This document shows positions 1-64,000 of a stretch of DNA of 64,000 bases, piece after piece. The position numbers and the translations under genes are program-made. The notes beneath the pieces were generated by a model, which saw only the letters and a program-made list of their open reading frames with translations, made no database searches and had not been told where the DNA came from. Each line of letters starts with the position of its first letter. Within the stretch, counting starts at the first letter, position 1. This DNA comes from Branchiostoma floridae (lineage: Eukaryota > Chordata > Leptocardii > Amphioxiformes > Branchiostomatidae): positions 2,365,753 to 2,429,752 of the forward strand of contig NC_049995.1 of the NCBI RefSeq assembly GCF_000003815.2, given 5' to 3'.

Positions 1-2095
1 GGACCGTACTGCAATTATTGCAAAACTTTAAGCTCAGTTATGAGATAGGTAGTATCTTGTCAGAAGTGCACTATGCGGCAAGAGCACTAAAAAACTGTGT
101 GACTGTTTATCTTTGGCTTTGTGGCATTGAATGCCCATGTAATGATAGAAAATAAGCTAAGCACAATGTTAGTCTGTTAAGGGGAAGGATTAGAAAAGAT
201 AAGGAAAATGTTACGGAAAATCATTGAGGACTACTAATTATTGGTTGTGGTATTTTCTGAGGTTTGGGTGGGCATTTCTGAGGGAGGGGGATGGGTTTGA
301 AAAATGGTTCAGTTTATTCAATTTTGAACAATTTGAGGCTCGTAATGCTTCAGATACAACTACATGTATCTTGAATACCACAGTCTAGTAATATCATCAT
401 ATGTGCTGCAATTGTGGTCAGTCTTTGGTGAGTTAAGGTTTCACCAAGCTTTAAAACCGAAGCAAAAGTTCTAATAGTACCATTCCTTCAGCCATGTTAC
501 AGTGAAGAACTTTCAAGTTATCGTGTGGTGTATGTTGCACTTGTATCGCTCAGACTTAGTGAAGGGCCACTGTGTTACTGTGGAAGGTTATGCAGTAGAT
601 TTATTGCTGTTCATGCGTACAAATATATTGGAAGATGCAATGCAACATAGAGTTTGTCTTCATTTTTTGATGTGTCGTCTGCAATTCAGCTCTGCCACAT
701 GCTACCGAAATAGGTTAAGATGTTACGTACATGCTGGCCAATGATTATACACTGTACTAGTTTGTTTGAACCTTTGTTTATTCAGGAAAGCTCAAATCGG
801 CCTGCAGGCCACTTTTCATTAAGGTCATGAAGGAAGAGGTATAAGGGTCAGACAAAGTACATCATAACAGAGATACAGTTTACATCACAAGTCCTAATGA
901 GTCTTATAAGTCTATAAGTTGACTGACATAGATGATAAATTATATAAAGACAAAGGCAAAGCACTGGTTTTTGCAATGCAAAACCTGTAATTATACAACC
1001 CTCATTTAATTTGTTGACATCTCAGTTGTTAATACTTACTATGGATTAGCTTGAAAGTTGCAATCAAAGACTTTGACATCAACTATTCTTCCTAAGAATG
1101 CCTCCTTGTGACATTGTTGAGTACTGCACTACAGAAATAGGTTTGCGATATGCACACAGAGTTGGCATTCGAGGTGGCACGTTGTGAGAAAGTGGGAAAA
1201 AAGTATAACCCTACATTGAGCAAGCTATGTGTTTCCATATGTACATGTATGAGATATTTGCGAAAATAAATAGTGAACATGCTATGTCCCTTGTTTGTTG
1301 TATTTTGTTGATTTTAGAGAAGCCGTTTTTATAAAAGTAAATGCATTGTCTTATTGCTAATTTGGATTTTATCATGATATGATGACTTTGCATACAGTAA
1401 ACATATATTATATGTTTCTTGTAGGCAAAGTTATATCCTGCATTTTATTGAAAATATGTAACAAGAAAACTAGAGTTTGGAAACCATACCTCCATGAAAT
1501 ACAATTTAGTTTAATTATGCAAATGAATTCCACATTTACATAATTTATGCCTGGATATGTATGCCTAACTTACACATGTCACAAGTATGAAATTCCTATC
1601 ATTTACCACTCAGACAAATTATGGCAATTCTGCCCATATTATGCAAAAGAGGTCTATATTTGCATAATAGGTAAAAACTAATTTTCATAATCGGTATATG
1701 CAAATGTTTCACTTGTATTAAGGCCCTATTATGGACGACATGAATTATAGAATTTTTTTTATCAAGTATACAAATTAATTGAACACATCTGTGTAATTAG
1801 CATGTCATTGTGTATATCCCTGTTTAAACTTGAAAATATTTCTGTCCGTTTTCCTTTTGCTGAATCGGTTACTGTACAGGTTACTAGCTTTAGTTAAATG
1901 CAAAATTTGGTAATACAGGTAATCCGCAACTGGGCCTATAAAGATATACTGTAAAGACAGGATTGTAGGTTGTTGTTGACGGAACTGTTACAATACTCCA
2001 CTTCTTCCCTCCAAAAGCCATCATTGATCTAAATCACGTGATCAGGAAAACATCCAATGGGAGCGAAGTTCTCAATGACCGCGCGTAACTTGACT
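1..2095. other. No gene seen; AT-rich flank
   Basis: No open frame here has protein-like composition, a domain signature or matching splice sites. The stretch at about 775-880 (poly-T-rich start followed by an AGGAAAGCTCAAATCGGC-type segment) resembles the 3' tail of a dispersed repeat. Around 1500-1690 there are scattered ATGCAAAT-type motifs like those in the palindrome at 11-14 kb, suggesting an eroded copy of that repeat. Confidence 0.5.
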
Positions 2096-2107
2096 CTCTC
2101 GCCGATC

Positions 2108-2116
2108 TATAAATAA
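2108..2116 (+). promoter_or_regulatory. Candidate TATA box
   Basis: TATAAATAA sits about 30 bases before a short stretch (about 2138-2177) that ends in a consensus donor, AACG|GTAAGT. This is the arrangement expected of a TATA promoter with a short untranslated first exon. The next gene downstream on this strand is the CUB/LDLa receptor, whose first coding exon begins at 5569. The link between them is inference. Confidence 0.45.
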
Positions 2117-2137
2117 GTTTGGTCAGCGCAGACGACA

Positions 2138-2177
2138 CCAATACAGGAACGTTACTGGCCTTCAATCCTCCAAAACG
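2138..2177 (+). other. Possible untranslated first exon of the CUB/LDLa gene
   Basis: The stretch lies about 30 bases after TATAAATAA and ends at a strong donor (GTAAGT at 2178). It has no ATG. It could splice to an acceptor just before the first coding exon; AG at 5540-5541 and AG at 5559-5560 are both possible. The start coordinate is only estimated from the TATA spacing. Confidence 0.3.
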
Positions 2178-3185
2178 GTAAGTCAAAACCTTTTGATATC
2201 TCAACTTTATCGTTAAAGAAGCCTGTACAACTTAGTAGTGAAACTCGGTGCTGTTGGTGAATGTTTTAGTGGTATTTGACAACATCCAAAGACAGAGAAA
2301 GACGATTTCTTTTCTAACGAAAATCGACAGACGGACTGCGTGTTAGTTTTTCCCGCAGGTGCGTTTAGACGGAGTGTTTGTCCGGTTTGCTTATGGAGTT
2401 CAAGTCTGTATTAAGTACTTTTGAGAGGATGTTTTCGCGGATTTAGAGAAGAAAATCGCAACAACATGTTTTAGTATCACGTTCATCCTCATTCTTACGC
2501 GTATACGGTAAGAACACTCCTCCTCGTTTCCTATGGAAGGAATTTGTATTAATTATGATTCATGGCCTTTAGGGCGCGGTCAGATATACCTTGGACTGTT
2601 TTTGTCATGGTAGGATTTTCAACGAGTTTTGTGAGACCAGAACTGATTTTCAATTTAGACACGGATAAATACCTTACGATAAACTCGCGGCCGTCTAAAA
2701 TAGCCTCAATTTTATGTCGTACAACAGACGTACGACACATTTTGACCCACCTATTAAGTAGACAAGACTTCCAGTGGCAGTGAAAAAAAAGAGTTTTCAG
2801 AAGTTTAGAAAGAAACTAGTTCTTATGTCAATTTTACAGTATCACAAAAGGCCATTTTCTGTATGTCATGTTACCAGAGGATGCTATTACGTATTGCAGT
2901 GACATTATTCTCCAACTATTTCCGTACACACTGAAGTAAAATGCACGCCACTGTGGAAGATATGCGTGTGCGTGGGACCACAGACCTCTATACACCTACG
3001 ACTGTCTTGTTAGCTGTACTAATTGCAATTAGGCGAGCTTCCAAGACAAACACAGGAGTAGAAATGTTGTTGCAGAAACAAATGGATGTCGTAATAACCA
3101 CATGAATGACGCATTTGATAAATATACATTTTGTATCATGAGCATGAGAAAATGATTGCTAAATGTTAACCCAGCACATATATAG

Positions 3186-3305
3186 AGCTAGAATTCGTCG
3201 ATGAAGGTTAGACATCCAGGTAGAGACCGATACGCCAAAAAGCAGTTACTCAAGCAACTGGATATGATTTTGGACACGGTCAGACGTTTCAGATAGCATC
3301 CACTA
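3186..3305. repeat. Dispersed repeat, copy 1 (inverted relative to 6200-6312)
   Basis: The segment running from GTCGATGAAGGTTAGACATC to the GTCAGACGTTTCAGATAGC part reappears in reverse complement at about 6200-6312. Partial relatives lie near 29970-30000 and 52370-52500. It is a short interspersed element without coding capacity; family unknown to me. Confidence 0.6.
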
Positions 3306-3913
3306 TCTTTCGTAGCTGAAGTGATCTCTGAAAAAACTGGAGATAGAATTCGTTGTAAAATCCAGTACATAGTTTTAACGTATAAAAGACGTTTTATATT
3401 ACGAAGAAAGGACAGATTTGAGTACTAAGTTAAACTGAAAATGCCAATTTTAACTTCCCCTTACTGTAGGTAGACGAACACTGTTGCATTCATTTTTCCC
3501 ACACGAGCCCAATACCAAACCAATGACGCAATGCGGGGTACCGTTATATCGGAGCCCGCCAGAAAAAGGCGGGAACACGTAGCGAACAAAGGCGCGCCTC
3601 TGTTCTGAGCGAACTGTGTTTGTTGAGCGCTAAGTGCAGTTTGAGGTAACCTACTTATAACGTTCGCTACTCGTGTTGCATGGAGAAGTGTTTTTGTTAA
3701 GCCGCGCTCACATTCGATATTTCTATACCTCCATGAAAAATTGAGATATTGTTTTGGGTGTGCGGCGTGCGTGCATGTACGTATTCTTGCGTGTGTGTGT
3801 CTTGCGGAATATACGAGTATGTAGTCAGCAAAAAACCTCGATCTGAAAGGATTGTGATGACAGTGTGGTATGTGGGTAGTTGTGACAGTACAAAGGTCAA
3901 GGTCGGTTTGGGG

Positions 3914-4096
3914 TACTCTCCAAGCAGAGGTTCGGATCCGGTTTTTTCTTAAGTTTTAGGCGTTTTTATTGGCCTTTCTGTTTTGTACTATTTTCGTTAT
4001 GTCTCGCACCATAAAGATAACGGTACAATATAGAAATCCCGAAACGCCTAAAAGTTTTAGAAAACAGCCGTAGCCGAACCTCTGCTTGGAGAGTAG
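3914..4096. repeat. Short foldback element with ACTCTCCAAGCAGAGGTTCG ends
   Basis: The left end ACTCTCCAAGCAGAGGTTCG and following bases recur inverted at the right end (CGAACCTCTGCTTGGAGAGT). The inner AAGTTTTAGGCGTTTTT part also pairs with its complement. Diverged relatives occur at about 4770-4870 and 22785-22860, and a solo end near 40059. This looks like a non-autonomous foldback transposon family. Confidence 0.6.
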
Positions 4097-5568
4097 ATTT
4101 TGGCCCCCTTTGTGTGTGACCCTGGTACTGCAGCAGAACTTCCAATGCTACGTATTTATGACGACTAGCCCCGTGTATCCGCTTGGAGATACGTATATCA
4201 CTCAAAGATGTAGCCTGATTATACACAACATTTGTGATTTTCAAATGGAAGAATTTGCTTTGTTTTTCGTGACGCCTCTGGAAAGAGCCTTTTTGATTGC
4301 CGTAGCCTGGATATTGACCTTGATCATCTTACGATCTTATCTTTCTGTGACACAAGTTTAGACACATTTCATAGAATTCTTCGCCTTATTGGGGCAAATT
4401 AAGTCCAATGTGCGTACACAGCAAGTCAGTCACCAATCACTGCTATGCATTTAACCCAAAAATCACCATAGTGTTACAGGTCACAGTCACACGTAATGTA
4501 TACGTGTTGCACAGTTTAAAAAAATCTTGTGTGCGTCTATCAATAATAAAACCATCCAAAATAGTCCCTTGTCGATAAACATTGCCAACTGTTCCCCTTT
4601 CAACCTTTCTTGTGTGTTAGTACTTGCGTGTCCCAAAATAACCTGAATCCTTATTTTCCATGCTGTGTAACTACAATGAAATGCGATACTGCTTTAACGT
4701 CGATGTAACTGGCATTCGAGCGACAAAAGTACTAAATAGTCAGTCAAAATGTTCCCGAGGAAGGTGACAGACGTACTCTGCAAACAGAGCTCGAGGTTCA
4801 GCGTCGACTGTTTTTGACGTGTTTCAGGCGTTTTTGTCGGGCTTTCTGTTATGCACTGTTTTCTTTAAGGTCATATTGATGAGTTTCTTCTTCCCATAGA
4901 CTTCTATGTTATAATTCGTGGTTTAAATGGGCGCGTTTATAATGAAGCTACGTGAAATTTCAGCAGATTTTTCATTCTATGTCGAGCACATTTACCCTTT
5001 ATCGTGGGAAAAAATTGCCAACGTAAACTATACGTAGGAACTTTTTTTATAGCAATTACAAACTACGATTAGTCAATCCCCACAAAAGGCACTTTTTCGC
5101 TGCTAGTGTACAACCGCACCACTCAGAACCCACGACTGTGTACCTCCGACCTAGCGCGCGGCTGCAAAACTTCACCTGCTAATTTCTTCAGTTACAAATA
5201 AGCTTTCACCAATCTAACTTTTGAGATCAGTTCCGCTGGCTAAAAGGGAATTTCTCACCGCTAAAAACATGCGTCCGTGCAGCCGTTCATTTTTGGCTCG
5301 GATCTCTTTTAGGGGTACCCACTCGCGGAGTAATACATCAATGAGACCTTAAGTCTGCGAAACTACGGTTGAATAAAACACTTGCTAATTGGTTGTGTAA
5401 AGAATCTTGTTATTCAGTGATTTACCAGTCCGATGAAACCGATAACCGATACTGTACACAGAATCGCATATTAATAATATTATTTTTGCACTGACCACTG
5501 TAAATATTGATAACGTTAACGTTGTTGTACCGACTTTTTAGGATCACGCAACGCTTACAGAGGTCAAA

Positions 5569-8500
5569 ATGATGCTGATCAGTACCACCATTTTTGCCAC
5601 CTGCCTCTTGGCAGCCGGGCATGCTGCGGACTACCCTACAGGTTTGTGCTGATTCTCTATCATGACGTCGCCAAAAAGCAGTTAGGCCTAGGGGAAAAAA
5701 ATGTTGTGTTTCCTGTTTCAGTCCTGAAAAAATTAGGGTCGGTAGGTAGGGATTATCTTTTTTTTTTTTCTTGTTTTTTTTTAGGCTGGCCAAAATTCTA
5801 GTGATACATATTTACAATACAGTTGTACAAAGTAAACTGAAATGTATGATGACACTTGTCTTTCAATGTCATACTTTAATTTTGTGTATGATAGATACAT
5901 TTATCCTTCATTAGATGGGACAAGCAGTGTTTTACTTCAATAGGAAGCAGGCTAAATAAAAATTCTAACTGGAAGCTATGTGACTCCACCGCCCACCCAA
6001 AAAAAAGTCTAGGGTCGGCAGTTTTTTTTTAGGGTAGGTAGGGAAACAGGAAACACAACATTTTTTTCCTAGGCCTTACTCATACCCTCTACCAGGCTCA
6101 ATGGATCGCTGGTCAAATAATAGTTATTGGATGAATAATAGAGTCAATACTACGCTAGGCCGGGGAGTCAGTATGTGACCCTCGTCTGACGAAAGACATT
6201 GAATGGTTACGTTGTCTGAAACGTCTGACCGTTTCCAATATCATATCCAGTTGCTAGGGTAACTGCTTTTGTGGCGTATCTTATTACCTGGATGTCTAAC
6301 CTTCATCGACTCATCATGATGTAATTACACAGTCTCAATGTTGCAGTACATAGGAGGACCGTTAGGGGCGCTACTATCTCTAATTACCTTGTCATTGACC
6401 ATTCGTGTACTCACTACTCCACAGTGTACATGTCGGCCCATGAGAACCAGGCAGTGTCCGTGTCCCGGGCAGGGTACATAGAGTGGCACGAACGCTTCCA
6501 GTACCAGGATGATACTGACGTCACGCTCACCCTGCAGGCCGGAACCGGAAATAACGTCAGGCTGGACTTTCTCAGTCTCAACATCGAGGGGTCGCCCGGC
6601 GCATGCGTCGACAAACTCGAGGTCTGTATTTTCTTTCGTATTTTCTTTTTCTTTATTCATCCTTTCACTTAGCTAAAATTGAACAAAAATAGCCGAGAGG
6701 AAAACTGTCCCGTCAGTTTGGCAAACGTATTTCTATAAAGATCAATAATAGAACAGCTACAGCAAAAGAAACAAACACAAACACAAACACGCGCGCACAC
6801 ATACGCACACCATAAGTTAAAGAAAGCTTAAGGAGGAAAGAAAGAAAGAAGAAAAGAAAAAAGGGAAAAAAGAAAAGGGACAAGAAAAAATGCGAATGCG
6901 ATAATAGTTCAGCCCATTTAGCTTAGGGTAAAGTACTGCTAAGTTGAAAGACAACACAACAAATGAATTGATACTTACAGGTGTACGATGGTGAAGGGAC
7001 GCCCGTGGAGAACTCCACCCGGACAGTTTGCGGTACGAACGTGGCGGTGGCGGCCTTCACGTCCCGTACAGAGAACGTTGTCCTCCGTCTGCGGTCCGAT
7101 AACATGGTCCGGGGGGACTTCAGGATCCTCTACAACGTCTTCAGGCTAGTGGGCCCAAATGGTAAGACATTCAGTGTGTAAGTAGTTGTAGGGAAAAAAG
7201 TAAGAAAAGGAAAAAGTGATTTTAAACATGTAATGTGGGCAAATTCTTTGGAAGCTAGTAACATGTTTCATGTTATATTACATGTACACGGAACACGCAT
7301 GGTAGCTTTTCGTTGTCTCAAAGTAGTGTCCATGGCACATCTGCAAAAAAAGCAAAAACAAAATTGGACGATCTCTTTGCAATACTTCATTATGTGAAAT
7401 TCGTGAATGTCTATATCCGTAACACTTTGAAGTTGAAGGCCACTGTGGCACTTTGTACATGTAAATAAACGAACGAATGTTTCGATTGAAATTGATATTG
7501 ATGTAATAACTGTACATGTGGTATGTCTTCCATTGGACAGAAATGTGCCCACGTGACCATTTCAAATGCACCAATCAGCGCTGTATCCACGAGTCGCTGC
7601 TGTGTGACGGGATCGACAACTGCGGGGACAACTCGGAGGAGTCGCAGGCCGCATGCGTTGATCCTGAACTTACGCCTGTCAACGGTAAGCAGATTCCCGG
7701 CAACTTTCAATTATTTTAGCTTGATAGACAGATTCTTTTTTTTTTATAAGGTTTATTCCTTTGCCCCATCGGGAACACAGGGCCTCAGTAAGTAGTCTCC
7801 AGCTCCTTAGATCTCCGGCGGTCTTCTTCGCTCGTGCCATGAGGTTTTTGCGTGCTCTAGGTCCTTCTTCACACCTCTCCTCTATGACAGCCTGGGTTTT
7901 TAATAGCTTCCTCTCCTTCTCTTGCCCTAAGGGTTCTTTTGTTACAAAGGGGTGGTAAAATGCCTCACGGTCTATTACTTCATTTCTCAGTGACGATGAA
8001 GAACACTTGCGGCCGGACCCTTCCCATCGGCCACTCCGGTTACATCTACAGGGGTGACAGTTCACAGGACAAAGTTCACATCAACACCACGACGGTCTCT
8101 GATAGGCGGAGGGACTGTCACGTGACCCTGGACGCGCCTGCGGGGTACCACGTCAACCTCCATTTTGAATTCCTGGACATCCAGCGGAACTTCCCCTTCA
8201 ACTGTGCAGACCAGCTCCACATCTTCAACGGTCGCCATGGCAACGTGACGACAGCTGCCAGGACGGTCTGCGGCATCGACGAGAGGGATTTCACGTCCAC
8301 CGGAAGTGACGTCACTCTCCACATATCGTCAGCGTTCGGGCGGAGGGGCAGTTTCCGGATCATGTACACTCTCTTCCGACCTAGTAAGTTTTACTTTTAC
8401 TTAGGCTAAAGCGGTTCCCTTGTATCATTTTTCATGACTCCAAAAAACTTTAAATCAAAGACATTTAATAATTGTTTAGTTCTTAACTTAACTAGCTAGA

Positions 8501-11500
8501 TTCAATAACTGTAACTATGTGTAAAGTTGCTTTAGAGAAAAGTTGCATTAAAACACAGAAAAGTTTACGCCCGTTAAGCTTGTTCATTTCAGTTGTAAGC
8601 GCAGACTATACATTTCAGAAGTTGGACAGGTTTGCTGCCCTGCTCGCGCGGTTTTGATGAAACTAACTACTAGTAACTGTTAACCTGTGATTTCTCATCT
8701 CGAAACGAAACGTTTTCCCTAATTAGAAATACACGGGTATTTTCTTCTTCTTTTTTTCTTCTTTTTGATAGCGCACTACCTCCCCACATCCCTCCAAGAA
8801 GACTAGGCTAGTGTTACGATCTTCCATCAAATGCCCAAATGTTTTGCTCCTTTCCTGTAGGCAGCGGGTCCTGCTACAACTACGAGTTCCTGTGCCAGTC
8901 CGACCGCCGCTGTGTCCTTTCTGACGTCACCTGCGATGGCAAGGACAACTGCGGGGATGCCAGCGATGAGACCACAGGGGCTGGGTGTACAGGTAAGGTC
9001 GCAGAATCGTGACTGGACTATGTTTTCCAGAAACCCATAATCAGATGGGATACGCTACAAAGCGAAAGAGTGGCTCGCAAAAGTTCATCCAAGATTGTGC
9101 AATCGACTGCCAGCTTATCTGGACGGTCACTAAGTCAGGAAAGACATGAAGATACTATGTATTAACAGAAGGAAATCCTAATTATCTTCGCCAGCGAAGA
9201 TTATAAGATTGCTTACTTGGGTCTGTATGTAGGTCAACAGCATATAAGTCGAGAAATTGTGGATGGAACTTTTTGATTTTTTGTAGGTGTGTAGCGGTTG
9301 TCGAAAGGCATGCCTAGTTTGAAAATGGTTTACCTGGCGTTTTCCTACGGTACAGCAGCGACCTTTGTATTTTTTCGAGGTTTGTTTCGAGAAGCATAAC
9401 TCAAAATGCAGTTGGGCGATTTCTACGATATTTGGCAGGTGTGTAGCGGTTGTGTAAAGGATTGTCATGTGCGAGAATGGTTTAGCTAGCTTTTACCTAT
9501 GGTGCTGTAGCTGGCTTTGTATGTAATTGCGTTTGTCTGTTAACACGATAACTCGAGATGTTCTACATGGATGCTAATGATATTTTGTTGATAGGTAGGG
9601 GACACAGAAAGGAAGGTCAAGTTCGATAATGGGCCTCCTAGCGACTTGTTTTGGTACTGCAAGTGAGCGTCAAAGCTTGCGCCTAAATTTTCCAGAAGTG
9701 CCATGTTCATGATTTTTAAGTGGTGGATAGCTGTTGGGACTAGGAGTGAATGGTGTAAATTTGGGCCCCCTAGCAGCTTGTTTGGAACTGCAGTGGGTCT
9801 TATAGTTTGTAACTTTTAAAAAGGATAACTGCAGAGGGGATTGATGGATATTCTTTGCTTTTGGTAGGTAGGTACTTAGGGTGATTATCAATATAATGAG
9901 ATGCTAATTATGTAAATTGCGATCTACTTAATATGATTACTTTGGGATTCTTATCATGGAGAGAACCACATCCCTTACAAAAGTGGTGTGCAGTGCAACA
10001 TGACACTGGCACCATTGTCACCCTAGTCCAGCACTAATGTGTGGACCATTAATCTTCATTTATCATTCAAGCCCTTCAGACAGAAGCAGAAGCCTGATCT
10101 CCTTTCCCTGACAAGGGCCAGTCACACCAAATTAACCCCCTGCCCTCAGTCTCCGGGTCTTAGCACAGACAAATCAAAGGTGGAGCAGAACTAATCGTCA
10201 TGCCATGGCAGGGTGTTACACGCCCGCCCGTTTGAGGTATAAGACATGGTCACGTAAAAAAAGATTAAAACATCGCGGTGGGCCAAATCAGGCTGTCAAA
10301 GGTGCCAACGTAATCCTCATGAGTTGTCCGATCGCATACAGTACGCTTAATGATTCAAATACTATTTCGGGATGAGATTTGAAGAGTCAAAGTTGGCCTT
10401 CAAACTGGCTCTTTTTGCCTGATTTTGGCCTCGATTTCACACTGCATGGGGGTTTCCGTGCAACCGATTACGACAATATCATATACTTCCGGGTTGTACG
10501 AGTGCGGTCATAGAACGCGGGTGGTATCGTATCTTGTCTCGGTTTGTGCTAGGTTGTAGAGGAGGATCTAAGTAAGGCTTATGAATATACTAATACTTGG
10601 AGATTAGCAATTACTATGCCTGTCAATCAGCTATTTTGTCTTTGCGGGGCTATGAATGGGGGGATCTGAGTAGCCTGACGTGATAGCCAGGCCAGGTAGA
10701 CTGTGTAAAGTACCTCTGACTTAACTCGCGATTGCAAAACTTTACTTACTATTTTCATGAGATGGACACAAACATTCACCAAGGCGGGGCCGTAACAATC
10801 CTTACGTATGACCCTTAGGTAACCCTTAGATGACCTATTATCTAATATATAGGCCAGTCACTCAAAGTTTGTTTATTAGTTCTTTTTTTACGAAAAGACT
10901 GCAATGTACATTTTGTAGAGTGAAATCTTATATAAAACTAGAGTTCCACGAACACATACCTTTGCCAAATAAACCAGGTTTGTTATGTAGAATGTGTTAC
11001 TCATTACATTTTATTTTATATGCCTGGAGTTGGTTCCCATTGCTCATACAAATGAGATCCCTATTTACATAATAATATTAAATTGTATCAAGCATCACTT
11101 AAGTTATCAGCATACCAAAAATCATGATGATACTTTCATCCTTCTTGAAACCGGCTCCTGCAGTTCAAGGAAAGACGTTAGCGGACCCAAACATACACCT
11201 CTTACTCTCTGCCATCTTTTTCAGTTACATATGTGACAAATTTGAAAGTCCTATCACTGAATGCAGTGGATTTATCAACTTCTGTCATTAATTATGCAAA
11301 TTAACTGTTAATTTGCATAGCTAGTATCTCATTGTGTAAGTTTTTACTTAGGCTATCTACATACCAAAAATCATGACGATCCGTCACCATTGCTCATACA
11401 AATGAGATCCCTATTTACATAATAATATTAAATTGTATCAAGCATCACTTAAGTTATCAGCATACCAAAAATCATGATGATACTTTCATCCTTCTTGAAA

Positions 11501-14500
11501 CCGGCTCCTGCAGTTCAAGGAAAGACGTTAGCGGACCCAAACATACACCTCTTACTCTCTGCCATCTTTTTCAGTTACATATGTGACAAATTTGAAAGTC
11601 CTATCACTGAATGCAGTGGATTTATCAACTTCTGTCATTAATTATGCAAATTAACTGTTAATTTGCATAGCTAGTATCTCATTGTGTAAGTTTTTACTTA
11701 GGCTATCTACATACCAAAAATCATGACGATCCGTCAACACGTTCATATTTTCCCATTAATTATGCAAATGAGATCATCATCTGCATAATTAATAATGTAT
11801 TGATATTTCTTTCTTTCTCAGCTACAAATGTGACAAGTTTAAAAGTCCTATAAAGGAATGCAGTGGATTTACAAACTTTCCTCATTAATTATGCAAATTA
11901 GCTGTCGATTTGCATAATTATAATTCCATCATGTAAGTCTTCCCTTCGGCTATCTACAGATCAAAAATCATGACGATCCGTCAACACGTTCATATTTTCT
12001 CATTAATTATGCAAATGAGACCGTCATTTGCATAATTAATATGCATTGATATTTCTCTCTTTCTCATCTATATATGTGACAAGTTTGAAAGTCCTATCGT
12101 GAAATGCAGTGGAGTTATAAACTTTCCTCATTAATTATGCAAATTAGTTGCTGCTTTGCATAATCAGTATTCCATTATGTACATTGTTACCTGGGCTATC
12201 TACATACCAAAAATCATGACGATCCATCAACACGTTCTCCAGTTATTCTCGTCCAAAGTTTGAAAGGAAATCGGTGACTGCAGTTCCAAACAAGCCGCTA
12301 GGGGGTCCAAACTTACGGCACTTACTCTCTGCCCCAAGGGCTATCTACCACTAAAAAATCATAACCACAGCATGTCCAGAACACGAGATATCAAAAATTG
12401 AGGTTCTGCTGCAGTACCTTAGCAAGCCGCTAGGGGGCCCATTATCGAACTTGACCTTCGTTTTCCCGACCCCTACCCACCTACCAAATATAATCGGGAT
12501 ACATCAAAGGCTTCTCGAGTTATGCTGTTAACAGACACACAGACACACACACAGACAGACTCACAAGCCTAAAACATAACCTTATCATTCTGGCAAAGGT
12601 AACTAAAGACCTAGCCTAACCTAGGCTAACTAAAGACCTTACATCCAGCTTTGCTATATCAACATCTCGTATTAAGCTGTATTTGGTGCTTATCCGGCCC
12701 ATTATAGCCATAATTACATACATTAATCATTCAAAAACAACGACCTTCGATAAAGAATGTTTATTTGGCGAAGATGTGTGTTCGAGGAACTCTAGTTATT
12801 ATTACCTTTGCCAGAATGGCTAAGGTTATGTTTTAGGCTTGTGAGTCTGTCTGTGTGTCTGTTAACAGCATAACTCGAGAAGCCTTGGATGGATCCAGAT
12901 GATATTTGGTAGGTGGGTAGGGGTCGGGAAAACGAAGGTCAAGTTCGATAATGGGCCCCCTAGCGGCTTGCTAAGGTACTGCAGCAGAACCTCAATTTTT
13001 GATATCTCATGTTCTGGACATGCTGTGGTTATGATGTTCGAGTGGTAGATAGCCCTTGGGGCAGAGAGTAAGTGCGGTAAGTTTGGACCCCCTAGCGGCT
13101 TGTTTGGAACTGCAGTCGCCGATTTCCTTTCAAACTTTGGTCGAGAATAACTCCAGAACGTGTTGATGGATTGTCATGATTCTTGGTATGTAGATAGCCC
13201 AAGTAACAATGTACATAATAAAATACTAATTATGCAAATCAGCAGCTAATTTGCATAATTAATGACGAAATTTTATAAATCCACTGCATTTCATGATAGG
13301 GCTTTCAAACTTGTCACATATATAGATGAGAAAGAGAGAAATATAAATGCATGTTAATTATGCAAATGGTGGCCTCATTTGCATAATTAATGAGAAAATA
13401 TAGACGAGTTGACGGATCGTCATGATTTTTGGTATGTAGATAGCCAAAGGGAAGACTTACATGATGGAATTCTAATTATGCAAATCGACGGCTAATTTGC
13501 ATAATTAATGAGGAAAGTTTGTAAATCCACTGCATTCCTTTCTAGGACTTTCAAGCTTGTCATATTTGTAGCTGAGAAAGAAAGAAATATCAGTACATAT
13601 TAATTATGCAGATGATGATCTCATTTGCATAATTAATGGAAAATTATGAACGTGTTGACGAATCGTCATGATTTTCGGTATGTAGGTAGCCTAAGTAAAA
13701 ATTTACATAATGAGATACTAATTATGCAAATCAAATTAACGGCTAATTTGCATAGTTAATGCGGAAGGTTCATAAATCGACTGCATTCCGTGATAGGACT
13801 TTCAAACTTGTCACATGTACATACATGTATGCACATATGTAACTGAGAAAGATGGCAGAGAGTAAGAGGTGTATGTTTGGGTCCGGTAATATCTTTTCTT
13901 GAACTGCAGGAGCCGGTTTAGTTTCCTACTTTGAAAGAGAATAAGTCAAGAAGGGATGAAAGGATCATAATGATTTTTGGTATGCTGATAGCTTAAGTGA
14001 TGCTTGATACAATTTAATATTATTATGTTAATAGGGATCTAATTTGTATAAGCAATGGCGAAATGTTAAGAACCAACTCCAGGCATATAAAATAAAATGT
14101 AATGAGTAACACATTTATGTCTACAGACAACATTCTACATAACAAACCTGGTTTATTTGGCAAAGGTATGTTTTGTGATTTGATTTCTAATTTGAATGTA
14201 CTAAAGTAATGAATTTGAGAATTCTATGATCCCAGTGCCTTTTATAGTAGGACAGACACCATATTGTAATTATGGCAGGAGAAAGATTGATATATAGGTG
14301 CCAGTTATACAAATAAGGGCGAAAATGTAATGAATTTTTAGTGATAAATGATGTGAATTTCATACTTATGACATGTGTAATAGTAAAAGGTGTACATCAA
14401 TATGTAACGTTATAGGTAAGTTTGAATTCATAGCTTTCTTTGTTGCAGCTCTGGAATGTTTATCAATGATCGCTTGCAAAATGTAGAATGTTTTCTGACT

Positions 14501-14679
14501 TTCTTCCAGAGCGAGCCGGCGGGTCGGGGCTGGGTGTTGCCGGGATCGTGGGGATCTGTCTGGCGGGAGCGGCTCTGCTGTTCATCCTGGGCGGGCTCAT
14601 GGTCTACTTCAGCGGCGCCATCAAGGGTCGCATCACCGCCTGCCTCACTACGTCACAGACGTCTTACGATCCAAAATAA
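5569..14679 (+). CDS. CUB-LDLa-CUB-LDLa type I transmembrane protein (7 coding exons)
   Basis: Exons: 5569-5641, 6425-6621, 6981-7161, 7541-7684, 7991-8383, 8861-8992 and 14510-14679. Junction phases are 1,0,1,1,1,1, and the frame stays open for 1,290 bases (429 residues). The product opens with a hydrophobic signal peptide ([19 protein letters not shown]). The first CUB domain (exons 2-3) has only the second cysteine pair. LDLa 1 follows with six Cys and the acidic calcium site around [13 protein letters not shown] four-Cys CUB (exon 5) and a second LDLa ([13 protein letters not shown]) come next, then one TM helix (core [20 protein letters not shown]) and a tail of about 25 residues. Phase 1-1 module exons are typical of extracellular domain shuffling. 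CUB/LDLa/TM proteins such as NETO act as co-receptors, but the domain order differs here, so no orthology is claimed. Ligand unknown. Two in-frame ATGs (5569, 5572) are possible starts. Introns are rich in repeats. Confidence 0.85.
5686..6078. repeat. Foldback element in the first intron of the CUB/LDLa gene
   Basis: GGCCTAGGGGAAAAAAATGT near 5687 is repeated as reverse complement near 6059-6078, and the adjoining TTGTGTTTCCTGTTTC segments pair as well. Inside are poly-T runs and GGTAGGTAGGG motifs on both sides. It has no open frame and is probably a non-autonomous foldback element. Confidence 0.6.
6200..6312. repeat. Dispersed repeat, copy 2 (inverted relative to 3186-3305)
   Basis: This is the opposite-strand copy of the element at 3186-3305, sharing GTCTGACCGTTTCCAATATC, CCAGTTGCTAGGGTAACTGC and CTGGATGTCTAACCTTCATC in order. 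It lies just upstream of coding exon 2 of the CUB/LDLa gene. Confidence 0.6.
6765..6890. repeat. Low-complexity purine-rich tract
   Basis: A CA-rich stretch (ACAAACACAAACAC, then CGCGCGCACACATACGCACAC) is followed by nearly pure purine GAAA/GGAAA repeats. This is a simple sequence repeat inside an intron. Confidence 0.8.
9180..9900. repeat. Older copy of the palindrome-associated repeat
   Basis: The features seen after 12,806 occur here in the same order: GTCTGTTAACACGATAACTC, AGGTAGGGGACACAGAAAGG, GGTCAAGTTCGATAATGGGC, CCTAGCGACTTGTTT and the closing AGGTAGGT...TAGGGTGATT part. Divergence is higher than between the two arms of the large palindrome, so this looks like an older insertion. It begins with the small palindrome TCTTCGCCAGCGAAGA. 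It lies in the last intron of the CUB/LDLa gene. Confidence 0.55.
10956..14170. repeat. Giant imperfect palindrome (~1.3 kb arms), octamer-rich
   Basis: The left end TACCTTTGCCAAATAAACCA (about 10957) recurs inverted at the right end near 14148-14167. The centre is CATTCTGGCAAAGGT (to 12599) facing ACCTTTGCCAGAATGG (from 12806), with about 205 bases between. Several landmarks match in mirrored order across both arms, including CTAGCGGCTTG, TAACTCGAGAAGCC, TGACGGATCGTCATGATTTT and repeated ATTATGCAAAT/ATTTGCATAATTA blocks. The left arm is longer mainly by the 350-bp duplication at 11037-11736. About twenty ATGCAAAT or ATTTGCAT octamers are visible. There is no transposase-like frame. I infer a non-autonomous foldback element, or two elements inserted head to head. 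Confidence 0.8.
11037..11736. repeat. Tandem duplication, 2 x 350 bp
   Basis: Bases 11037-11386 and 11387-11736 read as identical over the full 350 bases, both starting CCATTGCTCATACAAATGAG and both ending TGACGATCCGTCA. Identity this complete in noncoding DNA points to a very recent duplication or to an assembly artefact. The unit lies in the left arm of the large palindrome. Confidence 0.9.
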
Positions 14680-14774
14680 ATTCATATCCATGCGCCAATA
14701 CAACTCCTATCTAAATAGGCCAGGGTGTCATTTTCAAGATTTCTTGAAGTAAACCATTGAACTTCTTAAACTTG

Positions 14775-14780
14775 AATAAA
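14775..14780 (+). terminator. Candidate poly(A) signal of the CUB/LDLa gene
   Basis: AATAAA lies about 95 bases after the stop codon. Another AATAAA (14675-14680) overlaps the TAA stop itself and would leave an extremely short 3' UTR, so the downstream one is preferred. Confidence 0.45.
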
Positions 14781-14799
14781 CCCTGTTTTTTCCCAAAAA

Positions 14800-17270
14800 T
14801 TTTAGTAAACACAGCATCAAAGCTAACACTAAAAGTTTGATTGATAGACTTTGGTATATTCAAATTGAAAATTACTTTCAGAATTTTCACCTTTCCCCTT
14901 TTCAGTATAGTACCTCCTTGGTTCATCTTTACTTTTATGTCATACCTGTGACGCGAAAACGTTCGATACTGGTGTTCCGGACCGTGTGATAACTTTCCGT
15001 ATCACATGGGCTCTACGTTGTATCAAACGGGCTCCATTCGAATAAATCGAACTATTTCGAGCGGGCCGAGTGGGGCGCCGTCGAAAATTCGAATACCTGA
15101 TTTTTATATCAACAACCCGACAACTTTGAAAACGTGAAAAGATAGATAATACCGCTCGTTGTTGAGAATGACAGGGACCATATAACCCGATGCCGTGAGC
15201 TTAGATTGTTAGAAAAAATGCAGAAGTCAGAAGACTGTCACCTTGAAGTCATGCTAGAGGTCAGAGCGACTTGTTGAGTGTTTTGAACAGGAAACATTCA
15301 CTCTTGTTTGTAAACCACTGATTCGATGGACGCAATCATTTGTTTAGTTCCAAAGGCTTATTTTGACTGAAAACATGTCTCAGTTTGATTTGAACGTTTC
15401 GATGTTTTGAACGTTTTATCTACAGATTTGTCCAACGTATTGCCACTGCATAGGCGTCTAAAACGCTTCACAGAAGTGCTTTAATCTTAACTTTGATTTA
15501 GTAGAGCCAGACTGTTTCCAGGGCCTACACAGGCAAGCTTCTCGTCTTCAGGGCCAACATGCCTTCCACTGAGGAAATTTTACCACAGCGCCCTTTGCCA
15601 ATGATGTTTCTCGTACGGTCTCGTTCAGAGGATATGTGGTGAAATTTTTATCAGTACATGTTATCCCTTGTGCCAAGGAGCTGACCCGTACTAAGGTCCA
15701 AGAAACAGGCTGGTATCTGTCTGACTTGATATTTGTCTTTTTGGTCGACCTGAAATGGTTTTTAAAAATAGCCCAGCTGTGTGTCACATGTGTGTCTTCT
15801 CGGCTGCGCATTTGGCAGGTGGTACGTTTAGTGACCTGCAACGTTTATTTAGCTACATTTATGGACGAGATAGTCAAGTCATAGACGAGATAAAGTTCGT
15901 TTTACTACAAACATTTGAAGTAGGGCGGTCCGCAGGCAGACTGCTTGGTTACATTTCTAGGCTTTGTGTCATAGTATGGTTGATTTTCCTGCTTTACCTA
16001 TAAAAAAGAAGAGACAAACTTGTTCCTGCCATTTTTTGGTGAGACAGCAGAAGTTACTGCTACGGGCGTTTTACTCTGGATGCTGTGATTTCTTTGCTAG
16101 ACTTGCTCAGTGCATTTCAATGTTAAGCTATATCTAAAAGTTCTACAAGTGAATGCACTTTGAAATAAAGCGAAGTCCCAAATGAAAACATTTATTTGTA
16201 TTTCCTTCCCATTGTATACATTGATGTATAACGTTAACATCGCCTTTATTCATCTTTATCACTACCAAAGAAAATTCCCAAAGAAATACATTATGCCGCA
16301 TATTTTGAAATGAAAGCATATATGTAACTCATTGTAAATGGCAAAGTGTACCGAAGTCACCATTCAAGAACAATTTGTAGGTTTCTCAACATTGTCATCA
16401 ATGCTTATAACACTTTCAACAGGAATTATAGAAAACAATCCAACTATAGATTGATCATATACAATGTAATAGCACGAACGTTCATCTTGCTCGTTATACA
16501 ACATTATTGACATAAAAGGAAAGTGGATTCGTCAATTTTTCGGAAAGTCTTCTTGTCTTCTTCAAGATAACGGAAAATATTTCTTGAACTAAGCCGGGGG
16601 CCGATACCGACTTCATATGACCCTTGACCCGTTATTGACGTCAGTCATTGGAAGGATGATTTGAGTCATAAAGGTCTCGGCTGTACTGTAGAATACTAAA
16701 TTTAGATAGCTTGTTGAAAATTTGGAGTGTCAATCTCAATTTGTGTCGGAAAAGATTATGTTAAATCCCCCTCCAAAACATTGACAGTCTTTTGACCTTA
16801 AGGCTTAAGTTGATACCAACATTATATATGATAGGGGGTCCAAGAAGAACCTTTGCAGGAACTGAGAAGACCAAACGGTACTCATAGAAAGGTCGCTTAG
16901 CTCATAAATGTCTTTTTTAACATCAGGAAAATAAACAAAGTATTAAAAGATCTTAAAAGCCTCTGTGCGAATTTATGTTATCAGACTTGTTAACCTTAAT
17001 AAACCTTAACCGTAACAAGATGTGCTCACATAGTACAGGAACGAGCTGTTAGTGAAAATATACAAAGTTCAGAATCATGTAAACAGGGTACGGGCTTGAG
17101 CGTCGTCCAGTTTTCAGTGACCCTATTTCTGGATTCTGATTTTTCTTCGAGACCTCCAAAGGGATAACCCTTACTGATCCTTTAATATCAGTACAAATAG
17201 GTATCTATGCCAGAGAATATTTAGCCAGTAGCTAGTGTAAACAATACGTTTAACTCCAGATTGCTTTTGT
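14800..17270. other. No gene seen between convergent genes
   Basis: This is the spacer between the 3' ends of the + strand CUB/LDLa gene and the - strand angiopoietin-like gene. Open frames at about 15548-16003 overlap one another on both strands, lack domain features and show no splice support, so they are treated as chance. Confidence 0.5.
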
Positions 17271-17273
17271 TGA

Positions 17274-17279
17274 TTTATT
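17274..17279 (-). terminator. Candidate poly(A) signal of the angiopoietin-like gene
   Basis: TTTATT on the + strand reads AATAAA on the gene strand, about 127 bases after the stop codon at 17406-17408. Confidence 0.45.
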
Positions 17280-17405
17280 TTACACTCAAACCTGTTTGTA
17301 TCCACTTGTCTGATATAGATATAGATGAAAAATACTTTAATCGGAAAGCCGCTATTGTTCTGTTGTGTCAATGAAGATTACGATGACCTATATTTGCATT
17401 TTTCT

Positions 17406-20400
17406 CTAGCAGTGGCCAAAGTTGGCGGGCCGTATTTTCATCTCTTCGCTCTTGACGGAATAGAACATGCCCTTCCACTGTATCCACTCTATCCCGTCCC
17501 CCCTGCCGATGTGCTCCCCCAGAGGATGGTACAGTCCATTCAGGTTGCTATGGTGACAGTTGCCGTACCACCAGCCACCGCGGAACCGGTCTGCGCATGC
17601 GCTGGGGTCCGAGTCGTTGTCCTTGTCTGTCGTGCTGAAGGGTCGGCCGTCGTGGTAGGTCAGTGCGTCTCCTGAACACGTGACATCAAACAAACAAACA
17701 ACTGCAGATCCACAAAGGGTAGATAGGGGGCCAACATGTAATGATGATCGTTTCCCTTAGTGTGTCTAAGGCTACTCCGAAATTAGGACGATGGATGTTC
17801 ACATAGAAAGCTTCAAAGAAACAACTGTAGATCTACAGCCAGCCAGCAGCTAGAGGGCCAATATATGTAATGATATAGTTGATCATAGTTTCTTTTCATA
17901 TCATTACGCACATATACTGCCGCCGTGGTAGCTTTGATCTTTATTTGATATATTAAGATATGGCGTACCAAACCCTGAAAAAAGGATGTTCACAAAGTAG
18001 GATACATAGAAAGATAAAAACAGCTGCAGTTCAACAAACAGCAGCTAGGGGGCTCACGTTCTATAGTTTCTTTGATTACTATATCGGCTTACATACAATG
18101 TAACGTTTCATGTGTCAAAAGTGATGAAAGCTAAAATTACTGAAGTGCGAAACAATTATCGCTTCTCCGTAGAATCCCTAGTCCCTTTACCTGAAATGGT
18201 TCACCCATAAAGTTAATAAGAAATAAGTGTTACCTGCATTGCCATTGTACCATCCGAGCCTCAGGCGATACTTGTCACTTTCTGGTTCCAGGTGAAAGTA
18301 GGCGTAGTGCGCATGCGCTCGCCTATCGTCCCAGTCCGTCAGCGTCACCCGAAGCTCGTGTGGCTGCTGTGACGTCAGCAGTCGGATCTTGCCGTTGCCC
18401 AACCAGAACTCGCCCCGAACGTTGCCGAAGCCCCGTCGGTAGTCGTCCCAGTTCCGGAAAAAGTCGACCGTGCCGTTCAGACGACGCTGGATAACAGTCC
18501 AACCTATGACCGACATCAAAGATTATTATCATGTCATCATGTATTGGCCAATGAAAAGGCTATGCTTTTCATTGGCCAATACATGACTGTTAGCATGTTA
18601 TCATGTATTGGCAAATGAAAAGGCTCTGCTTTACCATAAACACCCGTCATTATTACTCTGTATGCATCATTACTCCACACCCACCGCTTCGCTCACTCGG
18701 TGGTTTATTTGGTGGTCATATCACCCATGTGAACTAAAAAGCATTTTTCTTGAAACTACTAGTATGTACATGTATAAGAATCGAAGTGATGGAGAAATCT
18801 ATCTAAGGGCACAACTAACGTAAAGTAAACGACGTCTGAGATATCTTGCACTGCAAAAATTTGTATTTTCCATCCTTTAGTTTAGCATTAATTAAAAATG
18901 TACAGAACGCACCTCCGCCGCTGTCGACCATGTCACAGTAGACAGGAAATGACGTAGTGTCCACCTGTACCGTGTACCGCCCGCTAACCGTGACGCCCTT
19001 CCGGTACATACCGGCACAACCTGGGGGTGAAAGAAAAGGGTGGAGATTTTGTAACCAGCTTTTGTTGCAAAAAGCACTCTTCTTTTTACATTCTGTATCA
19101 TGTAATATTTTCATTTTACAACAACATCTATTAACGTTACACATATTGGCCATTACGAAGTTTGTATTGATTTTCAATTCAAGACTTAAAGGGTATTTCA
19201 GAGCCCACTTCTTCGGGTGCAATCTTACATGTAAATGGTGAATATAAAGCTGATCATGATTCAATACGAATACAGCATTATTCAAGTGCTTGTTAAAAAA
19301 ACTTTCTTATGTACCCAGCAACAACCGAAATTCGGTTAATTAATCAATGGATTATACTGACATATGTTATAAAATCATCAGCTGGATAGCAGCAACGGTA
19401 ACGCAATTCCAACACTAGAAAGGCCGGTATTTGCTTAGGAGCAAATTCAGCTATTTTCACTCCGCTCTCCCCTTTATGCAAAAATGGACTTTTCCAAAAT
19501 TGAACTTGAAAAATCCAATGTGAGTACTGTACGGTAATCAAACTTTTATTTCTTTATTACAACACGCACACAGCATGCTAATGTTTCACACATTAACAAA
19601 GCAAGCACCGTTTTACTTCAAGAAAAAAAATAATGTCACAAACGGAAATTTTCTACTGATGCAACACGTTATGTGACCCTAAACGTTGGTATTACGTACC
19701 CACAGCAGACAATAGCGTGGTTATGATTAAAGTTTTCCTGCTTATTTACACAAGGCAAGGGCAATTACTGCACTTATTTAAGGTTGTCACAAGCATAACT
19801 AATCTTCATACAAGCAGACATCACCAAACTGCACTACACTTTTAACTCTTTACCAAGATATGCTTATTAGCCGTTTTTAGCGAAGTGCAATTTAAAAAAA
19901 ATCCAATTGGATATCATGGCTGCACTGCAATTACATTATCATTACAAATACATGTGGGACCGCGTGGCACGATCGGGAGCGCGTTGGTCTCAGGCCCGAG
20001 AGGTCCCGGGTTCAAATCCGCTTGCCGTGTCACCGATCTTGTGCCCTTGGGAAAGGCACTTTACACGACTTTCCTCACCTAACTCAGGTGTAAATGAGTA
20101 CATAGCTTCGGCTAGTGGCAGTAACAGGCCTTTGTTGTGGTGACAGGCCATAGGGGCATGTTCGGGCATGACGCCATGACACACGAGTCAGGGGTAGGAG
20201 GAACCCCTTACATCCTTGGTCGGAAGTCCTCCTAGGAGACGGAAACTCCAAATAACAAACCTGCATCTGCTGGGGCCGTCTTACACGTTGCAAACAATTG
20301 CCCCTGTAGGACTTAGTGCGCCAGTGGACGAGAGGGTGGTGGAGAAGGAAGTGCACACCCCTCCTTCACCTTAAAAAGTGCAGGCCAGGCAGACGGGTCG

Positions 20401-23400
20401 CCTTAAACCCACCCTGTCTGCCTACCATTGTCTTCCGAGACAGACGGATGCCAAAACAAATACATATAAATGTATGCACATTGTATTCAGACAAAAAGGA
20501 TCGCATTCTGTTTTTATACTAAGAGTTAATCAGCTAATACATTATATTGATGAACAAAGCTAATTAGCGACTGTATGTTTGCACGGAGTCTGTTTTGCAT
20601 ATCTAAATGTTTTGCATGCCTTTTGTCTGAAAAAAAGGATGCAGCAATTGCAGTTATTATACGTCTGTTATAAACTTAACGTCCCATTTATTTTCCACAT
20701 AAACTAATCAGTTTATGATTATCTAATTATTCTGATTAACTGTTTGTATTACAGTGCATTACTAAATTACACAGCATATACCATGACGTGGTGTCTGAAA
20801 AGTCATAAAAACGTATTCATGTCTGTCATGAAATACAATGTTTGAACTCATGGTTGGTATAATAATATCTCTAATTGTCACTTAGTTTAATAGTTACAAT
20901 ATTGTCCCAAATAGCCTAATCATACATAAAGCTGGTGTTTCTGTCACAGTAACACTTCTTGTACGTGACTTTGCTATCCTCTCCTTGGTGTCTGTTGATG
21001 CCACCTTTGTAGCCAGTTGACTATTGTGTTCTCTGACAGGCCAGACTTTGTGGAATTAGTTGAGTTCGAGCACCCGACCAATAATGAATTTAGCACTGTC
21101 AAATTGACACCCTCTATAAAGGCACAACCCCACCTGTCTGCACAACAGTCCTGGTGGTGTATCCTCTTCCTCCAGTAGAAAATAGAATAGAATACAATAA
21201 TTAGTATTTCCTTTGTGTAATTTCATGTACTGCCACCCAGAGTAAAAGGAAGATCCTTTTTGTTTGTTGATTAGAAAAAAAGCCACACCTGATTACATAT
21301 ATTCTTGTACAACCAACCTGAATGGACAATTCACAACATAGTGTAACGTTTGTACTAGTAGATTTGCCCTTGAAAATCTGTACTATCATATAACGTTACT
21401 ATGGAAGAGAACTACTGTACACTTTTCACCTATAATTAGTAGAATCATATCATAATGTTTAATTAGTAGAATTGTAAGATATACTCTGTATTCTTTCTTT
21501 TTTCGTTGCAGTTTAAAGTTGGCCATACAAAATTGACTGTACTTTTTGTCGTGTCAATAAAGCTTGATGATACAATACTAGTACTGTCTCATCAGTCACT
21601 GCAAAGCGCAACAATATTCCATGCATGCGCTCCCACTTACCGCGGCATTCTGACGCTACGGTATCGCTTATCCAGACACTCTAAACGTGGGTAAATCAAA
21701 CAAAAACTGCACAATAACGACGACAAGTTACCCAAACTTGTTACTGCATTTGTGTATTGTTGCCAATTTTAAGATAAACAGTACAATTTTTCACTTACTT
21801 TTAACGGACTTCTTCCCGGCGACATATATGTACTCCCAGCCGCTAAGTTGAAAAACCCTTCCTCATTGGCTGTACCCGAGCTGACCAATCAGGTCATCGC
21901 TTCCGCTAAGTGTCGGGCGCATATTGGTTCCCTTCTAAATTCAATTAGCCACAATGCACAGCTGCAGGTAAACAGCTTACGTCACGCCCGGAAACGTCCA
22001 TAACCATATATGGTGCAACGGACGCACGTGCAAACGTGACCATATATGGTTACACGCGCGAAACGCGAGCTCGGTGAAAATATGCGTAGATACCCCGCCA
22101 AATTGGCTTTTAAATGATTTTGAAGTGACGTTTGGCCAAAAATAATACCGGGGTCCTTTTAATAAGTATCTCACGCAGTATCATACCAACTTTCAAGTCA
22201 TCTGGACGTAATACCTGGGCACGGGAGACATGAATATACAGCCGGGCCAGAAAATGACCTTAAAACATCCCTAAAATCATTGTAAAGGTATCTATCAAAA
22301 AAATGAGAAAAACGGGTCTGGGTATCGGCCCACTGTACCCTTGTGCCAAATTTCAGGCCATTTGGTCCAGGAACGACGGAGAGGAATCACTTTAAAGGTC
22401 GCGACAGGAGAAAGAAAGAAAGAAAGAAAGAAGAAACCGTATGAAAACAATATTTTCACTCGAAGCGTACCTACGGTACGCGGAGTGAAAATAATAATTT
22501 GGCAAAGGACCTATCCAAACATTATCGTAGTGAAACTATCCACGTGTATGTATAACTCTTGACCTAACATTTTTACTATCACTGGGATACCGCGTTCCAC
22601 TCGACTTATCGTCCAGCTGGCCCTGTACAGTCCCGTTCTATGGGAGGATGTGTTTAACTTTTAAAGAAATCCTGATTAGACTTCAAAGAGCATAAAGTGC
22701 CGTTTCCTCTCGTGTAGTTGACACAAGTGGAAGACCACACACACATCGTTAACTTTATGGTACTCTCTTCAACCAAATGTTCAGTTCCGACTGTTTTTTG
22801 ACGTGTTTTTAGCCGTTTTTTGTAGGGCTTTTATGTTTTGTACCGTTTTCTTCATGTCCAGGTGGCCACTGGATTTCCAAAGCAACGGTCTATGTACTAG
22901 TGCATGTACTTCCTGTGTGTGTAGTATAGATTTTGCCTCTCTGAATTTGCTTGGAGATTAATACACGAGAGAATCCTCGCCAGTTACGACTGACAAAGAC
23001 GAGGGGTGATACCAACTCAGTCACTTATGGGACCACATTCTTGCAGCAACGCCGCCATGCGGAAATTAAAAGCCCTTTATTTGACGTCCGCATATCATTT
23101 CCATTTGTAATTGAATACCTAAAATTTCACTTTTCGAGTACATTTTAAAGTATTATCACACCAGAAATACCTCACATTTTATCGCCAGGAGAAGAACCTC
23201 TACAATCGTTTGAAAACCAGATAAGAGAACAACTTCAATTTTCGGTAAACTCAAATGAATTCGGTCGAAAATCTCCTACACAACAAAACACCTTTGTACT
23301 GTCCAGAGGATGCATATGCCATCCATGCAATGTACTGAAGTTTCCTTCTCACATGTCTCTGGTTTTCGTCAGGTGATATCTAACTTCAGGAAGGATCAGC

Positions 23401-24903
23401 AACAAACAGACGTCTCTTGTGCAGAATGGAATGAAGGGATTTCCGTAACCTCAAGGCATTATACCACATTCCGGACCCCCTTCACTGATAACATATGAAG
23501 TTTCTAGGCATTACTGCAAAGAGTTGTATACTAACATTATGACATATCAATTAGTTGGCGAAACGACTTTGGCAATTAACTTAGAGTTTTGTTTTTCAGA
23601 CACTTTCGAGCAACAAAGCTGTTTGCTGAACATGTCTAGCTCACAATTTTGTGAATCTTTGATTTTTGCACTCTCTAGATCTATTCTTATCACATTCTGC
23701 TATTATTGTATATAGCTTGTAAGAGCCTAAACGTACAAGAGAAATATCCTCATTCTTTGTTTCATTATCACGTCATGGCGATGGTTACTCTTAAGGAATT
23801 TTACTTGTGGAAAGAGTTTTAAGAAATTGGGTAGCCACTTTTAGATATCTGAAGCTATTTTTGAGCACTTGCCATGTTATTGGTATCTGAGAGTCAAGTG
23901 GGGGCCCACACATGGAGGACGTGTATCAGTGCTACAGCTGGCGGTGCTGGCACCACTTGATGTCGGATCTGCACGGTCACAGTGAATGAAAATAACCAGT
24001 GAAAAACCCCTCCAGCGGTCGGACATATGCTAGTAGACTATATGTGAATATACTACTGTGATGCCAATGTGACAGAAGCTACTTCATCGGGGATGCCACA
24101 AGAAGATGTTTTCTTCTGGCACAACTTCAGCAGTGATTCAAAAATGTAAATAACCACTTCCGAACACATGTTGCGATTATTTATTTCCATTTGATATCTG
24201 CTTCCAAAGAATGTTAAGTCTGGAATTTTTTTTCGATATCTCTTCCCCGTATTCTCTTATATCAACGAGAAAGAAGTTTGGCCAATATTCAATGCATTTC
24301 AATTATGATTTCTACTTTTACTTGGGTTTTATTTAGAAATGGAGTCCTGGCATATACAACGTTAATGTTTCATATAGAATGTCTTATTCATTCAATACTT
24401 ACGTAGTGTGGTGGATAAACATAAAATCAATTTCCACAATGAAATATTATCATCAAACTATCGTTACCTATGAATCCCGACGGCATACTCGTCGCCGTCG
24501 AACGGTCTTCGGTAATCCTCGGCACCTCGTCGGCCTGGACTCGCGCGTCCTCGGAAGCCGACGCGTTTCCGACGCGCCACTGCAACTCCATCAGCATTTT
24601 CCTCTGCGCTTGGGCCATCTTTTCCACCCTCTCTATCCTCCGGGAATTCTCGTTCGACTTCTTCTGTTGTTGTTCTCGCGCGAGCTCGAGATAGTTGATC
24701 CGCATGTCTATGGCTGGATCCGAGGGGCACATTCGGTCATCCTCGGGAACTATGAAGGTGTAGGTGCACCGGCCCTCCCTTACCGCTCGCTCGAACATGT
24801 TGAAACCGTAGTGTCCGCGAGGAACGTCGTTTAACGTACTCTGTGAACGACTTCTGGCCACAAATAACACTACAAACAGAAATAATTTCGTCTCCTGGAC
24901 CAT
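17406..24903 (-). CDS. Angiopoietin-like secreted protein with fibrinogen C-terminal domain (4 coding exons)
   Basis: Gene-order exons are 24903-24468, 19020-18913, 18503-18234 and 17671-17406. All three junctions are phase 1, giving 359 residues. The chosen ATG (24903) has A at -3 and G at +4 and starts directly on a signal peptide; an in-frame ATG at 24936 has poorer context. Residues 46-59 (CTYTFIVPEDDRMC) resemble the conserved stretch before the coiled coil of angiopoietin-like proteins. A Gln/Lys/Glu-rich coiled coil spans about residues 70-112. The fibrinogen-related domain runs from Cys147 to the end, with VYCDM, GWTVIQRR, EFWLGN, the calcium-site aspartates D287/D289, and GGWWYGNCHHSNLNG. 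Its length of about 213 residues is normal for the domain. Family members are secreted oligomers binding receptors, integrins or microbial sugars. Which applies here cannot be read from sequence. An extra short exon in the 5.4-kb first intron cannot be excluded. Confidence 0.87.
18538..18585. repeat. Perfect short hairpin, 21-bp arms
   Basis: The left arm 18538-18558 and right arm 18565-18585 are exact reverse complements around a 6-base loop (GCTATG). Each arm contains CCAAT/ATTGG (TTGGCCAAT). A third, slightly changed left-arm copy lies at about 18603-18625. It is inside an intron of the angiopoietin-like gene, only 35 bases from the acceptor of exon 3. Confidence 0.9.
19952..20215 (+). mobile_element. 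tRNA-derived SINE
   Basis: There is an A-box-like TGGCACGATCGGGAGCGCG and a B box GGTTCAAATCC (20009-20019), followed by GTGCCCTTGGGAAAGGCACT. This resembles the conserved tail seen in several invertebrate tRNA-derived SINEs. The head does not fold into a complete tRNA, so it is a retroposon and not a tRNA gene. The right edge is uncertain; related-looking sequence continues to about 20460. Confidence 0.65.
21840..22080. promoter_or_regulatory. CCAAT/CArG cluster inside an intron, promoter-like
   Basis: The stretch carries ATTGG, CCAAT and ATTGG motifs (about 21866-21936) and two perfect CArG boxes, CCATATATGG, at 22004-22013 and 22040-22049. CACGTG-like and CpG-rich sequence lies between and after them. 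CArG boxes are the binding site of SRF. The cluster lies in the long first intron of the angiopoietin-like gene and could be an enhancer or an alternative promoter. No transcript start is visible. Confidence 0.4.
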
Positions 24904-26155
24904 TTTGACACTTGAATTATGAAGGATGAGCGACATATGCTTTGCTGTAACAGTCTAGAACACTTTTAGAAGCGGCAAAAGTGAAGATAAGTGGCCAACA
25001 CTTGATCCGCAAATATCTGGAAGTGCTCGACGTTCTTAATACAATCTTTGAAGAGAAGAGGTTTTTGATACGGTGTGACTATACGTCATAACATTCAAGG
25101 TCTTTGATTGGCTAACGTCATCGCAAGCTCGTTCTGGATTGGTTGAAATAGTAATTAGATGTAAGCATTATCCAATGTTTCATAGGGAACTTCACAGATA
25201 ATAATAGCTGCGTGGAGATAGCCATCGCTGTTGAATTTATTTTAAGCTTGAACAACTAAGGGTCAAAATAAGGTCAAGAATTACAAAACGGAAGCGAGAA
25301 AGAAAGACATCCGTGTACTAAACTTAAAGATAAGCCAAGTGCCTCGGGTGCACTCACTTCGGTAAATCACTCGACTTTTACTGGTGTATGTGTGTGGGAA
25401 CATAGACCAGATGGTATTCAGGGAATGAAAATATATAGTACCCCTTTTGAGATACTGAAAAGAGGGTCAACATGCCTTTTTCCGTGAGGCAGAGTGAGCT
25501 ATTTTTGTTGACCGTTAATGATAATCTCCAACCAGATCCAGCGGCGGCATAGCAACATCAAAGGGCCAGCCTCACCTGTTGGATACTGTTTAGCCCTTTG
25601 GATACTGCGTGTCACCGATAGATCTGCTTGGAGAGTGCGTTAATCGTAGCTCAAATTTGACGTTAATTTTGGCAGGGCTGTCTCTTTTATCTGGCCCCAC
25701 TCATTGTTTTGGAGCCCATGTTGTCGATCATTCGCAATTATTGCTTTAAGATTTATCGTTAAGCATTATTGACAAATTAGTCGTATGGCGAAGTCTAGCG
25801 CAGATTATCCAAAATAGATAAAAGGCATGGAGCGTTATAATCATTGATATCATTATTGTTTGTTTGTTTAAATGTAAGTCCAGGACTGCCTGAAGTAAGC
25901 CAAGCTTCGATCTAAGTGTACCCTAAACAAATACTGAAGTGAAGTTAAGTGAAGCGTCCGGTTTAATTTTGTCGGTGTTCACAGACTAGATTTGCCAAAC
26001 GGCCTATGAATACAATAAAACAATCCAATGAATCGCCAACGTTTCCAAAACCTTTATTGCCATTCAATTTTGGCACAGCTTGAGCTGTAAGGTCTATGGA
26101 TCTATGATAACGTGACGATCTTGTCGTGTTTTGTGAAACGCTGTAATTTTGGTAG
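24904..26155. promoter_or_regulatory. Upstream region of the angiopoietin-like gene
   Basis: Reading toward the - strand gene, this DNA has ATTGG motifs at about 25099 and 25137 (CCAAT on the gene strand) within 250 bases of the start codon. I see no clear TATA box. The rest shows no gene. Confidence 0.35.
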
Positions 26156-26285
26156 AAACCGCTAGGTAGGGCCATGTTAGTTTGATTATATGGATGACAT
26201 TCAAAACGGAACTTTAAAACTGATGCGAGTGTGCGAATAAAAAGTTCAACTTCTAAAAAACAGCTGGTTGTCTTCATTATGCAAT

Positions 26286-27172
26286 TTAAGGCCATGTTGA
26301 TTTAATTATATGGATGACATCCGCGCTCGCACCAATTTTCGGCCTTTTCCAAAAAAAAAAAAGTTTTTGACCACACAATAAATTTTGCAAGGCAGCTGTA
26401 AAATGAGCACAAATATTCTGTAGATTGAAAAAAAAAGTATCAGAAAACAGATAACTAATGCCATAGAATGCCAAAATAAATCTAAAGTCAAAGAATAAAA
26501 TGTGAAAGGACAGAAAGAAAAAAAATCTTTGTACGGGGAGGTACCAGTACAGAAAATTCAGGTCCCATTCAGGTCCAGAGGATCATTTTCAGGTCCGGAT
26601 CTGAACCTGGACCTGATTGTCTGTGGAAACTTGAGAACTGGCAATACTCAAAACAATGGTAATTGGTCAGTTTTGCTACAAAGAAAACTGTTTGGTAGAT
26701 TATTGGACTCCCACTGGCATTTGAAAATCCCATCTCCATGTAATAAAGGCTAGCTGCCTCTGTACCTTTGACTATAGAAACTTGGTACAATTGACTATAA
26801 ACTCTACTTGACTTCCTCTTGTTGTCTGCTTGGCCCCCGCTAAGACCCCAAATGCCTGCCGACATAGTGCGTCCATTTTGTGATTGGCGAAACCTGTTCC
26901 TCTGATTTTGTCCAGGTCTGTTTTTTTTTCCGATTGGTCCAAGAAGAAAAAATGCCTTGCACCCGTATGATGTACTGGTCCCTACATCTAACTGTTGGTA
27001 TACCATATTATGTGTGTTATTAATAAAGTCCTATGTTCAACCTTCCTGGCCACTTTGATTTCATACTGGAGGCAACTTTTTTTTTGGCCAAACTTTTTTT
27101 TTATTCGCTCGCTCGCATCAGTTTTGGAGTTCCAAGGGGATGTCATCCATATAATCAAATCAACATGGCCTA
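26286..27172. mobile_element. Non-autonomous DNA transposon (MITE-like), about 890 bp
   Basis: The left end, AGGCCATGTTGATTTAATTA followed by TATGGATGACATCC, is mirrored at the right end near 27136-27170. A further one-ended copy lies just left at about 26160-26250 and matches the right subterminal part (ACTGATGCGAG and GCGAATAAAAA). No transposase frame is seen. Confidence 0.7.
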
Positions 27173-28514
27173 TTAAAGTGGTCAGAAAGACAACCGACAG
27201 CCGGCCAATTCCTTGAGCATATTATGTATTATCCTGTGATTCCTGTCTATCCAGCTATCTACTCGGCCAGTTTCTATCATTTTTCCCGCGAAGTCTCCAT
27301 CATCCAAATGTCTCAGGGCGAAAATTTAACATGCGACATCGCCCGACTACGGATTGACCAATCAGCGTCAGCGTTACTCTCTGTGCTGGCATGGCGTAAA
27401 CTCGGTCAGCAACCTACCATAGGTTTCACAAAAATAAACATGATGAATAAAGTAAAATTCATACTTTACTGCTACAACTTATGTATATAAAATCAATTTT
27501 GTTCCTAAAATATGCTATTTATTATGTAAGGTTGGATTATATTAACGACAAGGGTCTAAATGTGAATTGTGTAGATCTTATAAAGTAAAATATCTATGAT
27601 CTTTGTGGTCTTGTTACTAACCTAGACATATTGCACAATGCGTTCTAGAGTGGTAATCAAAGGTCTACGTAGTTAGTTGGTGTGATATATTATCAAGAAT
27701 TGGTGCTTTTGAGAAAGGTAAGGATGTTCTGAGGGTTCTCAACATTGTGTTGTCATGTTTAACCTTATCTGTTGTACTCGTTGAGGTACGTATCAAGAAA
27801 TAACTGACAGCTCCTTGCTGACAGGGATGTGAGTTGGGAGGGGGGCGTTACTAAAACATTTGTCAGAAAATCATGCCGTCTTTTATAACTGTCAATCACA
27901 TGTACAATTTAGCGTTGTCTCAACTGATCAGATAGACCTGTCAAAAGCTAAGTACTGAAGATTTCTTTGTGCGAAAGGCTCTTGATTTTTCTCGGTATTT
28001 GATTTAGAATTCCCAAGACCGCTGTGTTACAAAATGATGTTTGTTTTGGAAATTCGTTCCACAGGTCGTTGACCCATTAGCCTAACATTAAATTTTATAG
28101 GTCATCAGGTTAATTTCATGAATTCAACTGATACTCCAGTACTAGTGTACTTCTTGTTCTTCTTGTTCTTGTTCTTGTTATGATACTGGGCAACACCCCT
28201 AGTTTGTTGGGGCAAACCACCCAGGGCGTACTGCTGTTGTGTTATTGGCTGTTCCTCATATGTTGTAATACCTCTTCCTTAAACTTAACGGGGTTAGCTT
28301 GAAGGGTGGTAGAGTATGGTAAAGTAAAGTAAAGTAACGCAGAAGAACAAGGAAATCTTGGTTTTGACAGCTTTTTTAAAAATTAGAATGGTATCCAGTC
28401 ATATTATAGCTACAAAGTCTCTTGTTGTACTTGTGGAGAGGACAGAAGAGACTCGGGTTGGGAGTTACAATTGTAACAGTGGGGGGGTTGAAGTAGTGCT
28501 AACTGACCATGCCA

Positions 28515-28605
28515 AACACCTGTCAGGCTTTTGGCTCAGTCATTTAGGCTGCTAGTGTTGTGATCCTGAGGACCCGGGTTCGATTCCCGGGTCGGTCAGG
28601 ATATT
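28515..28605 (+). mobile_element. tRNA-like SINE head
   Basis: A B box is embedded in GGGTTCGATTCCCGGG (28574-28589), with an A-box-like TTGGCTCAGTCATTTAGG upstream. The acceptor stem does not pair, so this is better read as a SINE head or tRNA pseudogene than as a working tRNA gene. Confidence 0.5.
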
Positions 28606-28970
28606 TGTATATATTGTTTCTTTCTGTTCTGCTCGCCCCTCTGACTTCTTACACAATACCAAGTCGACTCCAAAAAGCGGCATATTGTAAACACCCAACC
28701 AAACTAAGTAAAAAAAGTTGTAGAAGACCAAAGACCTTTCATTAACAAAGCTACCTGGGAGGACTGAAAAATATAGATTCCAGCTTATCGTAGATATTGA
28801 AATGTTTGTTCTGGTTTTATTTTCACAAATTGCCCTCCTACCATGAATTCATGAGTATCGCCTATTTCTGTCCATCTCCCAGTAAACCTGATGCATGAAA
28901 ATAGATTATCATCTGTTTGATGTCATTCAGTTTTCAGGACAAACTAAGGTATAGATTGGTCCAGGACATG

Positions 28971-29570
28971 TACCGTATATTCTCGAATAAAGTACGCACC
29001 TTTTTAACTTTTCAAAATTGAAAAGGTGCTACAAGTTGTTGCCAAAGTTGGGGTGCGTACTTTATTTGAGGTTACTGCACAGACAAATGGTAAGAAAAGC
29101 CTAAAATAAAGCAAGGTGGAGCTACACTTCTAGTAATGTTTCAAAAATACACATTGTTGTTGTCTTGAAGTTGTCTAAACATGAAACAAAGAAATTGTCT
29201 TAACATGATTTACAGTGGCATTTGCATACAATCCTTTTGAGTTAGTGACTTTGACTTGTACAACTGGTTTTGCCTGATTTCTTCTACCAGTTCTCAGTGA
29301 TTTTTGTAATTTGCAGCAGGCAATTCACAAGTTTATAGAGATAATGACAGTGTAAACCCAGGTTATTTTATGCAAAATGACCTGGGGAAAACATCATAAA
29401 TTCGAATTTATTTAGTTAAAGGTCTGTTCAAAACTGGTGGAGAAGGGGCGCGTACTTTATTTGAGTTTTTCCATTTTACCTTTCAGTCCCAAAGATCTGT
29501 CTAAGACTTGTCCAAAATCAGGGGTGCGTACTTTAATTGGGGTGCGTACTTTATTCGAGAATATACGGTA
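28971..29570. mobile_element. MITE with perfect 30-bp terminal inverted repeats, 600 bp
   Basis: The ends at 28971-29000 and 29541-29570 are exact reverse complements, beginning TACCGTATATTCTCGAATAA. Both outer edges are TA, which fits the TA target of Tc1/mariner-pogo-type transposases (family knowledge). Further GGTGCGTACTTTATTTGAG-like subterminal repeats lie at about 29048 and 29447. There is no coding frame, so it would need a transposase supplied elsewhere. It ends about 100 bases before the SC5D start codon. Confidence 0.85.
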
Positions 29571-29668
29571 TATCAATTATCAACACAGCCCAGGTATGAC
29601 ATAAATAATATAATGATAATTGAATGTCCCGTCTGATTTCCTCCCTTAGTTTTGACCTCTGACCCAGC

Positions 29669-31723
29669 ATGGATATCGTGCTGAACTACGCTGACCACTA
29701 CGTCTTCACGCCGTACGTGTACCCGGGGGGATGGGCGGAGTCGGACCCCCTGAGGCAGTACGTGAGTCTGTTCATCATCGTGACGCTGGGAGGATACCTC
29801 CTATACCTCGGCACCGCCAGTCTAGGATACCTCTTCCTGTTTGATAAAAGACTGCTTCAACATCCACAGATATTAAAGGTATATTTAATAATGTCTATGA
29901 CTAATATGAGTTTGACATGATTCAGTTGCAAAATCTAGTTCTGGATGTCTGATACATGATGTTTTAGTTTATGAAGGTTAGACATCCAGAAACTCTAATT
30001 GGAGATCAAAATAAACAAACAAACAAACATCCAGGTAAACAATATTCAAATACAATTCAATCTCTACTGGATATAAAAAATGGAGATTTTCCTCCAGACG
30101 TTTCGAGTGACATCCATCATTCTTCTTCAGCGTCACTATCGAATGAAATGGCAGAACAACTTTTCTGTCACTCGAAACGTCTAGAAGTAAATCTTTGTTT
30201 TCATCCAGTTGTAGGGATTGAATTTTATTTGAATGATGTTTTAGTGTGTGTGTGTGTAACAATGTTTCTTGCCTGTATTTCTACAGAACCAGGTACAACT
30301 AGAGATCCAGTATGCCTGTTGGTCAGTACCATACATGGCCATCCCGACATGCGTCATGTTCTTGTTCGAAGTACGGGGATACAGCAAGCTGTACGATGAA
30401 ATAGAGGGCACAAATCTAGGTATGTTTCTTCTTCATCTGCGTTATGTCCTTAGCTTTTAGCTAGGATTTTATTAAAGCGGGTCCAAATTTCTTGGTGAAT
30501 TATGGTAAGCAATATAGGCATGACTATTGTAGGGGTTCTGGGGGCATCCACCTTTTACAAAAAATAGATTAAAATGGTGCATTCTGAGGTATTCTGGGGG
30601 CCAGAATTACTGTTGGAGAGGTCACAGTAGGAGACTGACCACAAATGACCTAGTGGCAATCAGAATTTCATGCTTGTCAGAGGATCTCTCCCCAGTGCAA
30701 GTGCGTTCAGTGCCTCCAATTTCTTGTTAACTTTTAAGAAAAGCTAGTCTAAGTAGGCCATGAAGCATGCCTGGCTAAAGGCCTGATCAAGGTTTCTCTC
30801 TTGTGTCCCTGCCCAGGTTACCTGTCCCTTGTGCGTGACGCCCTCTTGTTCCTGTTCTTCACGGACATGTTGATCTACTGGATCCACCGCGGGCTCCACC
30901 ATCGCCTGCTGTACAAGACTCTCCACAAACCTCACCACAAGTGGAAGGTAATGCACTTCTTTGTTTATTTGTTTTGCTTTACGATAAGATTAGACATAGC
31001 ACACCAGTTTCAACAGTCCAATCTGCACAAGACAGGACTGTAATGTCTGATCCCCTTGCAATAGGATGGACCCTTACTCTTTTTGATAAGTGATGTGTGA
31101 TCTTTAGTTTAACTCGCTCAAGGTGTGGCACCCCTTAAACACAGGGCTTCTGGCTTTACGTTCCATGGCCATCAGAGAGGATTTTCTTAACCGATCCACC
31201 TCGCCTTGTCTAACTTTTCAGTTATGCAGCTAAATGTTGCTATATCATTGATGTATTCATTTATTAAATGAAAAGTCAAAATCTCAATCATACCAACACA
31301 GATATTAAATGTTCTTTAATAGATCGAGAGTCTTGACATTCCTGTTGTGTGTTTCAGGTGCCCACCCCGTTTGCCAGCCATGCGTTCCACCCCCTGGATG
31401 GTTTTGCCCAGTCCTTCCCGTACCACCTCTACCCTTTCCTCTTCCCTCTCCACAAGGGGCTGTACCTCGGTCTCTTCATCTTTGTCAACATCTGGACCGT
31501 GTCCATCCACGACGGCGACTTCCGCGTCCCTGACGCGCTCAAACCGATCGTCAACGGGTCGGCGCACCACACGGACCATCACTTGTTCTTCGACTACAAC
31601 TACGGGCAGTTTTTCACGCTGTGGGATCGGATCGGAGGGTCGTTCCGGGCCCCTTCTGCGTGGGAGGGCAAAGCGCCGATTGACGATATTAATAGAATGG
31701 GGGTTAAGGCCAAGAAGGGTTAG
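29669..31723 (+). CDS. SC5D: Lathosterol oxidase / sterol C5-desaturase (4 exons)
   Basis: Exons are 29669-29878, 30287-30419, 30817-30947 and 31358-31723, with phases 0,1,0 and 279 residues. The enzyme introduces the C5-6 double bond into lathosterol to give 7-dehydrocholesterol late in cholesterol synthesis, using O2 and electrons from cytochrome b5 in the ER membrane. The sequence follows the vertebrate protein nearly end to end, for example [22 protein letters not shown] and WDRIGGSF. The di-iron histidine boxes are intact: H138-RGL-H142, H151-KP-HH155 and H229-TD-HH233, plus HAFH at 166-169. Several hydrophobic segments fit a polytopic ER protein. It is about 20 residues shorter than my recollection of the human protein, the loss being at the variable C-terminus. 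Any untranslated upstream exon was not found. Confidence 0.95.
29990..30260. repeat. Foldback element in SC5D intron 1
   Basis: CCAGACGTTTCGAGTGACA near 30093 is mirrored by GTCACTCGAAACGTCTAGAA near 30166. The flanking parts (ATTCAAATACAATTCAATCT and AGATTTTCCT) pair with the right-hand sequence up to about 30240. A GGTTAGACATCCAG motif at its left links it to the repeat at 3186. It is noncoding. Confidence 0.6.
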
Positions 31724-33390
31724 ATTTTAGAATGAAAACTACTCTGTGTGAACATTGTAATATTTGCAGAACTAGTACTTGACTGTCACTTAAAGTGGCT
31801 AGATTTTGGGTTGTCAGATGTCTCAAGTACAGTTTTGTGAGTGAGAAATGTCTATTGGATAATTTTTATAAGTACTGGTGTTAAAAAAACAGGGTGAAAA
31901 GGATACATGTATGTCAAAATTCTATACCAATTTCTGCTAACTGGTCCCTTTGCAATTAAAATGGTCATGGAGGATGCTTTGCAGCTTCATCATCATTCAT
32001 TCATTCGGTTTTCACTGGTGAGGTACATTAGATAAAGTTTTCCAGTATGATTTGTCATTCATAGCAGACTTTAAAGCAGATCCTGACAGTCCAATGCCTC
32101 TTTCTATCATTATCTGTGCAGCTTCATGTACATAAGATCTCTTGTGGGCCTCTGTCTAGTTCACAGAATACAGTTGGTATCACACATGGTCTTGACAAGA
32201 ACTGTTAGGGGCCTTAACCTTTGACCTTTGAGCATGTGCATTTCAAACCATGACCCAGCCTATTTCACCTCATCACTGTATCATGCAGATTGTTTTTATT
32301 CCATGTACTAAAAAAAGTCTAATGTTATTGGTGCAATTTTTACCTCCTGGAAAGTTAAGTGTATTTACATGTAGTTTTCTCTGTAACAGTGAAGATGGTA
32401 GATGACTATGTACCATCAATATTATGATAAAGAATATCTCTATGTTATTAACAATTGTGGAGGGCGAGAAGACTGCAAAGTTCAAATGTGTCCACAAGGT
32501 AATTATTAGGCAGACTAATGTAAATATGGAATAAATTGACTGTTTAATAGGTAGACTACCAGAAAATAAATCTAATATTTTCTGATGCTTTCCTTGAAAT
32601 AAAAGGAATGTATGTCAGCTATCTAAGATGTGATGTGTGAAATTTATGCTTATGAGATATTGAAATCCGCACAAAAATCATAATATTTTATAAACAATAC
32701 AAATGTGATTGTATACTCTTACATTGTAATTTTTATGTATGTGTTACTTGTGTAATGTGTGCTTGTAACAATTGAAAAATAAGTCCAAACTCCTTTTGTC
32801 TGTTTACCATCTGAGTCTGCTCTACATTTAGGAAAATAAATTAAAAACTCATAGATTTTATAAAAATTGAAAGTATACAATATGTATTAGTGCTGTAACT
32901 TATCTGTGGATCCTAACATGTTGTCATCTAATTTATGTGCATTGTTACAGAGGAATATTGAAAAGATGGAATTGTATGAGTTACAAAGAAATAAGTGAAA
33001 CAGATATTAAACACAATTGGTCTTTGTCTTTTTCAGCTGATGGCTATTCCTTTAGTTTGTAAGGCCACATTGACTTGATTTATTAATGTATTGACGAGTT
33101 ATATATCATAAGTTTGAGTCCATTAAAAAAAGTTTTTATATGTGTGAGTGTGTGTGTGTGTGTTGTATATAACTTTAGAGAGAGATATTAAAAAAAGACC
33201 ACACAAATAGTTGCCATGAACAAGTCACCAGGCAGCCCAAAATATCATCAACTTTTCAATTGCTCAACGTGATAAGAAGTATCCAAACACAACACAACAA
33301 AGTATCCACACTTCTTGCTGCAGATACTGGAATGCTGTCACCCTATTTGAAACTAAAAAGGCCAACAGAACAAGTCCTTTGTGTGACATG
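31724..33390. other. SC5D 3' region and spacer
   Basis: AT-rich sequence with several possible poly(A) signals (for example AATAAA at 32529-32534 and 32598-32603) and a short TG microsatellite near 33140-33164. No protein-like frame is present. The true end of the SC5D transcript cannot be chosen from sequence. Confidence 0.45.
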
Positions 33391-33392
33391 CA

Positions 33393-33432
33393 ATCAAGGA
33401 GGTTATATCACCCGTGATATAACCTCCTTGAT
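33393..33432. repeat. Perfect hairpin, 19-bp arms with a 2-base spacer
   Basis: The arm 33393-33411 (ATCAAGGAGGTTATATCAC) and arm 33414-33432 are exact reverse complements separated by CC. It lies about 700 bases upstream of the BRF2 start codon. It could be a tiny mobile palindrome or a structured regulatory site. Confidence 0.9.
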
Positions 33433-34131
33433 GCAATGTACCCCTCAAACACATGTTTTGTTCCCCACCTACCAGCATAATGGTACAGTCCGGTTGTAAC
33501 CTTTGACCCTTCATGTCCATCTAAGAGTTTCGCGCGTTTCTTCAGATATTTTCGGACTTTACGAAGAAACGTTCGTGTAATAAGTTACGAAATTGAAGGA
33601 GTGGGTCAGTAATACCTCCTATTTCGTACAGGTAATGTTGTAAGTTGTTTTCAGTTCCATGGGGCTACGTTTTTATGACGTTTTGGGTACTGTATGTTTC
33701 GTGGGGAGGGGGATGAAAACTTGTACTAACGTAGGTCCGACGTTAAATACCAAGAGAGACTCCTAACTCAAAAGCGAACCATGCGTTACTCAGCACCAAG
33801 AGACCACGTCTAGCGAAATAATAGACGTTAAATGAGGACAACAACAACAACAATATTCTTATGTACGTTAATGCAGTAGTTTGAATTTCCTTGAATCCAA
33901 CCCCTAATTAAAAGTCATAAAAGCTGCTACAGGTATTTTGGTACATTTCAGCCTTCTGTGCATATAATATTATAATTTTTTTTTCTGAAGTGAAGTCTGG
34001 ACCTTGAGAAAAGTTGGGTGGGTGTAACGTTACTTATTATAGAATGCATGCAAGAAATGATTGGTAATGTGGAAAATATTGTATTCTTTCTTTTAATAGG
34101 AAGGACTGGTGCACGTTCCAAAGTGAGAGCC

Positions 34132-35409
34132 ATGTCATCAGCAAGCGTGTGTACGCAATGTGGGAGTAACAACATCCAACTGGACCCGCACTTCTGCTTG
34201 GAGCAGCAGATTTGTACCGACTGTGGGTTCGTCTTGGAGGAGGGGAGCTTTCAGAATGATCCGACCCGTGCGTTTCAATCACAACAGTCGCAAATCGCCC
34301 TCCCGCTAAAGTACCGCCAGCATAACAATTTCCGGGAGCACGTCTCGAAGGCGCGAAGAGATGGAGCACTTAGAGTGGAAGAGATTTCTGCCATGTTGCG
34401 CGTCACGTCAGACGTCATGGTGGAAGAGGCGAAAACATTGTTCACTCAAGCGTTCAACCTGAAGGTGCTCAACAAGGCGAAAAGGGAGAAAAAACGCGTG
34501 CTGCCCGGATGTGTCGTGTACATCGTGTGTCGACAGCACGATTGGCCCATCCTTTTGTCCGACATGTGGGACCTGCTACAATGCAGAGATTCAGTCTTCT
34601 ACAGCGTGTACAAAGTCATACTAGCGGAGCTGGATATCACCATCACAGTGCCAGAGATAGAGACGGTTGTGCCCTCTGTTATTCAAAAGTGTGGCTTTAC
34701 ATTCGATCTTAGTGATGAACAGATGAAAGCAGTCACTCAAATTGTGTGCCTTGCGAAGAACACGTGGATTACTTGCGGACGCCGGTATGACCCGATCATA
34801 ATAGCGTCAGTTTTCCTCGTGTGGAAGGCCGAAGACTACGCCAAGAGGAAGAAGACGAGCATCCCAAAGTTCTGTCGGCAAATCAAATTTGGTACCCAAG
34901 TTCTGCCCATGGTACGGTCTCGTGTTCAAGAATTTGAGGGGCTTTTCTTAAAGCTTGTCTCAGAAATTCCTTGGGTTGAAACAGGACAGATCGACAAGAA
35001 AAACATCGTCTGCTACCTCTCGGACATTCTGAGGTATGAAAAGACGCTGCTCGCAGGAAAATACGGTGACTCAGACCTGGAAAGCGACGATGAAGAAAGA
35101 GAACTACAGGAGAAGATTCTTCCACCGAGTATGACAAACCGGAAGCCCAAATCAGATGTACGGGACACTGACAGTATGACAAGCAAAGTTTCTGTTGCAG
35201 TGTCATATTCCACAGAGCTGGATGAGAATGATATACCAGACTCAGAACTGCACAAGTACATCAGGAGCACCAAAGAAGTCATGATGGTAGAGGATGCCCA
35301 AAAATCTGCCCAAGAATATGAGGAAGAAAATCCTCTCAAGAGAAAGGATTCCAGCAGCAGCCGCAAGACGCGCAAAAGGAAAATATCAGATGTTGAAAAC
35401 ACTCCTTGA
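34132..35409 (+). CDS. BRF2: TFIIIB subunit BRF2 (TFIIB-related factor for type 3 Pol III promoters)
   Basis: The coding region is one uninterrupted exon for 425 residues, close to human BRF2 (419). BRF2 joins TBP and BDP1 to recruit RNA polymerase III to U6-type promoters in the nucleus. Visible parts are: an N-terminal zinc ribbon (C7-x2-C10 and C28-x2-C31); two TFIIB-like cyclin folds, about residues 70-290, with CVVYIVCRQHDWPI matching the family's CRQHNWP motif; an acidic linker; and a C-terminal DENDIPDSELHKYIRS stretch matching human DENISDSEIEQYLRT. The ATG at 34132 has G at -3. The frame continues upstream to 34018, but an acceptor (TTTCTTTTAATAG at about 34099) places that part in an intron. 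Where human BRF2 has the redox-sensing Cys361 (LPPCM), this protein has Ser333 (LPPSM). The tail is Lys/Arg/Ser-rich. Confidence 0.93.
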   Translation: MSSASVCTQCGSNNIQLDPHFCLEQQICTDCGFVLEEGSFQNDPTRAFQSQQSQIALPLKYRQHNNFREHVSKARRDGALRVEEISAMLRVTSDVMVEEAKTLFTQAFNLKVLNKAKREKKRVLPGCVVYIVCRQHDWPILLSDMWDLLQCRDSVFYSVYKVILAELDITITVPEIETVVPSVIQKCGFTFDLSDEQMKAVTQIVCLAKNTWITCGRRYDPIIIASVFLVWKAEDYAKRKKTSIPKFCRQIKFGTQVLPMVRSRVQEFEGLFLKLVSEIPWVETGQIDKKNIVCYLSDILRYEKTLLAGKYGDSDLESDDEERELQEKILPPSMTNRKPKSDVRDTDSMTSKVSVAVSYSTELDENDIPDSELHKYIRSTKEVMMVEDAQKSAQEYEEENPLKRKDSSSSRKTRKRKISDVENTP

Positions 35410-35548
35410 AGAGAAGAACTTTAAATGTTTGATTGATCTGTCAAACTTTTGTCAAAGTAGAAGGATTTGCAGTACTAACAAATTTGAAGATATTTCTTTA
35501 TTGACACGTAATGTTGGAGGATGATGTAACGAATACAAACATGCAGTG

Positions 35549-35554
35549 AATAAA
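35549..35554 (+). terminator. Poly(A) signal of BRF2
   Basis: AATAAA lies 140 bases after the BRF2 stop codon, followed by a GT-rich stretch (TTTGTGTAGGCCAGTGTTG) suited to cleavage and polyadenylation. Confidence 0.6.
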
Positions 35555-35559
35555 ACAAG

Positions 35560-36400
35560 TCTTGGACAACAAATTTGTGTAGGCCAGTGTTGACTTTTCT
35601 TGAGATCTGGTATAGATTAAAATGAATTGATAAGTGACATTTCACATAATTCTACCCTTCCCATAACAGTTCCAAACAAATACCATGACATGATACATGT
35701 ATGTGTATTTCTCGGGTCTAAGTTGTTAGTTCTGTGTATGGGGAACCTCAGGTTGTTATTTGTATGTAGTGTAGTATGCTGTACTACAAATAACAAGTTC
35801 TCTGAAAAATAACTGATTTTTAAAGATTGTATTCAAATGAAAATCAAAATATCGGACACCAATGATAATTGCAAGCAGAAGTACTTTAGGAGAGGCATGA
35901 AAGAGACTGTAAACATCAGATGCCATCAACCATCCTTCAACTGGGACGGGCAGATACTGACACTGACTGCCGAAAGCTTATTGGTAAGTGATTTACTTGC
36001 TTATCGAAGTAGCTAAAGTTATAAATAATGATTGGGTTTTCTTCAATTTAGTTCCTGCTGTTTTTTGTAATACGTACATTTTATAGATGCATAGCAACAG
36101 GTGAACCAGAATGGCTTATACAAAGTTATGGGAGGAAATTAATGAAAGGATTGTACCCGGAGGGGGGAAAGAAAAGGTCCAATAATTAATTTGTTTAAGA
36201 AATGTGACAAGAATAAAGCAAATGCTTGTTTAATTGTACACAAATGAATATAAATCACAAAAAAAGCCTTTTCCCTCATATTCTCCTTGCATTCGTAAGA
36301 TGATGGCTTCAGGAAAAAGCTGACAACAGCTTTACAAGGTACTTTTGAAAATCAACTTCAGCTAGCAAGCACAATTAAGTAGCTGCTGCATCCATATCAA
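35560..36400. other. Intergenic spacer, nothing recognised
   Basis: No protein-like frame, RNA gene or clear repeat is visible between the BRF2 3' end and the candidate first exon of the giant EGF gene. Confidence 0.45.
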
Positions 36401-36645
36401 TTTCCGCCAGGCGTCGCTTTTAGACAATGGGATTTTAAACACCTGCGCAGAGCGGCTCATATTTCCGGCGGTCCCGCGCAGCTTGCGATCAGTTTCACCT
36501 GTTGTGTATTGTGTGTACCTTTCACCAAAGGTACGGCCTTTAAAAACACCCAAAATCCCGCGATTTCAACCCAAAAATGGGGTAGAATTCGCCAGTCAAG
36601 CCCTCCAAAGGTACCACAACACACCGCAAGAGTTTCAACTGAAAG
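36400..36645 (+). promoter_or_regulatory. Candidate promoter and untranslated first exon of the giant EGF gene
   Basis: A locally CG-richer stretch (GCGCAGAGCGG, TTTCCGGCGGTCCCGCGCAG) is followed by sequence ending in a strong donor, GAAAG|GTGAGT at 36645/36646. The next good acceptor leading into coding sequence on this strand is TTTTCCAG at 40502. The assignment is inference from position and donor strength. Confidence 0.35.
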
Positions 36646-39600
36646 GTGAGTGTTATTTCGTGTGTAATTTCTGAAATTACGTCGCAATTTGAAGAATTAG
36701 GGGACCGTTATTTGGGGCATGCTAACGTTACCTGTAAAATGGCGTTACGTGTTATATGATATCTTGTACTTTATATGTTAAGGGCGGTGGTCGACAAGTT
36801 TAAATGTCCGCAATCTCAGAAAGGTTACAGTTATCCCCTTTCTTAGTATTTCAGTAGGACTGTTTAAGGTTTTAGTCTTGGATGAGTTTGTTTTAGGCAC
36901 GTGAGAAGAGGACTTTACAGGTGTAAGTTAGGTGTACCGTAATGTTCTTACCGTTAACGTTGTTTACATTTTACTAATTTAATCGACATTTTAAAAATGT
37001 CTAGTTGGGAAAAGCATTAGTGTAAAACTATGGGTGTATTTCAGTTGCACTATTTGTACACAAAGGTTTAGTTTTGTTCGATTTTTACCATTTATTTGCA
37101 GAATTCTAGATGTTGAGATTTCGAAAAACTGAGAATTTTGAACAGGCAAAACTTGTTTAGCTGTTGAAGTACATTTTAAGATAGTTAAGGGGTTTAACAG
37201 TGCCTTTTATGTCTTAAGATGAGGCATCAGTTTTACTATAAATGGCTCAAAGCTCACACAGGTGTGTTTACTACTAATCAGAAACAGGTGTAACTTTAAC
37301 ATACCTAACCTTAGGTTTTTTAAGACATGTGTTTGGGCTCTCATATAAGGTGAAGCAGACTGTAGTTAACAGTTATGTATAGGTTATTTTTAACTCTTAG
37401 GTATGACTCATAGGTAAGATATGTTGGCATGTTCAACTCCGGTAAAAAAATTAAACTAATTTTCCGTGTTTGTTAATAGCAACAGTGCCTTTATGAAGTT
37501 TATGATGTTATTCGCTTTCCTTTATTTGTACACATGTTATGGTCTAAGTCTGTATGGCAGCAATACTTTGAACGGGTATCGTTGACTCTTTTCCTTAACA
37601 GGTGGTTGTGAATGCATTGGCTTGATCTGTTTTCTTCTACTCAACTCAACACAACACAACTCTTAATAGAATATTCTCCGATCAGTGACTCATGAAAACA
37701 CTTAAGAAAAGTATCTCCAAGTTTTCGATGTCTGTTGAGAACATCTTGATCACAGAATGACCTAGTCTTGAGAGATCACGAGTCTAGGTCTGAAACTAGC
37801 ATATATATATAGAACAGGCTTCGAACATTTGGAGGTACATGTTTTCAAGAGTCCCTACTGTTGTAAGTCAAATTAAGATAAACCTTACGCTAATCTACTC
37901 ACAGTGTTTTATTCTGACGTTACAATTATGGCAAAAATTTGACCCAGTTTCATTCTAAATCCACCATTTCCATTTTTAAATCCACCGTCTATTTCAGTAG
38001 GAGACCAGACTGTAACATAACCCTTCCATGCTAAATCACATTTCCTATTTATAGGACGTATGTAACATTAACGTTGGACAAACTTCTAATGTAAACCATC
38101 TCACTACTACCTACAAGTCCACAAGTAAGTCCACAATCCACACAAGTTTGATATCTGAGGAATAAGATCAAATCGGCATCAATTTACATAGAAGAAAAAC
38201 CTACTTTGTCCAGGTACCCAGACCCAACCAACCCTAGCAAAAATCTGCTGATGTTTTGATGGATCAGTTGCTGGCAATGGACTTAAATTTTCAATTAGAC
38301 ATTTTGATTTGAATGATGAAAACATTGTAGAATCATTTTCCAACATATTCTTATTTCTTTAAAAAGAGGTTTGCCTGTCTCAAATTTTGTTAACAGGTGG
38401 TTGTGAATGCACATTTGCTTGACCTGTTTTATTCTGCACAAAACAACATAACTCTTAATGTACTTAAATTTTCAATTAGACATTTTGATTTGAATGATGA
38501 AAACATTGTAGAATCATTTTCCAACATATTCTTATTTCTTTAAAAAGAGGTTTGCCTGTCTCAAATTTTGTTAACAGGTGGTTGTGAATGCACATTTGCT
38601 TGACCTGTTTTATTCTGCACAAAACAACATAACTCTTAATGTACTTAATGACTAAACATGATGCTTAAGCTGTTTGGCATCAGAATATTATCATCAGAAT
38701 ATTACTCTCTCTGGAAACCGCAAAATGCCAAAAACACTAATTATACATGGTCATACTGATTGACAAATGAGGTACATTTCATACTGGTCAGTAATTTTCT
38801 TTAGGAATTAGCAATTAATCTTTATAAGAGTTCCTATCTACTGGCCCTAATTTTTAGCACCATTACCAGAAACAAAGCAATAACTTTCCTTGGCCCTATA
38901 CCGAACACCTGTTTCCAATATGTCCTTACTGTATGAATATGTTGCCATGAATTTTTTTCCAACGTGTTCTTTATGTCTATGGCCAAATCTTTTTCAAAAA
39001 GAAGAAAAAAAAGAGAGAGAGATCCCATCTACTGGCCCTAATTTTTTCAGGACTAGCAACAGCTAGCTATCAACAAAACATTAACTTTCCCTGGCCCTAC
39101 CCCAACACCTGTTTCCACTATGTCTATACTATAAGAATATGTTTCCTTGAAAGTTGTATAAGCATAGAGCCTGTGGGGAGGATTCGGCTCATTGTTTGCG
39201 CAGTGATATTGATTGGTACTTTGGTTACCGTGGTGATGGCTTGTAGTACCAGGAGGCATGATGTCATGTGGGCGTGGTTTGACTGACACGTCTATATATG
39301 GTGTGTGTACAGTTTGTATGATCAATTTCAACTTGTCAAGTAGGGACGTGTACATAGGGCCTATACCTGTAAAATTTTTCGGTAGTCAGTATACAAATAA
39401 TACCTGGACCTGAAAAACTTAGCGCTGTCCTGTGGACACCCACATTTCTTTAAATCTATCACTTGAGAATTACTGAAAATTGTAAATACTTTAATCAGTC
39501 TAGATCTTGTTTTGCAGTATTTTTCATGTCGTTCAACTACAACCAATCTCTTTATACAAATATGTTCAAAGTCTGACTACATCCACCCCCAGAAATAAAT

Positions 39601-40500
39601 TCGAAACAGAACTAACTTTGATGAAAGAATTTTTCCCAAATTAAATGAAATGCTTTCTTAAGTACATGTATTAGTGAGACCCTAAAAATTAAAGCAGTGA
39701 ATCTTCATGCAAGGCGCCAAAAAATCTAGTTATGATATCATACATTTTATTTGTGATTTCCATCTGTCATGAGGGCAATCCATTTTGTGTAATTAATAAT
39801 TTATGTCAGCTGAACAATAGGAACACTGTGTTTCCATATGTACAAAAAGCATCAAGGGATTCAGGACTATCTAGATTGAAATTTTAAGAGTCGTATTTTT
39901 TTACCTGTGTGGAAACTGAGGTATTTATTTTGCGTTGTTTTTTTGTCTTGGTGTATGTCTGCAGTTATTTGAATATTGTCAGTGAGGCCTCAAGGTGGGG
40001 AGGCTGGTCAAGAAAAATACAGCAAATAAGGAAAAACTCACAATTTTTCCCATCAACCTCTGCTTGGAGAGTATATAACAGGTACAAGGCAGGCTTTTTA
40101 GTATCAACACCTGTGATCCCAGGTGGATTCTGTGTTGTTCTTTGAGTAGAGTGGCATCTTTGGAGAAAAAGTAATTTGTCCTGCGGGACTCATAAACTTG
40201 TGAAAGATTAAATATACAATGTCCCTCATGGGAACATTCAGTGGCCAAAACTGGATGCTGAAAAATCACAAAAAGAAAAGATTCTCAAATTTCAAATCAG
40301 CACAAACTTAAATGATCCTGGTGGTGTCAATAGGGTATATGATACATGATTTAGGTTGTTTGTCAAAATTCATGCAATTCTAAAAGTAAAAGTGTCATAA
40401 TGACCATATGTTATAGACACGTTTGGCTCAGTATCTAGGTAATACTTTGATGTTATTACAGCCTTGATGTTAAAGAAAACTAAACTCTACTCTATTTTCC
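36646..40500. other. Probable first intron of the giant EGF gene
   Basis: There are no protein-like frames. It contains the 181-bp tandem duplication at 38281-38642 with a partial older copy near 37597-37670. A diverged repeat of about 190-bp spacing lies at 38830-39150 (CTACTGGCCCTAATTTTT and AACACCTGTTTCCA occur in both). A solo CAACCTCTGCTTGGAGAGT end sits at about 40056. Confidence 0.45.
38281..38642. repeat. Tandem duplication, 2 x 181 bp
   Basis: Bases 38281-38461 and 38462-38642 read as identical, each starting ACTTAAATTTTCAATTAGAC and ending ACATAACTCTTAATGT. A degraded third relative of the right part (TTAACAGGTGGTTGTGAATG and following) lies at about 37597. Confidence 0.9.
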
Positions 40501-40536
40501 AGGGCCGTCCTCCCTGACCACACAGAGTTTTCCACT

Positions 40537-43500
40537 ATGCAACCGTCCAGATGTAAGTGCCATTGTCCAACTACTGCTGCCCTGGGACCAAGACTTGTGC
40601 ATCCAAGAACACTGGGTACAAGAACAGCAAGCATCATGGGAAGCCTACACTACATTCCTCATTCGAATGTTCAGTCCACGAATAAGGGACCAACAAATTT
40701 CCTCCCCTCAGTCAGAACTCCGCCAGGTTTTTCTTGGTTGGTGACGATCATGTCGATATGGCTTGTTCTGGTTGCCATAGCAACCCCGTCGAGCGGCGTG
40801 GAATGTAACGTTCCGAGCGAAACCCCCTGGAGGGGATTTGCGGTGAGTTTTTCGCGGGAATGGCGGATTGATGCCGCGTGCAGTACATACTTCGATTGTT
40901 ACGGCGTCAACGCAACACTGGAGAACATTGCACAACTCTGTCCTGTAGAAATGCAAGAAGGCGACTCCCTGTATTTGAATTCTTCATCAAACCCCTTTTT
41001 CCCGGAGGTAAAAGCTGTCAACGTGTCAGAAACTGACTTCGTCAACTGCCCTACTGATTATACACAAGACCAGCTCCTATTTGGCAACACTTCTACAGCA
41101 GGAATGTCGCTGCTCGTAGATTCAAGATTCCTCGCAGTCGGAGTGAACTATTTCGCACAAGTTCCAGACGACAGTTCTCTTTTCGGCCGATGCGATTTGG
41201 GGTTGAGACTTAATGTCACGGTAAAAACGAGAGATTGTGAACCGACGAGTGCAGACCCGGAATGCAGCAGGAACGGTCGTTGCGTGACACGGCCTCAAGA
41301 GGCGACGTACAGCTGTGCGTGTGAGGACGGTTTTCTCGGAGTCTACTGTGGGGAGCAGGATGGTTGCTATGGCAACCCGTGCCTGTACGGTACATGTGAG
41401 GATGTGCAGGAAGGACTGAGCGGAAATGACTACACCTGTGTCTGTGAGGAGGGGTTTACAGGTGGTTGTTTTCAGTTTGTCTCGATGTTTGTGTTCTTCT
41501 GAATTTAAAGGGTGTACTGACAGAGACCCTTTATCATACTCTATGATTATCTTCGTTTACGAAGCTTTTGTTTTTGGTTTGTCTGTTTGTATTCTTGTGT
41601 ATCTATAGTTATTTCAATGCACCATCAGCAGGGTGAGAGAAAGTGAGTGGGAAGATAGTGTCATTGCCTTGTGGGAGTGACAGGAAGTAGAGTTTGGAGT
41701 TGGTAGAACTAGCCATAATCAGACATGACAAACAGTCCAGGTCATGGGGTCAATGGAAGAGGCTACTAATAGATGTTGTTTCATTGGTCTGATTTTTATC
41801 CATATTTTTGCAGTATTATGTTTTCCATATGCTTGTTTCTTGAACTACGGTATCATCTTTTTAGAAGTTGATACAGTAATTCATCAGATCAATAGTTAAC
41901 CTGCAGGCACGTTTACAGTATTGTGAATACTGATGTGACTTTTTATGTCCATTTCTAGGTAAGAACTGTTCAGAGCTGATAGACTTGTGCACAGAGGGCG
42001 TGTGTAACAACGGCACCTGTGTGAACGGTACTACTACAGACAGCCACTACTGCGTCTGCCACCCAGGCTATACTGGTAAGGCATCCTCACAATAGATAAT
42101 TTTTATGTGTTTAAAGTCCTTGTTGAGAAATCTTGTTGGTGATTTGTGTGGACGTTTGTTTTCATTGTGTCTAGACTTCAGAAATGGTTTAGCCTGTGTA
42201 CCATCCTACATAGTGACCGCTGGCTCATTAGCAGGCAAAAATATTGAGCCAGTGGTCACTACAGAGGATGGTACTCAGGCTTAACTTAAGATTGTTGCCT
42301 TTTGCAGTGCAAACAATTTTTATAGGATTCTCAGATTTAGATGACTTTTATGCACCAGTAAGCTTGAAACTTTAAGAACAGTAATTTAAAAGGAATTAAA
42401 GGAATTTCCTGTGGAATATTGGACAAAAGAATTTTTTAAAAATCTGTTGTTTTTATTCCATGACAGGTCCTACTTGCAACATCATCATCGACTTGTGCGA
42501 ATCATCCCCCTGCGAAAACAGTGCTACCTGTACTCCTGTCATACCACTGGACTACAGCTGCGAATGTGTGGCTGGTTTTACAGGCAAGGATTGCGAGGTG
42601 GACATAAACGAGTGCGGGTCCAACCCGTGTAGTAACCGCGCCACGTGCGTTGACCTCGTCGACGGTTACAACTGCGTTTGCACGGAAGGTTACTCGGGAG
42701 AAGAGTGTGACGTCGAAATCAACTTCTGCGAGTCACAACCCTGCAAGAACGAGGGAACATGCAACCGTGTACTGAACGGCTACACGTGTACGTGTGCGTC
42801 GGGTTTCACCGGGCCAACATGCGAAATACCGGACCATCAGTGTGAGAGCGACACGTGCCAAAATGGCGGACAGTGCTTCCCGGTCCCTAACGGATTCGAG
42901 TGTCTTTGTCAGCCGGGCTGGACAGGAGATTTGTGAGTCACAATTACATGTCTGTAAACATAGTTTGTGGACAGGTAGGCCAATTTGCTAAATTCTAAAT
43001 TCTAAAAAATGATAATTATTGTACTTTTAATAGACGACTTTTTATTCACAAAATACTATATCGGAGACAGACTTACACACCTATGTTCCAACATACCCAG
43101 GTTTCTGACCGCACCTAACACTAACTCCTAGGTTTGTGCCTTAACATATAGGCATTGGAAAATATTGTGTTGGAACATAGGGGTGTCGGACAATATAAGT
43201 GTCAGGACATACATAAGCCATAGGGGAGTCCCCATGGAAATTGTGCTCTCACTGTCTCTATTGTTTGTTACTCTGTGACTGGAGGGTAACCTCCAGCGAA
43301 AGAGTGTTAGCGGTTTATGGGTTGAGTGTTCGCACCAATATCTCGATGTTCCATTTGCCGCAATTGTATGTGGTTTGGTATGTCATCTGTACTCTGTTGT
43401 GAAATGATGCACGTTCTTTTTTTTTCGCGGTAGCTGTTTTTATTATGGATGTAATTTCAGTTTCCACCTTTATGCCGTCCGGTATAGTGGTCCAGGTCTT

Positions 43501-46500
43501 TGTTATGATTGCGCCTTAAGCCTTGTTATATTTCTGCATACTTTAATAGACATATTCTATGAAAATTGAACATTCTTCTATCGTCTTTTCCTGTTCCAGT
43601 TGTGATGAACGTCAGAACTACTGTGTGGACATTAACCCTGACGTGTGTCAGAACGGAGGAATATGTCAGGATACGAGCCTGCCGGATGGACCGCCCAGCT
43701 ACAACTGCACCTGTTTGCCTGGGTGGCAGGGTAAGATATGCAAATGTTTATTCAAATGGTGTCATAATTTGCATAATCTATAACTTATGATATCACTAAA
43801 CCTTCATACAAAATATTTCATACATACACTTTTTAGAGTGTTACTAGAAGTTTCGTTATTAGTGTAAATTGTCATGTTGTTATTTGCAATACACTGTATC
43901 CTGTACAGTTGTTCAAAAAGCCATCCATGGACTGTACCACATTACTTTCAGGAAGGAGTATCTTCCTGTAATGCTGTAGTACCTTAAAGCGGCATCTTAA
44001 ATAATCTTAAATTGCCTTGTTTTATGGGGGGGGGGGGGCTGCATCAACTTTCTCACTATCCCACTATCGAAAATATCTTGAGTTATGGCACAAACACAAC
44101 CAACAACAACATCTTTCTTGCATCAGCAGAGAACCTCTGTCCTGAAGGAAACAAATAAAGTTTTACTTAAATAAATTTTTACTTTGCTCCTTACAGGTAG
44201 AGACTGTGAGGTGGAGACAGATGAGTGTGAATCGGACCCCTGCTTAAATGGAGGAACTTGCTTCGAGGCTTTCAACTACTTCAACTGTACATGTGTGCTT
44301 GGTATGTAGCACTCATATTCACTACTTTTTGGTAGCAAAATGATAATGTTTATTGTAGATCATACAATGATAGACTGGTCCTGAATGGCCATCACAATTC
44401 TCAGTCCAACCAATGTTGGCATGGTTGTCAATTAGCAGTTTGACCATTGGAAAACTGGTGGCATGTTTGCCAAATATTTGTGCATTCATGTTTTTATTTT
44501 GCATTTCTATGTTACTTTTCATTTAAATGGACAGTGACTATTTGATTGGTCTATTAGCTAAAGATGTGTTTATTAAGGCAAAATTTGAAAAAATGAAGTT
44601 TGAGTTGATCAAAATTTGTTTTCCAGTAAACAATATTTATAATGTATATAGTGCTAACAGCAACAGTGCTATGTTGTAGTAAGACTTAATTTGGTTGTGT
44701 TATAGAAAACTCCTATATCCTATCAACTTTTTTATTTGTTTGTTGTCTCCTAGGTTACAATGGAACCCAGTGTGAGAACAACATCGATGCCTGCGAGCTC
44801 GGCGGTACACCGGAGGAGAAATGTCTGAACGGCGCGACGTGTCTGGACTCAGACATCGGGCTGGAGTACACCTGTCTGTGTGTCCCAGGGTTCATAGGTC
44901 AGGACAATTTTAACAACCCTGTACGGTCCACAGTTGATACAATGTTGTAACCTTAGGCCATGGAAAGCTGTCTCCAGCAAATTAAAATCTTTTTTTCGTC
45001 CCGCTTATTGGTTATACTTCTTAAGGTAATATTTGACTTGATTGGTAAACAGCTTGATGAGTTGAGTTTATTTAGATACCCTTTAGCTCAAATTGAGCTA
45101 ATCTTCCAGGGCTCGTACAAATAAGAGGCATACAATATATACAAATACAATACAAATGTATATACAAATCCTATGCAAGACTTAATCATTAATTGGAGAA
45201 AGCAAGAAACTTATAATGAAAATTCCAAATAAAATGGCTGACATCGTAAGATCAAGATGAAGTAATTCGAGTATTGAAATATGAGACAATTTTCCTTTGC
45301 TCCGTATGAGCTCTTGGATATGTCAATCCACTGTACTTATTATTGCTAGTTGAATAGAGAACCAAGTAACAATGAATGATACTAAATGACAAATTTAAAA
45401 CATTTCATTATTTGTTATTTGTACATACTTTATCAGGTTCCAACTGTAGCGAGGAGGTTTTGGAATGTGAGTCGGAACCGTGCCAGAATAGCGCCACCTG
45501 CCTGGATCTGATTGGTCGATACGAGTGTAACTGTACTGACGGGTTCTACGGTGTCAACTGTGAGAGCGACAAGGACTGGTGCGAAGATGAGGTCAGTTAA
45601 GATAATGTTAGAAATGTTGCAAATTCAAATGTTCGTTGTATTTACATGTGTCCTGACTCTAAACATCCATCATGATTGTTTTCTGTCATCATCATTTGAA
45701 CAACGTAGATAGAATTAAAATTGTGAGAGTTGAAAATATCAGCTTTTAGTAGTTTTACAACAATTGAAACATTAACATTAACTGTCATAATTTTTCCGGG
45801 TAGAGTAAGTTTGAATGTGTAATATACTTTAAAGAGGACAGGACAATGTCTCTGACAATAAAGGGACAGGCCAAGTTTCGTCCAAAGCAGTCTCAGGCGA
45901 CCAGAAACACCATTTCCTGTCGGAGCACAGCAGCATTAGTGAACCTCCCCTCCTTCCCTGATTATTCCCATCCTCCACCTACCCGCTCTAATTCCTCATG
46001 GTAGCATCTGTCTTTTAGGCAGTCGGGTGTGTTATGGAGTTGCCACTGACCCATATTTGTGTTTGTGCTATTTGTGAGTAGACAGAAAATGGAATTCTTT
46101 CATAACTTGTGGAGAAGAGAATTCACGTCTCTATCATTCTACACTGCAGCCCTGCTACAACAGTGGTACCTGTATCACAGTGCTGGGCTGGTACCGTTGC
46201 GAGTGCGCCCCTGGCTGGTCGGGCGAGAACTGCACCGAGAACATCGACGAGTGTGTGAACAACACCTGCCAGAACGGAGCCACCTGCCAAGACCAGATAG
46301 CCTCCTACAGGTGAGTAACAGGTGCTACAGGAGTGAACAGGTGCTCAAGGTGGGCTCCACTGCTACCACCTGTTAGCTAAGATATACATGTACGAATGTC
46401 TGCACAGAGCCGTGTCTTAGGTGAGACTGAATGTGGGTCCCTCTCCTTTTATTGGAACAACAGATGTCTTCCTCATTACACAATACTGTCAGGACTTACT

Positions 46501-49500
46501 GGCAACGTATGTCTAAGTTGTAAAGATTGTTTATAGAATCTTTAGTTCAAAATAGTCTAGAGTAACAGCGTTGTTTGGATGAAACATGCTTATTCTGCAC
46601 CCCATCAAACAATTTATGTTAGTAGAAAATTGACATTTTAAGTTCTAGAGTTGATCAAATCTCCCTTTTTGTTGTTTTGTGATTTCCAGCTGTGAATGTG
46701 CTGTGGGTTTCAACGGTACGTACTGCGAGAACAACATCGACGACTGTGTCTCCGTTCCGTGTCAAAATGGCGGCACTTGCCACGATCAAGTCAACGACTT
46801 CAGCTGCACTTGCGCTCCTGGTTTCACGGGGAAGGATTGCTCCACTGACATCGATGATTGCGAATCTTCGCCATGTGAAAACGGCGCCACCTGTACGGAC
46901 TTGGTCAACGACTACAACTGCACTTGTGCTCCAGGGTACGAGGGGAAGAACTGTACCGTTGACATCGACGATTGTTTGTCCTCGCCATGTGAACATGGCG
47001 GCACCTGCATTGATGCTGTGAACGACTTTAGTTGCACGTGTTCGGCCGGGTATACAGGAAAAAACTGCTCGCTAAACATCGATGAGTGCGAAGCGTTGCC
47101 TTGTGAAAATGGTGCGACTTGTTCTGATGCTGTCAATGATTACATCTGCACATGTGCTCCCGGTTATGCCGGAAAGAACTGTTCGGTAAACATAGACAAT
47201 TGCGCGTCCATGCCGTGTGAAAATGGAGGCACATGTTTTGACGAAGTCAACGATTTCAGGTGTACCTGTATGCCTGGGTATACTGGCAAAAACTGTTCCG
47301 TCGACATAAACGAATGCGAATCATCACCATGTGAGAACGGTGCTACCTGTACAGACCTCATCAACGACTATGCATGTAACTGCACAGCTGGTTTTGATGG
47401 AAAGAACTGCTCTAATAATATCGATGACTGTGAGTCCTCCCCTTGTGAGAATGACGGAACATGCGTGGATCTTGTGGATGACTTTGAATGCCGCTGCACT
47501 CCCGGGTTTGAGGGAAACAACTGCTCAGTGAACGTTGACGAGTGTTCTTCCAACCCTTGTGCAAACGGAGGCCTGTGTGTGGATGAGATCAATGGATATC
47601 AGTGCTTCTGTGTACCAGGTAAGCGAAGGAGTGGTGGTGTAAAAATGGTCAGGGACTTTATACTCCTATGATGTTTATCAACCTCTAGCCCTAACCAGGG
47701 ATAGCTCCAGGACCTGTCTTTCTGTCCCAGGATGGAAATTCGCTTCTTGGGACAGTAATTTTTTTTTACCTCATCCATGACATAAAAATTTTTGACAGAT
47801 AAGCCTAATTGACAGATTTAAGAACAAAAACAAACATTGGGGTCCTAAATACTCAGTGGGACAAAAAAAATTTAAGCTGGAAAGAGCCCTGTCCTAAATC
47901 CACAAACATTACAACATAGGAGTGTCACCCAAGTGGTCAAAGTTCTAAAGTGCAACGTAAAATAAAGTGTGCAAAGTGCAAAATATTACTATTAAAAGTC
48001 ATAAGTATGGTTGATATGGAGATCTAGGAGATCTAAGCTATGATCAAACATCTAAGCTGACTAAAGCTAGCAGTCAGGCCCCAGAGCCTTAGGAAACAAT
48101 GGTAAGTAACTTAGCCTCTTCATGGGTGATTAGTAAAGACAACATGGGCACACCATGCTAATCCCTTGGTGTGGTAGGGACCACCCTGACCCCATTAAAA
48201 ACTCATCAGGCTCAATCAAAGACTCATTAGGCCAGTATTGGCTTCCTCCTAGGGGTAAGGATACACTGGGAGAGTGGGTTGAAAAATAAATAGAAATCTT
48301 CAACAGACAGACTATCCATTAGGGAACTGTTACAGAAAATTTATGTAGAAAGTTCTACAATTCATAAATAGTTCATTTTGGGCAGAACTTATTCTGCAAA
48401 GGGATCACTTCTAGAATCAGGGCTGTGTCTAAGTTTGAATTTTTTCTGCCCCTCTCATAGTTTAGCACCACTCTTGATTTTCAAATAATTGCAAAATCTG
48501 TCATTTTAAGGTTATTAAAGATTCATTTTCATCCATTTCATGTCATAAAGTTAAGATTTTAGGACAGACGGTAACATTTTTACTTTTTTCATTGTTGTAC
48601 AATGTGACAATGTTTTATCATTGAATGTACTTTAGTTGATTTGCACTGTTTTATGTTTTGTTTGTGTATGCAGGGTACTTTGAAAAGCGCCCTAGTGGCC
48701 ATATGTTGCATTTAGATACTAAGTACTAAATGAAATGAAATCTTTCCTGTTTAGGATTTATTGGTGAGAACTGCAGTATCGACATTGATGAGTGTCTGAC
48801 GGCGGCATGTGAAAACGGCGCCACCTGTACAGACCTGATTGATGACTACAACTGCACCTGTGCTCCAGGTAACTTCTTCAATTTTCTATTGGGCAAAATT
48901 ATATCAAAGTGCATTCTTTCCATGGCATTTTTGGCCTAACGAAAATAGATTGTGACATTCAGATGTACTATTTGCAACTTGAGATCAATTGTTTTGGTGT
49001 ATATGAATGCTTGTCTTTTTTTTTCTTCTTCTTCGATACCCTTGAACCACCCCTACTAGGGTATCACTGAGGGATACTTTTATATGTTTTTCTATATGTA
49101 TGTAGTTGTATGAATACAGTACAGCGAGGGGGAAGATGGTATAATTACTAGACCAGAAAAATAGTGGTCAAATATCAATGATTGACAGGCAGGAAGTGGT
49201 AGAACATATGAGAGTCCCATTCAGTTGAGAGTGACAGGAAGTGACCAACGGACACGACTGTAAACATTGATCAAAATCTTATTTGCATAATAGATGAACT
49301 AGAATCAAACAAGTCATATGAGAAATTCAGAGACCTTCAAACTCTTGTTCACTTTCAAAAGTTTGAATGTTTGTATTTTCCTTCAAGGCTGGAGTGGAGA
49401 GAACTGCACAGAGAATATCGACGAATGCCTGTCCAGTCCGTGTGGTGTCGGCACCTGTGTTGACGACATCAACGGGTACAACTGTTCGTGTCCACAAGAC

Positions 49501-52500
49501 ATCTACACTTACGACAACCACTGTAACATCATCGAGCCATGCAGTTCCAACCCTTGCCAGGCAAACACAACAACAACATGCAACAACACCATTGTAAACA
49601 ACATCTATACGTACATCTGTGTCTGCATCGCAGGGTCTGAAGGGCAAAACTGTGAACAGAACATCGAAGAATGTGTTGTCAACAATGTTCTGTGTGAAAA
49701 TGGAGGGACTTGTCAGGATCTTGTTAACAACTACACATGCGAATGTGCTGCTGGGTTCACTGGACAGCACTGTGAGGTGAACGTAGACGAATGTGAGGCT
49801 AACTTCTGTCAGAACGGCAGCACCTGTGTTGATGGTATCAATGGTTACACTTGCAGCTGTGCTCCAGGGTTCAAAGGTCAGTACTGTAACGAGACCATTG
49901 ACAGGTGTGAGGATTCGCCTTGCTTGAATGGTGCGACGTGCACTGATACACCAAATAGTGTCACAGGTTTACCGTTCACATGTCAGTGCGCGACCGGCTT
50001 CAACGGCACATTCTGCGAAGTAAACATTGACGAATGCGTGTCCTTTCCTTGCCAAAATGGCGGAATCTGCCAAGACGGCATCAACGAATATCGGTGCGTA
50101 TGCCAGCCTGGTTTCAACGGAACCAACTGTGAAATCGACATTGACGAGTGCGCAACCGACTTTTGCGAGAACGGTGCCACCTGTCGCGACGAAGTTAACA
50201 ACTATACCTGTATCTGCGCAGCGGGATTTGAAGGAGGAAACTGTGAAATCAACACGGACGAATGTGCATCAAACCCCTGTAACCCACAGACTGGGATATG
50301 TGTAGACCAGACCAATGGCTACACCTGTTTCTGTTCAAACGGTTGGACTGGAAGTGACTGTAGCGAAAATATTGACGACTGCGAAAGTCTCCCGTGCGTG
50401 AACGGTGCAACCTGTATCGATGGCCTTGGAAGCTACAATTGCTCGTGCTTGCCGGGATATGAGGGGACGGACTGTGAGGTTGAAATTGACGAGTGCGAAT
50501 CTGATCCGTGTCAAAATGGTGCGGCGTGTAACAATGGCATTGACGAGTACACTTGCAGTTGTGTGCCAGGCTTTGCTGGTTAGTGGTGTTTCCTTTTCAA
50601 AATCTCTGAGTCTAAGACCGTAATTTAGTAGCCTGTGTTTTCACAATCTGTCACTGGCTGAGGTTAATGATCCCTAGGGGGTAGTAACTGTTGGGCTGGC
50701 CGCTAGAAGCATGATTTAGTCAGGCTAGCAATTTAGCAACTGTTCTTTTTTGTTGTACCTTAGTCCTAACTCTGAATTACATGTAGCTCACATATCTCTG
50801 ATGTTTGCAAGATTGTTCGCAAATATTGCTGATGTCTGATGATGGTTTCATGTGGAAGATGTCACTGCAAAATTAGTAAGTCAGAGATCTCAGCAGCAGT
50901 ATAATCAAACAATGGATAGTGATGGTGAGTGAGTTCAAACGAGCACGTGAACCCACTCCTTAATTCGCTCATGTACATATAGCTAGGGACCAACTGGGGC
51001 ACTCGTCCCAAATTTGGACGATTCCAGATGTTACAGATGTTAAGGTTCCCAGACAGAATAGTAGAGAAGTAACTGTATAGAGTGTATAATAAAAGTCAGA
51101 GCGAACTACATGTACTACCTAGATTGTACCCAGGCTGCCATATGCATGAATGTAGTGAAACAGTTCTACAAGACTCTAGAACAATGCAAGTCAAAACTGT
51201 GACAAGTTGTCCTATTTTGTTTCCAGGGACCAACTGTGAGATCAACATCGACGATTGCGATCCTCAACCCTGTCAAAATGGCGGCACTTGTCTGGATGGC
51301 GTAAACGACTACTTCTGCCTCTGCACGTTCCCATATGTCGGTCGGAACTGCTCCCAGCTTCCGTGTGAACAGTCGCCGTGTCAGAACGGGGGAAACTGCA
51401 CGCACACGGACTTTGCAGTGAACGATGGGTATGGTTATACCTGTAGCTGTCCCGCTGGTTTCATAGGTGAGATCATTTGGTTCTTCCTATTTTAGATCTC
51501 TAACATCAACTGTCATAATTCCACCAGGTACCACAATACCGCCACATCAAACATTCTTATAAGAGGCCTTCTCAAGATTGTCTTGAACACCTAAATACTG
51601 GAAGTGTATATACCTCAGGATTACTCAGATGCTGCATTGGTTACATCTCTTTTAAATCATGTATTTTTTGTCATGTGGCAGTATTATGATATCCGGTTGA
51701 ATTATGAGAGTCGGTGTTACACTTTGCTGTACTTTTATTGGGCGTATGGCCGAGACCTTATATTCAGTGTGTGAAATCATATATTAACAAAGTTTTGTTC
51801 TGGAGTTACTTTGATAATACAGTAGTATGAATTATAAATCGGTCTTTTATTTCCAGGTCGTAACTGTGAGCTGAACTTTAACGACTGTTGGACCCGGCCA
51901 TGTGTGAACGGATTTTGTCAGGACGGCATCAACAGCTTCATCTGCTTGTGTGATCCTGGTTAGTACATCTACTGTATAATGGTTTACTTTAAAATTTGTA
52001 GCAGTGTTGTTTTGCAGTAGAAGGGGAAAGGGAAGTTTTCTCAGTGTTTGAAATTTGCGATTGAAACAATTCTATAGTTATGTAATACATTTGGAAATGC
52101 ATATTTGCGATGTCATAAATTCACCACCAAAACTGTGACAGTAAAATAAAAGCACTATAAGAAACTCTTTCTATTCCTACTGGACAATCCAAAAAAACGT
52201 TTTCTGCTCCTTTGCATATCAATTAATAAGTTACGGTATAAAACCTGTTTTTATCAGATCTGTTCTGTGCCACTGACACTGAAAGATAGTGGATGCAATC
52301 TGAAACGACCGACCATTTTCAATGCACCTTTCTCACGTGTCAGCCATGATAAATAAAAAATGAGGTCAATGAGGCAGACAAACTGACCGTTTTCAATACA
52401 CCTTTCTCACGTTTCAGCCATGATAGATAAAAAACGAGGTCATTGAGGCCAACTGCTTTTTGGTGTATCTTATTACCCAAATGTCTACTTTCCTTGATGT

Positions 52501-55500
52501 AAGAAACAAACTGTTACTTTCCAGGATGGGCCGGTACCTTGTGTGATCAGCCCATAGATGACTGTATAGACAACATGTGTAGGAACGGCTCTACTTGCGT
52601 GGACAGGCACATGGGATACATCTGTGTCTGCATGTACACCCTAAAATAATCAACAATGTTATCAAACCAAATGTTGTGTTCCAGGGTGGGCCGGAGCCTT
52701 GTGTGATCAGCCCATAGATGACTGTATAGACAACATGTGTAGGAACGGCTCTACTTGTGTGGACAGGCACATGGGCTACATCTGCATCTGTCCGCCTGGG
52801 CTGGAGGGGACGTTCTGCGAGGTCAACATCGACGAATGTCTGACAGCAAACTGTCAGAACAACGCTACATGCGTGGACTTGTTCAACGACTACAGGTTGG
52901 TGACACCGTCTTGGAAGTCTGTACAATTTTCAATTGGCAAAATGTAGAATGATTATCGTAATGTTTTGAACACTTCCTGCGTAGACTTATGAAGACAGAT
53001 GAAGGTGAACTAGCGTTACTAAACCTCTCTCCTCAGGTGTGACTGCTTGCCTGGCTGGACTGGGAAAGACTGTGAATCGGACATCCCAGAATGCAGCTCC
53101 AACCCCTGCCTCAACAACGGTACCTGTTTCGACAACGTGGACGGATTCGTGTGCAACTGTCCGCCATTTTACACCGGCCAGAACTGCTCCCTGTCCTTTG
53201 ACCCTTGTGATCCGACCTATGACCCCTGTGAGAATGGTGCCACCTGTTTGACCAATCAGGATGGGACATACAGTTGCAGTTGCATTCCAGGTAATCAGTG
53301 TTTTTCTAGCACGACGAAGAAAAGAATTTTTCAGTATTCTAATTTTATAACATTTACATTCACGTATAACAAAATGATTAATGTCCTCTATAAAAGTGTG
53401 CAAAAGCTTAATACTACTTGTAGGTGAAATGCTTGTTTTAGGAGGTTCAAAGCCTATCTGGCTCATAGAAGATGATACCTACACTGCTTTCTCTCTTCAG
53501 AACTGTGCACTTATGAGAAAGAGTATGTACTACTGCCACCAGACTAGCCCCCTGCTTTAGTGCTTGCAAAACTGTGTGGCCCAAGGGCTATAGAGACAGA
53601 GATGGGCATCACCCTATGCACCAAAAGGTGGAAAGTCTCTTTTTCTGTAAAATTTTTTGGATTACTTACTAGAACATCTTTGTGTACCCTAGGTTTCACG
53701 GGGATGAACTGTGAAACCAACATGGACGACTGTGTCCCCGACCCGTGTCAGAATGGAGCTCGCTGTGAGGACCAGGTGAACGATTACGTCTGCCACTGCC
53801 TCCCAGGGTTCACCGGGAAGAACTGTCAAACCGACATCGACGACTGTCTGCCTGGGATCTGTCAGAATGGAGCCACTTGTCTTGATCTTGTGGATGGGTA
53901 GGTTCTTAATTTTTTTGGCAACACCACAAGGGCGGAGGCCCTTTTTTTGTTATTGATGACTCTGAAATTCAGTCTTATTATCAATCTATTATGTTTTTTT
54001 TGCTCGCAACTTTATATACTTCATACCAGTTCAGTATGTTTTGTTCACAGTTAACGTAACAGTTTATTGTTTTTCATACTCATTACTGTATTTTATGAAG
54101 TGCTGTTACATCTTGATTTAATTAAGAAGTTTCCACTCCATGATTTTTCAATTATTCTATGAACATTAAGTCTGCATTGTGGCAAGAATTACACTTTGAG
54201 TTACAATATCATCAAAACCATCCTATTTCATCCCATCCCATTCTGAATCTGATTCTTTTACAGGTACAATTGTAGCTGTGCACCTGGCTATACAGGACAG
54301 AACTGCAGTGAAGATATTGACGAGTGTGCCTCGTCACCCTGTGAGAACGGTGCCACATGCAGGGATCTGATTGGTCAATACGAGTGTGACTGCTTTCCTG
54401 GATTTGAAGGTGATTGGTCAAATCAAATTCCAATCCACAGTCTTAAATTGGATTTCAGAATTAAGGTTGGAACTGTTACACTATATGCAGGAACGCTATT
54501 TAAATGTGAACGTGAAATGATTACTTTAATTGACAGACCAATGCAAACAAGTACAACTTTTAAGACTAATAAGTTAAACTATTTGATGCTTTCAAAAAGG
54601 TTCAGGGCCTTTTCCTCATAATTTGCTCAAACTGTACTTTTTGATTCCAGATTTTTTTGTGAAAACAAGACCCAGTAGTGATTTTCTCATAGCACATTTC
54701 AAAGATTTGTCTCTAAAATAACTTCAGGCCAGAACTGTGCCTCAGAGGTGGATGAGTGCAGCAGCGCCCCCTGTGTCAATGGTGCGACCTGCAGAGACCT
54801 GCTGAATGGCTATGACTGCACCTGTGCGGAGGGGTTCACTGGCACTGACTGTGAGGTCAACATAGACGACTGTGTTCCTGATCCTTGTGTCAATGGAGTG
54901 TAAGTTTTTCATCTATTCTACGAAAATTTATGTAAAATACTGTATGTGATTTTTCCCGTATTAGACTTGGGAGGCTTCAAACTATTTCCTGTATTAATAA
55001 AATTATGTAGGTTTGGGGTTTGTTTGAGTGAGTTTATGTAGATCCAAAATTAGCCTCATAAGAGGCTATTCTTCCTGTGGTCTACACATTTGTGAAATAA
55101 ATGAAAATAAAAATCTATTACCTCCCCGTGAATTTAGTAGTGTTGACTCTTCTGTTGACCCCATGACCTGGAATGTCTGTCATGTCTGATAAACAACTAA
55201 ATCTATATTACCGGAATTTTACTTTCTTTCACTCCCACTCAATTTCCGTCTATACTGACTTTGTCTTGAAATGATTGAGAACACACAAGAGCACACAAGA
55301 AACATCCAAACACACGAAAACAAATTTTCTTAGTACAGAGGCAAATATTGACTATTTTGTTCTTTTTTAGCTGTCAGGATTCGGTGAATTCGTACAACTG
55401 TGTGTGCGCCCCTGGCTGGACTGGAGAGAACTGCACCGTTGACATTGATGAATGTTCCAACAACCCTTGTCAGAATGGTGGCACCTGTACTGACAGGGTC

Positions 55501-58500
55501 AACGGATTCACCTGTGCATGTTCACCCGGATATACAGGTGAGATAGAATTCATAATTACATAGAAAGTACATGGAATTGTAATGTAATGGCATCCCTTAC
55601 AAATAAGTCTGACGTGTGAGAATTGCTGCTGGTGTCATTGTCGTACACTCAAACAATACAGGAGCCATGCTACGTTTGATGCTTGTATTCATGAATCACT
55701 AACAGTATCCAAGGCTTAACTGACGTCGCCTGGGTACAGTAGTGCTACTCTACTCTTCATTTAGGTTTTCCTATCTATTTCCTATGTATGTATACATCCC
55801 TATCTAATTGCCATTTGTTTTACCATAAAATTTTGTCAGGACCCAACTGCACATTTGACATCAATGTCTGTGAGGCTCCTGGCTTCTCCCAGTGCCAAAA
55901 TGGTGGCTCCTGTGTCGATGGACCAGGGAATAACTTCACATGCAGGTAACATACTGTACTAAATCAAAACAAGACAAAGTTAACACTGAATTCTTGTAGA
56001 CTAAAAGTATTTGTGTGGTGTTGAATGATCAAGTGGTCACAGGTTTCATTCCTGGCATTTGTAGCTACACGATGTGTCCTTTGGAATGTCCTCACTCCAC
56101 CCAAGTGTCATCATGGGTGGCTAACTTTTTGGTTTGGGATGTGAATTAGGAAGAAAGGATGCCTCCCTCTTCCATACATATATAATATATATACCATGCC
56201 CTAGACACAGTGAATGAAAGTCCCCTTTGCAGCCTCAAAAAGGTTACAGGACTATACTTGACCAACTTCACTGAAGCAGGGCTCGAAATACCACCTGCAC
56301 ATGCAGGTTAGTGCAGGTAAGATTGGAGCTGTGCAGGTATTTCTGATGTCTACCTGCACCTAACCTGCACTGGTCCATCTACTGGGTATATAGTATATCG
56401 TATGATGTAGGTGCATGTGGATTGTTATTAGCTGCATTGACTGTTACCACCTATTAAGTACAGTGAAACCTGTCTATAGCGGCCACTCAAGGGACTGGTC
56501 AAAATTGGCCACTATAGAGAGGTGGCCACTATAGAGAATATGCTAATTAATTTACCACAAGCAATAAGTTACACATGGTTTTAGTACCCACTGATCTTTA
56601 TTCACATAATACAGTACTGTACATGTACTGCAATGATTTTTACACTATGTGTATTAAGAAAACAATAGCTATGAAAAGTTTTAAATGTTCTACAGCTGAT
56701 ATTGTCTGAAGAGACCGGTATCGTCATATTTCTTTGATCTTTCGTCTTGTATCCTTTGATACTTCGCTGTTCGTGGGTTCCCGCTCGCGTTCACACGTCA
56801 GATTCGCCCATTATGCTAATGTGGTACTCACAAGAAAAGTCTCGTCATTTTAGGTTTATCTCTTAATAAATGTAAGAATAAAATCCACCATAGTCTGAAG
56901 TTCATATCATTTTGTCTTTGTAACAATTTATTTAGAAAGTTTTTGTGATGTAAATTTACCTAAGCGATAGCGTATTAGAACGTAACTTTAACACAATTTA
57001 CCTCCGTAATAGTGGTGTCGTCTATTGACCTTATATGACCTAGTTTGTCAGCGGGTATGGGTAGACCAGTTTACGTAGTTTTGTTTTGAAAATAAATCAA
57101 AGAGGTTTTAAATCCGGCCTAGGGTGACGATGCGGCCGCTGTATATGGCCGAACGCGTGCCGAAACATAGATCAGCGGTCCGCGTGGCCGTAATCGACAG
57201 TGTTTTTGTACCTACGGGACCGGAAATCTTGTGGCCGTGGTCGCGTTGGACAGGTGGCTGCTAAGCCTATTTCTTAATCATTACGAATCCAAGGGACCGA
57301 CAAAAAGTGGCCACTATGGGCAGGTGGCCGGCATGCAAAGGTGGCCGCTAATACAGGTTTGACTCATAATATAAGATAATGGTTCCTGAACAATTTCAGC
57401 ATGATCGATACTTCCTAAATTCAGAGTGGTGCAGGTAAAATTTGTCAGGTGCAGGTAATTTTTAATGTTGCCTGCACCAGTGCAGGTATGCAGAAAAAAG
57501 TATTTCGAGCCCTGACTTGTTCCTCATCATGACGATGACAAATGACATGACCATATTTTGTCCCCTCCCCTTTACAGCTGCATGCCAGGCTATGCTGGTC
57601 CCTACTGTGAGGTAGATGTGAATGAGTGTAACTCTGACCCATGTCAGAACGGTGCCACCTGTCAAGATCTCATCAACGGCTTTAACTGCAACTGCACAAC
57701 AGGTAGGGACAATCAGAAACTGCAGTTTGTTTAGATTTATTACTTGCCACTGAAGAAGTTGTACGCAACAAATCCGGTTTGGCAGGCTGAATAAAAAATT
57801 AAAGATCCAGAAACTTAAGCTATGTAGCTCCAGGTTTCTTACTGAGGGATGACTGTGGTGCAATAGATGTCAGTTAGCTGAGGAATGAGTCAACTCTACT
57901 ATGTTGACTATGTACTGCAGTGTGCTTAGATGTATTGTTTCCCCTGAGTTTGATGATAAAAAAATGAAGCCCCTGTCACATGACCAAGGCCTTCCGACCT
58001 TCTCCAGACCATTGTTAGGAATTAGTCCTTAGCAAGTCTGTGGTTGGGAGTTTAGTAATTTAAAAAAATCAAAGTTATGAAAGTCATATTGTTAGATGCA
58101 ATCAGAGGAGTGAACTGGAGTTTCAATAGGATGGAGTCCAGGCTACTCCCAACCCAGTGCCAACCTTGGCAGAGGAGTGGTTGGGAGCAAAGTTTCCAGT
58201 CCGATTTTGAACTTATTTCAGTCGTAACATTTTAAAACTAACCTCATTGTATACCGAAACCATACTGGACTTCCTGTGGTGTATGATGGCCATGTTTATA
58301 AAAGTTACGTCACTATGTCTAACAGCTTATTTTCTTTTTCTAGGTTGGACTGGAGAAACCTGTGCAGATGACACTGACGAGTGCAGCTCCGACCCCTGTC
58401 AGAACAATGGAGTGTGCCAACAGCTGGCCCCAGGATCAGGCTACCGCTGCTTCTGTCCTCCGGGCATCCAGGGCGACAACTGCGAGGTCAACTTTGACGA

Positions 58501-60802
58501 CTGCTTCAGCGATCCTTGTCAAAACGGCGCCACCTGCGTAGACGCCATCAACGGATACGCCTGCAGCTGTGCCCCTGGCTACAATGGGACTCACTGTGAG
58601 ATCGACATTGATGAATGCAGCAGCTCCCCCTGTCAGAATGGAGCAAACTGCACCCAGCCGTACCCTGGTGTCTACGAGTGCCTGTGCTTGGACGGCTTTG
58701 CTGGAATAAACTGCGAACACAATGACACCTGTATCAATAATTTGTGCCAAAATGGAGCAACATGCGTGGCCTACCCAACCAACTACACATGCGTGTGTGC
58801 AGCCGGTTTCACAGGGACGTTCTGTGACGTGGTCACCACGACACCAGGTACAAGCACTGCCGTGTGGATCAGTAGTAGCACAAGTAGTGTAGATAGAACT
58901 AGCACGCTATTCAGCACCCAAATAACACCGGTTGATGTGATGAGTGTGACTTCGATAACTGCATTTCTAACCCCGACCAGCGTTCACCTTCCAGCAAGTA
59001 CAGATGATTTACTAACATCACCACTTGTCTCTGTAGCGACAATAACACCAGAGTCAACCATGGAGCAGTCACTCATAACAATGTCATCCTCTGTTACCAC
59101 CTTACCATCAATAACAACTAACGCATACCCGACATCAGCACTGTCACTTAGCATCTCATCCACTGCAACATCTAACCCATCAGCTTCTGTAGAACTGTCT
59201 GAAGTAACCATGGCAACCCAAACTGTCTCCATAGCAACAAGCATACAGCCTACCCTGCAACCCACCTCCACCAACCTGCAGCTGGCTAGCACTCCACCAC
59301 TGCTGCTAACAACATCTCTCAATGCATCAGACATTCAAACTTCAGTNNNNNNNNNNNNNNNNNNNNNNNNNNNNNNNNNNNNNNNNNNNNNNNNNNNNNN
59401 NNNNNNNNNNNNNNNNNNNNNNNNNNNNNNNNNNNNNNNNNNNNNNTTTTAGAAAGTGGCATTGTGTCAGAAAGTCAGCTACAGCCAACTCCTATGTTAT
59501 CTTCAATGGCATCAACATTAGTAGAAACATCAGAAAGTACAATACAGTTCAGTACTGGTACCTCATTTATCTATCCAACAAGTACACTAAGTCTGGAAAT
59601 GACCTCAGAATCTTCAACAGTCTCCTACAGTGAAGATGTATCTGTGCCTGTTGGTACGTCAATTTCTCCTTCCTTGCAAACGAGTCAGTCATCACTTTCA
59701 CTTGGATCCGTTCCGGCTTCTCAGACAATACTTGAAACATACAGCTCTACAGTTGGACCTTCAGTCCCATCTCTTGTTATATCTTCAACAGAGGTTACAA
59801 CTACACAAATCACAGCTGAAAGTTCAGCAGGACAACAGAGTACACTATCTATTCCGGTATCAACAACTGTAATGCCTAGTGTCTTGCCACCAACAAGCAC
59901 TGTGCAGCTGAGTTCAACATCTCTTCCAGCATCAACTGCAGCAACATCTAGTGTCTTGCTGCCAACAAGAAGTGTACCGGTTGCTGTTACCAACACATTG
60001 TCAACAACCATGTCCTTTGCCACAACTTCAATGATGAGTGAAACAACAGAGATATTTCCGGAACCTTCAATATTTGTGACTGAAACAGTTTTTGAAACCG
60101 TTGCCCCATCCACAGTCCTTGAAACGTCTGTTGTATTAACCAGTACACCTGTTGGTTCCAGTACCTTGGTGTCTCCAGTGATGGCTATGAGCTCGACATC
60201 ATCTTCTTTGCCAACTACTACTGTTACAACTACTGTGGCTCAAATACCAGTATCTACCAGTCAACTCGATACTACCATTTCAGAAAGTTTGGCCCCATCA
60301 ACAGAAACACTTTCTGTAACAATGGTAGTTCCAGAGTCAGCCACTACACAACTACCATCTTTCACAGGAACATTCTCTCCTGTCCTGCATACATCCACAA
60401 GTCAAATGCCACAATTTTCATTCACCCAATCTGTATCATTGCCTCAGTCTTCAACAACAAGACTGACTGACTTGACCACTACACAACAGGCCCCTTTGAC
60501 AAGGACACTCACGGCAATATTGCCTGCTTCTGCCAGTCAAGTGTCAACCAGTCAGCCCACCATTTTGCCTCAGCCTACATCAATGGCTGCTACGCAAACA
60601 GCAATAACCACAGAACTGATCACAGTTTTAGCTTCAGAATCAGCGCAAACCTCTGTTATACCATCATCAATGACTATGGTTCCTGAACCAGCTTCAAAGT
60701 GTTATTGTGACCAGCATGCCATCAAGTGGTTCTCCCACAGCTTTTCCGACTTTGGAAATATCCAGCTCAACAGAAATACTGGAAACTACAACTGAAGTCT
60801 TG
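40537..60802 (+). CDS. Giant EGF-repeat, mucin-stalk cell-surface or matrix protein (>=22 coding exons, 3' end incomplete)
   Basis: Exons: 40537-41461, 41959-42075, 42467-42932, 43600-43730, 44197-44301, 44754-44897, 45437-45591, 46150-46310, 46690-47618, 48755-48868, 49388-50578, 51227-51466, 51857-51958, 52685-52895, 53037-53290, 53693-53897, 54264-54409, 54728-54899, 55371-55537, 55840-55945, 57578-57702 and 58344 into the gap at 59347, resuming at 59447. All junction phases agree. The order is hydrophobic leader, cupredoxin-like domain, about 51 EGF repeats, then a long Ser/Thr-rich region. Many repeats carry the calcium signature DxDEC with C-x-D/N-x4-Y/F-x-C, the O-glucose site C-x-S-x-P-C and the O-fucose site C-x4-T-C, as in Notch. 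Neither Notch LNR repeats nor laminin G domains are present, so it is not Notch or Crumbs as seen. Adhesion or signalling is inferred. The start is uncertain: ATGs at 40537, 40636 (best context) and 40750 are all in frame. Confidence 0.85.
40801..41226 (+). other. Cupredoxin/phytocyanin-like N-terminal domain of the EGF protein
   Basis: Numbered from the ATG at 40537, residues about 90-230 end in GVNYF(202-206), GRC(217-219) and GLRLNVTV(222-229). This matches the phytocyanin pattern G-x-YYFIC...GHC-x-x-G-x-K-L-x-V-x-V. Upstream, EGDSLYLN and DFVNC(171) match the V-GD-x-L-x-F and Y-x-x-C positions. Cys171 and Cys219 would form the conserved disulfide. The copper-ligand Cys and His positions read Ala207 and Arg218, so copper binding is unlikely. 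Several N-x-S/T sites are present. Fold assignment is inference from pattern only. Confidence 0.5.
42191..42282. repeat. Hairpin element in intron of the EGF gene
   Basis: AGCCTGTGTACCATCCTACA and TAGTGACCGCTGGCTCA are mirrored by TGAGCCAGTGGTCACTACAG and AGGATGGTACTCAGGCT, with about 20 bases between. Arms are about 37 bases with a few mismatches. This is a small foldback element. Confidence 0.75.
43074..43192. repeat. Short foldback in intron of the EGF gene
   Basis: ACACCTATGTTCCAACATAC near 43078 faces TGTTGGAACATAGGGGTGTC near 43171 as an inverted pair. The sequence between is partly mirrored (CCTAGG...). It is noncoding. Confidence 0.55.
46690..47618 (+). other. Single exon carrying eight near-identical EGF repeats
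   Basis: This 929-base exon (phase 2 in, phase 1 out) finishes one EGF repeat, holds seven complete ones and starts another. The repeats are very alike ([16 protein letters not shown] type), alternating NGATC and NGGTC versions. Compared with the single-repeat exons around it, this points to expansion by internal tandem duplication or loss of introns. Confidence 0.85.
49388..50578 (+). other. Single 1.2-kb exon carrying about ten EGF repeats
   Basis: The 1,191-base exon (phase 1-1) encodes 397 residues. The repeats are less uniform than those in the exon at 46690. They include a shortened one (ending [14 protein letters not shown]) and an enlarged one with [20 protein letters not shown]. It is probably an older intronless array. 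Confidence 0.85.
52297..52440. repeat. Short direct repeat, about 67-bp unit, two copies
   Basis: GACCATTTTCAATGCACCTT...CAGCCATGATAAATAAAAAATGAGGTCA is followed by GACCGTTTTCAATACACCTT...CAGCCATGATAGATAAAAAACGAGGTCA. The following TTTTTGGTGTATCTTATTACC relates it to the dispersed repeat at 6200-6312. Confidence 0.7.
52525..52632 (+). pseudogene. Dead duplicate of an EGF exon
   Basis: After an intact-looking acceptor (TTACTTTCCAG), these bases repeat the first about 100 bases of the exon at 52685-52895 with only a few differences, exactly 160 bases upstream. The copy stops short after the EGF's CVC, runs into CTAAAATAA (stop) and has no donor that restores the frame. It is a truncated exon duplicate within the intron. 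Confidence 0.8.
56277..57515. mobile_element. hAT-like non-autonomous element split by a nested transposon
   Basis: The left end CAGGGCTCGAAATACCACCT (56277) is mirrored by AAGTATTTCGAGCCCTG at the right end (to about 57514). Both sides continue with GTGCAGGT/ACCTGCAC repeats. CAGGGCTCGAAAT-type ends are characteristic of hAT elements as I know them. I could not confirm an 8-bp target duplication. The interior is interrupted by the element at 56459-57368. It lies in an intron of the giant EGF gene. Confidence 0.65.
56459..57368. mobile_element. Nested DNA transposon, about 0.9 kb, non-autonomous
   Basis: The left end TACAGTGAAACCTGTCTATAGC and the right end, reading inverted as GTCAAACCTGTATTAGCGGCC, are imperfect terminal repeats. 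Subterminal GTGGCCACTATAGAG copies occur on both sides. The left flank is TA. The style fits pogo/Tigger-like ends, but the family is not certain. No transposase frame is seen. Confidence 0.6.
58344..60802 (+). other. Last EGF repeats and Ser/Thr-rich mucin-like region
   Basis: The exon starts at 58344, completes one EGF repeat and holds four more. After [10 protein letters not shown] it becomes a Ser/Thr/Pro/Val-rich sequence with no further cysteines until a frame break. The frame stays open to the gap at 59347 and from 59447 to about 60695. At AAA (60696-60698) the mucin-like reading shifts by one base: the original frame gives KCYCDQH and ends at 60795, while the next frame continues [14 protein letters not shown] up to the second gap. 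Such a region would be heavily O-glycosylated and act as a stalk. Confidence 0.75.
59347..59446. other. Assembly gap (100 N)
   Basis: Exactly 100 N, the usual placeholder for a gap of unknown size. It falls inside the mucin-like coding region, which commonly fails to assemble when repetitive. Reading frame across it has no meaning. Confidence 0.98.
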
Positions 60803-61733
60803 NNNNNNNNNNNNNNNNNNNNNNNNNNNNNNNNNNNNNNNNNNNNNNNNNNNNNNNNNNNNNNNNNNNNNNNNNNNNNNNNNNNNNNNNNNNNNNNNNN
60901 NNNNNNNNNNNNNNNNNNNNNNNNNNNNNNNNNNNNNNNNNNNNNNNNNNNNNNNNNNNNNNNNNNNNNNNNNNNNNNNNNNNNNNNNNNNNNNNNNNNN
61001 NNNNNNNNNNNNNNNNNNNNNNNNNNNNNNNNNNNNNNNNNNNNNNNNNNNNNNNNNNNNNNNNNNNNNNNNNNNNNNNNNNNNNNNNNNNNNNNNNNNN
61101 NNNNNNNNNNNNNNNNNNNNNNNNNNNNNNNNNNNNNNNNNNNNNNNNNNNNNNNNNNNNNNNNNNNNNNNNNNNNNNNNNNNNNNNNNNNNNNNNNNNN
61201 NNNNNNNNNNNNNNNNNNNNNNNNNNNNNNNNNNNNNNNNNNNNNNNNNNNNNNNNNNNNNNNNNNNNNNNNNNNNNNNNNNNNNNNNNNNNNNNNNNNN
61301 NNNNNNNNNNNNNNNNNNNNNNNNNNNNNNNNNNNNNNNNNNNNNNNNNNNNNNNNNNNNNNNNNNNNNNNNNNNNNNNNNNNNNNNNNNNNNNNNNNNN
61401 NNNNNNNNNNNNNNNNNNNNNNNNNNNNNNNNNNNNNNNNNNNNNNNNNNNNNNNNNNNNNNNNNNNNNNNNNNNNNNNNNNNNNNNNNNNNNNNNNNNN
61501 NNNNNNNNNNNNNNNNNNNNNNNNNNNNNNNNNNNNNNNNNNNNNNNNNNNNNNNNNNNNNNNNNNNNNNNNNNNNNNNNNNNNNNNNNNNNNNNNNNNN
61601 NNNNNNNNNNNNNNNNNNNNNNNNNNNNNNNNNNNNNNNNNNNNNNNNNNNNNNNNNNNNNNNNNNNNNNNNNNNNNNNNNNNNNNNNNNNNNNNNNNNN
61701 NNNNNNNNNNNNNNNNNNNNNNNNNNNNNNNNN
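60803..61733. other. Assembly gap (931 N)
   Basis: A run of 931 N, a length suggesting an estimated gap size. It removes part of the mucin-like region and probably the sequence leading to the membrane anchor. Confidence 0.98.
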
Positions 61734-62858
61734 AATCAAGTTTCAATACCATGACTTCAATATCATGACTATCATAACTGGTCTCACTGATGTTCACAAC
61801 TAAACTCACACCGATGTTTACATCAACAAAGTCACAAGTGCGACAAAGCTTCCCGACATCATTACCCTCAATGGATGCCATGGCGTTAGGAAACAACAAC
61901 ATTGAAACTTATGAAGTCAGAATTTCTCTCCGAGAGTGTCCAAAATAATCTGCCATCATTGGAGTCGATGAACAGATGGCAACTGAAAAGAAGTTTAAAG
62001 CATGTCACCTGCCAGAGTTCCGTTGCCAACCGCGGCAAAGATGTCCTTGTCAATTTTTATGTGAGTTCCCTGTAACAACCACGGCATTCCTTACATCAAG
62101 TAAACAGAGTATTACATTGCCACCTTCATACTCTGACTTGTATGAAATAGAGCCGGTTTTCAAGAATAATGACCTTTGAGAAGGAGTATTCAAGTGCCAC
62201 AAAAGAAGCAAGAACAGTTCCTGGGCTGAGCAATGTGATTACAGGTAATTTTTTGTTATTGATATTTCCGATATGCTTTGGTCAATAATGTTTTACAGTT
62301 ATCATATGTAACTTTGTAGTAGTATTTATTTCATCATTTTTTTGTCTGAAATTTTGTTTTCGTTGCAGGATTTTATTGGTTTTTCAAAGATATTTTTTGC
62401 TTTTATTTCTTGAATTTATTTTTGTGTATTGCCATTTCATTAGAATGTTTTTATGACTTGCATATTTTATTCATTTTAGACCAGACATGCAAATATATCT
62501 TTTGTTTCAGAGTCAAGACTTCAACTGTTATTGCTACATCCAACTTTGGAGTCAGAATATCACCCATAAGTGGTCCAAACTTTTTAAAACAGGAAGACGG
62601 CAAAAACAGTAACGCATGGAACTGAATACCAATCAAAGATGGCAATGCAAAGATCAAGCTCACATGATCGTGTCCTGTCATCGACAAACGTTCTCTCCAG
62701 CCAAGACAGTGCAATATTCAAGACAAAGGCAAAACATTGTGGTGATAATGAATCATTAGGAAAATTTGCAGGAGAAAGGATTGCAAATCTGTTTTCCACA
62801 GATTTTCTAGTGATATCGCAGGCTCACTCACTCACTCGCAAACCTCCACAATAACTAC
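61734..62858 (+). pseudogene. Probable 3' part of the EGF/mucin gene with several frame breaks
   Basis: Protein-like segments follow one another in changing frames. MFTTKLTPMFTSTKSQ near 61788 has two stops just before it. SVQNNLPSLESMNRW and GKDVLVNFYVSS lie near 61932-62064, VTTTAFLTSSKQS near 62070, and FEKEYSSATKEAR near 62170, ending at a donor (ACAG|GTAATT, 62244). Then an acceptor (GTTGCAG, about 62367) opens a hydrophobic frame that runs into KTSTVIATSNFGV. Last is a Ser-rich frame ending at 62854. Each shift is one base, mostly next to short homopolymers. Either the sequence is poor next to the gap or the 3' end is decayed. I do not give a joined protein. Confidence 0.4.
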
Positions 62859-64000
62859 CATACAACTGGCTTATTTCTGATGGAACCTTCAGAAATTGCA
62901 CAGGCTAGTCTGAATTTAGAAGATGGCATGCAAGTCTGCTTTATTATCAGGGACTCCAGACCCAGCTATGACAAGAAAGAGTTCTGAAAACCTTTCATGA
63001 CTTGTTCCAATGTGTTTGGGAACGGACCTCTCCTTGGTGCTGAATGCACAGATATTGCAGTTTACTAGTTATAAAGAAAGTTTTTTGTCTCAGGACACCA
63101 GGCATTCTTTGCTTAGCTTTCCTCGCAGCTCTGAAGATATTGCTTCTGCACTATCAGTGGTGGTTGGCTCTAGGCTGGTAAAAACCACCAGGATATATTG
63201 GGATATTTTGAAATATTTTGAAAGTTTCTGCTTCCATTGAATTTTGCACCATTTTCATTGAAATCATGAATTTTTTTCACATGTGTAAAACAAACAAGAT
63301 TTTGGTTTTGTAAAAAAAAAATGTTTTAGAATGTTTTTTTACATGTATTTTGTTGGTAATTTCACCAATATTTTTCATGAGTTTCGTTTCAAGTTACTCC
63401 ACTCACCCCAAATAAAGGAATACTAGTAAGAGCTTTAGGAGGTATGTTATATCCACATATAGGCATGGCTCAAGCATGGTTTGTAGTAGAGAAGTGTGTA
63501 TCCTAACCTAATGGCTTCATTCTCCTGTCATCCTCACTTTTCATTACATGTTGATGCTGTCTCATTCCCTTTTACCAATGCTATTTATGGGACAGTCAAC
63601 AATGTGTACAACATACTGTTTTCAGAAAATACTTTCAAATGCAATAGAAACCTATCTTTATATAAATTTTGAATGCATTTTTCTCTGCCGTTGAGAATTT
63701 AAGTATTGTTGACTGTTCCTGATTGATACCTGTCAACCTAGCATCATGTCAGATGTTCTTAACCCTCTACTAAATGAATGTGATTCTATGCTGTTTGTTG
63801 TGACCATATTATGCATGTTTGTACCCTGTGTTGGTCTGTGATGCATGTAAGGTTTCATGTACTGTACTATATTAGATTAGTATTCTGAAATGTATGTTTT
63901 GATTTATGATAGTTGATATTTACAGATTTGTAGTACAGTGTGCACCATTTTTCTTAATGTAAAAACTTAAGCCTTTTGTTTTTTAAACGACATACATATA
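62859..64000. other. Possible 3' UTR and flank, no further gene
   Basis: AT-rich sequence without protein-like frames. AATAAA at 63411-63416 could serve the EGF/mucin transcript. The end of the gene is not defined. Confidence 0.4.

Follow-up and report, generated by a model that had tools for sequence, protein, structure and literature searches.

Layout of the gene

The window, i.e. the whole analysed stretch of 64,000 nucleotides (G000:C17:2365753-2429752), carries on its plus strand the N-terminal part of a gene for a large EGF-repeat protein; all features of this gene described below lie on that strand. The first-pass annotation had proposed a phytocyanin-like head in front of the EGF repeats. 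The motifs quoted for it (EGDSLYLN, DFVNC, GVNYF, GRC, and GLRLNVTV) are all found at their given place in one open reading frame, 40537-41502, and cysteines 171 and 219 of this frame are those of DFVNC and GRC, respectively.

The in-frame ATG at 40750 is a likelier start than the ATG at 40537, because a signal-type peptide results (40750-40797, hydrophobic peak at residues 1-19). The likely true start is residue 72 of the open reading frame. The peptide is followed by the head domain, referred to here as the EYS N-terminal domain (40798-41235), which comprises residues 17-162 of the protein, i.e. 146 residues with six cysteines; the cysteine after these already belongs to EGF1, as its first. 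The cupredoxin-like core of the head, the part that can be aligned to plant phytocyanins (73 columns), is situated at 40948-41223. EGF1 and most of EGF2 (41236-41461) close the head exon with a phase-1 donor in the glycine codon of FTG/KNC (the slash marks the intron). Signal peptide, head and first EGFs are contained in this single exon, 40750-41461. Exon 2 (41959-42075) is of phase 1 at both ends and is the counterpart of exon 5 of human EYS.

The remaining EGF array extends from 42467 to 58825 and gives, together with exons 1 and 2, about 51 EGF repeats in about 20 exons. A motif count on the splice model yielded 49 regular six-cysteine EGF matches ahead of the stalk, and by reading two further EGFs are apparently broken by misplaced small exons of this automatic model. 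Within the array we counted 25 O-glucose and 36 O-fucose type motifs, using what we take to be the definitions of these motifs. The Ser/Thr-rich stalk (58826-60795) has a Ser/Thr content of 40-43%; it is broken by an assembly gap at 59347-59446 and truncated by a second one at 60803-61733. These values agree with the earlier description of about 50 EGF repeats and a mucin stalk.

The splice model was based on consensus splice sites and codon preference, with exons joined from 40750 to 58344 and onward. It probably misplaced 46382-46420, 52504-52623, the stalk after 59203, 68756-68806, 69597-69679, and some exons of the paralogue described below. On account of such misplaced small exons the model is trusted for the domain order and for the two introns named in the next section, not for the exact length. 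The stretch 52504-52623 is nearly identical to the EGF exon at 52685-52800, less than 200 bases away, and its frame reads into a stop. It is probably a dead duplicate or an assembly error.

The stalk is not the end of the gene model, which goes on beyond the window to five LamG domains. Past a further gap (64001-67420) the downstream DNA of the same strand codes for a Thr/Pro-rich piece, one EGF and the five LamG domains. The Pfam family Laminin_G_2 matched five stretches in the C-terminal half (E 8.1e-67), and the best PDB match of one LamG domain was agrin. The order, as read from the model, is LG1-EGF-LG2-EGF-EGF-LG3-EGF-EGF-LG4-EGF-EGF-LG5, so that 1, 2, 2, and 2, in total seven, EGFs are situated between successive LG domains. 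The model terminates in LG5 with ...NNVYSCDGR followed by a stop. Pfam gave nothing but LamG and EGF families for the C-terminal half, and its assembled stretches were searched for a transmembrane segment without success (top 19-mer hydropathy 1.25). From the order, the strand and the known layout of EYS we infer that the N-terminal part and the LamG part belong to one gene across the gaps 60803-61733 and 64001-67420. The stretch in between these two gaps (61734-63999) shows no clear coding frame.

Relation of the gene to EYS

We are highly confident that this lancelet gene is orthologous to EYS (eyes shut homologue/spacemaker, RP25). The features expected of EYS, namely an N-terminal signal peptide, an EGF array passing via low complexity into LamG/EGF, and the N-terminal sequence and exon structure, are all present. 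Human EYS has been described as consisting of a signal peptide, 21 N-terminal EGFs, a low-complexity region or putative coiled coil, and five LamG domains with interspersed EGFs (PMC8127272, PMC3281914, PMC3003713), and a C-terminal construct as 5 LG + 7 EGF (PMC7210881). The signal peptide, the head, the EGF array, the low-complexity middle, the five LamG domains with seven EGFs and the secreted nature are common to both. In contrast, the lancelet gene has about 51 EGFs before the stalk versus 21 in human (PMC8127272), and its stalk is long and rich in Ser/Thr, the corresponding region of human EYS being described as of low complexity with a putative coiled coil (PMC3281914, PMC3045506).

For the comparison at the N-terminus a provisional sequence of human EYS was used, not a database record. 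Its letters match the residues of published variants at six of six positions (R26, E47, V112, T120, R164, and E176); by reading, it also fits Q27 and G288, i.e. eight of eight positions in total. The lancelet head plus three EGFs and this sequence are identical at 104 of 265 positions (39%, E 6e-59).

The exon structure points in the same direction. The intron after exon 4 of human EYS, at EGF2, falls after c.748 (PMC3045506), which is phase 1 in the glycine codon of FTG/KNC; the first lancelet intron has the identical place and phase. The second human intron, at EGF3, is given as c.863- in PMC3281914, i.e. after c.862, and by this numbering it lies in the glycine codon of FSG/PFC, again matching the lancelet gene. 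In PMC3045506 the same intron is put at c.862-, one base earlier, and therefore the phase of the second human intron rests on the text of PMC3281914. We consider it more telling than the intron phase that in lancelet and human alike a single exon codes for the head together with EGF1-2. Since EGF arrays commonly have introns of phase 1, the intron match is support for orthology, not proof of it.

The first-pass annotation had suggested an unusual receptor or ligand, with a copper-free cupredoxin head on a Notch-style EGF array. The array does contain Notch-like repeats with O-glucose and O-fucose type motifs. Nevertheless, the gene model runs on into the LG/EGF part and no transmembrane segment was found there, and we regard this reading as extremely improbable. 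Notch itself, with its transmembrane segment and intracellular repeats behind the EGFs, was rejected, since only LamG and EGF families were listed for the C-terminal half and the search for a transmembrane segment was negative. Crumbs, which combines LamG/EGF with a transmembrane segment and a short tail, was rejected because the model ends at LG5 and a stop. The architecture looks like that of EYS, which is secreted into the matrix and has its LamG domains at the C-terminus.

Fold of the head domain

HMMER searches of Pfam and PDB with one, two or three heads retrieved no cupredoxin at E up to 10, the matches being at chance level only. By hhalign the profile of three heads (window gene, paralogue and the provisional human EYS) aligned with five phytocyanins (PDB sequences) over 73 columns with a probability of 89.1% and a score of 39.4. 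Without the provisional human row, the two lancelet heads gave 33.6% and a score of 27.0. None of 200 column shuffles reached the real score, for the two-row and three-row profiles alike; the best shuffles scored 20.3 (two rows) and 20.8 (three rows), the reversed profiles 9.5 and 12.1. Dropping any one phytocyanin left the probability at 84-90%, and the match climbed from a single phytocyanin sequence (2cbp, 52.7%) to the family. Taken singly, the heads matched the phytocyanins at 0.7% (lancelet, score 14.9), 32.6% (paralogue, 26.0), and 10.5% (human, 22.6).

Several yardsticks were scored against the same phytocyanin profile. Of the undisputed relatives, azurin reached 33.5 (over 22 columns at the copper motif), plastocyanin 16.9, amicyanin 13.0, and a four-row ephrin profile made of ephrin-B2 plus three fragments from lancelet 19.7; unrelated LamG, FABP, and EGF reached 9-12. 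Azurin, plastocyanin and amicyanin are single sequences and hence fairly compared with the single heads; azurin scores above all three of these, whereas plastocyanin and amicyanin do not exceed the range that they span. When the profile of three heads was compared with single plastocyanin, azurin or amicyanin or with the ephrins, the probability was only 0.2-2.1%, so that the resemblance is specifically to phytocyanins. With the phytocyanins (plantacyanin, stellacyanin; PF02298) the head shares the 73-column core, the F-x-x-C motif and the disulfide to the cysteine of G-x-C. It differs from them by its missing copper ligands, by an N-terminal stretch with four extra cysteines outside the core, and by lying beyond the reach of HMMER. 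The lancelet genome itself yielded no PF02298 member above the cut-off; a single match below it (E 2.57) contained a stop. An AF2 model of the single head sequence had a pLDDT of 33.9, too low to read a fold. Judged from these sequence comparisons, the head is likely to have a cupredoxin fold; the proposed phytocyanin-like head holds in the controlled hhalign comparison and in the kept disulfide, not in HMMER, and a CRABP2 fragment scores similarly.

We considered two alternatives for the fold. The gene could be an EYS orthologue whose head is another beta-sandwich or a novel fold, with the C-terminal half phytocyanin-like by convergence on the pattern F-x-x-C ... G-x-x-YF ... C-x-x-G-hydrophobic. 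The lacking HMMER-level match would fit this possibility, as would a profile of three sequences that falls to 33.6% with the two lancelet ones, and the first approximately 50 residues of the mature head, which fall outside the aligned core. Against it stand the 73 columns aligned in order including the shared disulfide, the failure of all 200 shuffles, and the phytocyanin score of the three heads, which is higher than that of the four ephrin rows. We therefore regard another or novel fold as unlikely, albeit the more serious of the two alternatives. The head could also be a calycin barrel of the FABP/CRABP type. The PDB search with three heads had a polysaccharide lyase as top match (E 0.04), and 28 of the 29 matches listed were CRABP2 (E 0.044-0.91). 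By hhalign a CRABP2 fragment gave 86.2% with three heads and 45.2% with the two lancelet heads, the latter exceeding the phytocyanins. The similar scoring of this fragment means that an hhalign percentage alone is no proof of a fold. However, the CRABP2 alignment spans only the first 50-63 head columns, FABP3, FABP4, FABP5, and CRBP1 singly gave 0.3-1.7%, and a CRABP2 family profile fell to 38.9%, or to 2.2% without the human row. Moreover, FABPs are cytosolic and have no disulfides. The fragment was picked among the best of 177,635 sequences, whereas the phytocyanins had been named beforehand by the first-pass annotation. The CRABP2 match is probably due to chance and a calycin barrel is very improbable.

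Two known combinations were also set aside. Ephrins are copper-free animal relatives of the cupredoxins (PMC6485061), and the head is likewise animal, secretory and, by prediction, copper-free. In contrast to this likeness there is no detectable sequence match: PF00812 did not match the head at E up to 10, and hhalign gave 2.1% for head versus ephrins. The Ephrin family matched other loci of this genome, four of five above the cut-off, and the window locus was not among them. Ascidian phenol oxidases combine EGF, TSP1, tyrosinase, and a cupredoxin-type domain (PMC9395347) and were not considered relatives on account of their different architecture.

Assuming the cupredoxin fold, loss of the copper site is nearly certain. 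The type 1 ligand set tested (His, Cys, His, Met/Gln) is absent from all three heads. There is no histidine in the lancelet head nor in the paralogue head, and by reading none of the three histidines of the provisional human head is at a ligand position. In the alignment to cucumber basic protein, with the ligand positions that we assume for it, the lancelet head has Pro, Ser or Gln (depending on gap placement), Arg, and Leu. The earlier claim of ligand loss is supported; its identification of the residues as Ala and Arg is not. If it is a cupredoxin, the head would have no type 1 copper site; without the ligand set it is to be called cupredoxin-like, not a blue copper protein. The phytocyanin disulfide pair (F-x-x-C and the C before x-x-G) is present in all three heads. 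An N-glycosylation-type site N-V/I-T-V is likewise found in all three, NVSE in lancelet and the provisional human sequence only.

A second head-bearing gene and the proposed role of the head

The genome (513 Mb, 431 contigs) was searched with the window head and gave, weakly (E 0.022), at least one other place; as the search scores the best candidates, head-bearing genes number at least two. This paralogue (G000:C12:1280207 to ~1285400, L002 + L007) has a head in three exons followed by EGFs. Its joined head is 36-39% identical to the window head (38% including the first EGFs). A reverse search with it yielded four matches, three of which were the paralogue exons themselves and the fourth the window head (E 4.8e-11). 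There are eight to ten EGFs, some exons being tandem copies (around L007 390-1000), followed by a predicted transmembrane segment (GILATAFVAVIAVVMYGVC) and a tail. No signal-peptide exon was found near the locus. The window gene and the paralogue have the head followed by EGFs in common. They differ in that the paralogue head is split over three exons and a transmembrane segment and tail replace stalk and LamG. As the head recurs before EGFs in at least one other gene here and in the provisional human EYS, the finding goes beyond chance. Among viral contigs no relative of the head was found. Judging by these predicted architectures, two kinds of protein apparently bear the head in this genome, one long and secreted, the other short and membrane-bound.

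The best explanation overall, to which we assign a probability of about 0.74, is that the window gene is an EYS orthologue coding for a secreted matrix rod whose head is most likely a copper-free cupredoxin of the phytocyanin type. The product would be an extracellular-matrix rod made up of signal peptide, head, about 51 EGFs, Ser/Thr stalk and LG/EGF end. Matriglycan binding in vitro has been shown for human EYS that has the complete set of five LG domains, and in zebrafish lacking matriglycan EYS is mislocalised from the connecting cilium region (PMC7210881). By analogy the C-terminal LG domains may anchor the lancelet protein to a cell-surface glycan. The EGF rod and the stalk would determine its reach, and the head at the far end would be a putative protein-binding tip. 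Lancelet EYS would presumably be expressed in photoreceptors, as one transcript over the gaps and with the head in the cupredoxin fold. Short human isoforms consist of the signal peptide and five EGFs according to PMC8127272; they keep the N-terminus and would by position carry the head. As a tentative proposal, which we consider somewhat less probable than its opposite, the tip of chordate EYS could be a copper-free phytocyanin-type cupredoxin, recruited in parallel to ephrins and unnoticed in a blindness gene. It might act as a protein-binding ligand head that the EGF rod keeps at a distance from the membrane in the long isoforms and that is soluble in the short human ones; lancelets would have a membrane-bound form in addition.

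The protein is of a known kind; the domain itself, common to lancelet and human EYS and a membrane-bound lancelet relative, seems to be new. As far as the literature was searched, which covered few subscription journals, the head is not described. In the available portions of PMC3045506, PMC8127272 and PMC3281914 the account passes from signal peptide or cleavage site directly to EGFs, and no head is named. Among the causes of recessive retinitis pigmentosa EYS is a major one, and the gene is lacking in mouse, rat and guinea pig (PMC8127272). What the EGF and LG domains of EYS do was described as unknown until matriglycan binding was found (PMC7210881), and the variant R26Q is annotated as 'close to signal peptide cleavage site' (PMC3281914). 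If there is a conserved folded N-terminal domain (approximately residues 22-173 in human), variants such as R26Q could be judged on structure, the short EYS isoforms would be candidate ligands, and a search for partners would be feasible with a domain small enough for expression. It would also be a further case, beside the ephrins, of a copper-free cupredoxin as an animal recognition domain.

Some other features of the window were noted. An open frame at 33994-35409 resembles a TFIIB-related factor with a zinc ribbon (CTQCGSNNIQ...), presumably BRF2-like, and an exon at 31323-31730 is, we assume, similar to a fatty acid/sterol hydroxylase. Exons resembling a fibrinogen C-terminal domain (18187-18522, minus strand) and CUB domains (6325-6672 and 7888-8409) are present as well. 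An exact two-copy tandem repeat with a unit of 350 bases (100% match) is situated at 11037-11736, and beside it there are tandem repeats of 246-247 bases at 11565-12237 and 13157-13816.
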